Positions 1 to 64,000 of a DNA stretch of 64,000 bases are shown here, in pieces. Each line of letters starts with the position of its first letter. Position 1 is the stretch's first letter. The notes beneath the pieces are model-generated. The model did not search any database. It was not told the DNA's origin and saw only the letters and a program-made list of their open reading frames with translations. Origin of the DNA: Alistipes sp. dk3624 (lineage in GTDB: Bacteria; Bacteroidota; Bacteroidia; Bacteroidales; Rikenellaceae); NCBI RefSeq assembly GCF_009557455.1, contig NZ_CP045651.1:2914001-2978000 (forward strand). The letters are read 5' to 3'. The translations under genes were made by a program, and so were the position numbers.

Positions 1-364
1 CGATGCAGCGCAGCAGTTCCGCTTCGGTCATCTGTTCCACGGCGGTTGCTTCGGCGCTGCCGAATTGCCCGGCCGTCTCTATTTCAGCCGCGTGGCCGAC
101 GATATCGGTTTTACGCAGATATCCCAACGCCGTATTGACGAATATGCGGCGGAGCCATCCTTCGAACGAGCCTTCCCCGCGGAAACTGCTTATCTTCGAA
201 AAGACCGTGATAAAGCCGTCGTGCATTAGATCCTGTGCGATCTCTTTGTTGCAGGCATAACGCAAGCATACACCGTACATTTTGGGTGCATACTTTTCAT
301 ACAGTTCCTGCTGTGCTCGCGGATCATTCTTACAACAGCGTTTTATCAGCTCTTTCTCGGTCAC
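1..364 (-). CDS. RNA polymerase ECF sigma-70 factor (3' end outside window)
   Basis: About 121 residues are visible on the minus strand before the gene leaves the window on the left. The translation starts VTEKELIKRCCKNDPRAQQ and continues through a sigma region 2 with the ECF-like stretch RAQQELYEKYAPKMY, then AQDLMHDGFITVFSKI and GSFEGWLRRIFVNTALGYLR. This is the usual Bacteroidetes ECF sigma-70 pattern (region 2.1-2.4 then linker). In this phylum such factors often act with FecR anti-sigma and SusC-like genes, but no partner is visible here. No ATG lies in frame after the upstream stop. Start is GTG at 364 or TTG at 367, so the exact start is uncertain. The gene is divergent from the RibD-like gene at 558. 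Confidence 0.85.
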   Translation of the reverse strand, partial: MTEKELIKRCCKNDPRAQQELYEKYAPKMYGVCLRYACNKEIAQDLMHDGFITVFSKISSFRGEGSFEGWLRRIFVNTALGYLRKTDIVGHAAEIETAGQFGSAEATAVEQMTEAELLRCI

Positions 365-488
365 CAAATTGCAGGCTAATACTCCGATCTTTCAAATAGA
401 TGCGCAGTGGTTCGGTTTTGTTGCATCAATAACGGTTTTTTCCCGGAAATATTTTCAGCCCGGACGTATTTAATGTTCCTGTCGAGTG

Positions 489-519
489 CAAATTTAATGA
501 AATTTGTTCGTTTTAAAAA
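489..519 (-). promoter_or_regulatory. Putative promoter of the ECF sigma gene
   Basis: Minus strand carries TAAATTTG (496 to 489), an exact match to the Bacteroidetes -7 box TAnnTTTG. TTTT lies 19 bases upstream in place of the usual -33 TTTG. It faces the sigma gene, about 125 bases away. Confidence 0.45.
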
Positions 520-534
520 ATAACGTCATCTTTG
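503..534 (+). promoter_or_regulatory. Putative promoter of the RibD-like gene
   Basis: TTTG at 503-506 and CATCTTTG at 527-534, spacer 20. The -7 element has one mismatch to TAnnTTTG. It would place the transcription start roughly 18 bases before the ATG at 558, which favours that start over the upstream in-frame ATG at 504. Confidence 0.35.
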
Positions 535-557
535 TCGAAACATCCATTCCAAAATAC

Positions 558-1661
558 ATGATTGTTCAAGCTTCCGCAGCGCTCTCCGCAGACGGTTATA
601 CGGACGATACTTCGCCCGGACGCCTGGTGCTTTCGCATCCGGCCGACTGGCAAGAGGTGTATCGTTTACGAGCCGGTTGCGATGCCGTTATGGTCGGGGC
701 GGAGACCGTCCGCCGCGACGATCCTTCGTTGCTGTTGAAAGATCCTTCCCTGCGGCATCGGCGGGAGTCGCTCGGGATGAGTCTCGATCCGGTGAAGGTG
801 ACCGTTACCCGCAGCGGAGATCTGGATTCGGAATCCCGTTTTTTCTCGACGGGGGCGGGCGATAAAGTCGTAATCGCCGCGGGGGACGCGCCGGGCGAAA
901 AACTGGAACGGCTCGGACGGGTCGCGACGGTCGTTCGGGTCGGGGTTCCCGTGACTGCGGAGGAAATTGTCGGCGTTTTGGAAACGATGGGGATTCGTTC
1001 CCTTTTTTTGGAAGGCGGAAGCCGACTGATGACGCTGTTTTTGACCGGGAACCGGGTCGATCTGTTGCGGATCGCCGTGGCGCCGTTTTTCGTCGGGGAG
1101 TCCGGCGCGCCCCGTTTCGTGCGGGCCGGCGCGTTTCCGTTCGGCAAGGATCGCCGCATGGAGGTGTTGCAGGTTAGGCAGGTCGGCGATATGAGCGTGA
1201 CGGACTATTCGTTGAGTCGGCGGGGAACCGATTATTTCCGGCTGCGGCAGGCCGTTGCTCTGGCGTTTGACTGTCCCCGTTCGGATTCGGCTTATTCGGT
1301 CGGCGCGGTGGCTGTGACCGCCGCCGGGCAGGTATTTACCGGATACAGCCGCGAAACGGCCGCCGATAACCATGCGGAGGAAGAGGCCATTCTGAAAGCC
1401 GAAAAGGCCGGCGTTTCCCTGAAAGGCGGCGTGATGTACAGTTCGATGGAGCCGTGTTCCACCCGAAAGTCGAAACCGCTGTCATGCAGCGCATTGATTA
1501 CGGCTCATAAGATGGCGCGGGTCGTGTTCGCCGTCCATGAGCCCGATCATTTCGTACAGTGCCGCGGCGCCGCGGTGTTGGAGGAAGCGGGGATCGAAGT
1601 CTCCGTGATCGGGGGTCTGGCGGCGGAAGCGATGCTGGCCAACGCGCATATCCGGTTATAA
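558..1661 (+). CDS. RibD-like protein with reversed order: reductase then deaminase
   Basis: A 367-residue protein. Residues 1 to ~225 match a RibD C-terminal/dihydrofolate-reductase-like fold (opening IVQASAALSADGYTDD, then DAVMVGAETVRRDDP and LFLEGGSRL). Residues ~235-367 match a cytidine-deaminase-like fold of RibD type, with zinc and catalytic residues in HAEEEA (H272, E274) and EPCSTRKSKPLSC (C300, C310). Classical riboflavin RibD has deaminase first and reductase second; here the order is swapped. Both halves keep their key motifs, so the likely role is deamination and reduction of the pyrimidine intermediate in riboflavin synthesis, or a related pteridine/deazaflavin reaction. No other rib genes are in the window. 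An in-frame ATG lies 54 bases upstream, but homology begins at 558. Confidence 0.75.
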   Translation: MIVQASAALSADGYTDDTSPGRLVLSHPADWQEVYRLRAGCDAVMVGAETVRRDDPSLLLKDPSLRHRRESLGMSLDPVKVTVTRSGDLDSESRFFSTGAGDKVVIAAGDAPGEKLERLGRVATVVRVGVPVTAEEIVGVLETMGIRSLFLEGGSRLMTLFLTGNRVDLLRIAVAPFFVGESGAPRFVRAGAFPFGKDRRMEVLQVRQVGDMSVTDYSLSRRGTDYFRLRQAVALAFDCPRSDSAYSVGAVAVTAAGQVFTGYSRETAADNHAEEEAILKAEKAGVSLKGGVMYSSMEPCSTRKSKPLSCSALITAHKMARVVFAVHEPDHFVQCRGAAVLEEAGIEVSVIGGLAAEAMLANAHIRL

Positions 1662-1682
1662 CGTCCTTGCGGATAAGAATAA

Positions 1683-1715
1683 AGCGGCCCGGTCTCATGT
1701 CGAGACCGGGCCGCT
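1683..1715. terminator. Bidirectional terminator hairpin
   Basis: Perfect 14-bp stem AGCGGCCCGGTCTC / GAGACCGGGCCGCT with a five-base loop, between convergent genes ending at 1661 (+) and 1738 (-). Confidence 0.8.
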
Positions 1716-1737
1716 CTGATACGTTGGGAAACCGGGA

Positions 1738-4377
1738 TTATTGTTCCATATCGGCCGAGTAACGAGCGACATATCCCTCCTTGGTGACGCCTTCGATGTT
1801 GATCCGATACGATTCGGGATCGTCCGAGGTGTAGAACAGCACCGAAGCCTTGCCCGTTCCGTCGAATCGAAGCGAGGGATTCCAGTAGATCGTCGTACGC
1901 AGGTCGGGGCTGGATGCGGCCTTTTGTTCCGGCGTTTCATAGACCGGATTGTAGAAATCGGCGATCGTGCGGCAGCCGAGCGGTTTGATGAACGCTACGC
2001 CCGGAGCCGGCAGGTCGGCGATGGGTTCCGATCCGTCTTTACGCATGATACTGATAACGCCTCCTGCGCCCTTGATCCCGAAAAACGATGCGCTTCCCCC
2101 TTTGATAATGCTGATCGAACTCACTTCGTTCATGTATATCCGCGTCAATACGTCGTTATCGTAGTAGGGTACTTCGTCGATTAGGATCAGCGGTTCTATA
2201 TCGCTTCCCCGGATGCTCAGTTTGGCTTCCGACAGTTTCCGAATACCGGGCACGGTACTTAGATAGTCCGTCACCAGGCGGCTCTGCATGTTTACGGGCA
2301 CTTGGTCGCTGGTAATTGTCTTTTCGGCCATCGTTGCGTAGAAATTCCGTTGCTTTTGCTTCGCTTCCACGATTACCTCTTTCAACTGAATGACCCGCAT
2401 CCCGCCGCTGTTGTAATATTTGTCGCGGACGTTGGCCAGGTACTTGCCGATGCCGGCCAGGTTGTCTTTGCCGTATGGGAAAGGCATACTGTCGGCCTCG
2501 GGGAACGTTTCGGGATCGACAAGGATATCCACGCCCGATCCCCCTTTACGGGTGGTCGCCTGCAGGATCAGCGATACGGTGTCGCTGAACTGGATGCTGT
2601 CGATCAGGAAACGTCCGTTCTCGTCGGCCCGTTTCATCATAAAACAGTCGGGCGAATAGGCGACGATCGAGGCGTCGGAGGCTCCCTTGCCGAACGCATT
2701 TTTCACCTGTCCGGATACGGCCTGTCCGGCTTCGATAAAGTATTTCGCTTCGAATTGCGGTGTCTGGGTCAGGTTTTCGATCCGGAACCTCCGCCAGCCG
2801 TGGGTCAGCATGACCAGATCCAGGTGGCGTTGGACGGCGGGCGTGTACGGGCCGTTGAAATAGTAGCCGGGGTTTTCGATGTACCCTTTCAGGTCGGAGG
2901 TCAGCAGGATATTCGACAGGATGTTGTCCCCGAGCGAATCCGGATAGACGGTATGATTGTCGGTGATGCTCATCGAGAATTCTCCTTCGGCGGGTTGTCC
3001 GCCCAGATCGGCCAGCGAAATTTCCATCCGTACCGGTTCCCGTTTGCCGTATTTCGGCTTGTCGGTCGCGACGTTCCATTCCACGGCGTCCGGATGGCGG
3101 ACGAACAGCAGCCTCTCGCTGATCGGCGTTCCGCTTTCGTCCGCCAGCAGGAAATGGACGATTCCGTCCGGGAAGGCGTCCCCGCTCAGCTTGCCGGACG
3201 TTTTTTCCGCGCTCAGCGGGAGCATCAGCCGGATGTCTCCGCGCAGGTGCGCGATCAGGAACAGGGAGTCCGGCCAAACGGCTTCGGCAGCCTTCTGCAC
3301 ATTGTAAAAGATAGCCCCGTTGCGGAAAGCCATTTGGAGTCCCATTCCGTCGCTACGTACTTCGGGCAGCGGAAAACGTTTGACGATGCCTTTCTCCGAC
3401 CGGGTTTCGGCGGTGTATCGCTGCCCGGCTTCCGGAGTCAGCATCAGCGTACCCATGCCGTCGTGTTCGGTGGCGAACGACGTTAGCGTGTCGCCCTGGG
3501 CGTTCGTTACGAAACCGGTTACCGGTAGGGAGAATCCAGTCGCGGCCTGCGCTTTGAAAGCTACGTGCTGGGTTATGCCGTTCAGCAGACTGCCCCCTTC
3601 GGGGAAAAACGATACGGCGTATTCGTTTTCCGGAGCATTGTTGATGTTGAACGTATTCGAATAATCCAGCGTTTCGTCTTCGAATTTGACGGCGATGCGC
3701 ATGTTGCCCGGCGAGAGTTTCAGGTTTTGAACGGTCAGGACTCCCTTGTCGTCGGTCGTTTGCTGCCCCGTTACGGTTTTCAGGTCTTTGCCCGATACGT
3801 CGTACGATACTTTGATTCCGGAATGCACGCCGCCCGCAGCGTTGAAAAAGCGGATACGCAGGGTGCCTCCGTTGTCCGGCGCCGGGCGTTCGGTCACTTC
3901 CGAAAGGATATCGGTGACGATGGAATTGCCGATTTGCAGGCCGTGTCGGTAGAAAAATGCCGGATCGGTATTCTGCATCCAACTGGTGTATCCCCTCAGG
4001 TAATACTCTCCGGCCGGCAGGTCGGCCGGCAGCGGGATGCTTCCCCGGAATCCCAGCGAGTCGCGCCTGAATTTGAACCGTTGCAGCACCGAATCGCCGC
4101 GGTCGGTCAGTTCCACGTATATGTAGTTGCTCGGGCTGTTGTCCATGTGCGTGATGGCGTTCAGCAGGTATCCCCGGAACCATATCTCTTCTCCCGCTCC
4201 GTAGTAGGGCTTGTCCAGGTGGAGATACAGTTTTTCCTGCGGGGTTTTCCCGATGGTCTGGAAATAGTTGATTACCGAACCGCCGAAATCGGGCTCCGGG
4301 GCCAAAGCCGAAAAGGAGCCGAAAAGCAGGATAACAAACACGGCGAGGAGTGTCGTCCCGGAAACGCGTAGTCTCAT
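1738..4377 (-). CDS. Exported macroglobulin-like protein with TonB plug domain
   Basis: About 879 residues starting MRLRVSGTTLLAVFV, with a signal peptide. The first part has the Bacteroidetes 'MG2-like' pattern EKLYLHLDKPYYGAGEEIWF, followed by beta-sandwich repeats. Near residues 690-800 is a TonB-receptor plug (LVTDYLSTVPGI, LILIDEVPYYDNDVL, ISIIKGGSASFFGIKG, AGGVISI). There is no C-terminal beta-barrel or terminal aromatic residue, so it is not a full receptor. Such proteins are common and uncharacterised in Bacteroidetes; a periplasmic or envelope scaffold role is inferred. The frame runs upstream to 4437, but the signal peptide supports the ATG at 4377. The gene is divergent from tetR, and the 224-base gap between them holds the TetR-type operator. 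Confidence 0.75.
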   Translation of the reverse strand: MRLRVSGTTLLAVFVILLFGSFSALAPEPDFGGSVINYFQTIGKTPQEKLYLHLDKPYYGAGEEIWFRGYLLNAITHMDNSPSNYIYVELTDRGDSVLQRFKFRRDSLGFRGSIPLPADLPAGEYYLRGYTSWMQNTDPAFFYRHGLQIGNSIVTDILSEVTERPAPDNGGTLRIRFFNAAGGVHSGIKVSYDVSGKDLKTVTGQQTTDDKGVLTVQNLKLSPGNMRIAVKFEDETLDYSNTFNINNAPENEYAVSFFPEGGSLLNGITQHVAFKAQAATGFSLPVTGFVTNAQGDTLTSFATEHDGMGTLMLTPEAGQRYTAETRSEKGIVKRFPLPEVRSDGMGLQMAFRNGAIFYNVQKAAEAVWPDSLFLIAHLRGDIRLMLPLSAEKTSGKLSGDAFPDGIVHFLLADESGTPISERLLFVRHPDAVEWNVATDKPKYGKREPVRMEISLADLGGQPAEGEFSMSITDNHTVYPDSLGDNILSNILLTSDLKGYIENPGYYFNGPYTPAVQRHLDLVMLTHGWRRFRIENLTQTPQFEAKYFIEAGQAVSGQVKNAFGKGASDASIVAYSPDCFMMKRADENGRFLIDSIQFSDTVSLILQATTRKGGSGVDILVDPETFPEADSMPFPYGKDNLAGIGKYLANVRDKYYNSGGMRVIQLKEVIVEAKQKQRNFYATMAEKTITSDQVPVNMQSRLVTDYLSTVPGIRKLSEAKLSIRGSDIEPLILIDEVPYYDNDVLTRIYMNEVSSISIIKGGSASFFGIKGAGGVISIMRKDGSEPIADLPAPGVAFIKPLGCRTIADFYNPVYETPEQKAASSPDLRTTIYWNPSLRFDGTGKASVLFYTSDDPESYRINIEGVTKEGYVARYSADMEQ

Positions 4378-4562
4378 ACGAATAAGTTTTAGGTTTAGGT
4401 GTATTCGACAATATGCGGCATGATTGGTGCCGCACATCGTTACTAATAATAAAATTAAATCTTTTTAGCGTATAATCCAAGCGTTACGATCGAAAATGTC
4501 GGCTGAGAGAGAATTTTCGGTTGGAATTTTCAAAATAGTTTTGGATATTTGCAGTCCGAACA

Positions 4563-4580
4563 AATGAATGTTCATTCATT
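4563..4580. promoter_or_regulatory. Palindromic TetR-type operator
   Basis: Inverted repeat AATGAATG-TT-CATTCATT, perfect 8-base arms around two bases, ending 21 bases before the tetR ATG. Position and form fit an autoregulatory operator for the TetR regulator encoded immediately downstream, controlling the whole exporter operon. Confidence 0.75.
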
Positions 4581-4601
4581 ATTTAACGAGGACGGAAAGG
4601 A

Positions 4602-5186
4602 ATGGCCAAGAAAATGGATATGACCAAACTGGATCGGATCCGGGAGGCTTCCGTGGAGATCATCAGCGAACACGGGATTCTGAACAGTTCCGTGGCGTCG
4701 ATCGCCGAACGGGCCGGCGTTTCGGTGGGTTATCTGTACCGTCATTATCCGGGGAAGGTCGATCTGATCAACGACCTGCTCGAAGATGCGCTCAGGACGA
4801 TCACCGACCGGATCTATGCGTTGGCCGACGAGACGAACGACATCCGGAAAATCGTGCGCGGGATCGTGGAGTTCATTATCGAGAGCGCTGCGACTAACCG
4901 CCCGAAACATAAGTTTCTGATCATGCTGTTGAACGACTTTTCGGTGGAGATCAATCCGGATATCCGGGAACGGATCCGGAGCATCGGGGATACGCTGATT
5001 GCGGTGGGACGAAAAAATAATGTTTTGCGTGACGATACATCCGTTGAAGATTTGTATATTGCATTGGTCGGAATCCCCATGCAGTACCTTGCTTCGCGGT
5101 ATAAGTTCGGTTTCGGGGACGAGACCGACGATCAGCGGGGACTGATCGAAAAGATAACGGCTATATCATTGAGTGCCATTCAATAA
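4602..5186 (+). CDS. TetR/AcrR family transcriptional regulator
   Basis: A 194-residue protein. The N-terminal helix-turn-helix is clear: IREASVEIISEHG, SSVASIAERAGVSVGYLYRHYPGK (residues ~12-55), followed by an all-helical ligand-binding domain with no recognised ligand signature. First gene of an operon with TolC, HlyD and two ABC-2 permeases, only 12 bases before the tolC-like ATG, so it probably represses its own operon through the palindrome at 4563-4580. Inducers of TetR proteins next to such exporters are typically drugs, bile salts or envelope-active compounds; nothing in this sequence identifies the molecule. GGAAAGG precedes the ATG and supports the start. Confidence 0.9.
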   Translation: MAKKMDMTKLDRIREASVEIISEHGILNSSVASIAERAGVSVGYLYRHYPGKVDLINDLLEDALRTITDRIYALADETNDIRKIVRGIVEFIIESAATNRPKHKFLIMLLNDFSVEINPDIRERIRSIGDTLIAVGRKNNVLRDDTSVEDLYIALVGIPMQYLASRYKFGFGDETDDQRGLIEKITAISLSAIQ

Positions 5187-5198
5187 CAGTCAAGGAGT

Positions 5199-6635
5199 AT
5201 GAGGAATTTTTGGATAGCGGTTAGTATTGCTACCGGGCTTGCGACGGCAGTTTGCGGGCAGGATGCGAAATCGTTGACTTACGATCAGGCGTTGGAGATG
5301 ACCCTGACGCGGAATCCGGAGCTGAAGGCGGCTTCCTATGAACAGGAAGCGGCTCTGCGGGAGCGGAAAGCGGCTTACGGACTGAGACTGCCGCAGGCGA
5401 GCGTTACCGGTACTTATGTTTATATGGGCGACGACATGTCGGTCGGCATGAATGACCTGAAAGGGCCGGTCGGCGGAATCCTCGGCAGTTTGCCGGAAGG
5501 ACTGCTTCCTCCGGCCGTTTTGCAGCAGGCCCAGGCTTTGCTGGCAAAGGATTGGGCGATGAAACTGCAGGATCGCAGTTTCGGAACCGTCGCGGCCAAC
5601 ATCACCGTTCCGGTCTATACCGGCGGTAAGATCAACGCGGCGAACAACGCGGCGAAGATCAAGGTCGAAAATGCGGCGCAGAAAGAGACGCAGGCGCGTA
5701 ACGGGCTGGTGTCGGAACTTACCGAACGTTATTACGGACTCGCCCTTGCGATGCAGGTGGTCGAAGTGCGCAAGCAGGTGCTTGACGGAATGCGCCACCA
5801 TTTGTCGGATGCGGTCGCGCTGGAAAACAACGGGATCATCGCCAAGGGCGAGCGGCTCTATGCGGAGGTGCATACCGCCGAGGCCGAACGGGAATACCTG
5901 AAGGCGCAGAAAACCGTCGAAACCCTGAAAAGCGCATTGGGCAGCACGCTCAACAGCGAGGAATCCGTCGCTCCCGCCAGCGATATGTTTATCCTCAGCG
6001 ATATCGAAGGGGCGGATTATTTCAAGCAGTGCGCTCTCGACCGGAACCCGCTGTTGCGGCAGGTATCGTACGCGAAACGCCTTGCGACCGAGAATATGCG
6101 ATTGCAGCGTTCCGAGTTCGCTCCCCAGGTGGCGCTGATGGGTATCGCTTCGCTGTATAATTACCAGGTGTCGTCGATCATGCCGAAATGGGCCGTCGGG
6201 GCCGGCGTATCGTTCAAGATCTTCGACGGTCTGCACCGCGAGTATAAGTTCAGCGCGGCGCGCTGGCAGATCCGCCAGGCCGAGGCGGTCGGCGAGCAGG
6301 CGCACAACAATATGTTGACGCTGATCGACAAACTGTACAACGAAATGGTCACTTATTCGCAGCAACTTCCTTCGGTGGACGCTTCGTATCGTTTTGCGAC
6401 GGAATACCTGCGGATCAAGGACGAGGCTTTCAAGGAGGGGGCGGCTCCGTCGTCGGACGTCGTGGACGCTCGGTTGAACCTGGCCAAGATCAAGATCGAG
6501 CGGTTGCAGGCGGCCTATTATTACGACCTGATGCTGGCGCGGCTGCTGGAAGCGGCCGGAATCAGCGAGGCGTTTTCCGATTATGCCAAACGGTCGGCCG
6601 CCATGCCGATCCGGTTCGAGGACGAATCGAACTGA
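5199..6635 (+). CDS. TolC-family outer-membrane efflux protein
   Basis: A 478-residue protein with a signal peptide ending near AVCGQ. It has the duplicated outer-membrane efflux architecture: LTYDQALEMTLTRNPELKAA at the start of repeat 1, long amphipathic coiled-coil helices, VPVYTGGKINAANNAAKIK in the first half, and FKIFDGLHREYKFSAARWQ at the matching position in the second half. It forms the trimeric outer-membrane channel of a tripartite exporter. The next gene begins 56 bases downstream and encodes the matching HlyD adaptor. Confidence 0.9.
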   Translation: MRNFWIAVSIATGLATAVCGQDAKSLTYDQALEMTLTRNPELKAASYEQEAALRERKAAYGLRLPQASVTGTYVYMGDDMSVGMNDLKGPVGGILGSLPEGLLPPAVLQQAQALLAKDWAMKLQDRSFGTVAANITVPVYTGGKINAANNAAKIKVENAAQKETQARNGLVSELTERYYGLALAMQVVEVRKQVLDGMRHHLSDAVALENNGIIAKGERLYAEVHTAEAEREYLKAQKTVETLKSALGSTLNSEESVAPASDMFILSDIEGADYFKQCALDRNPLLRQVSYAKRLATENMRLQRSEFAPQVALMGIASLYNYQVSSIMPKWAVGAGVSFKIFDGLHREYKFSAARWQIRQAEAVGEQAHNNMLTLIDKLYNEMVTYSQQLPSVDASYRFATEYLRIKDEAFKEGAAPSSDVVDARLNLAKIKIERLQAAYYYDLMLARLLEAAGISEAFSDYAKRSAAMPIRFEDESN

Positions 6636-6691
6636 TGAAGGGCCTGTGTATTTGAAAAAATGCCGAGAAAAAACGTAAAAATAATAATCGT

Positions 6692-7678
6692 ATGAAAAAG
6701 AGTAATGTCATCGGATTGACCATCGGGATCGTGGTCGTGATCGTGACCGTTTCGCTGATCTGCTGGTTCGCGATCAAGCCCGTGCCTACGCTGATTCAGG
6801 GCGAGGTCGAAGTGAAGAGCATCAAGATCTCGTCCAAGTTGGCCGGACGTATCGAGCAGATGGACGTGAAAGAGGGACAACAGGTGAAAAAGGGAGAGCT
6901 GCTGTTCGTGCTCAGTACGCCGGAAGTCGAAGCTAAATTGCGTCAGGCCGAGGCGGCCCGCAACGCGGCCGGCGCGCAGAGCGCCAAGGCCAGCCGGGGC
7001 GCCCGCATCCAGGAGATCGAGGGAGCGCTGAATATGTGGAAAAAAGCGCAGGCGGGGGTCGAACTGGCCCAGAAAAGTTTCGACCGGGTGAAAAATCTAT
7101 ACGAGTCGGGAGTCGTTCCCGCCCAAAAATACGACGAAGCGCTGGCGAACCTGAAAGCGATGCAGACGACCGAATCGGCCGCTAAAGCGCAGTACGACAT
7201 GGCGGTCGAGGGCGCCCGCCGCGAAGACCGGGAGGCCGCCGCCGCGCTGGTCGACCAGGCTTCGGGAGCCGTTTCCGAAGTGGAGTCCTATATTTCCGAT
7301 GCGATGCAGTATTCGCCGATCGACGGCGAGGTGTCGTCGGTGATCGCCGAAAAAGGCGAACTAATCGGGTCGGGCTATCCGGTGATTACGTTGCTGGATA
7401 TGAACGATCTGTGGATTACTTTTAATATCAAAGAGGATCTGTTGCCGAAAATCAGGATCGGGTCGGTGCTGAAAGCCTACGTTCCGGGACTGGGCGGAGC
7501 GATCGAGCTAAAGGTCGATTATATCGCCGTGCAAGCCGAATATGCGACCTGGTCGGCCACTCGGACCAAAGGCGATTTCGATATCCGCACGTTCGAGGTC
7601 AAGGCGCGCCCCGTAGCTAAAGTCGACGGTTTGCGTCCGGGGATGACCGTCACGGTGAACTGGGACGAAATCCGGTAA
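6692..7678 (+). CDS. HlyD-family periplasmic adaptor (membrane fusion protein)
   Basis: A 328-residue protein with one N-terminal membrane anchor (residues ~7-28, IGLTIGIVVVIVTVSLICWF). The lipoyl-like half-motif GRIEQMDVKEGQQVKKGELL is followed by a coiled-coil hairpin (residues ~75-190), the second half-motif YSPIDGEVSSVIAEKGELI, and a beta-barrel ending in the typical LRPGMTVTVNW. Closest in layout to YbhG/YhiI adaptors that serve ABC-2 exporters. It bridges the inner-membrane permeases encoded next and the TolC-like channel encoded before it. Confidence 0.9.
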   Translation: MKKSNVIGLTIGIVVVIVTVSLICWFAIKPVPTLIQGEVEVKSIKISSKLAGRIEQMDVKEGQQVKKGELLFVLSTPEVEAKLRQAEAARNAAGAQSAKASRGARIQEIEGALNMWKKAQAGVELAQKSFDRVKNLYESGVVPAQKYDEALANLKAMQTTESAAKAQYDMAVEGARREDREAAAALVDQASGAVSEVESYISDAMQYSPIDGEVSSVIAEKGELIGSGYPVITLLDMNDLWITFNIKEDLLPKIRIGSVLKAYVPGLGGAIELKVDYIAVQAEYATWSATRTKGDFDIRTFEVKARPVAKVDGLRPGMTVTVNWDEIR

Positions 7679-7761
7679 ATCAAAGGTTGCCGGAGCGACG
7701 GATTTCCGGCGGCCGTTCGCGTTTCCGTCCGGCGGAGATGCGGTTTCAAATTTCGGAAAAA

Positions 7762-8937
7762 ATGGAATATATCAGAGCATTCTGGCGGGTATTTGTCCGG
7801 GAAGTCCGGACGTTCGGCAACCACAAGGTCTTTTACAGGCTTTCGGTGGGGCTGCCGATCCTGTCGTTCCTGTTCTTCGTCGTGCTGTTCCGCAGCGGAG
7901 TGCCGCACGACATGCCGGTAGCCGTGCTCGATCAGGACAATACGCCGCTGTCGCGTCAACTCGTCCGGATGATCGACGCTACGCCGTCGGCGAAGGTGGC
8001 CTACCGGATTGCCGGTATGGACGAGGGCGAACGGATGATGAAGGAGGGTACGATCGATGCGATCGTCTTTATCCCCCGCGATCTGGAAAAGAACGTGTAC
8101 AGCAATACGCAGACCGGAGTCGTGGCTTATATCAACGACCTGAACCTCGCCAAGAACGGTATGCTGAACAAAGATATCCAGACGACCGTTACGACCTTTT
8201 CTTCCGGGATACAGATCCAGACGCTGATGAAAAAAGGATTGTCCGAAAAGGAAGCCTACGAGCAGATGATGCCGATCTATTTCGAAAAGCACGTCCTGTT
8301 CAATCCCTATGTCAATTATACATACTACTTGCTGCCGGTTTTTCTGCCGGTCATGTTGTTGATATTTACGCTGATATCGACGGTATTTACCATCGGGGTG
8401 GAACTGAAGAACGGCACGGCGCGGCAATGGCTGTCGACCGCGGGAGACAATGCGCTCGTCGCGCTGGCCGGCAAGCTGACTCCGTATACGATCATTTTCT
8501 TCGCTCTTTGTATGCTGATGAATACCATTCTGTTCAAATTCGTCGGCGTTCCGCTGAACGGCAGCGTTCCGCTGCTGTTCGCGTCGGGCCTGGTCTTCGT
8601 GCTGGCCTATCAGGCGATCGGCGTGGCGATCAGCGCTTTGTTGAGCAACCTGCGGCTGTCGCTGTCGATCGGCGGAGGGTATTCGGTGCTGGCGTTCACC
8701 TTTTCGGGGCTTACGTTCCCGTTCCTGGCGATGGATCTTCCGGTACGGATCATCGGTTATGTTTTTCCGTTGACCTATTACGTGGACATCTTCATCGACC
8801 AGGCGATGCGGGGCGCTCCGCCCGTCTATACCATTAACTACCTCGGATACATGTCCGTTTTCATCCTGCTGCCGGTCGTCCTGCTGCCGCGGCTGAAGCG
8901 GATCTGCACCGATGAAAAATACTGGGGGAGGTTGTAG
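7762..8937 (+). CDS. ABC-2 type transporter permease (first of pair)
   Basis: About 391 residues. Layout is that of YhbS/YbhR-type ABC-2 permeases: one membrane helix near the N-terminus (LPILSFLFFVVLF), a large periplasmic domain opening DMPVAVLDQDNTPLSRQLVR, then five or so C-terminal helices (LPVFLPVMLLIFTLISTVF, GLVFVLAYQAIGVAIS, AFTFSGLTFPFLAMDLP). ATG codons at 7738 and 7762 and a TTG at 7687 share the frame; 7762 gives a conventional amino terminus, but 7738 has GGCGGAG before it, so the start is uncertain by eight codons. The next permease starts two bases after the stop. Confidence 0.85.
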   Translation: MEYIRAFWRVFVREVRTFGNHKVFYRLSVGLPILSFLFFVVLFRSGVPHDMPVAVLDQDNTPLSRQLVRMIDATPSAKVAYRIAGMDEGERMMKEGTIDAIVFIPRDLEKNVYSNTQTGVVAYINDLNLAKNGMLNKDIQTTVTTFSSGIQIQTLMKKGLSEKEAYEQMMPIYFEKHVLFNPYVNYTYYLLPVFLPVMLLIFTLISTVFTIGVELKNGTARQWLSTAGDNALVALAGKLTPYTIIFFALCMLMNTILFKFVGVPLNGSVPLLFASGLVFVLAYQAIGVAISALLSNLRLSLSIGGGYSVLAFTFSGLTFPFLAMDLPVRIIGYVFPLTYYVDIFIDQAMRGAPPVYTINYLGYMSVFILLPVVLLPRLKRICTDEKYWGRL

Positions 8938-8939
8938 TC

Positions 8940-10139
8940 ATGGGTTTATCGAAATTCAAAATAAAATACCGGGAGTTCGTCGATATCCTGCGTCACGAAT
9001 ACCATTATATTTTTCACGACGGCGGGGTGCTGCTGGTCGTGGTCGGAGCGATCCTGATCTATTCGACGGCCTATTCGTTCGCCTATAAGAACGAGGTGCT
9101 GCGCGACATTCCGATCGCAATCGTCGATAACAGCCAGACCCCGTCGAGCCGTCAGATAATCCGTTCGTTCGATGCGACGCCGAACCTGCGCGTGGCTTAT
9201 AAGCCGACCAGTCTCGAAGAGGCGAAAAAGCTGTTTTACCAGCGCAAGGTCAACGGAGTGATCGTGATTCCGTCGGATTACGAAAAAAAGCTGCAGCGGG
9301 CCGAAAAGGTGAATCTGGCGATCTATGCCGACGCCAGTTACTTTCTGATGTACCGGCAGGTGTTTTTCGACGTCACGAACAGCGTGCTCCATTCGAACGG
9401 CAACGTGGAGTGGGTGCGGTTCGTTTCGAAAGGCGCCCAGCCGAAACAGGCCGAGGCGCTGAGCAATCCGGTGACGATCTCCGTAAAGAACCTGTACAAT
9501 CCGTCCGGCGGTTATGCGACTTTCATCATGCCGGCCATCATCATGGTCATCATCCAGCAGACGCTGCTGATCGGGATCGGCATGGTCGGCGGAACGTGGC
9601 GCGAGCTGAAAATGTACCGGACGCTGATACCCGCCGGCGAAAAACGGCTGGCCGTGCTGCCGATGGTTTCCGGTAAAACGGTCGCCTACCTGTCGGTGTA
9701 CTGCCTGACGCTGCTCTATGTGCTGGGCGTTCACTACCGGATCTTCGGTTATCCGATGAACGGGTCGTGGGGAACGGTGATGCTGTTCCTGCTGCCGTAC
9801 CTGCTGTCGTGCATCTTTCTCGGTATCGCTCTATCCACGTTGTTCCGTTACCGCGAGAATTCGTTGCTGTTGCTGTTGTTTACTTCGATTCCGTTCCTGA
9901 TGCTCAGCGGGGCTTCGATTCCGAAGGAGTGTATGCCCGAATGGCTTTACGCGATCGGGAAGGTGGTGCCGAGTAGCAGCGGCGTGGACGGGTTCGTGCG
10001 AATCCAGACGATGGGGGCCACGCTATCCGAGGTTTCCGTGCAGTGGTGCACGCTGTGGGTATTGACGGCGGTCTATTTCGGCTTGGCCTGCCTGGGTATG
10101 CGCAATATCATCCGGCGCGTGGAGAACCGACAGGAGTGA
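8940..10139 (+). CDS. ABC-2 type transporter permease (second of pair)
   Basis: A 399-residue paralogue of the preceding permease: N-terminal helix (GVLLVVVGAILIYSTAYSFA), periplasmic domain starting DIPIAIVDNSQTPSSRQIIR, and a C-terminal helical bundle (FIMPAIIMVIIQQTLLIGIG, LLPYLLSCIFLGIALSTLF, SIPFLMLSGASIPKECMP). The two permeases probably form a heterodimer that works with the HlyD and TolC proteins. Neither has an attached nucleotide-binding domain, and no ATPase gene follows: the next gene is a Gfo/Idh oxidoreductase. Energy must therefore come from an ATPase encoded elsewhere, or the complex works differently from the textbook ABC exporter. Confidence 0.88.
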   Translation: MGLSKFKIKYREFVDILRHEYHYIFHDGGVLLVVVGAILIYSTAYSFAYKNEVLRDIPIAIVDNSQTPSSRQIIRSFDATPNLRVAYKPTSLEEAKKLFYQRKVNGVIVIPSDYEKKLQRAEKVNLAIYADASYFLMYRQVFFDVTNSVLHSNGNVEWVRFVSKGAQPKQAEALSNPVTISVKNLYNPSGGYATFIMPAIIMVIIQQTLLIGIGMVGGTWRELKMYRTLIPAGEKRLAVLPMVSGKTVAYLSVYCLTLLYVLGVHYRIFGYPMNGSWGTVMLFLLPYLLSCIFLGIALSTLFRYRENSLLLLLFTSIPFLMLSGASIPKECMPEWLYAIGKVVPSSSGVDGFVRIQTMGATLSEVSVQWCTLWVLTAVYFGLACLGMRNIIRRVENRQE

Positions 10140-10188
10140 CGATTCGGCCCGTATATTGCAGAGAGTTAAACGATCAATCATCCTAAGA

Positions 10189-11220
10189 ATGCGAATCAAA
10201 ACAGGTATTGCAGGTTTCGGCCTTTCGGGGCAGGTGTTCCACGCCCCGTTCATCCACGCCAATCCCGGTTTCGAACTGACGGCCGTCGTCGAACGCCGGA
10301 CGAAAAAGGCGTTCGCAAGTTATCCGGACGTCCGCTCGGTCGCCTCGTTCGGGGAACTGTTGGAACAGGACGTCGAACTGGTCGTCGTCAATACGCCGGA
10401 CGCCACCCACTTCGATTTTTGTCGCCGCGCCCTCGAGGCAGGTAAACACGTCGTGGTCGAAAAACCGTTCGTGACGACCTGTGCCGAAGCCGAATCCCTG
10501 GTCGAACTGGCCGAACGGAAGGGACTTATGCTGACGGTGTACCAGAATCGCCGCTGGGACAACGACTTTCTGACGGTACGGCAGGTGCTCGAAACCGGAG
10601 CGCTGGGGCGTGTCGTCGAACTACAGTCGTCTTTCCAGCGTTACCGGCCGTTTCTGGCCGAGTCGGTTTGGAAAGAGGATCCGGGCGAGACAAGGGTAGG
10701 GATCACCTACAATCTCGGTTCGCACCTCTGCGATCAGGCGGTGGCCCTGTTCGGCAAACCGCGCGGCGTATGGGCTACGTTGGGCAGGCTGCGCGACGGC
10801 AGCCGGATCGACGATTACAGTTTCGTCGAATTGCTTTATCCGGAGTTGAAAGTTTCGTTGCGCGCGAGTATGCTGGTGCGTGAAGAGGCTCCGCGGTTCG
10901 CCGTGCACGGTACGGCGGGATCGTATGTAAAATACGGAACCGACCCGCAAGAGAATGCGCTTCGATACGAAAATGCGACGCCGGACGACGGAGTCTGGAT
11001 CGTCGAGGACGAACGGCAGTGGGGCGTTCTGCATAACGACAGCGGACGTTGCAGGTATCCGACCGTTCCGGGGAATTACATGCGGTTCTACGACAATGTC
11101 TACCGCGTCCTGCGCGAAGGGGACGAACCGGCCGTCACGCATGCGGAAATGCTGACCGACATGAAGATCCTGGATGCTGTTTTCGAAAGCGACCGGACGG
11201 GGAACGCCGTTTCGCTGTAG
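10189..11220 (+). CDS. Gfo/Idh/MocA-family oxidoreductase (cytoplasmic)
   Basis: A 343-residue protein. N-terminal Rossmann fold: KTGIAGFGLSGQVFHAPF (dinucleotide loop GFGLSG), then NTPDATHFDFCRRALEAGKH and the family hallmark VVVEKPF. The C-terminal alpha/beta domain (from ~residue 125) carries the substrate side, including YNLGSHLCDQAVALFG. There is no signal peptide, unlike the Gfo/Idh protein at 37047. The reaction is NAD(P)-dependent oxidation or reduction of a sugar or cyclitol; the substrate cannot be read from sequence, though this subgroup resembles E. coli YdgJ/YhhX. The start ATG at 10189 is preferred over an upstream TTG because the Rossmann strand begins there. Confidence 0.88.
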   Translation: MRIKTGIAGFGLSGQVFHAPFIHANPGFELTAVVERRTKKAFASYPDVRSVASFGELLEQDVELVVVNTPDATHFDFCRRALEAGKHVVVEKPFVTTCAEAESLVELAERKGLMLTVYQNRRWDNDFLTVRQVLETGALGRVVELQSSFQRYRPFLAESVWKEDPGETRVGITYNLGSHLCDQAVALFGKPRGVWATLGRLRDGSRIDDYSFVELLYPELKVSLRASMLVREEAPRFAVHGTAGSYVKYGTDPQENALRYENATPDDGVWIVEDERQWGVLHNDSGRCRYPTVPGNYMRFYDNVYRVLREGDEPAVTHAEMLTDMKILDAVFESDRTGNAVSL

Positions 11221-11284
11221 GGTTTTCCGGAGGCGGCAGACCTTCGTGTGGATACCGTTGTATAACTTAATATAAAGAACGATT

Positions 11285-11710
11285 ATGAAAATTAAGATCT
11301 TAGAAGAGTTCAAACAGTTTGCCATGCGCGGCAACGTAGTCGATATGGCGGTCGGTATCATTATCGGCGGCGCATTCGGCAAGATCGTGTCGTCGTTGGT
11401 GGCGGACATCATCATGCCGCCGATCGGGCTGTTGATCGGCGGGGTAAACTTTACCGAATTGAAAATTCCGCTGAAAGCGGCCGTCTTTTCCGAGGCCGGC
11501 AAGGAGGTGACTCCCGCCGTAGCGATCAATTACGGCACTTTTTTACAGACGACGCTCGATTTTATCATCATCGCGTTCTCTATTTTCCTGATGGTCAAAT
11601 TGCTTAACCGCTTCCATACGCAAAAGAAGGAAGAGGCGGCTCCTGCGGCCCCTCCCGCCGACATTCAATTGCTTACCGAAATACGGGATCTGTTGAAAAA
11701 TAAATCGTAG
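11285..11710 (+). CDS. mscL: Large-conductance mechanosensitive channel
   Basis: A 141-residue protein, close to the usual ~136. The conserved start [20 protein letters not shown] and the first pore helix ([27 protein letters not shown] in part) are followed by a periplasmic loop, the second helix ([20 protein letters not shown]) and a cytoplasmic helix rich in Lys/Glu. It forms a homopentameric emergency valve that opens under hypo-osmotic shock. Monocistronic, with a strong terminator 25 bases after the stop. Confidence 0.97.
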
Positions 11711-11734
11711 TCCGGTCTTCTTTTCCGGAAACAG

Positions 11735-11765
11735 AGCGCCCGCCGGGAAACCGGCGGGCGCTTTT
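11735..11765. terminator. Terminator after mscL
   Basis: 12-bp perfect stem AGCGCCCGCCGG / CCGGCGGGCGCT with a GAAA tetraloop, followed by TTTT on the plus strand. It lies between convergent genes, so may serve both. Confidence 0.85.
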
Positions 11766-11815
11766 CCTATTTGACTGCTAAAACTGCATTATGAAAAAAT
11801 GTGGTGTCGAAACGG

Positions 11816-14704
11816 TTAGAAGGGGGGCATTCCTCCGCCGCGCGGCGGGCCCGTCGGATGATCGCCCGGAGGAGGACCGTCCCGGCGGAAATCGTCGCGG
11901 CCTTCGGGTCGGCTGTACGCTTTGCCGTCTTTGCCGGTGAGCGTCCGCAGGTTGTAGACCAGGCTGATGCTCACGTAGCGTCCCAGTACGTTGGTAGTGA
12001 CATTCTGGATATAGTTTTCGCTGACGTTGCGGACGAAGCTTTTGTTTTGGTTCAGAATATCGTAAACCTGTACGCTGATCTCCCCGCGCTGGTTTTTGAA
12101 CAGTTTTTTGCCGATACCGGCGTTCAGTAGGAAGAACTCCTCGGTGAACTTATCGGTAACGCCCCGGTATTTGGAGTAGCTGCCGTTCGCTTCGAGCGTG
12201 ATCCCTTTCCACGTGATCCATTTGATCCGTCCGGTTCCCACGCCGTTGAAATACTCGTTGTTATTGGTCGAGTGGGCGATGTTGTACCCGGCCCGGTAGG
12301 TAAACGTAAAGTCGAGTTGGTCGCTGAAATTGCTGCCCAACGTGATACCGCCGGTGTAGGAGGCTGTGGTAGTCGTGCTCCGCACCAGGTTGTAGATGGT
12401 CGGCATCGCGGTGTACGAAGCCCTTAGATCCAGATTCAGGTTGCTGCCGAGCCAACCGACCGGAAATCCGTAGTAGGCGCCGCCGTCGATCGTCCAGTAA
12501 CCGTTCAGGTTGACCGGCCGGGAGTACTGCGCTCCGCGGTCGAGTACGACGACCGTATTGCCCGTTTCGTCCTTGACTTCGTAGCCGTTCCGATCGGCGC
12601 GTTCCACCGAATTGGTGATCGAATTGTTCTGTATCCCTGCCGTCATTTGCGCTCCGAGGGTGGTGCCTTTCCCGACGTTGACCCGCGTGTAGCGGATATT
12701 CATACGTTGCGCGTATACCGGTTTCAGGTTCGGATTGCCCTGCGATATGAACAGCGGGTTCGATACGTCCAACACGTTTTGAAGTTGGGTGACCGACGGG
12801 TTGTCCGTCCCGGAGAACAGCCTGACGCGCATCGAATTGCTGCGGTTGAATTTGAGATGCAGCATGGCCCTGTAGACGATGTTGTCGAAATTGGCCGCCA
12901 TTTTCGAACGGGCTACGGTCGGGAACTGCTGATCCCCGGTGAGCGTGGCGTACTGGTAGTTCAGGTTGACGACCAGCATCGTCTTATCGCTGTGCAGGCG
13001 GAAGCCGGGACCGACGCGGTGGGTCAGGTAGCCGCTGTTGTACGTGTTCGACAGGCTGTCCAGGAACAGGTCGCCGGGCAGTTCGTACGAACGTTTGTCG
13101 CGGTCGGAATAGTTGTACGAGATGTCGTAATTGGCGAGCAGTTGAACCCGTTCGGAAACCGGTTCGGAATACGAGACGCGGCCGCCGACCCGATAGCCTT
13201 TCGAGTGGTTCAGAATCAACTGGTTCAACTGCGAAGTCGAGTCCGGATTCAGGTAGCGCGTCAGCGAATACTTGGTGTTGTCCCGGTCGTTTTTCGAGGC
13301 TCCTCCGTTGATCGAAACCGTCAGCACCCGGCCGTCCCTGCCGCCGAATTTGTGCATGAAATTCAGGTCGCCCGAAATGTTGTACCCCGCCGAATTGGCC
13401 GCGTTGTTGCTTTTGAAAAAGTTCAGCAACGTATTGCCCGCGTCGCCGTCGGTGGCGGCGGTCGCCGACGTGTCGGCGCTGTACGTGTCGTTGGTCTGGA
13501 AACTGAGCGACGGACGGAACATCAACTGGTTGTTGTCGTTGATTTTGTATTCGACCAGTCCGTTGATCCGGTGGTTGAAGTTGCGGGAGTTGTCCCGGCC
13601 GGTCTCGTCGTATAGTTGGTCTGAAAAGTACTCCCTTTGCGTCAGCGCTTCGGTGGTGTTCTTGGTCGTGTTGAACGAATAACTGCCCTGGACTTTCAGC
13701 TTGTCCCACCACTGGTTCGCATAGTCGACGCCGAACATTTTGACGGTCGAAACGCCGCTCTGATTGCCGATCATAAAGGCATTCCCGCCGCGTCCGCCGG
13801 GTCCGCCACGTCCGCCGCCGGAACTGAGCACACCCAGCAGGTCGTCGGTAGCGAAGTTCTGCTGATTGACGTTGTTGGCCATGCCGAGCAGCGTGAGCCT
13901 CCGGTTGTCCTTGAGCAGGTTGATACTCGCGCTGACGTTATACAGTTCGTCGAATCCGTAACTTCCGTAAAAACGACCGAATTTGGCATGGTTGAGCCCG
14001 CGTTGCGTGACGATATTGATCGCTTTGTATCCCTGGCCGTCGTCGACGCCGCTGAATGCGGCCTGGTCGCTCAGTTTGTCGAACACTTCGACCCGGTCGA
14101 TCACTTCGGCCGGCAGGTTTTTGATGGCCGTCGTAACGTCCTCCCCGAAAAATTCCTTACCGTCGACAAGCACTTTTTTAACCTGTTCGCCCTGCGCTTC
14201 GACGCTGCCGCCTTCCACTTTGATACCCGGCATTTTTTCCAGCAGTTTTTCGGTCGACGCGTCCGGAGTCACTTTGAAAGCTCCCGCATTGTACACCAGC
14301 GTGTCTCCTTTTTGCGTCGTGCGCATGGTCAGTCCTTTGACGACGATTTCGTCCATTTGTTGAATGTCGGGCGTCATCGTAATCGTGCCGAGGTCGGTCT
14401 TCGGTTTTGCGACCTCGACCTGCGAAGTGTGGGACGTAAGTCCCAGGTAGGTGATCGTAACGTCGTAAGAGCCGTAGGCGAGTTTCGGGAAAGTGAAAGC
14501 GCCGTCCTTGTCCGACGTGGTATAGAGTTTTTTCGTGCTGTCGGCCGGACTGCATTCGATGACGGCTCCGATGACCGGCTCCTGCGCCGTCTGGTCGATG
14601 ATTTTTCCGGTTATGCTGCCCGATTTGGGCGTTGCCGCCGAAACCGGCTCCGGAAGGAACGGCAGTGCGAACAGCAATAAGAGTAGCAGCGTCGTATATT
14701 TCAT
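11816..14704 (-). CDS. TonB-receptor-like outer-membrane beta-barrel protein
   Basis: About 962 residues, starting MKYTTLLLLLLFALPFLPE (signal peptide). It has an N-terminal carboxypeptidase-regulatory/CnaB-like domain (SITGKIIDQTAQEPVIGAVI), then a degenerate plug (QMDEIVVKG, LLEKMPGIKVEGG, KVLVDGKEFFGEDV, VIDRVEVFDKLSDQAAFSG), then a beta-barrel of outer-membrane-protein-28 type. A Gly/Arg-rich insertion, GGGRGGPGGRGGN, lies near residue 270, and the tail is Pro/Gly-rich (ending PPRGGGMPPF) rather than ending in an aromatic strand. The ligand is unknown. No SusD partner is adjacent. It lies downstream of, and may be co-transcribed with, the phosphodiesterase gene at 14876, though a hairpin separates them. 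An alternative ATG at 14716 adds four residues. Confidence 0.85.
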   Translation of the reverse strand: MKYTTLLLLLLFALPFLPEPVSAATPKSGSITGKIIDQTAQEPVIGAVIECSPADSTKKLYTTSDKDGAFTFPKLAYGSYDVTITYLGLTSHTSQVEVAKPKTDLGTITMTPDIQQMDEIVVKGLTMRTTQKGDTLVYNAGAFKVTPDASTEKLLEKMPGIKVEGGSVEAQGEQVKKVLVDGKEFFGEDVTTAIKNLPAEVIDRVEVFDKLSDQAAFSGVDDGQGYKAINIVTQRGLNHAKFGRFYGSYGFDELYNVSASINLLKDNRRLTLLGMANNVNQQNFATDDLLGVLSSGGGRGGPGGRGGNAFMIGNQSGVSTVKMFGVDYANQWWDKLKVQGSYSFNTTKNTTEALTQREYFSDQLYDETGRDNSRNFNHRINGLVEYKINDNNQLMFRPSLSFQTNDTYSADTSATAATDGDAGNTLLNFFKSNNAANSAGYNISGDLNFMHKFGGRDGRVLTVSINGGASKNDRDNTKYSLTRYLNPDSTSQLNQLILNHSKGYRVGGRVSYSEPVSERVQLLANYDISYNYSDRDKRSYELPGDLFLDSLSNTYNSGYLTHRVGPGFRLHSDKTMLVVNLNYQYATLTGDQQFPTVARSKMAANFDNIVYRAMLHLKFNRSNSMRVRLFSGTDNPSVTQLQNVLDVSNPLFISQGNPNLKPVYAQRMNIRYTRVNVGKGTTLGAQMTAGIQNNSITNSVERADRNGYEVKDETGNTVVVLDRGAQYSRPVNLNGYWTIDGGAYYGFPVGWLGSNLNLDLRASYTAMPTIYNLVRSTTTTASYTGGITLGSNFSDQLDFTFTYRAGYNIAHSTNNNEYFNGVGTGRIKWITWKGITLEANGSYSKYRGVTDKFTEEFFLLNAGIGKKLFKNQRGEISVQVYDILNQNKSFVRNVSENYIQNVTTNVLGRYVSISLVYNLRTLTGKDGKAYSRPEGRDDFRRDGPPPGDHPTGPPRGGGMPPF

Positions 14705-14815
14705 AGTTCGTGTCATTTCCGGTTGCAAAGAAAAGCGTTTCACCATAGAAAACATGCTTCTGTCCGGTAAAACGGAAAATATAGAGGGTGAAACGCCCGC
14801 ATCGCATCCCAATCG

Positions 14816-14846
14816 AAAAGCGGGGAGCGATTTGCTCTCCGCTTTT
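14816..14846 (-). terminator. Terminator-like hairpin after phosphodiesterase gene
   Basis: AAAAGCGGGGAGC / GCTCTCCGCTTTT, 13 bp with one G-U pair and a GATTT loop, T-rich on either side. It sits between the phosphodiesterase stop and the outer-membrane protein start. Confidence 0.7.
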
Positions 14847-14875
14847 ACGAACCGGGACGTTTCCTGTGTTTTCCG

Positions 14876-15784
14876 TTATTCGAATACCGACATGACCGGT
14901 CGCCCGATCCACACCTGCGGCTGGTCGATCGAAAAGATATGGCCGATCGTCGGGGCGCAGTCGAACACCATGACGCTTTCCGGGATTTCGTGCCCCTGTT
15001 TGATCCCCTTGCCGCAAACGACGAACGGGGTTTCCATCTCTTTCATCGAGATGCCGCCGTGTCCTTTGCCGGTACCGCCGTGATCGGCCGTGAAGAATAC
15101 GATCGCATCGTCCTTCATATCGTTTTTTTCGAGGGTTTCCATAATCTTGCCGACATAGCCGTCGATCTGTTTGCACATTTCGAAATACTCGTCGCTCTCC
15201 CAGCCGCACCGGTGTCCGGTTTCATCCGGTTCTCCGAAGGCGATGAACGTAAAGAGCGGTTTCTCGCGTCCGATATAGAGGCACATACTGTCGGCCAGCG
15301 CCGGATCGCTCGGTACGTTGCTGTTGATGTTCACGGCTTTTTGTTCATACAGGCAGCCGATGGTCGGCCAGTTGTAACCGCACGCCATCACGGCGTCGGG
15401 CCGCGCGTCGCGGATCGCTCCGCAGATACCGGGGAAGAGTCCGTATTTACCGATCACGCGCGACGGCAGGTCGGGAACCTGACTGCCCCATGTCGTATAG
15501 CCGTGCAGTTCCGGCCCGGCTCCCATCAGCATCGAGGCCCAGTTGACGGCGCTCGACGACGGAAGCACGCTGCGCCGTTCGAGCGTATAGCTGCCGTTTT
15601 TCATCAGGGCTTCGATGTTCGGGAATGCTCCGGGATGCGCGCGCACGACGTCCGAACTGAATCCGTCGCTGCCGATCAGCACGACGTATTTGGCCTTTTG
15701 CGCTTCGCATTTTTTCCCTTTCGCGACGGCTCCGGTCAGCGAAGCGGTTGCGATAACCAACAGTAAAAGCGTAATTTTTCTCAT
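14876..15784 (-). CDS. Exported alkaline-phosphatase-superfamily phosphodiesterase
   Basis: A 302-residue protein with a signal peptide (MRKITLLLLVIATASLTGAV). Type I phosphodiesterase/nucleotide pyrophosphatase fold: metal-site motif YVVLIGSDGFSSDVV (Asp near residue 39), a Ser-rich nucleophile region LPSSSAVNWASMLMG where the family usually has Thr or Ser, FGEPDETGHRCGW, and the late metal site FFTADHGGTGKGHGG. All metal-binding elements appear present, so it should be active on a phosphodiester, pyrophosphate or sulfate ester. Substrate unknown. Such enzymes often sit in Bacteroidetes glycan loci. About 100 bases separate it from the LytTR regulator gene transcribed towards it. Confidence 0.85.
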   Translation of the reverse strand: MRKITLLLLVIATASLTGAVAKGKKCEAQKAKYVVLIGSDGFSSDVVRAHPGAFPNIEALMKNGSYTLERRSVLPSSSAVNWASMLMGAGPELHGYTTWGSQVPDLPSRVIGKYGLFPGICGAIRDARPDAVMACGYNWPTIGCLYEQKAVNINSNVPSDPALADSMCLYIGREKPLFTFIAFGEPDETGHRCGWESDEYFEMCKQIDGYVGKIMETLEKNDMKDDAIVFFTADHGGTGKGHGGISMKEMETPFVVCGKGIKQGHEIPESVMVFDCAPTIGHIFSIDQPQVWIGRPVMSVFE

Positions 15785-15888
15785 AGTTTGTAGGATTAGT
15801 TATACAACTTAGGTATTATAAAAGTAGGTTTTTTGTTTTAAAACAGCGACAAAAAACCGGCAGGCAGTATTTTCGGTTTAGCGCGCCG

Positions 15889-16635
15889 TCAGTTACCGGT
15901 AAACCATTTTTTGAAATCCGGAACCCGCGCCTTGCTGACGACGATGCGTTCCGGGGTTTTGACGGTCAGGTTGACCGACAGCCGGCTGCCGAACCATACC
16001 GACAGGTCGCGGACGGCGCGGCGCGAGACGATGAATTGCCGGTTCGCCCGGTAAAAGTCGCGTTCCGGCAGCAAGGCGATCAGCGTGTCCAGCGGTTTGT
16101 CCATCGGCAGGCTCCGGCCGTCGAACGTGACGACCGAGACCTTCTCGTCGGCGGTGTAGCAATAGGCGATCTCGTCCGGGGTCAGCGGAACCAGTTTGTC
16201 GCGAAACGGAATCAGAAAACTCTGCGCCCGCGCCGAGAGATAACGCTGGGTCTGTTCGACGTATTCGGCTTTTTCGCGGCCCGACAGCCGTTTGAATTTT
16301 TCGAAAGCCCGTTCGAGTTCCTGTTTTTTGATCGGCTTGAGGATATAGTCGATGCTGTTGACCTTGAATGCGTCGAGCGCGTAACGGTCGTAAGCCGTCG
16401 TAAAGACGATCGGGCAGGGAATATCGACTTGTTCGAAAATCTTGAAAGCCTGTCCATCGGCCAGGTGGATATCCATGAAGACGATGTCCGGCAGCGGGTT
16501 GGCGCGTATCCAGCCGATCGAGTCAACGACCGTGTCGATCACGTCGACGATCTCGACCGACGGGTCGATTTCCCGCAGCAAGCTTTTCAGGTTGGTTGCC
16601 GCCGCCGTTTCGTCTTCGATGATTAACGCTTTCAT
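15889..16635 (-). CDS. LytTR-family response regulator
   Basis: A 248-residue protein. Receiver domain residues 1-120: acidic pair in ALIIEDETAAATN, phospho-acceptor D55 in DIVFMDIHLADG, conserved T80 and K100 in IDYILKP. The C-terminal LytTR DNA-binding domain spans ~140-245 (IPFRDKLVPLTPDEIAYC, YRANRQFIVSRRAV, PERIVVSKARVPDFKKW). Its partner is the LytS-type kinase at 18974, but an exported glycosidase-like gene lies between them with four-base ATGA overlaps on both sides, so all three are one translationally coupled unit. Confidence 0.95.
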   Translation of the reverse strand: MKALIIEDETAAATNLKSLLREIDPSVEIVDVIDTVVDSIGWIRANPLPDIVFMDIHLADGQAFKIFEQVDIPCPIVFTTAYDRYALDAFKVNSIDYILKPIKKQELERAFEKFKRLSGREKAEYVEQTQRYLSARAQSFLIPFRDKLVPLTPDEIAYCYTADEKVSVVTFDGRSLPMDKPLDTLIALLPERDFYRANRQFIVSRRAVRDLSVWFGSRLSVNLTVKTPERIVVSKARVPDFKKWFTGN

Positions 16636-18977
16636 TGTTGGGAGGTTTCAGAATTCCGGGGTTCCGCCTGACGGTCGAGCCAATCCAGGACGTAACGGAT
16701 GTTCAGTTGCTTTTCGAGCAGGTCTTGCGGGACGTAAAAATAGTGGTTCGACGATTCGTAGCCGATCGTAGGGTCGTTCCGGACGATCGGCAGCAGATCG
16801 GCGGTCAGTTCGGCTTCGGCTTCCGCCGCCCGGCGCATCGTGTCGATGTACCGGCGCCGTTCGTCGCGGTCGGTCGATGTCAACAGGCGGTTGCGGGCTT
16901 CGGTGAACCGGGCTTGGTTCGCCGACGAAGCGCAGTGGATGCCGACGGTACGGGCGCGTCCCAGGTCGTCGGTCAGTTGCTTGCGGTATTTTCCTTTCGA
17001 AACCGCTACGGCTTTTTGCAGCAGTTCGCAGCCTGCCGCGAACCCGTCCGCCACTTTTTGCATCTGGGCGACGAACGTTTCGGTCGGGTAGACCGACCGC
17101 CAGTTGTCCAGCGCGTCGTAGGGGATACCTACCATGCTGGCCGGCCAGCCGGTCGGTTCCGTATACAGCGGATTGGCGGGGCCCATGTGCTGCGGCCCGC
17201 TATAAAGCGTTCCCCCGTTATAGGGAAATTCCTTGAACGCTTCGGAAAAGAGGTGCCATGCCCGGCATACCAGCGGTGCGGCCTGTTTGCCGTAATGTTT
17301 TTCGGCCAGTTGACGCAAGCAGGTTTCTTGCTGCTGTCCCGGACGGAAGGACTGGAACAGTTCCAGGTTGGTCGACGGATAACCGCCCAGACTCCAGCTC
17401 AGCATCACGCCGTCCGTAGCCTCCGACGTCAGGTTCTCGGCGTGCTGCGCCACGAGTTCCAATACGGGAACAGCCGGTACGACGGCCATTTCCCACGAGG
17501 CGTTCACCTGTATTTTGGCGACGGTTTTCAGACCTGCCTGCTTGGCGTATCGCCAGTGTGCGAGCGCCCGCGGTCCCGGGCCTACGGCTGACAGCGCGTA
17601 TTCGCCCACGGCCGACCGGATCCCTCCGCGTTCGATCGGCAGCGCCCATTCGCTGACCGACATCAGCCAGCAGCTTTTGGGCAAACGGCCGATGATCTCT
17701 TCGGCGTAAGAATCGTTCCATCCCCAGTCCCATACCAGCACTTTGGCGTCGGGACTGCCGCTCCTTACGCCTTTCTCGATCGCCGTGTTGACCTCTACGA
17801 TCAGGTCGGCGTACGAGCGGTTCCGGCAGCGTTCGCATTGGCCCTGTCCGCCGCGCGACGCACAGTTGGTCAGGTTTTCCGATGCGGTGATCGTAAATAC
17901 GCCGGAGAGTCCCGGAACCTGCCGGAATACCGATTCCAGCGACCGGCTCGTCCAGTCGAGCACTTCGGGCACCGACGTGCATAGGGCGCGCTGGTCTCCT
18001 TCGGCCGATCCCATCAACGCTTTCCTCTGGGGATCGGATTCGAAAAACGAGAGGTTCATCGCACGGGGTTCGTTTACATACAGGTAGATGCCGATCCCGT
18101 ATTTGGCGGCGCGTTCGACCAGCCGTTTCAGCCCTTCGATGCGCAGTCCGGCATCGTCCGCCCCCGGGAAAATGCCGTCCGGCGGAACCAGCGTCCGCAG
18201 TACGGAGTGCATCCAGATTCCGTTCACGCCGGCCTCGGAGAGCCGCTGCAACAGTCCTTCCGGATAGGACGACAGTTCGGGATCGGTCAGCGGATCGCCG
18301 AACGTCGCGCAGTAAGGGTAGATGATCCGCAGCGCGAAACCCTGTCCGCCGGTATCGGCCGTTGCCGGTTCCTGTCGTTTGCGGGCGGGTTTATGACTTC
18401 GGGAAAATTCGTCGATGAATGCGAACCGGGGCGTCTCGGCAACGGCGGTTGCCGGCCGGATATCCCGGACTTGCGCGGCGATCCGGGCGGCTTGTCGTTC
18501 GGCCTGTTCGGAAGGCTTTTCGTAATGCAGCGGCGGGCAATAGGGTTTCCTGTAACCCAGTTTTACGAACAGGTAGTCGTCTTCGATCAGCCGCCATGCC
18601 AGTTCCTCGCGCGTGATGCCGAGCAGCGTGAGCAGTTGGTCGTATGGCAGCAGGTGCCAGTTCCGCCGCAATACGGTGATATATCCCTGCGGGGAGTTCC
18701 ATTCGGGTTCGATCGCCCGTTGCGGAGGAAGGCCCATCGATTCGGCCAGCGCGCGGACATTTTCGACCGGGGTTTCGAGCACTTCGGCCAGTTTCCGGGC
18801 CGGGACGAGCGTCCAGTTGCGCCATACGAACGCGTATTGGCGTCCCGGGAACCAGGGCGATTCGACGGCGGGCGCCGTTCCGTTTTCATCGGGCAGCGGT
18901 GCGGCCGTCGATACGGGTAGTGCGGCTGCGGCAGAGCCGAACAGCAGAAGCAGGGATACGATCAGTTTACGGGTCAT
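16632..18977 (-). CDS. Exported glycosidase-like TIM-barrel protein embedded in a two-component operon
   Basis: A 781-residue protein with a signal peptide (MTRKLIVSLLLLFGSAAAAL). Residues ~50-131 hold two copies of a ~52-residue helical unit: V-x-R-N-W-(T/H)-L-(V/L)-P followed by an L-rich helix; RNW occurs at 53-55 and 105-107. Residues ~215-560 look like a glycoside-hydrolase barrel (FALRIIYPYCATFGDPL, EAGVNGIWMHSVLR, GIGIYLYVNEPRAMN, VFTITASENLTNCAS, VLVWDWGWND, MLSWSLGGYPSTN), closest in feel to GH20/DUF4838-like enzymes, but I cannot name a family. A Cys cluster, NCASRGGQGQCERC, is present. The C-terminal 200 residues are helical. It overlaps the kinase stop and the regulator start by four bases each. 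Sensing of, or response to, its product is inferred from position only. Confidence 0.6.
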   Translation of the reverse strand: MTRKLIVSLLLLFGSAAAALPVSTAAPLPDENGTAPAVESPWFPGRQYAFVWRNWTLVPARKLAEVLETPVENVRALAESMGLPPQRAIEPEWNSPQGYITVLRRNWHLLPYDQLLTLLGITREELAWRLIEDDYLFVKLGYRKPYCPPLHYEKPSEQAERQAARIAAQVRDIRPATAVAETPRFAFIDEFSRSHKPARKRQEPATADTGGQGFALRIIYPYCATFGDPLTDPELSSYPEGLLQRLSEAGVNGIWMHSVLRTLVPPDGIFPGADDAGLRIEGLKRLVERAAKYGIGIYLYVNEPRAMNLSFFESDPQRKALMGSAEGDQRALCTSVPEVLDWTSRSLESVFRQVPGLSGVFTITASENLTNCASRGGQGQCERCRNRSYADLIVEVNTAIEKGVRSGSPDAKVLVWDWGWNDSYAEEIIGRLPKSCWLMSVSEWALPIERGGIRSAVGEYALSAVGPGPRALAHWRYAKQAGLKTVAKIQVNASWEMAVVPAVPVLELVAQHAENLTSEATDGVMLSWSLGGYPSTNLELFQSFRPGQQQETCLRQLAEKHYGKQAAPLVCRAWHLFSEAFKEFPYNGGTLYSGPQHMGPANPLYTEPTGWPASMVGIPYDALDNWRSVYPTETFVAQMQKVADGFAAGCELLQKAVAVSKGKYRKQLTDDLGRARTVGIHCASSANQARFTEARNRLLTSTDRDERRRYIDTMRRAAEAEAELTADLLPIVRNDPTIGYESSNHYFYVPQDLLEKQLNIRYVLDWLDRQAEPRNSETSQQ

Positions 18978-20023
18978 GACAGGGATTTGATTGGGTTCGG
19001 GGATTCGATGAGCGGAAGGATCACTTCGAACGCGTCGTCGGTACGGATGATACGCACCTGTTGCGACGTGAGCAGCAGGTAGCGGGACGACAGGTTTTTA
19101 AGTCCGATCCCTGTTCCGGTCGTTTCGTCGATTTTAGGGATCAACGGGTTCGACACTACGAGCGTGCCGTCGTCCGTGCGGATGGCGATCCGCAGCGGTT
19201 TCGTCCGCGAGATGCTGTTATGCTTGACGGCGTTTTCGATCAGCGGCTGTAGCGACAGTACCGGCAGTTTCCAATCCCGGTAACGGTCTTCGATCCGGAT
19301 GTCGCAGAACAGTTTGTTTTCGTAGCGGATCGTCAGCAGGTAGAGGTAGGCTTCGGTGAAGCGCAGCTCTTCGGACAGCGTGGTCAGTTCTCCCTGGCCC
19401 GATTGCAGCATGTAGCGGAACGTGTCGGCCAGCCGGTCGATGTACAGCAGCGCTTTGTCGTTGCTTTTTTCACGCACCAGCATCGACAGCGAGTTCAGCG
19501 AGTTGAACAGGAAGTGCGGGCTGATCTGGTTGGCCAGCATGTTGTAGCGCGTTTGCAGGTTTTCGTTTTTGAGCTGCTCGTTTTCGATCGTGATGTGCTG
19601 TTTCTGGTAAATCAGTTCGAATATCAGTCCGTACAGCACCGAAACGATCAGCACGAACGAGCATTTCATGATGTGCAGCGGATTATACAGCCGGCCGGTC
19701 ATCAGCGGGATGTTCCAATTGCCGCCGCGGCTCAGCGTCGGGATGAACAGGTAGAAAAGCACCGTGATCGCAATGGTTAACAGGATTTTGCGCGTCAGCG
19801 ACAGGCTGCGTACGGTGTTCAACATGACGATCGCGATCGCCATGGCATAGAAGTAGAACAACTGGAAAGCGATGAATCCGGGAGCCATCGTCATCATCGG
19901 AGGCGGACGGTGACCGCGCACGTCGTTTCCGTTCAGCAGGAACGAAAAATTGACGATCAGCGTCAGCGCCAGCGCTACCAGCAGGTTGATGACGATTACT
20001 CGATGCTTTCCGGTCTGTTTCAT
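18974..20023 (-). CDS. LytS-type sensor histidine kinase
   Basis: A 349-residue protein. Four predicted membrane helices lie in residues 8-135 (VIVINLLVALALTLIVNFSF, FIAFQLFYFYAMAIAIVML, ILLTIAITVLFYLFI, SFVLIVSVLYGLIFELI), with short loops and no large sensor domain. A coiled-coil linker leads to the His_kinase motif QISPHFLFNSLNSL (H170), the N-box PLIENAVKHNS (N264) and the G-box TGTGIGLKNLSSRY. First gene of the three-gene kinase/glycosidase-like/regulator unit and 10 bases downstream of the gamma-carbonic-anhydrase gene, so it may also be read from the mazG promoter. The signal is unknown; with hardly any extracellular loop it may sense within the membrane or through a partner. Confidence 0.95.
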   Translation of the reverse strand: MKQTGKHRVIVINLLVALALTLIVNFSFLLNGNDVRGHRPPPMMTMAPGFIAFQLFYFYAMAIAIVMLNTVRSLSLTRKILLTIAITVLFYLFIPTLSRGGNWNIPLMTGRLYNPLHIMKCSFVLIVSVLYGLIFELIYQKQHITIENEQLKNENLQTRYNMLANQISPHFLFNSLNSLSMLVREKSNDKALLYIDRLADTFRYMLQSGQGELTTLSEELRFTEAYLYLLTIRYENKLFCDIRIEDRYRDWKLPVLSLQPLIENAVKHNSISRTKPLRIAIRTDDGTLVVSNPLIPKIDETTGTGIGLKNLSSRYLLLTSQQVRIIRTDDAFEVILPLIESPNPIKSLS

Positions 20024-20033
20024 GGCTTTCCGG

Positions 20034-20546
20034 CTATTTGTACCACGAAGCGTACATCATGTAGTCGCGGGCCGTGCGTTCGATGATGTCGCGCACCTGT
20101 TCCGGCGTCACGTCCTTCACGCGCCGCGCCGGTACGCCGGCGTAGACGCTGCCCGGTTCGATAACGGTTTTCGACAGTACCAGCGAATTGGCCGCGACGA
20201 TCGATCCCGTGCCTACGACGGCATGATCGAGCACGGTCGCTCCCATGCCGATCAGGCATTTGTCCTCGATCCTGGCGCCGTGAATGTTGGCGTTGTGGCC
20301 GATCGAGATGTCGTTGCCGATGACCGTCACCGAACGCTGGTACAACGTGTGGACGACTACTCCGTCCTGGATGTTGACCCGGTCGCCGATCGTGATTTTA
20401 TTGACGTCGCCGCGCAGCACGGTGCTGAACCAGATGCTACAGTCCCGGCCGATCGTGACGTCGCCGATGATCGTGGCGTTTTCCGCCAGAAACGTATTTT
20501 CTCCGATTACGGGCGTAAAGCCCCGCAGCGGTTTGATAAGTGCCAT
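20034..20546 (-). CDS. Gamma-carbonic anhydrase family protein
   Basis: A 170-residue left-handed beta-helix with the hexapeptide periodicity I-G-x-x-x (TIIGDVTIGRDCSIWF, ITIGDRVNIQDGVVVH, IGNDISIGHNANIHG, LIGMGATVLDHAVVG). The three zinc-ligand histidines of the gamma class are present: H66, H84 and H89. Family members include active gamma-carbonic anhydrases and inactive homologues such as PaaY/YrdA types; the ligands favour metal binding, but activity cannot be judged. Start at 20546 follows the family. It lies between mazG and the kinase gene with short spacing. Confidence 0.9.
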   Translation of the reverse strand: MALIKPLRGFTPVIGENTFLAENATIIGDVTIGRDCSIWFSTVLRGDVNKITIGDRVNIQDGVVVHTLYQRSVTVIGNDISIGHNANIHGARIEDKCLIGMGATVLDHAVVGTGSIVAANSLVLSKTVIEPGSVYAGVPARRVKDVTPEQVRDIIERTARDYMMYASWYK

Positions 20547-20578
20547 AATTCCGTTTTTTAAGTTATTCGCCGATAAAG

Positions 20579-21367
20579 TTAACGATTTTCCCGGATTTTC
20601 GCTTCGTCCCACAGGGCGTCCATCTGTTCGAGCGTCATTTCGCGCAGGGTCAGCCCTTGTTGTTCGGCGCGGTCTTCGATGTGGGCGAACCGTTCGATGA
20701 ATTTGCGGTTGCTCTGTTCGAGCGCCGCTTCCGGATCGACGCCGTAGAGCCGCGCCGCATTGATCAGCGCGAAGAACAGGTCGCCGAATTCGGCTTCGGT
20801 GCGCCGCCGGTCGCGGGCGTCGATCTCGTGCTGTACTTCGCCGATCTCTTCGCGGACTTTCGCCCAGACGTCTTCGCGCTTTTCCCAGTCGAATCCGGCC
20901 GAAGCTGCCTTTTCGCCGATCCGGTAGGCTTTGACCATCGCCGGCAGCGAACGCGGCACGCCCGAAAGCACGCGCTTTTTCTCGTGCGCCTGCGCTTTTT
21001 CTTTCAGTTTGATGTCCTCCCAGTTTTGTTTTACTTGTTCGGCATTGTCGGCTTGCGTGTCGCCGAACACGTGCGGATGCCGGAATACCAACTTGTCGCA
21101 AATGCCGTTCGCCACGTCGCCCAGGTCGAACGCTTGCTGCTCGGAGCCCATCTTCGAGTAGAATACCACGTGCAGCAGCAGATCGCCCAGCTCTTTGCGG
21201 ATTTCGTTCAGGTCGTGGTCGAGGATCGCGTCAGCCAGTTCGTAGGTCTCTTCGATCGTGTTCATCCGCAACGAATCGAACGTCTGCTTCCGGTCCCACG
21301 GGCATTTTTCCCGCAATTCGTCCATGATGTCGAGCAGGCGGCCGACCGCTTCGAGTCTTTTATCCAT
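20579..21367 (-). CDS. mazG: Nucleoside triphosphate pyrophosphohydrolase MazG
   Basis: A 262-residue protein with two MazG domains. The first opens LREKCPWDRKQTFDSL with the metal motif EETYELADAI (EExxE) and EIRKELGDLLLHVVF (ExxD). The second carries EEIGEVQHEI and EAEFGDLFFALINAA. It converts NTPs to NMP plus pyrophosphate and is thought to clean damaged nucleotides or modulate (p)ppGpp-related stress. Full length relative to the E. coli protein (263 residues). Leads a minus-strand run with gamma-carbonic anhydrase (32-base gap) and possibly the two-component genes. Confidence 0.96.
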   Translation of the reverse strand: MDKRLEAVGRLLDIMDELREKCPWDRKQTFDSLRMNTIEETYELADAILDHDLNEIRKELGDLLLHVVFYSKMGSEQQAFDLGDVANGICDKLVFRHPHVFGDTQADNAEQVKQNWEDIKLKEKAQAHEKKRVLSGVPRSLPAMVKAYRIGEKAASAGFDWEKREDVWAKVREEIGEVQHEIDARDRRRTEAEFGDLFFALINAARLYGVDPEAALEQSNRKFIERFAHIEDRAEQQGLTLREMTLEQMDALWDEAKIRENR

Positions 21368-21390
21368 AGTCTTTTCGGTGTTTGATAGAG

Positions 21391-21398
21391 CAAATATA
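21391..21398 (-). promoter_or_regulatory. Putative -7 box for mazG
   Basis: Minus-strand TATATTTG, exact TAnnTTTG match, 24 bases before the mazG ATG. No clear -33 TTTG at the expected spacing. Confidence 0.5.
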
Positions 21399-21420
21399 CA
21401 TTAATCCGAGGGAAAATCGT

Positions 21421-21428
21421 TAACTTTG
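21421..21428 (+). promoter_or_regulatory. Putative -7 box for the namZ cluster
   Basis: Plus-strand TAACTTTG, exact TAnnTTTG match, about 140 bases before the possible GTG start. The intervening leader has no recognised motif. Confidence 0.4.
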
Positions 21429-21566
21429 TAAATCGGGGATATCCGATAAAATGAAAGAGGAGGTGCGGAATTTATCGGTACTATCGGCGAGAAGGGGGGC
21501 TTGTCCGATTTCGATAAAGAGTCTGAGCCGGTTTGCTCGCCATGCCGATGCGAATGATATCAGGGT

Positions 21567-22772
21567 GTGGTGGATCGGCCCCGAATTTTGCTAAATCCGT
21601 TATTGTTGAATAAATTGAGACTACTGATCGTTGTTTTTGCGTTGCTGGCCTGCCGGGTTGCGGGGAGCGACCGCGTGGTCGTCGGGGCCGAGCGTACCGA
21701 CCGGTACCTGCCGCTGATCGAAGGCAAGCGGGTGGGGATACTGACTAACCATACCGGCCGTATCGGTCGGACGCATATCGTGGATTCGCTGTATGCGCTG
21801 GGAGTGGATCTGAAAATGGTTTTCGCGCCGGAACACGGGTTTCGCGGCGATGCCGACGCAGGCGAACACGTTTCCGACGGCCGGGACGCCCGGACGGGGA
21901 TCCCGATCGTTTCGGTTTACGGGGCCAATAAATGCCCGCCCGCCGAGTATATGAAACAGCTCGACGTCGTGCTGTTCGACATCCAGGACGTCGGCCTGCG
22001 CTATTATACGTACCTGTCGTCGATGCATTACATGATGCAGGCCTGTGCCGACAACGACGTGCGGATGATCGTGCTGGATCGTCCGAATCCGAACGGCTTT
22101 TACGTCGACGGCCCGGTGCTCGATCCGAAATACCGGTCGTTCGTCGGTATGCATCCGATTCCGGTCGTGCACGGGATGACTCTCGGCGAGCTGGCCGGGA
22201 TGATCAACGGCGAAGGGTGGCTCGACGACGCTGCCGTCTGCTCCCTGACAGTGATTCCGTGCCTGAATTATACGCACCGAACGCGGTATGTACTGCCCGA
22301 AAAACCGTCTCCGAATCTGCCGAACATGCGCGCCGTTTACCTGTACAGTTCGCTGTGCTTTTTCGAAGGAACGCCGGTCAGTCTCGGACGGGGCACCGAT
22401 TTCCCGTTTCAGGCTTACGGGCATCCGGATCTGAAAAGGACTTCGTTCCGCTTTACGCCGCACAGCAACGCCGGAGCGAAAAATCCGCCGCTGAAAGACC
22501 GGCTGTGCTACGGCGTCGATCTGCGGAGCGTCCCGTCCGACGAACAGGTGTGGCGCGAAGGGGTCAACCTGGCCTACGTGATCGATTGTTACCGGCAACT
22601 GAACCTGGGCGAAAAGTTCTTTACGCCGATGTTCGAAAAGCTTATCGGGGTCGATTACGTTCGCCGTATGATCGTCGAAGGAGCCGACGCCGGGCAGATC
22701 GAGGCCCGCTGGAGGGAGGATGTGGAACGTTTCAAACAGAGCCGTAAACCGTATTTGCTGTATGAAGAGTAG
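21567..22772 (+). CDS. namZ: DUF1343 / NamZ-type exo-beta-N-acetylmuramidase (GH171)
   Basis: About 401 residues from GTG 21567. The DUF1343 family, shown in Bacillus and Tannerella to release terminal MurNAc from peptidoglycan fragments, is recognised from IEGKRVGILTNHTGR, MVFAPEHGFRGDADAGEHV, VLFDIQDVGLRYYTYLSSMH, VLDRPNPNGFYVDGPV, CFFEGTPVSLGRGTDFPFQ. A hydrophobic segment (LRLLIVVFALLACRVAG) acts as signal peptide; its Cys makes a lipoprotein conceivable, but the box is poor. The true start is uncertain: there is no in-frame ATG, and TTG codons at 21600, 21603 and 21612 would shorten the n-region. The next gene overlaps the stop by 11 bases, so NamZ and the GH20 enzyme are coupled. Confidence 0.88.
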   Translation: MVDRPRILLNPLLLNKLRLLIVVFALLACRVAGSDRVVVGAERTDRYLPLIEGKRVGILTNHTGRIGRTHIVDSLYALGVDLKMVFAPEHGFRGDADAGEHVSDGRDARTGIPIVSVYGANKCPPAEYMKQLDVVLFDIQDVGLRYYTYLSSMHYMMQACADNDVRMIVLDRPNPNGFYVDGPVLDPKYRSFVGMHPIPVVHGMTLGELAGMINGEGWLDDAAVCSLTVIPCLNYTHRTRYVLPEKPSPNLPNMRAVYLYSSLCFFEGTPVSLGRGTDFPFQAYGHPDLKRTSFRFTPHSNAGAKNPPLKDRLCYGVDLRSVPSDEQVWREGVNLAYVIDCYRQLNLGEKFFTPMFEKLIGVDYVRRMIVEGADAGQIEARWREDVERFKQSRKPYLLYEE

Positions 22773-25251
22773 CCTGAGCCTGTTATTCGTTTTGCTGGGT
22801 CTGTTTTGTCACGGCCAGAACCTGATTCCGCGACCCGAACGGGCGGACAAGCGGGAGGGGGAGTTCCTGGTCGCCAAGCAGACTGAAATTTACAGTCCCG
22901 CTTTTCCGGATTTGTTCGATTACCTGAACGACCACATCGAGCGGGTGTGCGGCTACCGCCTTGCCGCCGGCGGACATCGCCGCAGCATCCAGCAGATATC
23001 CATCGAAAAGCACGAGGGCGGATTGTCCGAGGAGGGCTACCTGTTGGATATCTCCCCGAGCAGGATCACGATCCGGGCGAACGACCGGGGCGGAGCGTTC
23101 TATGCGCTGCAAACCCTGTTTCAACTGATGCCGGTATCGGTTTACCGGCCGGACGCCGCGCAACATGCCGAAACGTTCGCGATCCCCTGTTTTCATATCG
23201 AGGATGCGCCCCGTTTCGCTTACCGGGGCGTTATGCTCGACGTGTCTCGTAACTTTTCGGACAAGGCGGCCGTGATGCGGTATATCGACTGGATAGCGCG
23301 TCATAAGCTCAATACGCTGCATTGGCATTTGACCGACGACAACGGCTGGCGGGTCGAAATTAAAAAGTATCCGGAACTTACGTCCCGGGGAGCTTGGCGG
23401 GGGCCCGGCGAAGTGCTACCGCCTTCCTACGGCTCGGGGAACGAGCGTTACGGCGGATTCTATACGCAGCAGGATGTCCGCGAGATCGTGGATTACGCCG
23501 CGTTCCGCAACGTGGAGATCATCCCGGAGATCGACCTGCCCGGACACAGCCAGACGCTTACGTCGGTTTATCCGGAAACGTTCTGCCGGACGTCCGGTTC
23601 GGTTACCTACAAGCCGGAGGAGATGCGGGAAACGCTTTGCGCCGGTCGCGAAGAGAATTTCGAAATGCTGCGCGACATTCTGCAGGAGCTCGCCGGACTT
23701 TTTCCGTCGAAATACATCCATATCGGCGGCGACGAGGTCAGCGTCCGCTATTGGCGGAATTGTCCCCGCTGCCGGGCGCTGATGACGGAGAAAAAGATGA
23801 AAACGCCCGCCGAGCTGCGGGGATATTTCGTACACCGCCTCGAAGACCTCGTCCATAGCGTCGGCAAGACATGCGCGGCCTGGAACGAGGCCGTTCAGGC
23901 CCGCAATTTGCGTCCGGCGACGCTGATTTACGGTTGGGAGAACGTCGACGTATGTCGGCAGGCCGCCGCGGCCGGACAGCCTGTCGTGATGATGCCCGCT
24001 TCCTATTGCTACATTGACATGAAGCAGCATCCGTGGGACCGCGGCCATACCTGGGCCGGTCGGGTCGACGTGCGGCGGGTGTACGATTTCGAGCCGGCGG
24101 ATTTTCTTTCGGCCGAACGGTTGGAACGGGTGCGGGGCGTTGAGGCGGCGCAGTGGGCCGAATTGCTGAACGAGCCGGAACGTTTCGCCGAGTATCAAGG
24201 CTATCCGAGGCTTTGCGCGTTGGCCGAAGTGGGGTGGACGCAGCCCGGACAGCGCGACTGGAACGATTTTTACCGGCGGTTGACCTCCGGGCACCTCGAA
24301 CGGTTGGGTGCGATGGGCATCCGGTTCCGCATGTTTCCGCCGCAGACGGAGTACCGCTCGGGCGTCGTTACCGTTACGCCGGAAATCGCCGGCGTCGAGA
24401 TTCGTTATACGACCGACCTGAGCGAGCCGGACGAGTCGTCCGCGCTCTATACCGAGCCGCTGCGCACGGATCGTCCGGAGCGCTACCGGTTTCGGGCGTT
24501 CGGCTGCGGCGGGTACAGTACGGCCGTTTTCCCTGTCGCCGAGCTTTTCCGGGCGGAGCTGGCTCCAGCCGAACAACGGGTTTTCAGGGTGCCGTTGAAA
24601 GATTACGTGACCCGCGACGGGCTCTGGCTGTTGTCGTTCACGCAGCGGCGGGACAATGCGATGATCGTGCGGCTCGAAGTGAGCGGCCCGGATACGGCTT
24701 ATACGATTATTCGAAACGGGCAAAAAATCAATCCGCTGCGCGATCTGAGATTGTACGCCGATTCGGCGAACCGCACGGCCGACCTGCTGGTCACGCTGAA
24801 AAACAACAGTTCGAAACGGGAAGAATTGACGCTGAACCTCAGGCCTTCGCCCTATATCGAGCCGGCGGTTTCCGTAACCAGTTCGCTGACCTGTTCCGGG
24901 AAATTTCCGATCCGCAACAGCGCCGATTACCAATTTTCATCTTACGTACGTACGGTTTCCCCCTGCAAGGCGGGCGATTATATCCTGTTCGCGTTCGACG
25001 AGCCGGTCGATTGTGAGGCGATCGATGTCCGGACGGGACTTCCGGACGTTACCCGTTACATCGTGACCGACGGTACGGCCGCTTGTTCGGCCGACGGCAA
25101 GACGTTCGGGGAAGAAATTCCGTTGAAGCCGGACGGAAGCGTCGTGCTGCGCCCTTCGGCGCCGGTTCGGGCCGTCCGCATCTCGATCCGGGGAGGCAAT
25201 GGCGAAACGATTCTCGGATGGCAGGATTTGCGGGTAGTTCCCCGGTTGTAA
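22762..25251 (+). CDS. GH20 beta-N-acetylhexosaminidase
   Basis: An 829-residue exported enzyme starting MKSSLSLLFVLLGLFCHGQ. Residues ~20-140 form the GH20b domain. The catalytic barrel starts FAYRGVMLDVSRNFSDKAAV, continues LNTLHWHLTDDNGWRVEIKK and carries the catalytic Asp-Glu pair in HIGGDEVSVRYW (D324, E325); the Asp polarises the substrate acetamide. After the barrel (~560) comes a chitobiase-C-like segment (IRYTTDLSEPDESSALYTEP) and a C-terminal F5/8-type galactose-binding-like domain ending GNGETILGWQDLRV. Overlap with namZ suggests it removes the GlcNAc left exposed after NamZ action, or the reverse, taking the role NagZ has in other bacteria. Host-glycan GlcNAc or GalNAc is an alternative substrate. 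Confidence 0.93.
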   Translation: MKSSLSLLFVLLGLFCHGQNLIPRPERADKREGEFLVAKQTEIYSPAFPDLFDYLNDHIERVCGYRLAAGGHRRSIQQISIEKHEGGLSEEGYLLDISPSRITIRANDRGGAFYALQTLFQLMPVSVYRPDAAQHAETFAIPCFHIEDAPRFAYRGVMLDVSRNFSDKAAVMRYIDWIARHKLNTLHWHLTDDNGWRVEIKKYPELTSRGAWRGPGEVLPPSYGSGNERYGGFYTQQDVREIVDYAAFRNVEIIPEIDLPGHSQTLTSVYPETFCRTSGSVTYKPEEMRETLCAGREENFEMLRDILQELAGLFPSKYIHIGGDEVSVRYWRNCPRCRALMTEKKMKTPAELRGYFVHRLEDLVHSVGKTCAAWNEAVQARNLRPATLIYGWENVDVCRQAAAAGQPVVMMPASYCYIDMKQHPWDRGHTWAGRVDVRRVYDFEPADFLSAERLERVRGVEAAQWAELLNEPERFAEYQGYPRLCALAEVGWTQPGQRDWNDFYRRLTSGHLERLGAMGIRFRMFPPQTEYRSGVVTVTPEIAGVEIRYTTDLSEPDESSALYTEPLRTDRPERYRFRAFGCGGYSTAVFPVAELFRAELAPAEQRVFRVPLKDYVTRDGLWLLSFTQRRDNAMIVRLEVSGPDTAYTIIRNGQKINPLRDLRLYADSANRTADLLVTLKNNSSKREELTLNLRPSPYIEPAVSVTSSLTCSGKFPIRNSADYQFSSYVRTVSPCKAGDYILFAFDEPVDCEAIDVRTGLPDVTRYIVTDGTAACSADGKTFGEEIPLKPDGSVVLRPSAPVRAVRISIRGGNGETILGWQDLRVVPRL

Positions 25252-25266
25252 TTTAAAAAAGATTCG

Positions 25267-26580
25267 ATGGTTCGAAAGATTGTTTTATGTTTTATCGTAT
25301 GGGCGTCGGCTCTGTCGTCGTCTGCCCGGGATATTCCGGAGTGCGTGCGTGTGAAACTGGATTCGATGATCGACGACGGGCTGAAATGCCGGGCCTTTCC
25401 CGGGGCTTCGCTCGTCGTGGGCGACCGGGACGGGATCTGCTATGCCCGCCATTACGGCTGTCACGACTATTCCGGAAAACGACCCGTAGCGGACGGAGAT
25501 CTTTTCGACGTAGCTTCATGTACCAAGGTGCTTTCGACGACTTTCGCCGTGATGCGGTTGTACGATCAGGGTAAATTGAAAGTTATGGAAGCCGTCGGGC
25601 GTTACCTGCCCGAACTGGCGGCTACGCCGGTCGGAGGGATTTCGCTGCGGGAGTTGCTGACGCACACTTCGGGACTGCGCGCGCAGGTTTTTTATACGCC
25701 GTTGGTGCGCAATGCCGCCGGCGGAAGCATGTTCAGCGGCAAACGGACGGCCGCCTATCCGCATCAGGTCGGCAAAAACTATTACGTGGCCGGGGAGATC
25801 GCTTACGATACGGCTTACCTTTGTTCGGCTTCGCGGCCCGGCTGGCGGCAGGCGGCCGACGACCTGTATGTCAATCCGGCGGTCGATACGCTGATCCTCG
25901 GACAGATCGTGCGGGATTATAAGCCGGCCCGTCGCGGCAGTTACCTGTACAGCGATACGAATTTTTTGCTGTTGAAGATGATCGTCGAACGCGTTTCCGG
26001 TCGGCCCCTCGACGAACTGACGCGGGAACTGTTCGCCGAATTGGACTGCACGGACACTTATTACAATCCGTTGCAATACCGCGATAAGAGGAACTGCCTG
26101 CCTACCGAGACCGACTATATCCTCGGACGCGGAACGGTGCAGGGGTATGTGCACGATGAACTGGGAGCTCTGATGGGCGGCGTGGGCGGCAACGCCGGAC
26201 TGTTTACGACGGCGCGCGACATGGCTCGTTTCTGCGAGATGATCCTCGGGGGCGGAACTTATGCCGGACGGCAGGTGCTGACCCGCAAGACCGTCGAGCT
26301 TTTTACGGAGTCGCCCTATACGGAACAGGGCGTTTGGCGCGGCCTCGGGTTCGATAAGCGGGACCCGAAAACGGGCGAATTGGGCGGCGAGACCCGTTTC
26401 GGCCATACCGGGTTCACCGGGACGATTTTCTGGATGGACAGCCGGACGGGCGTTTACATGGTTTTCCTGACCAATGCCGTGCACCCGACCCGGGTGAACA
26501 ACAAGCTGAACGCTTCCATGCTGCGTACGAAAATCTGGGAAACGCTTTGCTGTATGCCGGACAGTTCCGGTAGTTTTTGA
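25267..26580 (+). CDS. AmiE-like serine hydrolase (beta-lactamase/PBP fold)
   Basis: A 437-residue protein with a signal peptide (VRKIVLCFIVWASALSSSA). The class C beta-lactamase-like fold shows catalytic SxxK as SCTK (S84, K87), YSDTNF at the YxN position, and GHTGFTG in place of the KTG box. The stretch VQGYVHDELGALMGGVGG, NAGLFTTARDMARF is typical of the YbbE/AmiE branch, whose Bacillus member is an N-acetylmuramoyl-L-alanine amidase encoded beside namZ and nagZ. Following namZ and GH20 by 15 bases, it likely removes stem peptides so the two exoglycosidases can strip naked glycan. A D,D-peptidase or esterase role cannot be excluded. Confidence 0.82.
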   Translation: MVRKIVLCFIVWASALSSSARDIPECVRVKLDSMIDDGLKCRAFPGASLVVGDRDGICYARHYGCHDYSGKRPVADGDLFDVASCTKVLSTTFAVMRLYDQGKLKVMEAVGRYLPELAATPVGGISLRELLTHTSGLRAQVFYTPLVRNAAGGSMFSGKRTAAYPHQVGKNYYVAGEIAYDTAYLCSASRPGWRQAADDLYVNPAVDTLILGQIVRDYKPARRGSYLYSDTNFLLLKMIVERVSGRPLDELTRELFAELDCTDTYYNPLQYRDKRNCLPTETDYILGRGTVQGYVHDELGALMGGVGGNAGLFTTARDMARFCEMILGGGTYAGRQVLTRKTVELFTESPYTEQGVWRGLGFDKRDPKTGELGGETRFGHTGFTGTIFWMDSRTGVYMVFLTNAVHPTRVNNKLNASMLRTKIWETLCCMPDSSGSF

Positions 26581-26624
26581 AAAATGCCCGGAGCGCCCGT
26601 GCGAACGGAGGTGCGATGATAAAA

Positions 26625-26662
26625 GACGCCCGGCCTTTCATTACAGTGAAAGGCCGGGCGTC
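26625..26662. terminator. Bidirectional terminator between salvage cluster and rho
   Basis: Perfect 16-bp stem GACGCCCGGCCTTTCA / TGAAAGGCCGGGCGTC with a six-base loop, between convergent stops at 26580 and 26683. Confidence 0.85.
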
Positions 26663-26682
26663 GTATTTGTCAGGGAATCCGC

Positions 26683-28527
26683 TTATTGATTCATCGTAAC
26701 GAGCAGTTCTTCGTTCGAACGCGTGGATTCCATGTGTTTTTTGATGATCTCCATCGCTTCGCTCGAGTTCATGTCGGCCAGGTAGCGGCGCAACACCCAG
26801 ATTTTCTGCAGAACCTCTTTGCTGAGCAGCAGGTCTTCGCGGCGCGTGCCGGAAGCGATGATGTCGACGGCCGGGTAAACCCGCTTGTTGGAGAGTTTGC
26901 GGTCGAGTTGCAGTTCCATGTTGCCGGTGCCCTTGAACTCCTCGAAGATCACCTCGTCCATTTTCGATCCGGTATCGATCAGTGCCGTTGCGATGATGGT
27001 CAGCGAACCGCGCTCCTCGGTGTTGCGGGCCGCGCCGAAAAACCGTTTGGGTTTGTGCAGCGCGTTGGCGTCCACCCCGCCCGACAGGACTTTGCCGGAT
27101 GCCGGCTGTACGGTGTTGTAAGCTCGCGCGAGCCGCGTAATCGAGTCGAGCAGGATCACGACGTCGTGTCCGCATTCGACCATCCGTTTGGCTTTCTCAA
27201 GCACCATTTCGGCGACTTTTACGTGGCGCGAGGCCTGTTCGTCGAAGGTCGAGGCGACGACTTCGGCTTTGACATTGCGGGCCATTTCGGTCACTTCTTC
27301 GGGACGTTCGTCGATCAGCAGGACGATCAGGTAGACTTCCGGATGGTTGTCGGCGATTGCGTTGGCGATCGATTGCAACAGCATCGTTTTACCGGTTTTC
27401 GGCTGTGCCACGATCAGTCCCCGCTGGCCTTTCCCGATCGGAGAGAACAGATCGATCACCCGGGAGGACAGGTTATTGTGCCCGTTTCCGGTCAGGTTGA
27501 ACTTTTCGGACGGGAACAGCGGGGTCATGTATTCGAATTGTACGCGGTCGCGGGTTTCGTCGGGACCGAGTCCGTTGATCCGGTTCACCTTGACCAGCGG
27601 GAAATATTTTTCGCCCTCTTTCGGCGGCCGGATGACGCCTTGTACCGTGTCGCCGGCTTTCAATCCGAATAGCTTGATCTGCGACGGCGAGACGTAGATG
27701 TCGTCCGGGGAGTTCAGATAGTTGTAGTCCGGCGAACGCAGGAAGCCGTATCCGTCGGGCATGATCTCCAGTACGCCTTCTCCCTGTACGCTGCCCAGGA
27801 ACTCGTCTTTCGCATCCTTCTTGGAACCCGTTTTCGGGGATTCGTGCTGCGGTTCCGCGTGGCGTTCCGCATGATCCGTTCCCGGCAGGGTTTCCGGAAC
27901 GGTCTCGGTCGGAACGATCTCCTGGCGTACGGGGGATTCGTTGTCATGGACGGGTTGTTTTACAGCGTCGTTCTGATCCGCCGTCGGCGTTTCCGGTTTC
28001 GTATAAACGATCCGGTTTCTTTTCCGGTCGCGTTCCATTTTGTTTTTTTCCGGACTGGCCGTGTAATTCCGCGCTTTCTGGTTTTCGCGGGGGGCTTCCG
28101 GATGGGCCGTTTTTTTCGCGTTCCGGGATTGTTCCGTTTCGGCCGCCGCAGGCTGCGGGTCTGCCGTTTCGGCGCGTGCCGCGTCTTCCTGTTTTTTCTC
28201 TTTTCCTGCGGCATTTTCCGCGAAGAACGGTTCGGATGGAATCGGGAGTTCGGTTTCCGGCTTTGTATCGGAGCCGACTCCGGTTACTTTGACGGCATTG
28301 ATCTTTTTGCGTCTTTCCCGTTTTTGCGGCACCGGATGGTCGCTTTGCGGAGTTTCCGCGGGACTCGTTTCCTGGAGGGGGCTTTCGCCGCTTTCCGGCC
28401 GTTCCGACTGTTCGAGGATTTTATCGATGAGGGCCTGTTTGCGCATCTGGGCTTTGATACCCAACTTTTTCCCTATTTCACGCAATTCGGCAAGACTCTT
28501 TCCGCTCAATGCTTCTGCGTCATACAT
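26683..28527 (-). CDS. rho: Transcription termination factor Rho
   Basis: A 614-residue protein, far longer than the 419-residue E. coli Rho. Residues 1-45 are the Rho_N helical domain ([15 protein letters not shown]). Residues ~46-235 are an insertion rich in Lys, Glu, Pro, Asn and Arg, with no fold expected. Next comes the OB-fold RNA-binding domain ([20 protein letters not shown]) and the RecA-like motor with Walker [11 protein letters not shown], Walker [17 protein letters not shown], and RNA-binding Q/R-loops ([17 protein letters not shown]). Insertions of this kind are known in Bacteroidetes Rho and are linked to phase separation in B. thetaiotaomicron. Monocistronic, with an excellent own promoter and a leader containing a palindrome. 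Confidence 0.98.
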
Positions 28528-28564
28528 AGAATATGCTGTTTTTATTTATTTCAGTGATTTACGT

Positions 28565-28580
28565 TTGTCCGAACGGACAA
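28565..28580. promoter_or_regulatory. Inverted repeat in the rho leader
   Basis: TTGTCCG-AA-CGGACAA, perfect seven-base arms. It lies between the inferred rho transcription start (~28600) and the start codon at 28527, so it is transcribed in the leader as a small hairpin, or is bound as DNA. Function unknown. Confidence 0.45.
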
Positions 28581-28605
28581 CGAAGACCATCGTTTAATGA
28601 TGATA

Positions 28606-28636
28606 CAAATGTAGCGGATTTTTTGAGAATAACAAA
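28606..28636 (-). promoter_or_regulatory. Promoter of rho
   Basis: Minus strand TTTG (28636-28633), 19-base spacer, TACATTTG (28613-28606): a full match to the Bacteroidetes consensus TTTG-N19-TAnnTTTG. Predicts a leader of about 70 bases. Confidence 0.8.
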
Positions 28637-28644
28637 ACGGAGGT

Positions 28645-29403
28645 CTATTTTTCGCTTCGCCGCAGGAATTCGACGGCTGCTTTCAGGTCGTCGGGCGTGT
28701 CGATCGCCAGGCTTTCCGAATGCGTTTCCGCCGCTTTGATGCGGAAGCCGTTTTCGAGCCAGCGGAGTTGTTCGAGCGATTCCAGTTTTTCGAGCGTGCC
28801 CTGCGGTAGTTCGGCGATCCGCCGCAGCACGCTGCTCTTGTAGGCATACAGGCCGATGTGCTTCAGGAATTTGTGGGATCGTTGCCACCGATCGCGCTCC
28901 GTGCCGCGCAGGTAGGGGATCGCCGAACGGCTGAAGTAGAGCGCATAGCCGTCGGTCGAAAGCACCACTTTCGGCGAGTTGGGGTTGAAGATGTCTTCGT
29001 GCGCGTCGAACGCTTTAACCAGCGTCGCGATTTCGGTGGCAGGATCGTCGAAACATCCGGTAATCAGCCGCAGTTGTTCTTCGGCGACGAACGGTTCGTC
29101 GCCCTGGATATTGACGACCGCGTCGAATCGTTTGCCGGTCGAAGCCTCGATGCGGTCGAGGGCTTCGCGGCAGCGGTCGGTTCCGCTGCGGTGTTCGGCG
29201 GAGGTCATAACGGCCTGTCCGCCGAATCCTTCGACGGTGCGGACGATCCGTTCGTCGTCGCTCGCCACGTAACAGTCGGGGAAAAAGGCGTGCGCTTTTT
29301 CGTAGACGTGCCGGATCATCGGTTTGCCCGCGAGGTCGGCCAGCGGTTTGCCTGGGAATCGGGTCGATGCGTACCGTGCCGGTATCAGTGCCAGGAATTT
29401 CAT
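28645..29403 (-). CDS. kdsB: 3-deoxy-manno-octulosonate cytidylyltransferase
   Basis: A 252-residue protein of normal family length. It transfers CMP from CTP to Kdo, activating it for lipid A core assembly in the cytoplasm. The nucleotide-binding start FLALIPARYASTRFPGKPL is diagnostic, followed by HRSGTDRCREAL, VVNIQGDEPFV, RSAIPYLR and LESLEQLRWLENG. The frame is open far upstream, but homology and the ATG at 29403 fix the start. Divergent from the acyl-CoA reductase gene, with overlapping promoters. Confidence 0.97.
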   Translation of the reverse strand: MKFLALIPARYASTRFPGKPLADLAGKPMIRHVYEKAHAFFPDCYVASDDERIVRTVEGFGGQAVMTSAEHRSGTDRCREALDRIEASTGKRFDAVVNIQGDEPFVAEEQLRLITGCFDDPATEIATLVKAFDAHEDIFNPNSPKVVLSTDGYALYFSRSAIPYLRGTERDRWQRSHKFLKHIGLYAYKSSVLRRIAELPQGTLEKLESLEQLRWLENGFRIKAAETHSESLAIDTPDDLKAAVEFLRRSEK

Positions 29404-29469
29404 GTTTTTCGTTTTTTTAACGGCCGGAGAGCAGCGGATGCGGAAAGTTTTACCGGCCTGAATGCGTTG

Positions 29470-29494
29470 CAAATTTAACTTTTTTATAGTTTTG
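29470..29494. promoter_or_regulatory. Overlapping divergent -7 boxes (kdsB / acyl-CoA reductase)
   Basis: Minus-strand TAAATTTG (29477-29470) points to kdsB and plus-strand TAGTTTTG (29487-29494) points to the gene at 29506; both match TAnnTTTG. The plus box is only 12 bases before its ATG, giving a very short or absent leader. Confidence 0.5.
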
Positions 29495-29505
29495 CGCCTA
29501 CGGAT

Positions 29506-30513
29506 ATGGAAACAAATTATCGGATAAGCCCTTTTGTCGAACTGGGCAGGAGGTTGGCTCGGCAACTTGCCGGCGGGGAACTGGATGCGGTCGTCGCCCG
29601 TGCGATTGCCGAAAACGGCTGGTTTACGCGGCAGAGCGTCGCGCAGGCGATCGAAGCCATTTGCACCGATCTGCTCGACGAGACCGTGCTGCGGGACTGG
29701 CTCGCCCGTTATCCCCGTCCGGACGCTTCCGCCGTTCGGCGCGTCGGGATCGTTTTGGCCGGCAACATTCCGCTGGTCGGCTTTTTCGACCTGCTGTGCG
29801 TTTGCATTTGCGGGCACCGCTGTTTCGTAAAACCTTCCTCGAAGGATCGCGTGCTGACGGGTTATGTCGTGGAGCAGTTGCTTCGGATCGAGCCCGCAAT
29901 GCCGGTCGTTCCGCTGGAAGAGGATACGCCGCTGGACGCCCTGATCGCGACCGGAAGCGATTCGACCCGGAGTTATTTCGGGAAGCGTTACCGGGAAATG
30001 CCGTCGCTGTTGCGCGGTAGCCGGTACAGTATTGCCGTACTGGACGGAACCGAAACGGAAGCGCAGTTGGAAGGACTTTCGAACGACGTTTTCCAATATT
30101 TCGGTTTGGGGTGCCGCAATGTCGGCCGGATTTTTGTTCCTCGCGGTTACGATCCGACGTTGCTGCGCGATGCGTTGTCGCGCTATCCGATGTCGCATCC
30201 GGGCTACCTGAACAATTACCGCCAGGCGCGGGCGCTGCGGATGCTCGACGGAGAGCCGCTGCTGGACGGCGGTTTTTTCCTGCTCCGCGAGAGCGACGAG
30301 CAGAGTCCGAACCTCAGCGAGATCGGGTATGCGTATTACGATGATCTGGACGGAATGGAGTCCTGGATACGGCGGCACGACGACCGGCTGCAGTGCGTCG
30401 TTTCCGAAGTCGTGGGCCACCCGCGCCGGGTCGGTTTCGGCCGGGCGCAGCATCCTTCGCTTACGGATTATCCCGACGGGACGGATGTGATCGCTTTTTT
30501 GCGGCGGATTTAA
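29506..30513 (+). CDS. Acyl-CoA reductase (LuxC-like)
   Basis: A 335-residue protein of the LuxC/acyl-CoA reductase family as found in Bacteroidetes: VGIVLAGNIPLVGFFDLLCV (cofactor strand-loop), FVKPSSKDRVL, LIATGSDSTRSYFGKRY, and the catalytic Cys region FQYFGLGCRNVGRIFVP, where this Cys would form the thioester. It is expected to reduce acyl-CoA or acyl-ACP to aldehyde with NADPH; the physiological substrate is unknown here, since no LuxE or LuxD partner is present. Co-oriented with the small acidic protein and miaA downstream (42-base gap). Confidence 0.85.
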   Translation: METNYRISPFVELGRRLARQLAGGELDAVVARAIAENGWFTRQSVAQAIEAICTDLLDETVLRDWLARYPRPDASAVRRVGIVLAGNIPLVGFFDLLCVCICGHRCFVKPSSKDRVLTGYVVEQLLRIEPAMPVVPLEEDTPLDALIATGSDSTRSYFGKRYREMPSLLRGSRYSIAVLDGTETEAQLEGLSNDVFQYFGLGCRNVGRIFVPRGYDPTLLRDALSRYPMSHPGYLNNYRQARALRMLDGEPLLDGGFFLLRESDEQSPNLSEIGYAYYDDLDGMESWIRRHDDRLQCVVSEVVGHPRRVGFGRAQHPSLTDYPDGTDVIAFLRRI

Positions 30514-30555
30514 ATAAGTTTGATTATATTTATTGGATATTAAAACGAACAGACC

Positions 30556-31074
30556 ATGTCGATGATTTTTCAATTCAGGATGCTGTGCGACGAAGACGAT
30601 TATTTCCTTCGCGAATACGAGGTGCCGTACGATATGACGCTCGCCGCTTTCCGGGATTTTATCAATAAGGATCTGCAATACCGTCCGGAAGAACTGACGT
30701 CGTTCTTCACGGCGGACGACCGTTGGAACAAGTTGCAGGAGTTTACGGCGATGGATATGGGCGCGACGGAGTCGGACGGGGAACTGTTGCCGCAGGCGAT
30801 GGACCGCACGTTGCTGTCGCAGGTGGTTCGTAAAAAACGCGACCGGTTGATTTACCAGTTCGACGTGCTCGGCGACCGGGCGTTTTTCTTGGAACTGACC
30901 GAGGCCATGAAGGCGGAACCGGACAAGCGCTATCCGGCCGTAACGCTTGCCGAAGGCGATGCTCCCGACCAGTATCGTGCAGGGGCGGGAAGCGGAAGCG
31001 GTTCCGTTTTCGACGACGCGATGGGCGATTTCAGCGATTTCGCAGGCACCGACGGCTATGGCGATGACGAGTAA
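30556..31074 (+). CDS. PRiA4b ORF-3-like (IS1096 TnpR-like) small protein
   Basis: A 172-residue protein beginning MSMIFQFRMLCDEDDYFLRE, the compact beta-rich fold called plasmid pRiA4b ORF-3-like. The domain covers ~1-130 (YDMTLAAFRDFINKDLQY, FFTADDRWNKLQEFT, RDRLIYQFDVLGDRAFFLEL). The C-terminal ~45 residues are Gly/Asp/Ser-rich and probably disordered. The family name refers to a transposon passenger gene, but this copy has no mobile-element context and sits in front of miaA, overlapping it by 11 bases. Biochemical function is unknown. Confidence 0.75.
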   Translation: MSMIFQFRMLCDEDDYFLREYEVPYDMTLAAFRDFINKDLQYRPEELTSFFTADDRWNKLQEFTAMDMGATESDGELLPQAMDRTLLSQVVRKKRDRLIYQFDVLGDRAFFLELTEAMKAEPDKRYPAVTLAEGDAPDQYRAGAGSGSGSVFDDAMGDFSDFAGTDGYGDDE

Positions 31075-31987
31075 CGTGGCAGGACGTAAGACGTTGGTGG
31101 TCGTTCTGGGAGCGACCGCAACGGGCAAAACCGGGGTCGGGATCCGTTTGGCGCAGGCGTTCGGCAGCGAGATCGTCTCTTCCGATTCGCGTCAGATCTA
31201 CCGGGAGATGAGTATAGGCACGGCCAAGCCTACGGCCGAAGAGCTCGCTGCCGTGCCGCACCATTTCATCGATACGCGCAGCGTGAGCGAGGATTACTCA
31301 GCCGGACGCTACGAGGAGGATGCGCTCCGCCTGCTCGGGGAGTTGTTCGCAAAGCACGATCTGTTGTTTCTGGTGGGCGGATCGGGGCTCTACATCGATG
31401 CGGTTTGCGACGGAATGGACCCGTTGCCGGCTGTCGACGAAGAGTTGAGGCGGCGGTTGACCGAACGTTTCCGTGGGGATGGGCTGGCTCCGTTGCTGGA
31501 GGAACTCGAAAAATACGATCCTGCGTATTACCGGCAGGTCGACCGTGAGAATCCGCACCGGGTGATCCGTGCGCTGGAAGTGTGCCTGCAAACGGGGCGG
31601 CCTTACAGCTCCCTGCGCCGGGGAGAGGGTAAACAGCGTCCGTTCGATATCCTGAAGATCGGGATCCGGATGCCGCGCGAGACGCTTTACCGGCGGATCG
31701 ACGATCGGGTCGACGGGATGGTGGCCGAAGGTCTGGAACGGGAGGCGAGGGCGCTTTACCCGTTGCGGGACTGCAATGCGCTGCAAACGGTCGGCTACCG
31801 CGAGTTCTTCGGGTATTTCGACGGGAAGATCACCCGGGACAAGGCGATCGAGCTGATTAAGCGCAACAGCCGCCGGTATGCCAAGCGCCAGCAGACCTGG
31901 TTCGGCCGTGACGACCGGATCGAATGGTTCGACGGCGGGGAGGGATGCGCCGAATCGATCGAAAAGTACCTGCGAAAGTTTGTATAA
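31064..31987 (+). CDS. miaA: tRNA dimethylallyltransferase MiaA
   Basis: A 307-residue protein. The P-loop VVLGATATGKTGVGIRLA, IVSSDSRQIYREMSIGTAKP (substrate Asp in SSDSRQ), and HHFIDTRSVSEDYSAGRYEE are hallmarks, followed by LVGGSGLYIDAV, NPHRVIRALEV, QTVGYREFFGYFDG and RRYAKRQQTWF. It prenylates A37 of tRNAs reading UNN codons. ATG at 31064 overlaps the upstream stop; ATG 31058 is an alternative adding two residues. Its last codons overlap the -33 box of the tRNA-Leu promoter; tRNA-Leu(UAA) is a MiaA substrate class. Confidence 0.97.
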   Translation: MTSNVAGRKTLVVVLGATATGKTGVGIRLAQAFGSEIVSSDSRQIYREMSIGTAKPTAEELAAVPHHFIDTRSVSEDYSAGRYEEDALRLLGELFAKHDLLFLVGGSGLYIDAVCDGMDPLPAVDEELRRRLTERFRGDGLAPLLEELEKYDPAYYRQVDRENPHRVIRALEVCLQTGRPYSSLRRGEGKQRPFDILKIGIRMPRETLYRRIDDRVDGMVAEGLEREARALYPLRDCNALQTVGYREFFGYFDGKITRDKAIELIKRNSRRYAKRQQTWFGRDDRIEWFDGGEGCAESIEKYLRKFV

Positions 31988-32009
31988 TCCCCGAATATCC
32001 CTATATTTG
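31979..32009 (+). promoter_or_regulatory. Promoter of tRNA-Leu
   Basis: TTTG at 31979-31982, exactly 19 bases, then TATATTTG at 32002-32009: perfect Bacteroidetes consensus, overlapping the 3' end of miaA and ending about 30 bases before the tRNA. Confidence 0.85.
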
Positions 32010-32038
32010 CGCTCCATGCGTAGAAATAGGGCGATGAT

Positions 32039-32124
32039 GCTCGGATGGTGGAATAGGTAGACACGCAGGACTTAAAATCCTGTGGACAGCAATGTCCGTA
32101 CGGGTTCGATTCCCGTTCCGAGCA
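32039..32124 (+). tRNA. tRNA-Leu (anticodon TAA)
   Basis: An 86-base class II tRNA. The acceptor stem GCTCGGA pairs with TCCGAGC at 32117-32123, discriminator A at 32124, CCA not encoded. Anticodon arm GGACTTAAAATCCT gives TAA. A long variable arm (around GGACAGCAATGTCC) and T-arm CGGGTTCGATTCCCG are present. Followed within 10 bases by a terminator. Confidence 0.97.
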
Positions 32125-32133
32125 CTGTAAATA

Positions 32134-32167
32134 AAGTAGTTGCGATTTGCTTCGCAGCTACTTTTTT
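32134..32167 (+). terminator. Terminator after tRNA-Leu
   Basis: AAGTAGTTGCGA / TCGCAGCTACTT stem (one G-U) followed by TTTTTT. Confidence 0.8.
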
Positions 32168-32563
32168 ATTTGTCCCGCTATGTACATGAAAAATGCGCAC
32201 AAGAGAGGTTTATTATATCATCTATTTGATAGTTTTTGTCTATTAAAACGTAATTGTACTTTCTCGAAACAATTGTGATTATATCTATTGGTTTTACTTA
32301 TTTTCTCTCTTCAAATCAAATAGTCTATTGATAAATAGGTATATTTGTATTTCTCTGACAGCCTTTGTGCCGATAGGGTTTTCCTGTGTGTATTTTCTGC
32401 AATTAAAATAGCCGTGTTTCAAGTGTAAATATATGAAAATTAACGTGTTTGGTGTTTTTATGCAGTCTCTGTCTCCAGTACGTTAGCCGTAGGGACTGCG
32501 TCGGCTTACAGTATGTTCAATTCAAATAGGGAGGGGATTTCCCGTTTCTTCCCGGATAATTGG
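32168..32563. other. AT-rich intergenic stretch without a gene
   Basis: About 400 bases, conspicuously richer in A and T than the flanks, with no convincing frame, no integrase remnant, and no copy of the tRNA 3' end that I can see. TATATTTG at about 32341-32348 resembles a -7 box, but nothing recognisable follows it. Confidence 0.6.
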
Positions 32564-32601
32564 AAAGTCTCCGCGATACAGGAATGTATCGCGGAGACTT
32601 T
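32564..32601. terminator. Terminator hairpin after aspartate kinase
   Basis: Perfect 17-bp stem AAAGTCTCCGCGATACA / TGTATCGCGGAGACTTT with a GGAA loop, 40 bases past the lysC-like stop. The T-run is on the plus-strand side (GTTTTG). Confidence 0.7.
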
Positions 32602-32641
32602 GTTTTGCAACAGATCCGTTTTCCGGGGAAAAGTATTCCGT

Positions 32642-33973
32642 TTACAGCGAGATGCAGCAGTTGAGCGCTTCGAGGGCTTTCTTTTTGTCATTCCGGCGCA
32701 GTACGAACGAGATATCGCAGTTGTCGCCGTAAGAGATCATGCGCACGGGGATGTCTTTCAGCGAATCGACTATGCGGTGTTCGAATCCCACGTTGTACCA
32801 TTTCAGGTCGCCCACGACGCATACCACGACCATGTCGTCTTCCACCGTAACGTCGGCATAACGGCTCAGGGCGGCGGCGATTTCCGGCAGGTGCTTCCGG
32901 TTGTCGATCGACAGGGATATCTCCGTGTCGGAAGTGACCATCAGGTCGATCGGGGTGTGCGAACGAGCGAAACAATGGAATACCTTGTCGAGGAAGCGGT
33001 AGCCCGGTACCTTGTAGGTGGAGCGTATTTTTAGGTAGGTTATATCGTCCTTGGCGGCCACCGCTTTGATTCGTCCCGTGTCGGCCGCCTCGGAGATCAG
33101 CGTGCCGGGTGCCTGTGGATCCAGCGTATTCAACAGTCGTACCGGGATGTTCTTTTGCCGGGCGGGCAGGATGCAGGTCGGGTGCAGGATTTTCGCGCCG
33201 AAATGGGCCAATTTGGAAGCTTCGTCGAAAGTGAGTCTGCGTACCGGAGAGGTTGCGGATACGATCCTCGGATCGTTGCTGTGCAGTCCGTCGATGTCGG
33301 TCCATATCTGGATCTCGCAGGCGTCCAGCGCGGCGCCGAGCAGCGAAGCGGTGTAATCGCTTCCGCCCCGTTGCAGGTTGTCTATTTCGCCCGAAGCGTT
33401 GCGGCAAATGTAGCCCTGGGTAATGAAAATCCGGTTGAGGGGATAACCGTTTATGGCTTTGCGCGCATGTTTCCGGATAAATCGCATGTCCGGCTCCCCG
33501 CATTTGTCCGTCCGTATGAAATCGACTGCCGGCAGCAGGGCGGCATGTACTCCCGTCTCCGCGAGATAAAGGTACATCAGCCGGGTTACGATCAGTTCCC
33601 CCTGGGCCAGAATGATTTTTTCTCCGGCGGCGGAAAAGGGTTTCCGGCAGATTTCTCTCACCAGCGAAAAGCTGTTCTGGATATGTTTTTTCGCCTTTCC
33701 CGCGCTTCCTGCGCGGCGGTAAAGCGCGTCGGCGACCGCCGAATACTTGTTTTCCAGGCGGGCGGCGTCGTCCAGCGCGCCGTCCATATCACCGCCGGAC
33801 AGTTTCGCCGCGATCCCGGCCAGCGCGTCGGTCGTTCCCGACATGGCCGAAAGTACGACCACTTTGGGCTGTTCGTCGCTGATAAGTCGTGCGACGTGTT
33901 TGATTCTTTCGACGGAGCCTACCGAGGAGCCTCCGAATTTCAGGATTTTTATTTTCCCTTGCTCGTGATTCAT
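32642..33973 (-). CDS. lysC: Aspartate kinase
   Basis: A 443-residue monofunctional aspartokinase starting MNHEQGKIKILKFGGSSVGS (K-F-G-G nucleotide motif), with VVVLSAMSGTTDAL, FITQGYI, LQRGGSDYTASLLGAAL, IWTDIDGLHSNDPRIV and SKLAHFGAKILHP. The C-terminal ~150 residues carry two ACT domains (ITYLKIRSTYKVPGYRFL, VVVCVVGDLKW), which normally bind lysine or threonine for feedback inhibition. It phosphorylates L-aspartate, the first step to Lys, Thr, Met and diaminopimelate. The frame extends to 34021, but family length supports the ATG at 33973. Followed by a hairpin terminator; no co-transcribed pathway gene. Confidence 0.95.
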   Translation of the reverse strand: MNHEQGKIKILKFGGSSVGSVERIKHVARLISDEQPKVVVLSAMSGTTDALAGIAAKLSGGDMDGALDDAARLENKYSAVADALYRRAGSAGKAKKHIQNSFSLVREICRKPFSAAGEKIILAQGELIVTRLMYLYLAETGVHAALLPAVDFIRTDKCGEPDMRFIRKHARKAINGYPLNRIFITQGYICRNASGEIDNLQRGGSDYTASLLGAALDACEIQIWTDIDGLHSNDPRIVSATSPVRRLTFDEASKLAHFGAKILHPTCILPARQKNIPVRLLNTLDPQAPGTLISEAADTGRIKAVAAKDDITYLKIRSTYKVPGYRFLDKVFHCFARSHTPIDLMVTSDTEISLSIDNRKHLPEIAAALSRYADVTVEDDMVVVCVVGDLKWYNVGFEHRIVDSLKDIPVRMISYGDNCDISFVLRRNDKKKALEALNCCISL

Positions 33974-34380
33974 TGGTTTGTTTTTTTGTTTGCGATTTGG
34001 TTCGCGGTTCCTATCGGACAATTGGAGTGCCGTTTTCCGGTGTCTTAGTTTGTGCTTTGAATGTCAGTGTTGTACGGGAACGAAAGGGAGCGTGCCGGTC
34101 TACCGAAATGAAAGGGTGCCTGTCGTTTTGATATACTTCGATATGGTTCCCGATTCGCCGTATGACAAATATTGTATATCTTCGCGGCATGACGACGACG
34201 TTTAAATCGGATTTGGTGCGGTAAACAATCTGTGTTTTTGATACGGATTGTCCTTTCGTTCGCTCTCGGATCGTTCTTTCCGGGAACAATTTTCGTATTG
34301 CTGTAATTTTAATTTTTAATCTGCGTGCGGTGGTGAACGGTATGGTTATGCCTTCACGCGTGCGCTAACATACCGAAGTA
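33974..34380. other. Intergenic region between lysC and methyltransferase
   Basis: About 400 bases between divergent genes. I see no convincing gene. A possible plus-strand promoter, TTCG (34154-34157)-N19-TATCTTCG (34177-34184), has one mismatch in each box and would give a ~190-base leader for the methyltransferase. Open frames of 75-92 codons exist on both strands but have no recognisable motifs. Confidence 0.5.
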
Positions 34381-35154
34381 ATGAGTAACGAGTATAAAAC
34401 GATTCACGAATTTGATTTCAATTTAATCTGCGAATATTTTTCGAACGTAGAACGTCAGGGACCGGGCAGTCCCGAAGTGACTGTCCGGGCGCTGGGCTTT
34501 ATCGACGGCCTGACCCCGCAATCCCGCATTGCCGATCTCGGTTGCGGGACGGGCGGACAGACAATGACGCTGGCGCAAAGAGCGCCGGGGCAGGTCACGG
34601 GGCTCGATCTCTTTCCCGATTTTATCCGGATATTCAACCGGAACGCCCGTGCGCTCGGCCTCTCCGACCGGGTGAAAGGGATCGTCGGCTCGATGGACGA
34701 CCTGCCCTTCGGGAAGGAATCTCTGGATCTTATCTGGTCGGAAGGCGCTATCTACAACATCGGTTTCGAGCGGGGATTGAAAGAGTGGCGCGACTATCTG
34801 AAAACGGGCGGATATATCGCCGTTTCCGAATGTTCGTGGTTTACCGCCGAACGCCCCGCCGAAATCCACGACTTCTGGATGGCGCATTATCCCGAAATAG
34901 ATACGATTCCGAACAAAGTCGCCCGGATGCAGGACGCCGGTTATGTTCCCGTCGCGACCTTTGTTCTGCCGGAAAACTGCTGGACGGAGCATTTCTTTTT
35001 TCCGTGCGTCCGGATACAGGACGCGTTTCTGCAAAAACATGCGGGCAGTAGAACCGCTGAAGAATTTATTGCCGGTCAACGCCGCGAAATGGAATCGTAC
35101 CGCAAATACAAGGAATTTTACGGTTATGCGTTTTATATCGGGAAGAAAATTTAA
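34381..35154 (+). CDS. Class I SAM-dependent methyltransferase
   Basis: A 257-residue protein. The Rossmann methyltransferase fold shows motif [17 protein letters not shown] (residues ~51-66), the acidic residue of motif II in [32 protein letters not shown] (motif III/IV), and [16 protein letters not shown]. The C-terminal half has an aromatic-rich cap ([21 protein letters not shown]) likely forming the acceptor site. Similar stand-alone enzymes are common in Bacteroides, but the acceptor is unknown. Monocistronic by context. Confidence 0.85.
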
Positions 35155-35660
35155 GTAACTTATCGCGGAGATCGTCGCCGGAGACGGTCGCATACGACCG
35201 TAGAGGGGCTTGGACGTAAGGACACTTTCCGTATGAAGGCTCGCGAGGCCGACAGGAAAGGAATGTCCGGGCGTTCTCTCCCTTTCTTTTTTATAGTTTT
35301 GCCGTAGCGCCTTGTCGCGGACGCATGGGCGGAGGTTTCCGACGCTCGGCTCGATCGTCGTCGGGTTTCTTTCGCACCGGGAGCTGCTGTGGATCGAGGC
35401 CCGGCTCCGCGACGCGGTTTCCCGTTTCGTCCGTTCCGCTTCGTCGTCTTCCGGATACGCTTCCCGCGGTCAGGGCTTGTGCCCGCAAACGCGGCTGCGC
35501 CGGGGATTCCCCCGGCGGACGGGTAGTCCCGTCTGGGGAAGGACGTGCCGGCCGGAAAGTCCGACCGGAGCGGAATCCGGTCCGTTTTTGCCGGGCGGCA
35601 GCGCAACACGGTTGCGTCCGGATACGTTCCTGTAAAAAAAGAGGCAATATTTTTGCGGGA
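35155..35660. other. GC-rich leader region upstream of msrBA
   Basis: 506 bases without a recognised gene. TAGTTTTG at 35294-35301 is a -7 box match, and an Arg/Ser/Gly-rich frame opens at ATG 35325 and runs in frame into msrBA. A second -7 match, TATTTTTG, lies at 35648-35655. The segment ~35310-35630 is unusually GC-rich, with short inverted repeats such as CCGGGGATTCCCCCGG. Confidence 0.5.
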
Positions 35661-36587
35661 ATGATGAAGTGGATTTTAATCGTACAGGCGGTACTGATGC
35701 TGTCGTGTACCCAATCGAATGGGCAGACTATGAAAAAAGAACTGACTCCCGAGGAGAAGCGCGTGATCGTCGGCAAGGGAACCGAAGCGCCGTTCTCCGG
35801 CGAATACTACCGTTTTAAAGGAAAAGGAACTTACTGTTGCAAACAGTGTGGCGCGCCGTTGTACCGCTCTTCGGACAAGTTCGACTCCGGATGCGGCTGG
35901 CCGAGCTTCGATGACGAGATCGCGGGGGCCGTCAAGCGGGTTCCCGATGCGGACGGGCGTCGGACGGAGATCGTCTGCGCGAAATGCGGCGGCCATCTCG
36001 GTCATGTTTTCGAGGGCGAGGGACTCACCCCGAAGGATACGCGACACTGCGTCAACTCGGTTTCGTTGCGGTTCGTGCCGGAAGAGACCGAAGGAGCGGA
36101 ACGGAAAACCGAAACTGCCGTTTTCGCCGGCGGTTGTTTTTGGGGCGTGGAGCACCTGATGGGCAAGACGCCCGGCGTCCTTTCGATCGAGTCGGGCTAT
36201 ACCGGTGGAAAGACCGGGCATCCGACTTACCGCGAGGTCTGTTCGCATACGACCGGCCATGCCGAGGCCGTTCGTATCCGGTTCGATCCGGCCGTCGTGT
36301 CTTACGAGACGCTGGCCCGTCTGTTTTTCGAAATACACGATCCGACGCAGGTCGACCGCCAGGGACCCGACGTCGGGGATCAGTATCGTTCGGAGATTTT
36401 TTACACGACTCCCGAGCAGAAACGGACGGCTCTCGAACTGATCGGGCGGCTCCGAGCGAAAGGGTACGACGTGGTGACGAAACTCTCTCCCGCGACCACG
36501 TTCTGGAAGGCCGAAGATTACCATCAGAATTATTACGACCGCAAAGGCGCGTCGCCCTATTGCCACCGGTATGTCAAGCGCTTTTAG
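35661..36587 (+). CDS. Bifunctional methionine sulfoxide reductase MsrB-MsrA, lipoprotein form
   Basis: A 308-residue fusion. Residues 1-16 form a lipoprotein signal (MMKWILIVQAVLMLSC). MsrB spans ~24-155: structural zinc CxxC pairs in CCKQCGAPLY and CAKCGGHLGHVF, catalytic Cys in DTRHCVNSVSLRF. MsrA spans ~158-308: catalytic Cys in FAGGCFWGVEHLM, then GYTGGKTGHPTYREVCSHTTGH and YHQNYYD. It repairs both R and S sulfoxides of methionine, probably in the periplasm. An internal ATG at 35730 (MKKELTPEEKR) would give a complete cytosolic enzyme. Order B-then-A is usual in Bacteroidetes. Confidence 0.93.
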   Translation: MMKWILIVQAVLMLSCTQSNGQTMKKELTPEEKRVIVGKGTEAPFSGEYYRFKGKGTYCCKQCGAPLYRSSDKFDSGCGWPSFDDEIAGAVKRVPDADGRRTEIVCAKCGGHLGHVFEGEGLTPKDTRHCVNSVSLRFVPEETEGAERKTETAVFAGGCFWGVEHLMGKTPGVLSIESGYTGGKTGHPTYREVCSHTTGHAEAVRIRFDPAVVSYETLARLFFEIHDPTQVDRQGPDVGDQYRSEIFYTTPEQKRTALELIGRLRAKGYDVVTKLSPATTFWKAEDYHQNYYDRKGASPYCHRYVKRF

Positions 36588-36810
36588 GCCCCGGACACCG
36601 TTTTCGGGCGGATTCTGTCCGGATTCGTTAAAAAGAGGACATAATCCGTTATGATTTTACGGATGTCTCTGTGGAACATGCCGGTAATAATATTTAACTT
36701 GTGCTCTGTTCTTCCGGGGTGTCCGCAGCGGGGGCGATTCGCGAATTCCGGCCCGGAACTCGGGGCTTCGGGAGAACGGATATTTTTATAACTTTTATAA
36801 AATATAACTA

Positions 36811-36841
36811 TTGAATCAGGGCAAAGTTTACCTTAAGTTTC
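36811..36841 (+). promoter_or_regulatory. Putative promoter of candidate small RNA
   Basis: TTGA at 36811-36814, 19 bases, TAAGTTTC at 36834-36841 (one mismatch to TAnnTTTG), in an AT-rich context. It points into a stretch with strong hairpins and no gene. Confidence 0.35.
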
Positions 36842-36847
36842 GTTGTA

Positions 36848-36979
36848 CTGCGAAAGTCGCCGCTCGCGTTGCGATCGAAGGTTTGAATCCTAAGTGGCGG
36901 CTCGAAGACATATCCGGATCGTAGCGGATATCGAGGAATGAAAGGGGGGCCGGATCAGAATGAATCCGACCCCCTTTTT
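36848..36979 (+). ncRNA. Candidate structured small RNA
   Basis: A ~130-base segment with no open frame but dense inverted repeats: TCGC-GTT-GCGA near 36869-36879; CTCG (36901-36904) and ATATCCG (36910-36916) pair with CGGATAT (36925-36931) and CGAG (36932-36935), giving stacked helices with a five-base bulge. It ends in a G/C-rich hairpin with T-run at 36941-36979. A promoter-like pair precedes it. msrBA ends 260 bases earlier, so a separate transcript is more likely than a long 3' UTR. No known RNA family recognised. Confidence 0.4.
36941..36979 (+). terminator. Intrinsic terminator before the Gfo cassette
   Basis: AAAGGGGG...CCGGAT pairs with ATCCG..CCCCCTTT followed by TT; it terminates upstream plus-strand transcription before the promoter at 36990. 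Confidence 0.75.
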
Positions 36980-36989
36980 CGCGCTCTTT

Positions 36990-37021
36990 TTTGCATTTTC
37001 GCGAAGAAAAGGTTATATTTG
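36990..37021 (+). promoter_or_regulatory. Promoter of the Gfo/TIM-barrel/Gfo cassette
   Basis: TTTG at 36990-36993, 20-base spacer, TATATTTG at 37014-37021, about 25 bases before the ATG at 37047. Confidence 0.75.
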
Positions 37022-37046
37022 TAAATGTCATATAACCTACTGACCC

Positions 37047-38396
37047 ATGAAAGAGGATTTTAAATTAAGTCGTAGAGATTTTATCAAAAGTTCCGCGTTG
37101 GGAACTTTGGGCGTTTTGAGTACGGTCGGCGTGCCCGCTTTGCTGACGGGTTGCTCGTCGCCGAAGAAAAAAGTAACGGTAACGGTTCCCGAGATACTGG
37201 CCAGCGCGCCGGAAGGCCGTCCGCTGAAAGCGGGGCTGGTCGGCTGCGGAGGCCGCGGCACCGGAGCGGCTTGCAATTTTTTGGATGCCGGTCCCGGTTT
37301 GCAGATCACGGCTCTGGGAGACGTGTTTCCCGACAAGCTGGACGCGTGCCGGAAGACGCTGAAAGATAAGGGACAGGAGATAACCGACGAAAATTGCTTC
37401 CTCGGTTTCGACGCCTACCAAAAAGTGATCGACTCGGGCGTGGACGTCGTGCTGCTGTGTACGCCTCCGGTATTCCGCCCGATGCATTTCGAATATGCCA
37501 TCGAAAAGGGCAAGCACTGTTTTATCGAGAAACCGTGCGCAGTGGATCCCGTAGGGGCCAAGCGGGTTCTGGTTACGGCTAAAAAAGCCGATCAGCAGGG
37601 ACTGTCGGTTATCAGCGGTACGATCCGTCGTTCGCAGAAGGATTGCATCGAGACCTACCGTCGCGTAGCCGAAGGCGCTATCGGCGACATCGTATCGGCG
37701 CACGTGACGCGTTTGGGCGGGGCGCTGTGGTACATCAACCGCAGACCCGAATGGAACGACATGGAGTACATGCTGCGCAACTGGGTGAATTTCTGCTGGA
37801 CTTCCGGAGATCTGGTGGTCGAACAGTTCGTTCACGAGATCGACATGATGAGCTGGTTCATGGGCGATAAGACGCCTGTCCGGGCTGAAGCCACCGGTGG
37901 CCGCCAGCGCCGTGTCACGGGCGATATGTACGACTTTTTCAGCATCGAATACGTATATGACAACGGCTTGCGCGCGCACTGTACGTCGCGCCAGATCAAC
38001 GGTTGCGATACGACGCACAACGTGATGGTGTACGGAACGCAAGGGTACACGAATTGTTTCGATACGATTTACAACCTTGACGGCACCATTGCCTGGCAGT
38101 ACCCGAAGCCTGCGCCGGAGGATCCCGACCAGTCGATGGCCGTTCCCGATCCGTATGTGCAGGAACTGATCCGCCTGGTGACGGCTATCCGTACCGATAC
38201 GCCGGTGAACGATGCCGAGCAGCACGTCAAATCGACGCTGATGGCGATGATGGGACGGCAGTCGGCTTATACGGGCAAATTCGTAACCTGGGACGAGATC
38301 ATGGCTTCCGAAATGAAACTGGGTCCCGAAACCTACGAGTTCGGTCCGGTGCCGGGGATTCCCGAAACGCCTCCGGTAGCAGGATCGCCGGCTTGA
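37047..38396 (+). CDS. Exported Gfo/Idh/MocA oxidoreductase with Tat-like signal
   Basis: A 449-residue protein. The N-terminus reads MKEDFKLSRRDFIKSSALG, a twin-arginine signal (SRRDFIK), followed by a lipobox-like LLTGC. Rossmann motif AGLVGCGGRGTGAACNFLD, then VVLLCTPPVFRPMHFEYAIE and the family signature CFIEKPCAV, with C-terminal domain motifs WNDMEYMLRNWVNFCW and VVEQFVHEIDMMSWFMG. Export of a folded NAD-binding protein fits Tat. In Bacteroides, exported Gfo/Idh enzymes beside a TIM-barrel protein act as glycoside 3-dehydrogenases in a 3-keto-glycoside route; that role is inferred here from synteny. First of three genes spaced 27 and 25 bases apart. Confidence 0.9.
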   Translation: MKEDFKLSRRDFIKSSALGTLGVLSTVGVPALLTGCSSPKKKVTVTVPEILASAPEGRPLKAGLVGCGGRGTGAACNFLDAGPGLQITALGDVFPDKLDACRKTLKDKGQEITDENCFLGFDAYQKVIDSGVDVVLLCTPPVFRPMHFEYAIEKGKHCFIEKPCAVDPVGAKRVLVTAKKADQQGLSVISGTIRRSQKDCIETYRRVAEGAIGDIVSAHVTRLGGALWYINRRPEWNDMEYMLRNWVNFCWTSGDLVVEQFVHEIDMMSWFMGDKTPVRAEATGGRQRRVTGDMYDFFSIEYVYDNGLRAHCTSRQINGCDTTHNVMVYGTQGYTNCFDTIYNLDGTIAWQYPKPAPEDPDQSMAVPDPYVQELIRLVTAIRTDTPVNDAEQHVKSTLMAMMGRQSAYTGKFVTWDEIMASEMKLGPETYEFGPVPGIPETPPVAGSPA

Positions 38397-38423
38397 TAAT
38401 CTGAAACCTAAAACGATACAGTT

Positions 38424-39347
38424 ATGCACCGCAGAGATTTTTTGAAAAACGCCCTGCTGGCCGCAGGAGTTCTGTCGTTTCCGTATTTGCGCGCCGGTGT
38501 GCTAGCCGATTCCGTGTCGGTTCCTGCCGATGACAAGGAGCCGGTTTCCGGCGATTTCCGTAAGTCGATCATGTGGGGAACGGTGGGCATGGAGGGTTCC
38601 GTGCTGGACAAGTGCAAGGCGATCAAAGCCGCGGGTTACGACGGAATCGAGCCCAATAGCCACATGGATCGCGATGAAGTGCTGGCCGCCATGCGGGAGA
38701 CCGGTCTCGTGGCGTCGAGCGTCTGCAACGTCCACCATTGGGCGAAACCGCTCTCGCATCCGGATGCCGCCGTGCGGCAGGAGGGGATCGACGCGATGAT
38801 CGTCGCGATGGAAGACGCGAAGGCGTACGGTACCGACGCCGTGCTGCTGGTGCCGGGTATCGTCAACGAGGAGGTTAGCTATGACGATTGCTGGAACCGT
38901 TCGACCGAATGTATTAAAGAGTTGATCCCTACCGCCGAAAAGCTGGGGGTCAAAATCTGCATCGAAAACGTGTGGAATAATTTTCTGTTGAGTCCGGTCG
39001 AGGCGTGCAATTACGTCGATCAGTTCGAAAGCCCGTATGTGAAGTTTTATTTCGACTGCGGCAATATCCTGGTTTACGGATGGCCCGAGCAGTGGATCGA
39101 CATTCTGGACAACCGGATCGGACGTATCCATATCAAGGAATTCAGCCGCAAGGAAGCGGACTCCAAAGGGAGGGGAGCCGGGTTCGGCGTGTCGTTGACC
39201 GAGGGCGACGTGAATTGGAGCAAAGTGATGGAAGCGGCCCGCAAGCATTACCGGGGCGGATGGCTTACCACCGAGCAAGGGAACAGCGCTTCGGCGGAAG
39301 CGCTGGCGGATCTTTGCGCCCGGCTCGACCGGATCGTTGCTTTGTAG
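38424..39347 (+). CDS. Exported sugar phosphate isomerase/epimerase-like TIM-barrel protein
   Basis: A 307-residue protein with MHRRDFLKNALLAAGVLSF (Tat-like RRDFLK plus hydrophobic core). The xylose-isomerase-like barrel shows KCKAIKAAGYDGIEPNSHMD, AYGTDAVLLVPGIVNEEV, EKLGVKICIENVWNNFLLSP, YVKFYFDCGNILVYGWPEQW, NRIGRIHIKEFSRKE and GGWLTTEQGN, with Glu, Asp, His and Glu at expected metal positions. In the Bacteroides 3-keto-glycoside pathway a protein of this type hydrates the 2-hydroxy-3-keto-glucal intermediate or isomerises a keto-sugar; here the role is inferred from its neighbours. Middle gene of the cassette. Confidence 0.85.
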   Translation: MHRRDFLKNALLAAGVLSFPYLRAGVLADSVSVPADDKEPVSGDFRKSIMWGTVGMEGSVLDKCKAIKAAGYDGIEPNSHMDRDEVLAAMRETGLVASSVCNVHHWAKPLSHPDAAVRQEGIDAMIVAMEDAKAYGTDAVLLVPGIVNEEVSYDDCWNRSTECIKELIPTAEKLGVKICIENVWNNFLLSPVEACNYVDQFESPYVKFYFDCGNILVYGWPEQWIDILDNRIGRIHIKEFSRKEADSKGRGAGFGVSLTEGDVNWSKVMEAARKHYRGGWLTTEQGNSASAEALADLCARLDRIVAL

Positions 39348-39372
39348 TTTATTGATTGAATCCGATAAACCG

Positions 39373-40629
39373 ATGGAAAAAAGAGCGGTCACCGCCGTCG
39401 TGCTGGGAGCCAGCGGGCGCGGAAAATTGTACGGCGATTATGCGCTGGAGCATCCCGAAGACCTGAAGATCGTCGGCATCGCCGAGTTAGTCGATCTACG
39501 CCGTACGATGTACGGGGACAAATACGGCGTTCCGGTCGAAAACCGGGTCGCAACGTGGCAGCAGATGCTCGACCGGCCTAAATTCGCCGATGCGGTCATT
39601 ATCGCGACGCCCGACCACCTGCATTACGAACCCTGTATGAGGGCGCTCGACCTGGGTTACGATATCCTGCTCGAAAAGCCGATCGCGCAGACGTTCGACG
39701 AGTGCCGCCGGCTGGTCGCCCATGCCCGCGACAAAAAGAAGATCGTCTGCCTGACGCATGTGCTGCGCTATTCGCCCTATTTCCTGAAGCTGAAAGAGAT
39801 GATCGATACCAAACGGATCGGCGACCTGGTGAGCATCCAGCATTTCGAGCCGGTGGATCATATCCATATGTCGCATTCGTATGTGCGCGGAAGCTGGCAC
39901 GATTCGGTCAAAAGCACGCCGCTGGTGCTTGCCAAATCGAGCCACGACCTCGATATTCTGTACTGGATGATCGGGAAGCCCTGTCGCCGGATAGCGGCCT
40001 TCGGCGGCCTGAAACATTTTAAGTCGGAGAACGCTCCGAAAGGGAGTACCGAACGTTGCACGGACGGATGCGCCGCAGAGGCGACCTGCCCGTTCTCCGC
40101 GTTGAAAATCTACTATCGCGACCGAACCTGGCTGTACGTATTCGACCTGCCGGAGGAGGAGCCCGAACGCGGCGAAGCGATTCTCCGTTACCTGCGTACG
40201 ACCGATTACGGCCGTTGCGTTTACCGTTGTAGCAACGATCAGCCGGATCATTACGTGACCAGCATGGAGTTCGAAGGCGGCGTGACGGTAAACTTTTCGA
40301 TCGAGGCTTTTACCTCTTACATGGGGCGTCGTACCCGCATCATGGGAACGCGCGGCGATATCGTCGGCGATATGGAATCGTTCACGCTGACCGATTTCGC
40401 GACCGGCGAAAAGACGGTTTACGATGCGAATGCGATCGATGCGGAGAATTACAAAGGAGCCGGTCACGGCGGCGGCGACGCCGGCATGATCCGCGATTGG
40501 ATCGAAGCTGTCCGCAGGCAGGATGCGACGATCATGAGCACTCCGCTCGACGACTCGCTCGAAAGCCATGCGATCGCTTTTGCCGCCGAACGGAGCCGCA
40601 AAGAGGGACGTATCGTCGAGCTCGAATAA
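39373..40629 (+). CDS. Cytoplasmic Gfo/Idh/MocA oxidoreductase
   Basis: A 418-residue protein with no signal peptide. Rossmann motif VTAVVLGASGRGKLYGDYAL, then AVIIATPDHLHYEPCMRALD and the signature ILLEKPIAQT. The C-terminal domain includes a Cys cluster (ERCTDGCAAEATCPFSALKI) typical of a subgroup often found near glycoside catabolism genes; these cysteines could bind metal. It closes the Gfo / TIM-barrel / Gfo cassette and may regenerate or reduce the keto-sugar after uptake. Start at 39373 rather than an upstream frame-start, because the Rossmann strand begins a few residues later. Confidence 0.9.
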   Translation: MEKRAVTAVVLGASGRGKLYGDYALEHPEDLKIVGIAELVDLRRTMYGDKYGVPVENRVATWQQMLDRPKFADAVIIATPDHLHYEPCMRALDLGYDILLEKPIAQTFDECRRLVAHARDKKKIVCLTHVLRYSPYFLKLKEMIDTKRIGDLVSIQHFEPVDHIHMSHSYVRGSWHDSVKSTPLVLAKSSHDLDILYWMIGKPCRRIAAFGGLKHFKSENAPKGSTERCTDGCAAEATCPFSALKIYYRDRTWLYVFDLPEEEPERGEAILRYLRTTDYGRCVYRCSNDQPDHYVTSMEFEGGVTVNFSIEAFTSYMGRRTRIMGTRGDIVGDMESFTLTDFATGEKTVYDANAIDAENYKGAGHGGGDAGMIRDWIEAVRRQDATIMSTPLDDSLESHAIAFAAERSRKEGRIVELE

Positions 40630-40741
40630 CTAACGGCGGTAAAGGAAGGGGGGGCGGTCGGTTTCCCGAAGTGTGGAGGAAAATCCCTCGCGCGAAATTT
40701 TCCGACCGGATAAGGTTTCCGGTTTTTTCTGTTCTGAATTT

Positions 40742-40779
40742 AAAACGGCCGCAGGATTTTTAAATCCTGCGGCCGTTTT
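40742..40779. terminator. Bidirectional terminator after the Gfo cassette
   Basis: Perfect 18-bp stem AAAACGGCCGCAGGATTT / AAATCCTGCGGCCGTTTT with a very short loop, between convergent genes. Confidence 0.85.
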
Positions 40780-40799
40780 CAGTCGGTTTTGCGTCCGGC

Positions 40800-41294
40800 T
40801 TATTTCAAAAAATCTTTTACGGCCTGCCAGGCCCGTAGTTTCTTCTCCAACGGAACGGCGTGTGCCGGACTGGTCGACGGCAGGATGATCCGTGTGATTT
40901 CCGGATCGACATTCGGAAAATAACGTTTGAAAAGCCGCGCGGCATACTGCCCGTTGAAAGCGATTGTGCGGATCTGCGGGTATTGCCGTAGCAGTTCCCC
41001 GATGCGGTTCGGTGCTTCGTTGCTGATGTTGCTGTCGAGGCTGCCGTCGCGCTCGCACCGGCGGCAAACGTCCCAAAGCGCGATTCGCGTCTCCAGCAGC
41101 ATAGCTTTCCGATGCTGGTACGCGTCCGGAAGTTCCTGTCCGCAGAGTGCGGCCATGATGGGCCAGAATGCGTTGCGCGGGTGTCCGTAATATTGTTGTT
41201 TGCGCAACGACTCTTCGCCGGGCATCGTTCCGAGTACCAATATCCGGCAGCCTCCGTCGACGATCGGGTCGAAACTGTGGATCAATTTTCCCAT
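40800..41294 (-). CDS. Hypoxanthine-DNA (deoxyinosine) glycosylase, UDG superfamily family 6
   Basis: A 164-residue protein. The UDG-superfamily fold opens IHSFDPIVDGGCRILVLGTM, followed by PGEESLRKQQYYGHPRNAFW, diagnostic of the hypoxanthine-DNA glycosylase group, and VCRRCERDGSLDSNI, IAFNGQYAARLF and the late loop LPSTSPAHAV. It excises hypoxanthine made by adenine deamination. The frame extends to 41348, but MGKLIHSFDP at 41294 matches the family start. An apparent Fpg-like fragment lies 11 bases upstream on the same strand. Confidence 0.88.
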   Translation of the reverse strand: MGKLIHSFDPIVDGGCRILVLGTMPGEESLRKQQYYGHPRNAFWPIMAALCGQELPDAYQHRKAMLLETRIALWDVCRRCERDGSLDSNISNEAPNRIGELLRQYPQIRTIAFNGQYAARLFKRYFPNVDPEITRIILPSTSPAHAVPLEKKLRAWQAVKDFLK

Positions 41295-41305
41295 GTTCTC
41301 TGTTT

Positions 41306-41521
41306 TTACGGCCTGAAGTCCGGTCGTTCGGACTTCAGGTCGATACAAAGATACGGAAAAACAGGGCAGCCGGGAGGTTCCCGTCTATTTTTTGCCAGGG
41401 GTTGGCATACAGGGCCGTAGTAGACCGCGCCGCCGAGGTGAGCCTCTTTTACGATCGTACGGCCGGACAAAAAAGAGGCGACTTGTTCGCTGATGGCGGT
41501 GGTTTCGGGGATTTCGAGCAT
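41306..41521 (-). pseudogene. Truncated Fpg/Nei-like DNA glycosylase (N-terminal remnant)
   Basis: The 71-codon frame starts MLEIPETTAISEQVASFLSG and RTIVKEAHL, which resembles the amino terminus of Bacteroidetes formamidopyrimidine-DNA-glycosylase-like proteins (MIELPEA... then K-G-K-T-I). After about residue 30 the similarity stops and the rest (PLAKNRREPPGC...) looks like read-through non-coding sequence; normal family members are about 250-280 residues. Most likely a deletion product. A short functional peptide coupled to the glycosylase gene cannot be excluded. The assignment rests on ~30 residues. Confidence 0.45.
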
Positions 41522-41568
41522 GACGAGGACGGGTTGGTTGTTCCCCGAGATAAGAAATAATTTCGGGT

Positions 41569-42432
41569 TTATCCGATCGTTTTACGGATCGTGTCGGCGA
41601 CTCGCTGCATCAGCCATTTCGGGGTGGATGTCGCGCCGCAGATGCCGACCGATCGGCAGTCGTCGAACCACTCTCTTTGCAGTTCTTGTTCGTCCTCGAT
41701 GTTGTAGCAGCGCGGATTGGCTTCCGTACAGGTTTGATACAGCACTTTCCCGTTCGAACTTTTCCGGCCGCAGACGAAGATTACGACGTCGAACCGCCGG
41801 ACGAACTCTTTTAGGTGCGGGTTCCGGTTCGAAACCTGCCGGCAGATCGTATCGTTGACGGTCACCTGCGACGGGTCGGCGGAGCGTTCCAGGATGGTTC
41901 GGTGCACCTCTTCGAACAGGGCAAGGCTCTGCGTGGTTTGCGACAGCAGGTAAACGGGTCTCGTGAAGTCGATGTTGTCCAGGTCGTCGAGCGTTTCGAT
42001 GACGATCGCATCCCCGTCGACCTGTCCGGTCAGGCCGACCACTTCGGCATGACCCCGTTTGCCGAGGATCACGACCTGGCCGTTGCAACCGCTCATTTGT
42101 TCGTGCGCCTTTTTGACCAGCGTTTGCAGGCGGGCCACCACCGGGCACGTAGCGTCGATCAGGCGGATACGGTGGGCCGCTGCCAGCGCATAGGTCGTCG
42201 GCGGTTCCCCGTGCGCGCGGATCAGCACCGTCTGTCCGTCCAACTCTGGAAAATGGCTGTGTGCGATGGTTTCAAGCCCGAGCTTCTCGAGTCGCTGGAC
42301 TTCGACGCGATTGTGTACGATATCTCCCAGCGAAAAGACCTTGCCGAGTTCTGCGAGCGATTCCTCCGCCTTGGTGATGGCTTTGACCACTCCGAAACAA
42401 AATCCCGATTTGTCGTCTATTTCGATGTACAT
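41569..42432 (-). CDS. ispH: 4-hydroxy-3-methylbut-2-enyl diphosphate reductase
   Basis: A 287-residue protein of usual length. The three cysteines binding the [4Fe-4S] cluster are in SGFCFGVVKAI (C12), LIDATCPVVARL (C96) and VNDTICRQVSNR (C197). Substrate histidines sit in IVHNRVEV and IRAHGEPP. It makes IPP and DMAPP in the last step of the MEP isoprenoid pathway. ATG at 42432 overlaps the end of cmk by 16 bases; cmk and ispH pairing is common and in some bacteria the two are fused. Confidence 0.97.
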   Translation of the reverse strand: MYIEIDDKSGFCFGVVKAITKAEESLAELGKVFSLGDIVHNRVEVQRLEKLGLETIAHSHFPELDGQTVLIRAHGEPPTTYALAAAHRIRLIDATCPVVARLQTLVKKAHEQMSGCNGQVVILGKRGHAEVVGLTGQVDGDAIVIETLDDLDNIDFTRPVYLLSQTTQSLALFEEVHRTILERSADPSQVTVNDTICRQVSNRNPHLKEFVRRFDVVIFVCGRKSSNGKVLYQTCTEANPRCYNIEDEQELQREWFDDCRSVGICGATSTPKWLMQRVADTIRKTIG

Positions 42433-43136
42433 GGAGCGCAGGTTATTTTTTCGATCCGCCGCATCACCCAATCCATTTGCTCGGGGAGGGTCATGTGGCT
42501 GTTGTCCAGGACGACGGCGTCTTCGGCCTGCCTGAGCGGGCTGACGGCGCGCGTCTGGTCGGCATGGTCGCGCTCGCGCAGGTTTCGTTCGACCTCTTCC
42601 AGCGACACTTTTTCGCCTTTGACTTCCAGCTCCTTGTAGCGCCGTTGCGCGCGGATCGCCGGGTCGGCCGTCATGAAGATTTTCAGTTCGGCGTCCGGGA
42701 ATACGACGGTGCCGATATCGCGTCCGTCCATCACGATCCCTTTCTGCCGTCCCAGTTGCTGCTGCTGCCGGACGAGTTGCTCGCGTACGGCAGCAATGCC
42801 GCTGACTTTGCTGACCAGGTCGCTGACTTCGATGCTGCGAATCCGTTTTTCGACGTTTTCGCCGTTCAGGAAGATATCGCTCGCTCCGCGTTCGGAGTTG
42901 AATGCGAACGTGATCTCTATCTCGGGAAGCATCGCGATCAGCAGCGCTTCGTTCACGTCCCCGTCCTGTACGGCGCCGTGCCTCAGGCCGTACAGCGTTA
43001 CGGCCCGGTACATCGCTCCGGTGTCGATGAATACGTAGCCGATCCGCGCGGCGATCTCTTTCGCAAAAGTGCTTTTGCCGCACGATGAAAAACCGTCGAT
43101 CGCGATAACGATCTTTTTAGTAGGGGAATATTTCAT
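42417..43136 (-). CDS. cmk: Cytidylate kinase
   Basis: A 239-residue protein starting MKYSPTKKIVIAIDGFSSCG; P-loop DGFSSCGKSTFAKEIA, IDTGAMYRAVTLYGL, VMDGRDIGTVVFPDAELKIF, and the LID with RNLRERDHADQTRAVSPLR. It phosphorylates CMP and dCMP. Coupled by overlap to ispH downstream (16 bases) and to the LysE-type transporter gene upstream (20 bases), so the three form one transcript. Confidence 0.97.
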   Translation of the reverse strand: MKYSPTKKIVIAIDGFSSCGKSTFAKEIAARIGYVFIDTGAMYRAVTLYGLRHGAVQDGDVNEALLIAMLPEIEITFAFNSERGASDIFLNGENVEKRIRSIEVSDLVSKVSGIAAVREQLVRQQQQLGRQKGIVMDGRDIGTVVFPDAELKIFMTADPAIRAQRRYKELEVKGEKVSLEEVERNLRERDHADQTRAVSPLRQAEDAVVLDNSHMTLPEQMDWVMRRIEKITCAPCTSK

Positions 43137-43779
43137 GGACAGGTACTTTCATGTGAATGAAGATGGATAAAATGGCTGCGGCTCCGAGCATCACGATGAC
43201 GCTTCCCGATATCCGGTTCATCCACAGCAGGTGGCGGGGCCGGAATTTGCGACGCAGAAAGCTGATGCAGAACGTCAGCAAGAACCACCACAGCGAAGTG
43301 CCGCACAGCACGCCGAGGATCATCAGCAGGCCGTTGGCGTACGGGATTCCTTCGTGGTTGACGCCGAGCGCCGCGAACAGCGCGACGAAGATCAGGATAT
43401 AAGCCGGATTGGCCAGCGTAATCAGCAACACCGACAGGTAGTCGCTCCACAGGTTGCTGCCTTTGCCGGCCCGGTTGCGGCGGATCTGCCCGACCGGATT
43501 TTTCAGCAGGATGGTCATGCCTACGATAATGACCGAGATGCCTCCGAGCACTTTGATGATAACCATGTTGTCTTCGATGAAAGAGAGCACGACCGTCAGC
43601 GAAAACAAGGCGACGGTAGCGAAAAGCGTGTCGGCGGAGGCGGCTCCCAGACCCGATACGAATCCCGAACGCTGGCTTTTGCTCAGTGTCCGCTGGATGC
43701 ACATCACGCCGATCGGCCCCAATGGAATGGAGGCCAGAAGTCCGATAACGATTCCTTTCAAAAAAACTTCAAAACCCAT
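43117..43779 (-). CDS. LysE/RhtB-family amino-acid exporter-like protein
   Basis: A 220-residue protein with six hydrophobic segments: GIVIGLLASIPLGPIGVMCI (with the family PxGP-like motif), ADTLFATVALFSLTVVLSF, VLGGISVIIVGMTILL, LSVLLITLANPAYILIFVAL (second NP motif), LLMILGVLCGTSLWWFLLTF and SGSVIVMLGAAAILSIFIH. These match LysE/RhtB translocators, which export amino acids or related small molecules; the substrate is not predictable. Upstream gene of the overlapping lysE-cmk-ispH unit, divergent from lnt. Confidence 0.88.
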   Translation of the reverse strand: MGFEVFLKGIVIGLLASIPLGPIGVMCIQRTLSKSQRSGFVSGLGAASADTLFATVALFSLTVVLSFIEDNMVIIKVLGGISVIIVGMTILLKNPVGQIRRNRAGKGSNLWSDYLSVLLITLANPAYILIFVALFAALGVNHEGIPYANGLLMILGVLCGTSLWWFLLTFCISFLRRKFRPRHLLWMNRISGSVIVMLGAAAILSIFIHMKVPVHEIFPY

Positions 43780-43852
43780 AAATCATGCGTTTTCACGGAG
43801 ATTTCGCAGTTGCGGCCGCGAAATCTTTCATGCAAAAGTAATAAATATAATC

Positions 43853-43860
43853 TATCTTTG
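43853..43860 (+). promoter_or_regulatory. Putative -7 box for lnt
   Basis: TATCTTTG, exact TAnnTTTG match, 21 bases before the lnt ATG; no good -33 element at the expected distance. Confidence 0.5.
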
Positions 43861-43881
43861 CAGAACAGAAAAAGCGAAAAG

Positions 43882-45459
43882 ATGGGAAAACGTATTCTTT
43901 GTTTGCTGCTCAGCGTGGCGTTGTTTTCGATCCCGTGGCTCGGGGGAACTTCCCTGACGCTGTTCGTGGCTTTCGTCCCGCTGTTGTGGATTCAGAGCGA
44001 CGTGGCCGCGAAAACGGGACGAAGGGGGAAGCCGTTGCGATTCTGGCCCTATGCGGTGGCGACTTTCACGCTGTGGTGGCTCGCGACGGTCTGGTGGGTC
44101 GGTTTCGCGGCCGTGATCGGGGTCGTTGCGGCGACGGTGACCGGAACGGTATTGATGTCGGGGGCCTTTCTGATCTACCATGCCGTCTGGCGCAGGGCCA
44201 AACGGGCGCTGGCCTACACGGTGTTGGTCAGCGGTTGGATCGCTTACGAATATCTTTTCCTGAACGGCGAGATCTCGTTCCCGTGGCTGGTGCTCGGCAA
44301 CGGGTTCTCGATGGACGTGAAGTTAGTGCAGTGGTACGAATACACCGGTGCGCTCGGCGGATCGCTGTGGGTGCTGGTGGTGAACCTGCTTGTGTTCGAA
44401 GCGTGGAAACGGCGACGCGAGCCCGTCCGGTGGATCGCTCCGGCGGTGGCGTTGCTGCTGCCCGCGGTCGTTTCGCTGATTATGTATGCCACATACGAAG
44501 AGCCGTCCGAACGGACGAAAATAACGGTCGTTCAGCCGAATATCGACCCTTACCATGAAAAATTCGTTTTGAAGCAGAGCGAACAGAACGAACTGTTGAT
44601 CGGGTTGATGGACCAGGCGCCGCAAGACGCCGACCTGATCGTGGCTCCGGAAACGGCGATCGATGAATATTTCTGGGAAGAATACCTGGAACGGACGCCT
44701 TCGATGCTGCTGTTTCACGATTTTATCCGGCAGCGCAAACCGGGGACGATGGTGGTGACCGGTGCGAATACGTATGTTCCTTACGATTCCGAAGAGACCG
44801 CGTCCCCTACGGCGCGCGAGCGGGGCGGACAATGGTACGATGTTTTCAACACGGCGTTGGGGCTCGATTCGACGGAAGCGATCAAAATACACCATAAAGG
44901 GAAACTGGTGATCGGGGCGGAGATGCTCCCTTATTATTCGGTGATTCGAAAATGGAAATTCTTATTCGTCGATCTGGGCGGATTGTCCGGACAGATCGGA
45001 TACGGGAAAGTGCGCGAGGTGTTTACCGCTCCGGGCGGCGTCCGTGCCGGGCCGGCGATCTGTTACGAGGCGGTTTACGGCGAATATTTCACCGAGTTCG
45101 TTCGCAACGGGGCGCAGGTGATGTGCGTGATTTCGAACGACGGCTGGTGGCGGGATACGCCCGGACATCGCTATCTGTTCGCTTATTCGCGGTTGCGGGC
45201 CGTCGAAAACCGGCGTAGCATCGCCCGCAGCGCCAATACCGGTATTTCCGGATTCATCGACCAGCGCGGCGACGTGTTGCAAAAACTCGGATGGGACCAG
45301 CGCGGAGCGCTGACCGATTCGTTGAGCCTGAACGACAGGATGACTTTTTATACCCGTTACGGGGATGTGATCGGTCGGGTGTCGAGCTATGTGTTCGTGC
45401 TGGGCCTGCTCTATTTCATGGCCTACCGTTTCCGGCGGAAGAGCCATATCGTCGATTAA
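43882..45459 (+). CDS. lnt: Apolipoprotein N-acyltransferase
   Basis: A 525-residue inner-membrane protein. About six N-terminal helices (residues ~5-200) precede a nitrilase-like periplasmic domain with catalytic Glu in LIVAPETAIDEYFW, Lys in KIHHKGKLVIGAE and Cys in AGPAICYEAVYGEYF, and a C-terminal helix (VSSYVFVLGLLYFMAYRF). It adds the third acyl chain to lipoproteins. Start is the ATG at 43882, not the long upstream frame, because the membrane segments begin here and a -7 box lies 21 bases before. Confidence 0.95.
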   Translation: MGKRILCLLLSVALFSIPWLGGTSLTLFVAFVPLLWIQSDVAAKTGRRGKPLRFWPYAVATFTLWWLATVWWVGFAAVIGVVAATVTGTVLMSGAFLIYHAVWRRAKRALAYTVLVSGWIAYEYLFLNGEISFPWLVLGNGFSMDVKLVQWYEYTGALGGSLWVLVVNLLVFEAWKRRREPVRWIAPAVALLLPAVVSLIMYATYEEPSERTKITVVQPNIDPYHEKFVLKQSEQNELLIGLMDQAPQDADLIVAPETAIDEYFWEEYLERTPSMLLFHDFIRQRKPGTMVVTGANTYVPYDSEETASPTARERGGQWYDVFNTALGLDSTEAIKIHHKGKLVIGAEMLPYYSVIRKWKFLFVDLGGLSGQIGYGKVREVFTAPGGVRAGPAICYEAVYGEYFTEFVRNGAQVMCVISNDGWWRDTPGHRYLFAYSRLRAVENRRSIARSANTGISGFIDQRGDVLQKLGWDQRGALTDSLSLNDRMTFYTRYGDVIGRVSSYVFVLGLLYFMAYRFRRKSHIVD

Positions 45460-45465
45460 AAGTGT

Positions 45466-45494
45466 ACCTTCCGGTTTTTGCCCGGAAGGTTTTG
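45466..45494 (+). terminator. Terminator between lnt and folC
   Basis: ACCTTCCGG / CCGGAAGGT with a TTTTTGC-type loop, followed by TTTTG; folC starts 21 bases later, so termination is probably partial. Confidence 0.6.
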
Positions 45495-45514
45495 TTTGTC
45501 CAAATAGTATTCGA

Positions 45515-46804
45515 ATGACTTATCAGCAGACGCTCGATTTTTTGTATAATTCGCTGCCGGTGTTTCAGCACGTCGGCGGTAGCGCTTACAAGGCCGGATT
45601 CGATAATATCGTGGCGCTGGAGGAGGCTTTGGGGAATCCGCACCGCAAAATCCGCAGCGTTCACGTAGCCGGGACGAACGGTAAAGGCTCCGTGTCGCAT
45701 ATGGTCGCTTCGACGCTGACGGCGGCCGGATATCGGACGGGGCTTTTCACTTCGCCGCACCTGAAGGATTTCCGGGAACGCATCCGGATCGACGGACGAA
45801 TGATTTCCGAGGAGGAAGTGATCGGTTTCGTCGAACGGAATCGCGGGACGATCGACCGGGTGCAGCCTTCGTTTTTCGAGATCACTACGGCCATTGCATT
45901 CGATTGTTTTGCGCGGCACGAGGTCGATGTAGCGGTGGTCGAAGTCGGAATGGGCGGCCGTCTCGATTCGACCAACATCATCCGTCCGTTGGTGAGCGTC
46001 ATTACCAACATCGGTTACGATCACACGCAGTTTCTCGGCGATACGCTCGAAGAAATCGCCGGCGAAAAGGCCGGGATCATCAAGGAGGATACGCCGGTGG
46101 TCGTCGGCGAAAGCCGGATCGAAACGCAGCTCGTTTTTATCGACAAAGCCAAAGCATCCCGCGCCCCGATTCTCTTTGCCGACCAGACCTACCGGGTGCT
46201 CGGACAGATTTCCCGGCCGCAGGGACAGTCTTTCGAAATCGAAAACCGGCTGGACGGCTCTCGCTTCCGGATCGACAGCGATCTGCCGGGACTGTATCAG
46301 CGCAAGAACGTATTGACGGCGCTGACGGCGCTGGACGTACTGAACGGGGCGGGCGGGCTTTCCATCTCACGGGAACAGGTGTTTCGGGGAATTGCGACGG
46401 CGGCCCGGACGACCGGGTTGATGGGACGCTGGCAGCAGTTGGGCGAACGCCCGCTGGTTGTGTGCGATACCGGTCACAATGAAGCCGGAATTACGGAAGT
46501 GGCGGCGCAGCTTGCCGCGCAGCATTATCGCAAACTCTTGATGGTCGTCGGCTTCGTCGAGGACAAGGACTTGTCGAAGGTATTGCCGCTGTTGCCGAAA
46601 GACGCTTACTATTTTTTTACCCGGGCGGCGATCCGGCGCGCGCTCGACGAAAAAGAACTGGCGCGGCGCGCGGGAGCGTACGGATTGCGCGGGGAATGCG
46701 TCGGAAGCGTTTCCGAGGCGCTCCGTTTGGCCAGGTCGCAGGCCGGCCCGGAAGATCTGATATTCGTCGGCGGTAGCACGTATGTCGTGGCGGAGATCAT
46801 CTGA
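45515..46804 (+). CDS. folC: Folylpolyglutamate synthase / dihydrofolate synthase
   Basis: A 429-residue Mur-ligase-superfamily enzyme: P-loop VHVAGTNGKGSVSHMVAS, TGLFTSPHLKDFRERI (omega-loop region), VAVVEVGMGGRLDSTNII, ITNIGYDHTQFLGDTLEEIA with metal-binding His, and the C-terminal domain LVVCDTGHNEAGI. It adds glutamate to dihydropteroate and extends folate tails. ATG 45515 fixes the start; the open frame upstream overlaps lnt. Followed by a very strong terminator shared with the opposing hydrolase array. Confidence 0.96.
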   Translation: MTYQQTLDFLYNSLPVFQHVGGSAYKAGFDNIVALEEALGNPHRKIRSVHVAGTNGKGSVSHMVASTLTAAGYRTGLFTSPHLKDFRERIRIDGRMISEEEVIGFVERNRGTIDRVQPSFFEITTAIAFDCFARHEVDVAVVEVGMGGRLDSTNIIRPLVSVITNIGYDHTQFLGDTLEEIAGEKAGIIKEDTPVVVGESRIETQLVFIDKAKASRAPILFADQTYRVLGQISRPQGQSFEIENRLDGSRFRIDSDLPGLYQRKNVLTALTALDVLNGAGGLSISREQVFRGIATAARTTGLMGRWQQLGERPLVVCDTGHNEAGITEVAAQLAAQHYRKLLMVVGFVEDKDLSKVLPLLPKDAYYFFTRAAIRRALDEKELARRAGAYGLRGECVGSVSEALRLARSQAGPEDLIFVGGSTYVVAEII

Positions 46805-46818
46805 TCTTTGTCGGGGAT

Positions 46819-46866
46819 AAAAACGATCAGGCCGGCACTCGTTGGGGTGCCGGCCTGATCGTTTTT
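46819..46866. terminator. Bidirectional terminator between folC and the hydrolase array
   Basis: Perfect 20-bp stem AAAAACGATCAGGCCGGCAC / GTGCCGGCCTGATCGTTTTT with an eight-base loop, A/T runs on both sides. Confidence 0.92.
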
Positions 46867-46876
46867 CGAGAAGAGT

Positions 46877-48775
46877 CTATTTGACCGTGTAGATAAAATT
46901 GAAACGCGCTCCCGGCGCAGCGTCGCCGCAGGTATAAAACTGCGAGGCGTTGTATTCGGGTTTGCCCGATTCTGTATTTTTCGGCATGTTGTCCACCCAT
47001 TTGAATTCGAGGTCGATTTTATCCTTGATTCCGAGTATCGACCGTTTCATCCGAATCGCCATTTTGTTGCCTTTGACGACGTAATCGAAATCTCCGGCTT
47101 TATCCCATTCGCATTTGCCTCCGACGTTTTTCGAGACGGTTCCGGTCGATGCGTCCGGCGTTTCGTAATTGACGACGTAGTCGTAGCCTTCCCATCCGGT
47201 CGATTTGTTCCGGTCGATGTCGATGAAAAGCATCATCCAGTTTTCGTCCTGCGGAGAGGTCATCGCCGAAGCGGTTTCGACATAGAAGTAGATGTATTCG
47301 GCATCGCGGGCGATTTTCGCATCGACGATATCGTTGCGTCCCAGCGAGCTGTTGTAATACTTGTCGGCATGCCCGGCGTGGGCCCGCTTGATCGCGTTTC
47401 CCTTGTAGTGCCTGAAGTCGGGTTTCACGTCTGTCCAAGCTGCCATCGAGTCGAGTTTGATCGTTTTGGCTTCCGACGCATATTCGCGCTGGGTCATGCC
47501 TTTGAATTTACGCACGTTCTGGATCAGTTGGTAATAATAGGTGTCTCCCCTGTAATTGCCGTCGGCGTCCCACCATTCGTTGTTCGGTTCGATGTCCCGG
47601 CTGTGTTCCCAATCGAATTGGTCGACGAACGAGAACGGGTCGCCCTGCCATCCCGTATCCCATTTCCCGGCGATGTATTCGTTCCATCCGGTGACGAAAA
47701 TCAGGTACGGATCGAGCTGGATGCCGCGGTCCCATTGTTCCTGGAAATTGGCTCCGTACAGGTAAGAGTCCGGGCGCGTGTCCCAACTTTTGTTCTTTCC
47801 CGTGTAGCTTCGTCCCAACGTACCGGGAATATTGAATGCGCTGGCATGGTAGTAGTTCGAAGCGCAGGTATTCTGGGCTACGCCGACCGCTACTTCCTCG
47901 TTATAGGCGTATTTGTTCTGCGGGTAAATCTCCAGCCAGCCCCACTGGGTGTTGTTCGAAGGGCCGTTGACGTAGTCCGCCTGACCGGGCCGGAATGTGA
48001 AGAAATTCTTCATTTCACGGTCTTCGGCGTTGTTCGTCGGGATGTTGTCGTTATAACCCATCAGCATCGGCTTGCCCTGCCAGGTGAACCAGAGGTTCTG
48101 GTATTTGCGGACTTTATACACGTCGTTGTACAGCCTTTTGATCATGTCGTACGATGCGTCGCTCGGCCCGAAAGGAAGCAGGAACGAAATTTTCGGGACT
48201 TTCACGCCGTCCTTACGCGCCTGATCCCAGGTTTTCATCAGGGCATTGTAAGACTCGTCCCACAGGAACGGCGCGTTCGTGCAGTCGAAGAACACGACGT
48301 CGACTCCGGCGTCGGCGAGCATTTCGGCATGTTTGCGCAGTACGTACGGGTCGGTCGTCCGGTAATAGCCGAACAGCGGTTCGCCCCAGAAGTGCGTATT
48401 GCTGCCTCCGCGGTCCCATACCGGGTTGTCCTTCTCCTTGATGGCATTGGGGTTCTCTTTCAAAATTTGGGAAATATTTCCGACCGTACCGTAACTGACC
48501 ATGTTGGGGTTGTGCCACGTCCAGTAGAACATGGCTATGTATTTGTTTTTCTTTTTTGTGCCGGCCTGTTCGTAGTCGGGCAGTTTGCGTCCCAGCGGAT
48601 CGGTGGCCGTCCACAGGTCGCTGTTTACCTGCGCTTCTTCGTAAACAGGACCGGGCGTATTGCCGCCGTTATCGCCTCCTTCGCCGCCGTCGCCTTTCTC
48701 CGGTTCGTCTTTCGAGCAGCCCGCCAGCAGAGCCAGCATCATCGCCAGAACGGATAGCCTTAAAAAATTTTTCAT
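46877..48775 (-). CDS. GH71/GH99-like secreted lipoprotein, array copy 1
   Basis: A 632-residue lipoprotein (ATG at 48784 would add three residues). Lipobox LLAGC followed by SKDEPEKGDGG, an acidic stretch like the surface-export signal of Bacteroidetes lipoproteins. Barrel motifs of the array are kept: WTATDPLGRKLPD, THFWGEPLFGYY, DAGVDVVFFDCTNA and FVTGWNEYIAGKW, where the others have GWNEW. HSRDIEPN ends the barrel, and a C-terminal CBM9-like beta-sandwich follows (RNDIVDAKIARDAEYIYFYV, WMMLFIDIDRNKSTGWEGYD). It is the most divergent copy and the only one with a sizeable upstream gap (121 bases) carrying a hairpin and a TATTTTTG box, so it can be expressed apart from the others. Enzymatic specificity unknown. 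Confidence 0.75.
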   Translation of the reverse strand: MKNFLRLSVLAMMLALLAGCSKDEPEKGDGGEGGDNGGNTPGPVYEEAQVNSDLWTATDPLGRKLPDYEQAGTKKKNKYIAMFYWTWHNPNMVSYGTVGNISQILKENPNAIKEKDNPVWDRGGSNTHFWGEPLFGYYRTTDPYVLRKHAEMLADAGVDVVFFDCTNAPFLWDESYNALMKTWDQARKDGVKVPKISFLLPFGPSDASYDMIKRLYNDVYKVRKYQNLWFTWQGKPMLMGYNDNIPTNNAEDREMKNFFTFRPGQADYVNGPSNNTQWGWLEIYPQNKYAYNEEVAVGVAQNTCASNYYHASAFNIPGTLGRSYTGKNKSWDTRPDSYLYGANFQEQWDRGIQLDPYLIFVTGWNEYIAGKWDTGWQGDPFSFVDQFDWEHSRDIEPNNEWWDADGNYRGDTYYYQLIQNVRKFKGMTQREYASEAKTIKLDSMAAWTDVKPDFRHYKGNAIKRAHAGHADKYYNSSLGRNDIVDAKIARDAEYIYFYVETASAMTSPQDENWMMLFIDIDRNKSTGWEGYDYVVNYETPDASTGTVSKNVGGKCEWDKAGDFDYVVKGNKMAIRMKRSILGIKDKIDLEFKWVDNMPKNTESGKPEYNASQFYTCGDAAPGARFNFIYTVK

Positions 48776-48833
48776 ACGTATCATACATTTGAAATTTTAG
48801 GGAAATTGGTTAATAGTTGTATTCGTAAAATTA

Positions 48834-48841
48834 CAAAAATA
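48834..48841 (-). promoter_or_regulatory. Putative -7 box for array copy 1
   Basis: Minus-strand TATTTTTG, exact TAnnTTTG match, in an AT-rich gap ~60 bases before the start of copy 1; no -33 TTTG at 19 bases. Confidence 0.4.
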
Positions 48842-48855
48842 TTTTTTCGGGACAA

Positions 48856-48891
48856 CCGGATTCCGGCAAGAAACGTTCTGCCGGAATCCGG
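48856..48891 (-). terminator. Hairpin between array copies 2 and 1
   Basis: Perfect 13-bp stem CCGGATTCCGGCA / TGCCGGAATCCGG, 10-base loop, 15 bases past the stop of copy 2. Lacks an immediate T-run on the minus strand, so attenuation or an RNA-stability element is as likely as full termination. Confidence 0.55.
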
Positions 48892-48905
48892 CCGATCCGA
48901 AGATT

Positions 48906-50792
48906 TTACTTTTTGAATTGGTAACGGTAACGGAACCGCCCGTTCGGGGCGGCGTCTCCGTCGGTCAGGCACTCTTGGATGTCGCCTTTGGATACGGCGT
49001 TGTCGATCCATTTGAAGTCGATCTTGAAGTCCCGGACGTTTTTGATTCCGAGGCTCGCCATCGGGATCGCGAGTTCCATTTCGCTGCCTTCGACCCGGTA
49101 GCTGATCTCCTGCTGCGTTTCCCAGTTCCAATTGCCGCGGCATACGGCCAGCGAGGTGGTCGTTTCGTCGGTCACCTCGCCGTTGATCATATACTGGAAA
49201 TGTTCCCAATTCGGCTTGTCGCTTCCGATTACGTTGATAAACAGTCGCATCCAGTTCTTGTCCTTGTACGGCGTGATATCCGACGCGGTTTTTACGTAAA
49301 AGTAGAGGTAAGTGCCGTCATTAGCGACTTTCGCCTGGACGATGTCGTTGCGGCCGGTCGTATTGACCAACTGTCCCATGCGTCCGTATCCGAAATGATT
49401 CCGGAAAGCGATGTCGCCCTTGTCGTCGGCGTAAGCCGCCTGCACCGGTTTCCATTCGTCGGTTTGGCCGTCGATCCGGATGGTGTCCGTCGTCGTGAAC
49501 GTAGGCGACGGTTTGGTTCCTTTGAAACGACGGATGAAGTCGGCCATCTGGTAGTAATAATTATCTCCGTAATCGCCTCTCAGCGGTTCGATGTCGCGGC
49601 TGAACTCGTGGTTGTACTGGTCGACGAAGTAGGAGCCGCCGGCGGGCAACGGTTTGCCCAGCATGTAATCTCCGCCGCTTTTGGAGATAAACCGTTGGGC
49701 GACCCATTCGTTCCAACCCGTAAAGAACAGGAATTGCGGATCGAGGGTATACGCCCTTTCGAACTGCGCCTTGAAATGGATGCCTTCTCCCGAACGCAGG
49801 GCGCTCGGTCCCGGCTGCACCTGGGTGTTTACGTTGTAACTGCGGCCGATGTTCGAGGTGGGGTGGGTCGCCGGCATCACCGAAACGCATTCGCGGACGC
49901 CGTTGTGCGTGCCTACTTTTTGCGGGTAGACCGATCCCCAGGGCCATTTGTCTTCTCCGTTGCCGAACCAGGCGTCCGCCGAACTGTTGTTGCTCAGAAA
50001 CCAGGCGTGGCGGATCGTAAAGAATCCTTTGACGGTCGACGAAACTTCGTCCGGGTTACAGAGCAGCAGCGGTTTGTGATCCCATTGGAACCAGAGGTCT
50101 TTGTACAGTCCCCGCAGGTAAATGTCCCGGTACACGGAATGTGCTGTCTCAGATGCGCCGGAGTGCACAACGAACGCGAATTGGGGCGTTTGAGAGCCTT
50201 CTTTGCGCATCGCCGTATAGACGTCTCCTACCTTTTTGACTACGTCGAGGTAGGTGAATCCGTTGGTTACGTCGAACAGCACCACGTCGACGCCGGCATC
50301 GCTGAGCATCTGGGCGTGTTTGCGGATGACCCATTCGTCGTCGGATACGTAGTACCCCATGTAGGGTTCTCCCCAGTGATGGAAAATGTTTTCGGGCCCC
50401 AGTGCCGGATCGGTCGGATTCGCATTGAGCAGCTTCTGGATGTCGTAAGGACTTTCCACATCGGTTGCGGACGGCTTCTGAACGCCGCCCGTGTAGGTCG
50501 GCAATCCGGTGTCGTACGAGTGGCATCCCAGCCACAGGAAGTAAAAAATGCCCACTGTTTTTTCTCCGCGGGTTTCGGGCGTTTCGTAATTCACGCCGGG
50601 TTCGATGGTTCTGTCGAGGCCGTCGACCGACGTCCACGACAGGGGATCCACTTCGGCGATCACTTCTTCGGCGGGAGGCGTGGGATCGGGTCCGGGGTCT
50701 GGCCCTGGACCCTGGTTATCGGAATTTGTCTTGTCGTCTTTGCACCCGACGGTCAGCAGCGTGCAAAGGAGCACGCAAACGAATTTGTTCAT
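48906..50792 (-). CDS. GH71/GH99-like secreted lipoprotein, array copy 2
   Basis: A 628-residue protein. Lipobox LLTVGC followed by KDDKTNSD (surface-export-like), then a Pro/Gly/Asp linker with repeated PGPDPGPDP. The barrel has VGIFYFLWLGCHSYD, IFHHWGEPYMGYY, DAGVDVVLFDVTNG, FFTGWNEWVAQRF and EFSRDIEPLRGDYG. The C-terminal CBM9-like module contains RNHFGYGRMGQLVNTTGR, YLYFYVKTASDITPY and SDGDAAPNGRFRYRY-like ends (here LTDGDAAPNG). A TIM-barrel glycosidase of the GH71/99-like superfamily is the best guess, with the Glu of GWNEW and of HWGEP as candidate catalytic residues. It follows copy 3 by 34 bases on the same transcript. Confidence 0.75.
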   Translation of the reverse strand: MNKFVCVLLCTLLTVGCKDDKTNSDNQGPGPDPGPDPTPPAEEVIAEVDPLSWTSVDGLDRTIEPGVNYETPETRGEKTVGIFYFLWLGCHSYDTGLPTYTGGVQKPSATDVESPYDIQKLLNANPTDPALGPENIFHHWGEPYMGYYVSDDEWVIRKHAQMLSDAGVDVVLFDVTNGFTYLDVVKKVGDVYTAMRKEGSQTPQFAFVVHSGASETAHSVYRDIYLRGLYKDLWFQWDHKPLLLCNPDEVSSTVKGFFTIRHAWFLSNNSSADAWFGNGEDKWPWGSVYPQKVGTHNGVRECVSVMPATHPTSNIGRSYNVNTQVQPGPSALRSGEGIHFKAQFERAYTLDPQFLFFTGWNEWVAQRFISKSGGDYMLGKPLPAGGSYFVDQYNHEFSRDIEPLRGDYGDNYYYQMADFIRRFKGTKPSPTFTTTDTIRIDGQTDEWKPVQAAYADDKGDIAFRNHFGYGRMGQLVNTTGRNDIVQAKVANDGTYLYFYVKTASDITPYKDKNWMRLFINVIGSDKPNWEHFQYMINGEVTDETTTSLAVCRGNWNWETQQEISYRVEGSEMELAIPMASLGIKNVRDFKIDFKWIDNAVSKGDIQECLTDGDAAPNGRFRYRYQFKK

Positions 50793-50826
50793 GGGTGTGT
50801 TTTAGGTTATTAAAATTCAGACGTTT

Positions 50827-52638
50827 TTATTTTTTAAATTGGTAGCGGTAGCGGAAGCGTCCGTTCGGCGCGGCGTCTCCGTCCGAGAGACATTCCTGGA
50901 TATCGCCTTCTTCGACCGCATTGTCGATCCATTTGAAGTCGATCGCGAAATCGTTCGCATTCGCGATTCCGATCGCCTGGGCGGGAACCGCCACGACCAG
51001 TTCGTTGCCGGCGACCCGGTAGTCCAGATCGGCGATTTTCTGCCAGTTCCAGCCGTTCAACGACTTTTCGAGGCTCGTTTTATTGTCGGTCACGTCGTTG
51101 TTGATCCGGTACTGGAAACCTTCCCAGTTACCCGATTCGCTGCCTTTGACATCCAGGAACAGCCGCATCCATTTCGGATCGGAGAACGGGGTTACCGGCG
51201 CTGCCGTGCGGACGTAGAAATAGAGCGTTTTGCCGTCGTTGGCGACTTTTGCGGTCAGAATGTCGTTCCGTCCCGTGTTGTTGACGTACTGTCCTACGCT
51301 TCCGTAACCGTAATGGTTCCGGTGGAAGACATCCCCTTTGTCGTCGGCGAATTCCGCTTTTACTTTGTTCCATGCCTGCATGTCGCCGAGGTCGATCGTC
51401 TGGTAAGCCGAATAGACCGGCGTCGGTTCCACGCCTTTGTAGCGGCGGATGAAGTCGCAGAGTTGGTAGTAATAGTTGTCGCCGAAGTCGCCGCGTAGCG
51501 GTTCGATGTCGCGGCTGAACTCATGGTTGAAAAGATCCACGAAATAGCTGTCCCCTTTTTTGCAATCGTATTCGCCTACTTTATGGATGCCGCCCGGATT
51601 GACGAACCGCATGGCCGTCCACTCGTTCCAGCCGGAGAAGTAGATGAATTCCGGGTCGACCTCCATGGCGCGTTCGAACTGTTCCCGGAAACAGAGCCCT
51701 TCGCCGGAGCGCCAGTGCTCTTTGTCCGGCTGCGCGCCGTCATGATAGCTGCGTCCCACCTGTTTCATGTCGTTCGTAACGATCGGGTGCGTCGCGGGCG
51801 ATACCGCGATCATCTCGGGTTTGTCGGGACGGTCGTGCCAGCCGTATTTCTGCGGATAGATATCCGCCCACGGGCATTTGTCGTGTCCGTCGCCGAACCA
51901 GTCCCATGCCGAGCAGAACCACGAATGACGCACGGTGAAAAAGCCGGCCATGTCCGGCGTGATTCCTTCCGGCGGACAGAAGATCAGCGGCTTGCCTTTC
52001 CAGCGGAACCACAGCTCTTTGTACAAATTTTTACCGTAGAAGCTGTCGAACAGGTTTTCCAGCGTTTCCTTGGCGTTGGTGTTGAAGATAAACGAGATTT
52101 GCGGGGTTTTGTTTCCCTCCTTACGCATTTTGGTGTAGACGTCGCAGATTTGTTTGACCACAGGCAGGTAGATCGCCTGGTTGGTTACGTCGAACATGAT
52201 CATGTCCACGCCTGCGTCGGACAGCATTTGAGCATGCTTGCGGATGACCCATTCGTCGTTGGCGACGTAATAGCCCAGGTAGGGTTCGCCCCAATGATGC
52301 ATCGCGTGTTCCGCGCCATATTGCGGATTCTGCGGGTTCGCATCGATGATTTTCTGGTTGTCGTACGGACTCAGCGAGTCGGCTGCGGTGGGAACCATCA
52401 CTGCATTGTCGGGGTTCGATGCCGGTCGGTCGTATCCGTGCACGCCGTGCCAGATGACGAAAAACATGCCGACGACCTTGTTTTTGCGGGGTTTGCCGTA
52501 TTGATCCGTCGTACCGATTTTACGACCCAGCGCATCCTGCGCCGTCCAGGTATCCGGTTTGGTCTGCGCCGGGGCTTCCGTCCCGATTGCCGTCAGCAAA
52601 GCGGACAGCAAAAGCGCCGAGATAGTGGTTTTTTTCAT
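50827..52638 (-). CDS. GH71/GH99-like secreted protein, array copy 3
   Basis: A 603-residue protein with an ordinary signal peptide (MKKTTISALLLSALLTAIG, cleavage near APAQ). Barrel motifs: WTAQDALGRKIGTTDQYGKP, VGMFFVIWHGVHGYD, MHHWGEPYLGYYVANDEW, DAGVDMIMFDVTNQ, ATHPIVTN, YFSGWNEWTAMRF and EFSRDIEPLRGDFGDNYY. CBM9-like C-terminus from ~residue 405 (HRNHYGYGSVGQYVNNTGR, LYFYVRTAAPVTPF). Its ATG lies two bases after the stop of copy 4, indicating tight coupling. Substrate unknown; GH99 relatives act on alpha-mannans and GH71 on alpha-1,3-glucans, but family membership is inferred from fold motifs only. Confidence 0.75.
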   Translation of the reverse strand: MKKTTISALLLSALLTAIGTEAPAQTKPDTWTAQDALGRKIGTTDQYGKPRKNKVVGMFFVIWHGVHGYDRPASNPDNAVMVPTAADSLSPYDNQKIIDANPQNPQYGAEHAMHHWGEPYLGYYVANDEWVIRKHAQMLSDAGVDMIMFDVTNQAIYLPVVKQICDVYTKMRKEGNKTPQISFIFNTNAKETLENLFDSFYGKNLYKELWFRWKGKPLIFCPPEGITPDMAGFFTVRHSWFCSAWDWFGDGHDKCPWADIYPQKYGWHDRPDKPEMIAVSPATHPIVTNDMKQVGRSYHDGAQPDKEHWRSGEGLCFREQFERAMEVDPEFIYFSGWNEWTAMRFVNPGGIHKVGEYDCKKGDSYFVDLFNHEFSRDIEPLRGDFGDNYYYQLCDFIRRYKGVEPTPVYSAYQTIDLGDMQAWNKVKAEFADDKGDVFHRNHYGYGSVGQYVNNTGRNDILTAKVANDGKTLYFYVRTAAPVTPFSDPKWMRLFLDVKGSESGNWEGFQYRINNDVTDNKTSLEKSLNGWNWQKIADLDYRVAGNELVVAVPAQAIGIANANDFAIDFKWIDNAVEEGDIQECLSDGDAAPNGRFRYRYQFKK

Positions 52639-52640
52639 GA

Positions 52641-54488
52641 TTATCGGGTTTTATCAGGTTGTTGTTCGAAAATATATCGGTATCTGAACCGTCCGTTGGG
52701 CGCGGCGTCTCCGTCCGAGAGGCACTGTTGGATGTCTCCCTGGTCGACCGCGTTGTCGATCCACTTGAAATCCACGGTGAAGCTCTTCGGATTTTTCATT
52801 CCGATCGCGGCGAACGGAACCGCAACGACCATTTCGTTGTCCGAGACGCGGTAATCCAAGTCGGCGATCTTTTCCCAATTCCATCCGTTGCGCGACCGCG
52901 ACAGCGCGGTTTTCGATTCGTCGGCGGCCGGATTTCCGACCGCATACTGGAATCCTTCCCAGTCGGGCAGCTCGGAGCCTTTCACGTCGATGAACAGCCG
53001 CATCCATTTCGGGTCGGTGCAGGGCGTGATCGGCCGGTCGGTGCGGACGTAGAACCACAGCGTTTTTCCGTCGTTGGCCATTTTCGCTTCGACGATGTCG
53101 TTGCGTCCGGTCGTATTGATCAACTGTCCGATCCGTCCGTAACCGAAGTGGTCGCGGTGGAACGTGTCGCCCCGGTCGTCCGCGTAAACGGCTTTGACCT
53201 GCTGCCAGGTCGTCATGTCGCCCGGGTCGATTCGGTGAATGTCCGAATGTACCTCGATCGGTTCCACGCCTTTGTAGCGGCGGATGAAGTCGCAGAGCTG
53301 GTAGTAGTAGTTGTCGCCGAACCCGCCGCGCAGCGGTTCGATGTCGCGGCTGTATTCGTGATTGTAGTCGTCGCAGAAATAGCTGTCTCCGATTTTACAC
53401 TCGTTATTTGCCAGGGTCAGGATCTCGCCCTGATTGATGAAGCGCATCGCGCTCCATTCGTTCCATCCGGTGAAGAACAGGAAATCCGGATCGACCTCCA
53501 TGGCCCGCGAAAACTGTTCGTTGAAATGGAGTCCTTCGCCGGAGCGTTGTTCCGCTTCGGTCAGCGGTTGGCGGCCGTTGTGAAAGCTTCGGCCGATCCT
53601 CTGTACGCGATCCCGGCGATCGGTAGGATGGGTGGCGGGAGCGACCGACATCATTTCGGCGACGTTCGGGTCTTCGTCCCATCCGTAGTTCTGCGGATAG
53701 TAGTCCGCCCAGGGGCAGCAGCGCTGGCCGTCGCGGAACCAGGGTTCCCGCGAGTCGAACCAGCAGTGGCGCGTCGTGAAAAACGCATCCATTTCCGGAG
53801 TCAGCGCTTCCCGGGGGCAGAATACCAGCGGTTTGCCCTGCCAGCGGAACCACAGTTCTTCGTACAGTCCTTTCGAATAGATGTTGTCGTACATCTTTTT
53901 CAGCGTCTCTTTGCCGTTGGGCAGCAGCGTGTGGAATACGCACGAGATCTGCGGCGTCCGGTTTCCTTCGCTGCGCATTTTCCGGTAAACTTCCATCAGC
54001 TTGGTCACGATCGGCAGATAGATCACTTCGTTGGTCATGTCGATGATGATAACGTCCACGCCGGCGTCGGAAAGCATTTGCGCGTGTTTGCGGATGACCC
54101 ACTCGTCGTTGGCGACGTAATAGCCCAGGTAGGGTTCGCCCCAGTGGTGGAAAGCCCCGACCGGTCCGTACTGCGGGGCGTCCGGACGCTCGTCCAGCAA
54201 TTTCTGGATGTCGTACGGACTTAGCGTGTCGTTTTTGCCGGGGACGATCACATCCATGTCGGGGCGCGCTTCGTAGTGGTCGTATCCGTGCGCACCGTGC
54301 CAGACGACGAAGAACATGCCGACCGTTTTGCCCGGACGCGGTTTTCCGTACTGAGCGTCCGTGCCGATCGTGCGTCCCAGCGCGTCCTGCGCCGTCCAGG
54401 TCGGCGGCACGACCTGCGCCGCAGCCGCCCCGCCCGTTATACTCAGCAAGCAGACGAGGCGTAGTATTCTGAATTTTATCGTTTTCAT
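52641..54488 (-). CDS. GH71/GH99-like secreted protein, array copy 4
   Basis: A 615-residue protein, signal peptide MKTIKFRILRLVCLLSITGG. Barrel: WTAQDALGRTIGTDAQYG, VGMFFVVWHGAHGYD, FHHWGEPYLGYYVANDEW, DAGVDVIIIDMTNE, FFTGWNEWSAMRF and EYSRDIEPLRGGFGDNYY. The C-terminal ~200 residues are almost identical to copy 5, differing at only a few positions (E/G, M/V and S/N) before the last residues, where copy 4 ends RYRYIFEQQPDKTR. The identity covers about 690 bases of DNA and stops sharply within the barrel. The frame runs open upstream into copy 5, but the signal peptide sets the start at 54488. Confidence 0.75.
   Translation of the reverse strand: MKTIKFRILRLVCLLSITGGAAAAQVVPPTWTAQDALGRTIGTDAQYGKPRPGKTVGMFFVVWHGAHGYDHYEARPDMDVIVPGKNDTLSPYDIQKLLDERPDAPQYGPVGAFHHWGEPYLGYYVANDEWVIRKHAQMLSDAGVDVIIIDMTNEVIYLPIVTKLMEVYRKMRSEGNRTPQISCVFHTLLPNGKETLKKMYDNIYSKGLYEELWFRWQGKPLVFCPREALTPEMDAFFTTRHCWFDSREPWFRDGQRCCPWADYYPQNYGWDEDPNVAEMMSVAPATHPTDRRDRVQRIGRSFHNGRQPLTEAEQRSGEGLHFNEQFSRAMEVDPDFLFFTGWNEWSAMRFINQGEILTLANNECKIGDSYFCDDYNHEYSRDIEPLRGGFGDNYYYQLCDFIRRYKGVEPIEVHSDIHRIDPGDMTTWQQVKAVYADDRGDTFHRDHFGYGRIGQLINTTGRNDIVEAKMANDGKTLWFYVRTDRPITPCTDPKWMRLFIDVKGSELPDWEGFQYAVGNPAADESKTALSRSRNGWNWEKIADLDYRVSDNEMVVAVPFAAIGMKNPKSFTVDFKWIDNAVDQGDIQQCLSDGDAAPNGRFRYRYIFEQQPDKTR
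52677..53370 (-). repeat. Near-identical block shared by array copies 4 and 5 (copy A)
   Basis: The 3' ~690 bases of copy 4 match 54538-55231 of copy 5 almost base for base, covering the CBM9-like domain and the SRDIEP end of the barrel. Outside this block the two genes are clearly diverged. Confidence 0.85.
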
Positions 54489-54517
54489 AGATAGGTTTGT
54501 TGGGTTTGTTTGCCGGG

Positions 54518-56347
54518 TTATCTGCTGAAGGCGTATCGGTATCTGAACCGTCCGTTGGGCGCGGCGTCTCCGTCCGAGAGGCACTGCTGGATGTCTCCCT
54601 GATCGACCGCGTTGTCGATCCACTTGAAATCCACGGTGAAGTTCTTCGGATTTTTCACTCCGATTGCGGCGAACGGAACCGCAACGACCATTTCGTTGTC
54701 CGAGACGCGGTAATCCAGGTCGGCGATCTTTTCCCAATTCCATCCGTTGCGCGACCGCGACAGCGCGGTTTTCGATCCGTCGGCGGCCGGATTTCCGACC
54801 GCATACTGGAATCCTTCCCAGTCGGGCAGCTCGGAGCCTTTCACGTCGATGAACAGCCGCATCCATTTCGGGTCGGTGCAGGGCGTGATCGGCCGGTCGG
54901 TGCGGACGTAGAACCACAGCGTTTTTCCGTCGTTGGCCATTTTCGCTTCGACGATGTCGTTGCGTCCGGTCGTATTGATCAACTGTCCGATCCGTCCGTA
55001 ACCGAAGTGGTCGCGGTGGAACGTGTCGCCCCGGTCGTCCGCGTAAACGGCTTTGACCTGCTGCCAGGTCGTCATGTCGCCCGGGTCGATTCGGTGAATG
55101 TCCGAATGTACCTCGATCGGTTCCACGCCTTTGTAGCGGCGGATAAAGTCGCAGAGCTGGTAGTAGTAGTTGTCGCCGAACCCGCCGCGCAGCGGTTCGA
55201 TGTCGCGGCTGTATTCGTGGTTGTAGAGATCCCAAAAATAAGTGTCACCCTCTTTCAGATCCCGGTCGCCGCACTTGAGAAAGTCGTTGTGGTCGATGAT
55301 CCGGATCGCCGTCCATTCGTTCCATCCGGCGAAGAAGACAAATTCCGGATCGAGCTCCATTGCTCGCGAGAACTGTTCGGCGAAACAGAGCCCCTGCTCC
55401 GAATGTTGATGCGCCTTGTCGGGTTGCTGTCCGTTGTGGTAGCTGCGTCCGACGCGGCGTACGCGTCCTCCGTCGGTGATCGGGTGGGTGGCCGGAGCGA
55501 CCGAAACCGCTTCCGGCTTATCGGGCGATTCGTGCCAGCCCGCATTCTGCGGATAGTAGTCGGCCCACGGCCATTTGTCGCGTCCGTCGCCGAACCACTC
55601 CCACTCCGGAAGCGAGCAGAACCACGAATGCCGGATCGTGAAAAAGTCGGCGAACTGCGGCGTTACGTCCTGCGGAGGGCATAGGATCAGCGGTTTCCCT
55701 TTCCAGTAGAACCATAGATCTTTGTACAGTCCTTTTGCGTAAAAATTGTCGTACAGACGTTGGACGGTCTCCCGGGCCTGCGTGTTGAAGATGAATGACA
55801 GTTGCGGGGTTCTTCCGCCTGCTTCCCGGATCTGCGTATATACTTTGCAGAGGTTTTTCAACTGCGGCAGGTAGATCACCGCATTGGTCAGGTCGACGAT
55901 GATGACGTCCACGCCCGCATCGGTCAGCATTTGCGCGTGTTTGCGGATTACCCAATCGTCGTCGGCCAGGTAGTAACCCAGGTAGGGTTCTCCCCAGTGA
56001 TGGAATACCCACTGCGGTCCGTATTGCGGATTCTGCGGATTTTCGGTCATCAGTTTCTGGTTGTCGTACGGACTCAGCGTATCGGTCGGCTGCGGAATGC
56101 GGACGCCTTCGTCGGGCAATTGCTTCATGTAGGTGTCGTAACCGCTCGTGCCGTGCCAGATGACGAAGAACATGCCGACCGTTTTGCCCGGTCTCGGAGC
56201 GCCGTACTGTTCGGTCGATCCGATCGTGCGTCCCAGTGCATCCTGCGCCGTCCATGTCTGCGGGCGCGTCGCGGGGGGAGCGCAAAACAGCGTTTGCGGC
56301 GTCGTCAGAGCAGTTGCCAGTAAGATGCTTAGGTAGAGTTTTTTCAT
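54518..56347 (-). CDS. GH71/GH99-like secreted protein, array copy 5
   Basis: A 609-residue protein, signal peptide MKKLYLSILLATALTTPQ. Barrel landmarks: residues 32-48 (TAQDALGRTIGSTEQYG), FHHWGEPYLGYY with HWGEP at 117-121, DAGVDVIIVDLTNA with D152, FFAGWNEWTAIRI with GWNEW at 341-345, and SRDIEP at 380-385. The CBM9-like domain spans ~412-609. First array gene in the direction of transcription, 83 bases after the GH43 gene with a hairpin between them. The conserved acidic residues in HWGEP and GWNEW are the best catalytic candidates. These names rest on motif resemblance to GH71/GH99/WbsX-like barrels, not on a clear family hit. Confidence 0.75.
   Translation of the reverse strand: MKKLYLSILLATALTTPQTLFCAPPATRPQTWTAQDALGRTIGSTEQYGAPRPGKTVGMFFVIWHGTSGYDTYMKQLPDEGVRIPQPTDTLSPYDNQKLMTENPQNPQYGPQWVFHHWGEPYLGYYLADDDWVIRKHAQMLTDAGVDVIIVDLTNAVIYLPQLKNLCKVYTQIREAGGRTPQLSFIFNTQARETVQRLYDNFYAKGLYKDLWFYWKGKPLILCPPQDVTPQFADFFTIRHSWFCSLPEWEWFGDGRDKWPWADYYPQNAGWHESPDKPEAVSVAPATHPITDGGRVRRVGRSYHNGQQPDKAHQHSEQGLCFAEQFSRAMELDPEFVFFAGWNEWTAIRIIDHNDFLKCGDRDLKEGDTYFWDLYNHEYSRDIEPLRGGFGDNYYYQLCDFIRRYKGVEPIEVHSDIHRIDPGDMTTWQQVKAVYADDRGDTFHRDHFGYGRIGQLINTTGRNDIVEAKMANDGKTLWFYVRTDRPITPCTDPKWMRLFIDVKGSELPDWEGFQYAVGNPAADGSKTALSRSRNGWNWEKIADLDYRVSDNEMVVAVPFAAIGVKNPKNFTVDFKWIDNAVDQGDIQQCLSDGDAAPNGRFRYRYAFSR
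54538..55231 (-). repeat. Near-identical block shared by array copies 4 and 5 (copy B)
   Basis: Partner of the block at 52677-53370. Differences are scattered single bases; identity breaks at GTATTCGTG(A/G)TTGTAG, just 5' (in gene sense) of the SRDIEP region. Confidence 0.85.
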
Positions 56348-56383
56348 AGATTAGGTTTTAAGGTCGTAGGTTTGCAGGTTAAA

Positions 56384-56414
56384 GGAACAGCCGGAGTCCG
56401 ACTCCGGCTGTTCC
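56384..56414 (-). terminator. Hairpin between GH43 and the array
   Basis: GGAACAGCCGGAG / CTCCGGCTGTTCC, 13 bp or more, followed on the minus strand by TTTAA. Probably attenuates read-through from the GH43 genes into the array. Confidence 0.6.
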
Positions 56415-56430
56415 GGTCGTATCGGGTCGT

Positions 56431-57741
56431 CTACTGCTTTCCGAAACGGAACGCGTCGACCGTAAACAACTCGTCTGCGTCTTTGTCGCCGGTGAAACGC
56501 AGCGTCAGGGCATGTACCCCCTTGACAGGCTGTATTTTTGCGGTCAGCGTGACCGGTTTCCCGTCGTCCGACGCCGGAACATCGACGACGCCTACCGGCG
56601 GGGTCCACAGGTTGTCGATCCATACTTCGATCTTGCCTCCGGCTTTCGGGGTGACGTCCACCGTAAAGCTGTCGGCCCCGTCTCCGAAATCGAGGTATTT
56701 ATAGACGGCGTAATTTTCGTTCTGTATGCCGCTCAGTTCTTCGTTATCCGGTGCGCAGAGGCGTATCCGCGTATTTCCCCACAGCAGACACGCCCGTTCC
56801 GCCCCGGTTTTGTCGAATGCGTTCAGCGGATCGCCGGCTCCCTGAGAGGTCATTTCCACTTCGTTGATGCTTCCGTCTTCGTTGAATGTGATCGGTTCCA
56901 TACAGGCTTTGCGCATCGACCGAGCGCCGTTCGTCGTCCGGTGGTAGAGTACGTACCATTGTCCGTTGAACTCGCAGATCGAGCCGTGGTTGTTCCACGA
57001 TTCGGGATCGCATCCGGCGTTATCGACGATTACGCCGCCGTATTTGAACGGTCCGAGCGGCGATTTCGACGTCGCATAGCCGATGCAGGTCGGACGTCCT
57101 TTGCGCAGGTGAGCGTAAACCATGTAATAGATTCCGTTGCGCTTGCGCATACTGCTGCCTTCGTGGAAAAAGTGATCTTTTTCAGTGACCAGTCCGTCTA
57201 CTATCGTCGTAGTGTCCACTTCCAGCATGTTGTCTTTCAGTTTGGCCCCTTTGGCCGAGAATTGCCCCCAGTAGAGGTACGCCTGTCCGTCGTCGTCGAC
57301 GAAGACCGCCGGGTCGATCTGCGAAATACCTTTCATCGGCTGACCGTTTTTGAACGGTCCGTCGGGCGAGTCCGATACAGCCACGCCTTCGTCGATCGCG
57401 TCCCGCATACTGTAATATAAATAGTATTTGCCGTTTTTGTAAGCGGCGTCCGAAGCGTAGAGTTCGCCGTCGCTGTACGGAACCTGGTCGTTCGGCCCCT
57501 TCGAGGCGAAAGCGTTTTTGGTGATCTTCCAGTTTTTCAGGTCGGATGTCGACAGCAGGTCGTAACTCCACGAACAGTAGTAGTCCGGGCTTTCGTCGCG
57601 CGAAACGTAGAGGTACAGTTTCCCGTCCTTCCATTGGTGTCCTTCGGGATCGGCCAGGTATACTCCCGGCGGAACGATCGGGTTTTGTCCGTAAAGCGTG
57701 CCGCAAGCCAGCAGGCCGGCAATAAACAGTGATTTTTTCAT
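56431..57741 (-). CDS. GH43 family glycosidase with C-terminal CBM6-like domain
   Basis: A 436-residue protein with signal peptide MKKSLFIAGLLACGTLYGQ. Five-bladed propeller with the GH43 triad: base Asp in VYLADPEGHQWKDGKLYLYV, pKa-setting Asp in SQIDPAVFVDDDGQAYLYWG, acid Glu in FFHEGSSMRKRNGIYYMVY. Residues ~315-436 are a CBM6-like beta-sandwich (IQNENYAVYKYLDFGDG, KIEVWIDNLWTPPVG, LTLRFTGDKDADELFTVDAF). GH43 enzymes are mostly arabinofuranosidases, xylosidases or galactosidases; the exact bond is not predictable. Expressed 68 bases after the second GH43 gene. Confidence 0.9.
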   Translation of the reverse strand: MKKSLFIAGLLACGTLYGQNPIVPPGVYLADPEGHQWKDGKLYLYVSRDESPDYYCSWSYDLLSTSDLKNWKITKNAFASKGPNDQVPYSDGELYASDAAYKNGKYYLYYSMRDAIDEGVAVSDSPDGPFKNGQPMKGISQIDPAVFVDDDGQAYLYWGQFSAKGAKLKDNMLEVDTTTIVDGLVTEKDHFFHEGSSMRKRNGIYYMVYAHLRKGRPTCIGYATSKSPLGPFKYGGVIVDNAGCDPESWNNHGSICEFNGQWYVLYHRTTNGARSMRKACMEPITFNEDGSINEVEMTSQGAGDPLNAFDKTGAERACLLWGNTRIRLCAPDNEELSGIQNENYAVYKYLDFGDGADSFTVDVTPKAGGKIEVWIDNLWTPPVGVVDVPASDDGKPVTLTAKIQPVKGVHALTLRFTGDKDADELFTVDAFRFGKQ

Positions 57742-57809
57742 TTCCAGATGGTCTATTGGGTAAAGTTAATAAAAATCGGATTAAAACGATAACGTATATG
57801 CGATCGATT

Positions 57810-58844
57810 TTACGGTACCGGCTGCGGCGTCGAAGTCGGGCCGTCCGTCTTCAGTTTGCCGTTTTTGTCGAAGAACAGCCGGTCGATGCACACCACCCGG
57901 TCGAACGATGGTTTCCGGCAGTCGGGATCGGCGTGACGGTGATAGACGATCCATAGTTTCCCGTCCTTCGTTCGGACGATCGAGTTGTGTCCCGGAGACG
58001 ATACTCCTTTACTCAGGTCGGTCGTCATCAGCGGGTTGTCGTCGTATTTCGTCCACGGGCCGAGCGGGTGGGGGGCCGTCGCGATCCCGATTCCGTAGAA
58101 CTCGAATCCGGTATCGTTGGCCGAGTAGGTCATATAATAGGTTTTCCCTTTTTTGATGACGGTGACCCCTTCGTTGCAACGGTTTACGTTCCAGCGCACT
58201 TTTTCCCACGGTTGCGATGCACGTGAGACCAGCCGCGGTTCGCCGACCATTCCCGAAAGATCCTTTTTCAGTTCCACGACGTAGTTCTCTCCGTATCCAT
58301 AACCGTCCTGATTTCCGTTTTTGCTGAAGTACAGGTAGGGCGTTTTCGCTTTGTCGTCGTCCACGAAAATATGGCAATCGATGGCCGAATATCCCAGGTC
58401 GAACCACGGCGTATAAAGTTCTTCGAACGGCCCGTCCGGCGTGTCGCTGACGGCCAGGCACGACAACAGTACGCCCCGTTCGGCGTTCAGGCAACTGTAC
58501 GTCATGTAGAATTTTCCTTTATAGTACTTTACCTCCGGAGCCCAGAATGCCCCGGCGCCGAAATGCCCGGCCGATTTGCGAAACAGCGGCCCCCCGTATT
58601 CCCACGTCACGAGGTCTTTCGAGGTATAGTAATCGAAACCGCAGTCTCCGGCCGTGGTTCCGGTCATGTAATAGGTACCTTTGTATTCGTATACGAACGG
58701 GTCGGCGACTTGCAACACTTCTCCGTCGGTCGTCCGTACCGGATTCGTGTACGTGTCTTTTTCGGATTCCGGATTTCGGGCGCTGCCGTGCGTAGCAGGC
58801 GCCAGTAGACTGCATAATAAGAAAACGAGGATTGTGTTTTTCAT
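57810..58844 (-). CDS. GH43 family glycosidase (single-domain)
   Basis: A 344-residue protein with signal peptide MKNTILVFLLCSLLAPATHG. GH43 propeller: base Asp in LQVADPFVYEYKGTYYMTG, GAFWAPEVKYYKGKFYMTY, pKa Asp in YSAIDCHIFVDDDKAKTPYL, acid Glu in RCNEGVTVIKKGKTYYMTYS, and PGHNSIVRTKDGKLWIVYH. No carbohydrate-binding module. Different subgroup from the neighbouring GH43 protein, so the two probably cut different linkages of one glycan. Starts 19 bases after the HAD gene stop. Confidence 0.9.
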   Translation of the reverse strand: MKNTILVFLLCSLLAPATHGSARNPESEKDTYTNPVRTTDGEVLQVADPFVYEYKGTYYMTGTTAGDCGFDYYTSKDLVTWEYGGPLFRKSAGHFGAGAFWAPEVKYYKGKFYMTYSCLNAERGVLLSCLAVSDTPDGPFEELYTPWFDLGYSAIDCHIFVDDDKAKTPYLYFSKNGNQDGYGYGENYVVELKKDLSGMVGEPRLVSRASQPWEKVRWNVNRCNEGVTVIKKGKTYYMTYSANDTGFEFYGIGIATAPHPLGPWTKYDDNPLMTTDLSKGVSSPGHNSIVRTKDGKLWIVYHRHADPDCRKPSFDRVVCIDRLFFDKNGKLKTDGPTSTPQPVP

Positions 58845-58863
58845 GGGTCGTATCGGATTTGCG

Positions 58864-59793
58864 TTATTGAATTGCAGAATTGGTGCGGTTTTGCGGAATT
58901 CCGTATGCCTTACATGCCCAGTCGTAACCTTCGTCCGGCACGTCGTTGCAGCGGACGGCGATCGTATTCGGGTTCGTTTCCCAGAAAGCCTTTACCGTTT
59001 TGCCGCCCATCGCCTCTTCGGGTTTCGTGTCGTCCGGGTTGACGATTACGCGCAGACCGACCGATTCGAGCATCATCTCCATGTCTCCGCGCGAGTTGCC
59101 GCCGACCAGGATCGGCCGGGCCTTAATAAAGGTGTTGAGCGCTTCGGCTTTACCGGCGTCCTGCGGGATCGGACGCACCGTTTCGTCGGTGACGATCCCG
59201 TCGCGGATGCAGGATTTGACTCCGATGATCCGGTCGACCGGAATCCCCAGCTCTTCGTGGATAAACCGCTGGTACAATAGTTCAGGAGAGGCCGTAATCA
59301 CCCAGATTTCGATGCCGTATTCCTCGAGGTTTCCGAGCAGTTCTTTCATCTCCGGATAAAATTTCCGCTGGAATTTGTCGTGGAAACACTCCCAGCCGAC
59401 CCGGCACATCTCGTCGGGAGTCATTCCGGCATAGAACCGGATGTAATTTTCGATGTAGGAGAAAGTGACGTTGTCCCCGTCGATCAACTGCCGGCAGACC
59501 GCCCACTTCGTTTTCGAATTTTCATCCTTTTTGCCTTCGTAATTTTTACGGGCGAAATCGTAAGTGGCTTCGTCGGCGAGGTAGTACGGCGTTTGGCCGA
59601 GCAGCGTGCCGTCGCAGTCGAAAACGGCTACCTTGCGTTCTTTCATCGTGCGGGTGGAGTTCAGAAACGATTCCAGTTTCCGGTTCGTTTCGGCGGAGAA
59701 GCCGGCGATCGGGCGGTAAGTTTGGGCGTTGACGCTCCATGCCAGCATCGCGAAAACGAGCGGTGCGATCGACCGGAAGGTTTTTTTGATCAT
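58864..59793 (-). CDS. Exported HAD-superfamily (SerB-like) phosphatase
   Basis: A 309-residue protein, signal peptide MIKKTFRSIAPLVFAMLAW. HAD motif I KVAVFDCDGTLLGQ (DxDGT), motif II WVITASPELLYQRF, a Lys in DAGKAEALNTFI, and motif IV LVGGNSRGDMEMM. SerB-like class IB with a helical cap (KTKWAVCRQLIDGDN, YIRFYAGMTPDEM). A periplasmic phosphomonoesterase role follows from the signal peptide; a phosphorylated sugar released by the downstream glycosidases would fit, but this is inference. First gene of the minus-strand hydrolase operon; ATG 59793 is preferred over 59814. Confidence 0.87.
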   Translation of the reverse strand: MIKKTFRSIAPLVFAMLAWSVNAQTYRPIAGFSAETNRKLESFLNSTRTMKERKVAVFDCDGTLLGQTPYYLADEATYDFARKNYEGKKDENSKTKWAVCRQLIDGDNVTFSYIENYIRFYAGMTPDEMCRVGWECFHDKFQRKFYPEMKELLGNLEEYGIEIWVITASPELLYQRFIHEELGIPVDRIIGVKSCIRDGIVTDETVRPIPQDAGKAEALNTFIKARPILVGGNSRGDMEMMLESVGLRVIVNPDDTKPEEAMGGKTVKAFWETNPNTIAVRCNDVPDEGYDWACKAYGIPQNRTNSAIQ

Positions 59794-59866
59794 GTCGGTT
59801 CGGGTTTGAAACAATATACGGATTACAGATATGGTATAAGTCGATTCTGAAAAACGATTCGGATGT

Positions 59867-59874
59867 CAAATATA
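59867..59874 (-). promoter_or_regulatory. Putative -7 box for the HAD/GH43/array operon
   Basis: Minus-strand TATATTTG, exact match, ~75 bases before the HAD start and abutting the T-run of the terminator upstream of it. Confidence 0.5.
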
Positions 59875-59875
59875 C

Positions 59876-59903
59876 AAAAAAGGTCCGGTATAAATACCGG
59901 ACC
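59876..59903 (-). terminator. Intrinsic minus-strand terminator upstream of the hydrolase operon
   Basis: GGTCCGGTA / TACCGGACC with a four-base loop, followed on the minus strand by TTTTTT. No annotated gene lies upstream on this strand within ~4 kb except across convergent or divergent units, so it ends an unrecognised transcript. Confidence 0.75.
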
Positions 59904-60175
59904 CAACCTAACTTAACCCAACTTTACCTAACTGCATCGCAGCTAACCTAACCTAAAACTAACCTTAACATTAACCTTTTTCGCTGAGAACCAATTTGCT
60001 TAAGCCGTTCGATTTCGTTCCGCCATACGCTTACCGGTTTATCAACTTTTCCTACGTGCAATATTAGACCTTTTGCGAGGCATTTTTTTTCATGAGCTAT
60101 CCATTTTTTTGCAATCCTGTTCCGATTTACGGGTTTAACGGTTAAAATTCGCGAAAAAGAAAAACAAATTCGGGT
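59904..60175 (-). other. AT-rich region with telomere-like degenerate repeats and a possible minus-strand transcript
   Basis: 59904-59980 (plus strand) reads as irregular CCTAAC/TTAACC units, at least ten occurrences of TAAC or CTAA. On the minus strand an unbroken frame without ATG runs from ~60212 to a TAG near 59945, including KVDKPVSVWRNEIERLKQIG, very basic. Together with the terminator at 59876-59903 this suggests an unrecognised RNA or a decayed gene end. No known RNA family identified. Confidence 0.35.
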
Positions 60176-60209
60176 TTTGTAAGATTTTAATGAATTAGTT
60201 GTAACTTTG
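60176..60209 (+). promoter_or_regulatory. Putative promoter of the lipoprotein/DUF1080/ThuA unit
   Basis: TTTG at 60176-60179 and TAACTTTG at 60202-60209 with a 22-base spacer, ~80 bases before the lipoprotein start. Confidence 0.45.
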
Positions 60210-60290
60210 GTTCGTCATCCGGCGGACGTATCCGGCAACCGGGGCAAAAGCTGCCGGATACGTATTTCTGCGGTTGCAAAAATGGAGTTT

Positions 60291-60857
60291 ATGAAAGGAA
60301 AATGGATGCTTGGTGCCGTCCTGATTTTTATTTTTCTCTCAGGAGGGTGCGATAAGACGGACGATTCGAGTTTTGTTACGGATGTTTATTGGTTCCGGAC
60401 GGCGACCCAGACGGTCGATGTCGATACGTCGTTGCGGGTTCCCGTCGAGCAGCCCATTTATGTCTACCGCCTGGGAGGAGTCGAATATGCCGTCGACACC
60501 CTCGCTTTCGAGGTGCTGCCGGAATACACTACGGCCGTCGATCCCGACAACTATCAGTTGGTTAATTCGGTCGTGCGGTTCGTGACTGCCGATACGCTGC
60601 GTTCGGAGATCGTATTGAAGATTTATCCGGAGACGCTGCTGAAGCCCGATACGGTCGCTCTGAAACTGCTTTACACGCATCCGGCCAATACCGGAAACAA
60701 CCGTCGTCACGACCGGATCCGGGTAATCCTGAATCCTGTCAAGCCGCCGGAACCGGATCCCGAGCCCGAAGAGCCTGAACAACCCGACGATCCGGATAAT
60801 CCCGATGATCCGGATAACCCGGACGATTCCGGAACTACGGAAACGCCGGCCGAATGA
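60291..60857 (+). CDS. Small lipoprotein with acidic Pro/Asp/Asn repeat tail (DUF4843-like)
   Basis: A 188-residue lipoprotein: MKGKWMLGAVLIFIFLSGGC (lipobox LSGGC) followed by DKTDDSS, an acidic surface-export-like start. The middle (~25-150) is beta-rich with the pattern of DUF4843-type Bacteroidetes lipoproteins (SLRVPVEQPIYVYRLGGVEY, YQLVNSVVRFVTADTLRSEI). The tail is PEPDPEPEEPEQ then repeats of DNPDDP. GGAG five bases before the ATG at 60291 supports this start over ATG 60282. Function unknown; likely a surface-binding or accessory protein for the DUF1080 and ThuA genes that follow. Confidence 0.7.
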   Translation: MKGKWMLGAVLIFIFLSGGCDKTDDSSFVTDVYWFRTATQTVDVDTSLRVPVEQPIYVYRLGGVEYAVDTLAFEVLPEYTTAVDPDNYQLVNSVVRFVTADTLRSEIVLKIYPETLLKPDTVALKLLYTHPANTGNNRRHDRIRVILNPVKPPEPDPEPEEPEQPDDPDNPDDPDNPDDSGTTETPAE

Positions 60858-60895
60858 GCGGAACATTTACCGAACATTAACCAATACATTAAAAA

Positions 60896-61675
60896 ATGAA
60901 ACATTTATTATTGTTGAGTGCCTGGTGCGTGGGGGTATGCGCGGGCGCCGCCGGTCAGGATGCCAAAAAATACCCCGATCCCGCGCCGATGACGCACGAC
61001 ATGTCCGAGTTCTGGACGCCGCAACCGAAAATCGTTACGCCTCCGGATATGGACAATGCGGTGGTTGCGCCGCCGTCCGACGCCGTCGTTCTGCTGGGGC
61101 TGAAAGACAACGCGATTAGCGAATGGGTAAACTGCGAGGAGGGCAAGCCCGTCGGCTGGCAGATCGAGAATGGGATCATGACCGTCAAGCCGCACTCCGG
61201 CAGCATCCGCACGAAAAAGGATTTCGGCGACTTCCAGTTGCACCTCGAGTGGAGCGCACCGACCGAAATCGTCGGCGAAAGCCAGGGACGCGGCAACAGC
61301 GGCGTGTTTATGCAAGGCATGTACGAAGTGCAGATTCTCGACAACTACCAGAACGAAACCTATGCGAACGGCCAGGCCGGGAGTATCTACAAGCAGACTC
61401 CGCCGCTGGTGAACGCCTGCCAGAAACCGGGCAAATGGAATACTTACGATATTATCTATACCGCTCCGCGTTTCAAGGAGGACGGCTCGCTGCAATCGCA
61501 CGGGCGCATTACCGTGCTGCATAACGGTGTTTTGGTGCAGAACAATACGATGATTCTCGGAACGACCGAGTTTATCGGTTTCCCGCGGATCGTCGCGCAC
61601 GGCAAGGGCCCGATCATCTTGCAGGATCATTTGAATCCGGTGCGTTTCCGCAATATCTGGATCCGCGAACTGTAA
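60896..61675 (+). CDS. DUF1080 (3-keto-disaccharide hydrolase/lyase-like) secreted protein
   Basis: A 259-residue protein, signal peptide MKHLLLLSAWCVGVCAGAAG. Concanavalin-like DUF1080 fold: GWQIENGIMTVKPHSGSI, DFQLHLEWSAPTEIVGESQG, GNSGVFMQGMYEVQILDNYQ, GSIYKQTPPLVNACQKPGKW, ITVLHNGVLVQNNTM, GPIILQDHLNPVRFRNIWIR. Members cleave glycosides already oxidised at C3, by hydrolysis or beta-elimination. The required dehydrogenase and hydratase-like partners are candidates at 37047-40629. Follows the lipoprotein gene by 38 bases. Confidence 0.9.
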   Translation: MKHLLLLSAWCVGVCAGAAGQDAKKYPDPAPMTHDMSEFWTPQPKIVTPPDMDNAVVAPPSDAVVLLGLKDNAISEWVNCEEGKPVGWQIENGIMTVKPHSGSIRTKKDFGDFQLHLEWSAPTEIVGESQGRGNSGVFMQGMYEVQILDNYQNETYANGQAGSIYKQTPPLVNACQKPGKWNTYDIIYTAPRFKEDGSLQSHGRITVLHNGVLVQNNTMILGTTEFIGFPRIVAHGKGPIILQDHLNPVRFRNIWIREL

Positions 61676-61754
61676 TCCGGAGGACTTACCGGCAAAGGGA
61701 GGCGGATTCCGGCTCCCTTTCGCTATCTTTAGGAATCACCTGAACGTTAACCTT

Positions 61755-62672
61755 ATGTATAGAAAAACGATTTTGAAGGCTGCGCTGCTGCTGGCATGCG
61801 TCGTCTGTTTTCCCGGTGTGTCCTGCGCCCGCAGACCGATCCGGGCGTTGATCGTCACCGGGCAGAATAACCACAACTGGCCCGTCAGCCACCGGGCGTT
61901 GCAGGCCATCCTGCAAAATTCCGGACTGTTTGCCGTCGATCTGGCGGTTTCTCCGCCGCAGGGCGGCGATATGGATGCTTTTGATCCCGATTTTAGCGCC
62001 TACCGGGTGGTGATCCTGGATTATAACGGAGACCGCTGGAGCGCTTCGACCGAGCGGCGTTTTCTGGATTATGTCCGCGACGGAGGCGGGGTGGTGCTCT
62101 ACCACGCCGCCGACAATGCTTTTCCCGATTGGGAGGAATTTAATCGTATTGCCGCTCTCGGAGGTTGGGGAGGCCGCGACGAGCGTTCCGGCCCGTACCT
62201 GTACTGGAAGGACGGAAGTTTGGTAAGAGACACGACGAAGGGGCCCGGAGGCTCGCACGGCGAACAGCGCGAATACTCGATGAATGGCCGTAATGCCGAA
62301 CATCCGGTTGTCCGGGGATTGCCCGGGCGGTGGATACATGCGACCGACGAGCTGTACGATCGGATGCGCGGTCCGGCCAATGTCGCGGAATTGCTGTACA
62401 CGGCCTATGCCGATCCCGGACGAGGAGGTTCCGGACGCGAGGAACCGTTGGTTTTTACCGTCGATTACGGGAAAGCCCGCATATTTCACTTGATGATCGG
62501 TCATGCGGGACCGAGTCTCGAAGACAATCCGGCCATGCAGTGCACGGGGTTTCAAACGTTGTTGCTGCGCGGGTCGGAATGGGCCGCTACCGGGAAAGTC
62601 CGTCAGCGGGTCCCCGACGACTTCCCGACGGAGCGGAAAAGCAGTTTGCGTAAGGATTATCGGAAGCCTTGA
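61755..62672 (+). CDS. ThuA-domain exported protein
   Basis: A 305-residue protein, signal peptide MYRKTILKAALLLACVVCFP. ThuA-like glutamine-amidotransferase-like fold: PIRALIVTGQNNHNWPVSHR, YRVVILDYNGDRWSASTERR, FLDYVRDGGGVVLYHAADNA, EYSMNGRNAEHPVVRGLPGR, FTVDYGKARIFHLMIGHAGP. ThuA proteins accompany disaccharide and 3-keto-sugar catabolism (trehalose utilisation in rhizobia), though their chemistry is unresolved. Third gene of the plus-strand unit, ending at a strong terminator. Confidence 0.88.
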   Translation: MYRKTILKAALLLACVVCFPGVSCARRPIRALIVTGQNNHNWPVSHRALQAILQNSGLFAVDLAVSPPQGGDMDAFDPDFSAYRVVILDYNGDRWSASTERRFLDYVRDGGGVVLYHAADNAFPDWEEFNRIAALGGWGGRDERSGPYLYWKDGSLVRDTTKGPGGSHGEQREYSMNGRNAEHPVVRGLPGRWIHATDELYDRMRGPANVAELLYTAYADPGRGGSGREEPLVFTVDYGKARIFHLMIGHAGPSLEDNPAMQCTGFQTLLLRGSEWAATGKVRQRVPDDFPTERKSSLRKDYRKP

Positions 62673-62703
62673 ATGCTTTGCTGTATGGTTTGTTCACCAG
62701 ATA

Positions 62704-62738
62704 AAACGGGCGGCCCAATCTTGAGGGGCCGCCCGTTT
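62704..62738. terminator. Bidirectional terminator before the LeuA-like gene
   Basis: Perfect 13-bp stem AAACGGGCGGCCC / GGGCCGCCCGTTT between convergent genes. Confidence 0.85.
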
Positions 62739-62760
62739 CGGTTTTGCGGGATTCCGGTTA

Positions 62761-64000
62761 TTAATTTTCGCCGGACGACTGTTGATTGAGGATGTTTTCG
62801 ACCTTGTTCAACATTTTGAGCGTCGCCTTGATAGCGGCTTCCGTCTGGTCGGCGTCCAGCCCGCGGGTCTTGAACGTTTCGCCGCGGTATTCCCACGTGA
62901 TGTAGGTTTGGACGAAAGCGTCGGTGCGTCCTCCCGGAGGAATCGATACCGAATAGTTGACCAGCATCGGGAAATCGCGTTTTAGTTGCTCCTTGTAGAT
63001 TTTCCGGATGGCCCGCATGAATGCGTCGTACTGCCCGTCTCCCGACGAGGTTTCCTCGTAATCCCGATCGTTGATCCGGATTTTCACGGTCGCCACCGGC
63101 CTAAGGCCATACGACAGAGACAGATTGTAATTCAGGATATGCACCTTTACGTCGTAAACGTCCTGTTTCAGGATGTCCGCGATGATGTAAGGCAGGTCTT
63201 CCGACGTTACGGCCTGTTTCTTGTCGCCCAGTTCGATGATCCGTTCGGTCACTTTGCGCATCGCTTCCTCGTCGAGGTCGATGCCCAGCGTATCGAGATT
63301 TTTTTTGATATTCGCCTTGCCCGACATCTTTCCGAGCGCGTATTCGCGCACCCGTCCGAACCGTTCGGGCAACAGGTCGTTGTAGTACAGGTTGTCCTTA
63401 TTGTCCCCGTCGGCATGGATGCCGGCGCACTGCGTGAATACGTTTTCGCCGACGACCGGTTCGTTGGCCGGGATGTGGATGCCCGTGTAGGTTTCCACTA
63501 TCCGGCTGACGTGGTTGATGCTCTTCTCGACGATCGTATTACGCACTTTCAGGTGGTCGTTCAACACGGCGATTACGCTCGACAGCGGCGCATTCCCGGC
63601 CCGTTCGCCCAATCCGTTGACGGTCGTATGGATGCCCTGCACTCCGGCTTTTACGGCTGCGGCGACGTTGGCGACCGCCAGATCGTAGTCGTTGTGCGCG
63701 TGGAAGTCGAAATGCAGCTCCGGATAGCGTTCCACCATGTCGCGGCAAAAAGCGTAGCAGTCGTCCGGGTTCAGCACCCCGAGCGTGTCGGGAATCATAA
63801 AGCGCCGGATAGGCTCTCTTTTCAGCGTATCGACCATCTCGTAAACGTAGTCGGGCGAAAAACGCATCCCGTTCGACCAGTCTTCCAGATAGATGTTGAC
63901 CGCGATGCCCATTTCGGTCGCTTGCGCGATGGCCGTTTTGATATCGGCGAAGTGTTGCTGCGGGGTTTTGCGTAGTTGAAGTTCGCAATGACGGCGCGAG
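62761..64000 (-). CDS. 2-isopropylmalate synthase / citramalate synthase family enzyme (5' end outside window)
   Basis: About 413 residues are visible. HMGL-like barrel: MGIAVNIYLEDWSNGMRFSP, RRFMIPDTLGVLNPDD, LHFDFHAHNDYDLAVANVAA (metal-binding HxH), GIHTTVNGLGERAGNAPLSS and CAGIHADGDNKDNLYYNDLL. The C-terminal LeuA dimer/regulatory domain (~250-end) is present (VHILNYNLSLSYGLRPVATV, DGQYDAFMRAIRKIY). It condenses acetyl-CoA with a 2-oxo acid. Choice between isopropylmalate, citramalate or homocitrate cannot be made without the N-terminal barrel. The frame stays open to base 64000 with plausible coding sequence (TPQQHFADIKTAIAQATEMG), so the true start is beyond the window. Confidence 0.88.
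   Translation of the reverse strand, partial: SRRHCELQLRKTPQQHFADIKTAIAQATEMGIAVNIYLEDWSNGMRFSPDYVYEMVDTLKREPIRRFMIPDTLGVLNPDDCYAFCRDMVERYPELHFDFHAHNDYDLAVANVAAAVKAGVQGIHTTVNGLGERAGNAPLSSVIAVLNDHLKVRNTIVEKSINHVSRIVETYTGIHIPANEPVVGENVFTQCAGIHADGDNKDNLYYNDLLPERFGRVREYALGKMSGKANIKKNLDTLGIDLDEEAMRKVTERIIELGDKKQAVTSEDLPYIIADILKQDVYDVKVHILNYNLSLSYGLRPVATVKIRINDRDYEETSSGDGQYDAFMRAIRKIYKEQLKRDFPMLVNYSVSIPPGGRTDAFVQTYITWEYRGETFKTRGLDADQTEAAIKATLKMLNKVENILNQQSSGEN

Follow-up and report, generated by a model that had tools for sequence, protein, structure and literature searches.

Five consecutive genes in the 64 kb window (the whole stretch of DNA analysed, from a gut-type bacterium) encode proteins that would be secreted and would combine a barrel of the GH99/GH71 superfamily with a CBM9-like beta-sandwich. 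They appear to form an uncharacterised branch whose active site is unlike that of both families, because one acid of the catalytic dyad is missing from every relative examined. Furthermore, the C-terminal domains of the array undergo concerted evolution by gene conversion that is limited to this domain. We give an even chance to the view that these proteins are glycosidases, specialised and with a changed active site, acting as a shared-tail array on one glycan.

Table 1. Features of the array and its surroundings (positions are those of the window)
Feature	Coordinates	Strand	Description
g1	54518..56347	-	609 aa; predicted GH99/71-like barrel + CBM9-like domain; lineage A1; N-terminus judged by eye to be an ordinary signal peptide
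g1 C-terminal part nearly identical to g2	54521..55120	-	approximate stretch
g2	52641..54488	-	615 aa; predicted GH99/71-like barrel + CBM9-like domain; lineage A1
g2 stretch 98% identical to g1 54534-54833	52675..52974	-	one of several
g3	50827..52638	-	603 aa; predicted GH99/71-like barrel + CBM9-like domain; lineage A1; protein modelled
g4	48906..50792	-	628 aa; predicted GH99/71-like barrel + CBM9-like domain; lineage A2
g4 N-terminus			lipoprotein-type (VGC-KDDK), with D/G/P-rich linker
g4-g5 gap	48785..48905	-	121 nt; strong hairpin, -43.1 kcal/mol for gap (folding)
g5	46877..48784	-	635 aa; predicted GH99/71-like barrel + CBM9-like domain; lineage B (distant)
g5 N-terminus			lipoprotein-type (AGC-SKDE); matches C-X-K-(D/E)2 surface export signal
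GH43 + CBM6	56431..57741	-	closest solved relatives carry the annotation xylan 1,4-beta-xylosidase; found at the syntenic position in two related species
Second GH43	57810..58844	-	nearest solved relative 4qqs; syntenic in two related species
HAD-type phosphatase	58864..59814	-	signal-like N-terminus

In agreement with the initial annotation, which described five tandem paralogues of about 600 residues, g1 to g5 are intact consecutive open reading frames of 603-635 aa at the same coordinates, all on the minus strand. They can be aligned end to end, with identities to g3 (66% for g1, 65% for g2, 55% for g4 and 36% for g5) far beyond chance. Of the motifs that had been said to be common to all five, SRDIEP is present in each of them, but WTAQDALGR and HHWGEPYLGYY are exact in g1-g3 only; the corresponding sequences are WTSVDGLDR and HHWGEPYMGYY in g4 and WTATDPLGR and HFWGEPLFGYY in g5, where GWNEW is also changed to GWNEY. 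The intergenic gaps from g1 to g5 are 29, 2, 34 and 121 nt. Folding revealed hairpins in gaps of the array, and g5 may be transcribed apart from g4; promoter- and terminator-like patterns occurred no more often than in shuffled sequence. The signal matched by the N-terminus of g5 is one for surface export of lipoproteins according to PMC5080379. Since g4 and g5 resemble lipoproteins, g5 bearing a surface export signal, and g1-g3 look periplasmic, cutting of the glycan could start on the cell surface and be completed inside.

The structure model of g3 (pLDDT 94.6) contains a (beta/alpha)8 barrel that matched GH99 chains with Z scores of 18.8-19.6 over 252-278 residues and the GH71 barrel with a Z score of about 15. 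It also matched 5ngw (Z 17.5), on the identity of which literature and sequence searches gave no answer. When folded alone, the C-domain matched CBM74 (Z 11.5), CBM9 (Z 9.8 and 9.6) and BACUNI_03838-type domains (Z 10.1) over 156-184 residues, and a Foldseek comparison with a CBM9 structure gave an E value of 2.4e-3 and a probability of 1.00. These matches point to a CBM9 fold, and the models thus bear out the proposal of a GH71/GH99-like barrel with a CBM9-like C-terminus. The profile and structure searches that had been suggested as a check gave a divided result: the model has a GH99-type fold, but none of the five proteins scored above a Pfam or NCBIfam cut-off. The gathering score of PF16317 (GH99; 33 bits) was not reached, and among the five only g2 was listed, with 19.2 bits. 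The C-domain had no Pfam match, and a profile search of PDB sequences gave nothing usable for it.

Compared with GH99 (endo-alpha-1,2-mannosidase/mannanase), the array family has a similar barrel, and the profile aligns the Glu of its N-E-W motif with the first dyad Glu; it differs by an Ala or Met in place of the second Glu, by an insert of 20-47 residues past the dyad position and by the additional CBM9-like domain. GH71 (alpha-1,3-glucanase) has a related barrel and likewise a C-terminal beta-sandwich, but its DYGE dyad is missing from the array family, whose sandwich resembles CBM9 and CBM74. WbsX-type single-barrel proteins (PF14307) are GH99-like too and one of them adjoins two family genes in each of four Pedobacter loci (L027, L038, L041 and L068); they constitute a separate Pfam family, and no C-domain was seen in an example of 397 aa. 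The NCBI CDD includes GH99_GH71_like subgroups, one of which is named in PMC13421300.

The dyad is E-x-x-E (EWHE) in GH99 and D-x-x-E (DYGE) in GH71, as described in PMC13421300 and PMC12394665. To assess its conservation we used 137 distinct relatives, which remained from 158 matching frames after exclusion of 12 partial ones (146 full length). The first dyad Glu is kept in all 137, and the second acid is replaced by Ala in 136 and by Met in one. For this reason the family cannot be assigned to GH99 or GH71, and membership of either is rejected. Eighteen positions are invariant in the 137 relatives, including D150, N153, W337, N338, E339, R376 and D387. Family members are spread over several phyla, and a pocket-type signature that is frozen across them fits an enzyme. 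The conserved Glu, E339 in g3, would then act in catalysis with an acid from another part of the pocket, the candidates being D150 of the conserved D-x-T-N motif or E373, D377 or E379 past the insert. According to PMC12394665 one dyad serves two mechanisms in the superfamily, GH99 being retaining and GH71 inverting. That an acid is missing from every member examined, in an otherwise frozen signature, raises the question of how such a site regains catalysis or becomes one for binding. We tentatively propose, at somewhat less than even chances, a new glycosidase family with half a dyad and an acid from elsewhere, organised as a genomic cassette system in which the barrels diversify towards different linkages and a common binding domain is copied from neighbour to neighbour by conversion ending at the domain border.

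The GH43 genes next to the array match PF04616 with E values of 1.3e-42 (GH43 with CBM6) and 6.4e-53. Two related species contain a syntenic unit consisting of GH43, GH43-CBM6, A1, A2 and B. The HAD-type phosphatase has no match in these otherwise syntenic loci, so that it probably lies outside the unit and was rejected as a member of it; hence, of the bundle proposed initially, two GH43s and a periplasmic phosphatase, all three are present but only the GH43s are conserved with the array. The locus resembles Bacteroidota polysaccharide utilisation loci in its clustered secreted glycan enzymes and differs from them in lacking SusC/SusD, for which profile searches at E<=1e-3 found nothing in the window, nor in L095, which runs 16 kb beyond it. 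The previously noted absence of this transporter pair therefore holds here, but does not characterise the family: the genome contains 13 family genes at five places, and its second array adjoins a hybrid two-component regulator (HTCS), a TonB-plug (SusC-type) gene, SusD and GH106.

Rhamnosidases were found near family genes in other genomes as well. In a set of 13 genomes, chosen by clade after neighbours of that clade had been looked at, 9 had a GH106 gene no more than 8 kb from a family gene, where 0.17 would be expected. This set was drawn from 14, namely L015 and all but one (L035) of a clade's 14 rows; L068 was not searched. Among GTDB loci, 18 of 74 had a rhamnosidase (GH106/GH78) within 8 kb, which was directly adjacent in 15; these are 74 of 78 loci, the others (L025, with an internal stop, L052, L057 and L081) holding only partial members, and two GH106 fragments were not included. 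The link was modest in 12 relatives of the window genome, with a rhamnosidase near 13 of 43 clusters versus 5.7 expected (not counting weak tail matches or the second half of a split gene). Profiles detected a rhamnosidase in 3 of 35 non-Bacteroidota loci, 25 of which were not informative. Representatives of the neighbour profiles (GH78, GH106, sulfatase, GH43, WbsX, DUF5722, SusC-type, SusD and HTCS) were checked against Pfam, and the cluster label 'GH42M', resting on a below-cut-off match, was set aside. No rhamnosidase partner was found at the window locus, and for the array it is the relatives that suggest the GH106/GH78 link, which offers a testable substrate class. A link to 3-keto-glycoside-type genes was also examined: as raw occurrences no more than 8 kb away from a family gene, DUF1080 was seen in the window and in L013, L014, L018, L051 and L083 (L097 and L105 repeat L013 and L014), and Gfo/Idh in the window and in L022, L051, L061, L063, L073, L077, L088, L103 and L112.

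Against the favoured reading count the loss of the dyad acid in all 137 relatives, a window locus without rhamnosidase or transporter pair, the modest rhamnosidase link in relatives of the window genome and the few rhamnosidases at non-Bacteroidota loci. g1-g5 might instead be non-catalytic glycosidase relatives in which the barrel cleft and the CBM9-like domain hold the glycan for the GH43s and, elsewhere, for SusC/SusD and rhamnosidases. The loss of the second dyad acid, the lipoprotein-type N-termini of g4 and g5, the SusC/SusD genes adjoining the second array and the homogenised C-domains (see below), which fit a common ligand, are consistent with such a role. However, a pure binder would not need the first dyad Glu, which is invariant, g1-g3 look soluble and periplasmic, and many loci contain members but no other listed glycosidase. 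We consider a purely binding function the main rival reading, but rather unlikely.

Pairwise identity is 34-67% between barrels of the array and, by domain, 27-55% between the A1, A2 and B lineages of the triplet in the two related species. Lineage A1 has three genes in this species versus one at the syntenic place in the two relatives. The proposed tandem amplification to five is thus right only in part: A1 has three genes here, but the A1-A2-B triplet is old and kept in both relatives. An array that merely makes more of one enzyme would agree with three A1 genes, but is improbable in view of how different the barrels are: that of g2, an orthologue of the lone A1 gene in the two related species, is 84% identical to an orthologue in another species and at most 62-63% to those of g1 and g3, as expected of old, separately kept genes. 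Barrels kept distinct also support the suggestion of a glycan with several related linkages. For glycosidases with an altered active site, we envisage that two GH43 pentosidase-type genes are followed by an older triplet, in which A1 is now threefold and which would act through its distinct barrels on distinct linkages of one plant-type glycan containing pentose and perhaps rhamnose.

It is very improbable that sequence drift alone separates the proteins from ordinary endo-enzymes of the GH99 or GH71 type (alpha-mannanase or alpha-1,3-glucanase). The fold is the same and 52 of 75 relatives touch the GH99 profile at E<=0.01, but E-x-x-E or D-x-x-E is kept in none of the 137, substitution of either dyad acid in AnGH71 lowers activity 200- to 15,000-fold according to PMC12394665, and pentosidases or rhamnosidases, rather than enzymes for mannan or glucan, are encoded nearby.

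The near-identity of g1 and g2, missed in the initial annotation, is confined to their C-terminal third. Their barrels share 62.8% amino acid identity with a dS of 0.935 (355 codons), whereas their C-domains share 98.6% with a dS of 0.037 (213 codons). Homogenisation of the C-domain only was also observed in the second array and in one gene pair of another species. In both arrays of the genome the tree of the barrels contradicts that of the C-domains (AU p<1e-4, for groups named post hoc): orthologous barrels cluster together across arrays and species, and C-domains cluster with others of the same array. Slow evolution of the C-domain in place of conversion is rejected, because silent sites have barely changed between g1 and g2 and because the C-domain evolves faster than the barrel between the orthologues L013a and L014a (dN 0.072 versus 0.020 at similar dS). 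Together these results show that the C-domains of arrays undergo domain-limited concerted evolution by gene conversion. Conversion keeps the C-domains of an array alike, perhaps so that all of its proteins bind a common ligand or partner, and it provides a visible route to varied specificity with a common binding module. Literature searches, several of them broad and off-target, returned neither a description of the family nor one of such conversion in bacterial glycosidases, which is weak evidence. Strong protein constraint or misassembly is hardly credible as the cause of the g1/g2 near-identity: shared constraint could produce the similar C-domains of some other tandem pairs, but the silent sites, the faster C-domain and the conflicting trees speak against it, the two C-domain copies still differ from each other, and the genome consists of a single contig.

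None of the five proteins g1 to g5, in which a GH99/71-like barrel is followed by a CBM9-like C-domain, passed the cut-off of any Pfam or NCBIfam model. The GH99 model was reached at E≤0.01 by 52 of 75 relatives (best E 1.9e-6). A profile of 75 relatives matched GH99 structures in a PDB search (4acy, E 6e-6) and aligned the N-E-W of the family with that of GH99. The barrel in the AlphaFold model of g3 (mean pLDDT 94.6) gave Z values of 18.8-19.6 with GH99, 17.5 with 5ngw, 14.8-15.4 with GH71 and at most 12 with other barrels. Residues 403-603 of g3, modelled by themselves (pLDDT 91.4), matched CBM74 (Z 11.5), BACUNI_03838 (10.1) and CBM9 (9.8).

According to PMC12394665 and PMC13421300, the GH99 dyad (EWHE) and the GH71 dyad (DYGE) follow a D/E-x-x-E pattern. 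The first Glu (E339 in g3) is kept in all 137 distinct full-length relatives aligned, but 136 of them have Ala in place of the second acid and the remaining one has Met. Since the second acid is replaced, the known dyad cannot operate, so that either another carboxylate takes over or the proteins bind without cleaving. A binding role for g1-g5 is the main rival to a glycosidase function and we regard it as rather unlikely. Eighteen positions are invariant in the 137 rows (g3 numbering: F59, D145, D150, N153, P262, E275, G314, W337, N338, E339, F366, D368, R376, D387, K401, G402, W423 and D572); E118 (112/137), E373 (124/137), D377 and E379 (129/137 each) are frequent but variable acids. The dyad position and the SRDIEP motif are 20-47 residues apart in these rows (median 31), whereas in a relative at L094:8143-9192 (window genome, ~1.49 Mb) NEWTT is followed by SKDIEP after 8 residues. 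This 349-aa single barrel (SWNEWTT, SKDIEP), with the insert nearly absent and no C-domain, scores just below the GH99 cut-off (29.7 vs 33 bits) and is a possible link between GH99 and the family.

Features of the array, its surroundings and other family genes of the window genome
Feature	Position	Strand	Remark
Family array g1 to g5 (transcription order)	46877-56347 (window)	minus	intact, head to tail
Strong hairpin	48785-48905 (window)		g4-g5 gap
Strong hairpin	56348-56430 (window)		gap preceding g1
Gfo/Idh/MocA oxidoreductase gene	39373-40629 (window)		flanks array
3-keto-disaccharide hydrolase (DUF1080) gene	60896-61675 (window)		flanks array; syntenic in G002, G005
ThuA gene	61755-62672 (window)		flanks array; syntenic in G002, G005
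Second family array	~1.89 Mb (genome)		four tandem genes, fifth nearby
Single family genes	0.12, 2.04, 2.65 Mb (genome)		
Weaker family relatives	0.72, 1.49 Mb (genome)		two

Over the entire length, g1, g2, g4 and g5 are 66, 65, 55 and 36% identical to g3. In the tree of the 137 rows g1, g2 and g3 share clade A1, g4 falls in A2, whose other members come from Bacteroides and the rumen, and g5 belongs to the distant clade B, which includes the second array (L091). Tandem amplification to five, as proposed in the initial annotation, therefore holds only in part; what stands is a threefold A1, against one A1 gene in the syntenic loci of two related species of the same genus, G002 and G005. Their gene order is LeuA-type, ThuA, DUF1080, lipoprotein, GH43, GH43-CBM6, A1, A2, B, FolC-type; the phosphatase and two A1 genes of the window are absent. 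These two relatives suggest that the triplet A1-A2-B is ancestral.

Upstream of g1, on the same strand, lie GH43-CBM6 and another GH43 gene, whose closest solved structures by sequence are xylosidase/arabinofuranosidase-type GH43s and 4qqs. The claim that the array lacks SusC/SusD was borne out: with our own profiles and a limit of E≤1e-3, neither the window nor L095, which runs 16 kb beyond it, gave a match. The two hairpins may divide the cluster into separate transcripts. Lipobox-type N-termini are present in g4, g5 and their G002/G005 counterparts. That of g5 (C-SKDE) matches the surface export signal C-X-K-(D/E)2, as given in PMC5080379, and in that of g4 (C-KDDK) the Lys is one position too early for it; those of g1-g3, judged by eye, resemble ordinary signal peptides. 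Cellular locations of g1-g5 are predictions from sequence.

Concerted evolution, attributed to gene conversion, is confined to one of the two domains. The barrels of g1 and g2 are 62.8% identical (dS 0.94, dN 0.29) and their C-domains 98.6% (dS 0.04, dN 0.006), with the switch at the domain border, immediately past SRDIEP. Compared with L014a, the orthologue of its barrel, g2 shows 84% identity in the barrel but only 67% in the C-domain. The tandem genes L111 of G005 (dS, barrel/C-domain: 2.61/0.19) and the L091 array (1.08/0.24, 0.95/0.29, 0.83/0.38) gave the same picture; the contrast was weaker in other pairs (L091, 1.19/0.66 and 1.01/0.81; L030, 1.44/0.67) and absent in L074, and L013 and L014 had no such excess identity. 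In separate domain trees L091 barrels cluster with other species and L091 C-domains with one another. AU tests, whose p values are optimistic because the groups were named after the trees had been seen, rejected a single clade of four L091 barrels (p 3.3e-40), a g1+g2 barrel grouping (p 3.9e-5), the g2 C-domain joined to L013/L014 (p 9.7e-5), L091 C-domains placed with orthologues of their own barrels (p 4.1e-5 and 6.6e-6) and, weakly, the L111 C-domain with L092 (p 0.016); keeping the L111 barrels together was not rejected (p 0.40). Protein constraint as the cause of the likeness of C-domains within arrays was ruled out, since between the orthologues L013a and L014a the C-domain evolves faster than the barrel (dN 0.072 vs 0.020; dS 0.81 and 0.78).

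Among the matches listed, family genes had GH78 or GH106 (alpha-L-rhamnosidases) at a distance of up to 8 kb in 18 of 74 GTDB loci (15/39 Bacteroidota, 3/35 others), and within 300 bp in 15 of the 74; GH43 occurred at 8, SusC/SusD at 11 and sulfatase at 10. GH106 lay within 8 kb in 9 of 13 genomes (0.17 expected; 1-6 GH106 genes counted per genome), twelve of them from one Pedobacter/Mucilaginibacter/Chitinophaga clade, and the nine associations may go back to one inherited operon instead of nine events. Across 12 relatives of the window genome a rhamnosidase was near 13 of 43 family clusters against 5.7 expected (nominal P 0.0025, orthologous loci not being independent), and in the window genome at two of five family places. 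The family is thus linked, with fair confidence, to rhamnose-bearing glycans. At the window array, where the partners are GH43s, no rhamnosidase neighbour was found, and we only infer such a link.

Our preferred reading, which could equally prove right or wrong, is that g1-g5 are glycosidases of an unnamed branch: distinct barrels would specialise each protein, the common C-domain would tie the array proteins together, and with the pentosidases they would act jointly on a plant-type glycan. The function is far less sure than the anatomy, fold and conversion, which are much surer.

Other arrangements were also observed. L125:1-14565 (G042) carries, on one strand, GH78, GH78, a family gene, GH106, GH78, a family gene and GH78, and in L018 a DUF1080 gene sits right between a family gene and GH106. 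A conserved ~714-aa protein without Pfam match adjoins family genes at phylogenetically distant loci (L036:4703-6847, L074:9923-12022, L089:10412-12559); in L089, L098, L106 and L119 a DUF5722 gene is on its opposite side.

The window (bases 2914001-2978000) belongs to a single-contig genome of 3.02 Mb with 13 full two-domain family genes at five places. The family is patchy: in the relatives set 12 of 61 genomes have it, as do 5 of 9 within the genus (window genome included in both), and at E≤1e-60 it occurs in 2 of 198 Bacteroidota genomes, window genome included. Phyla among the matches listed were Bacteroidota, Verrucomicrobiota, Planctomycetota, Armatimonadota, Bacillota and others. The family profile also matched, more distantly, G000:C1:723096-724109 inside a 699-residue open frame, with similar matches in three relatives, and a family member of a Tannerella MAG (L025:8001-9743) is interrupted by one in-frame stop codon.
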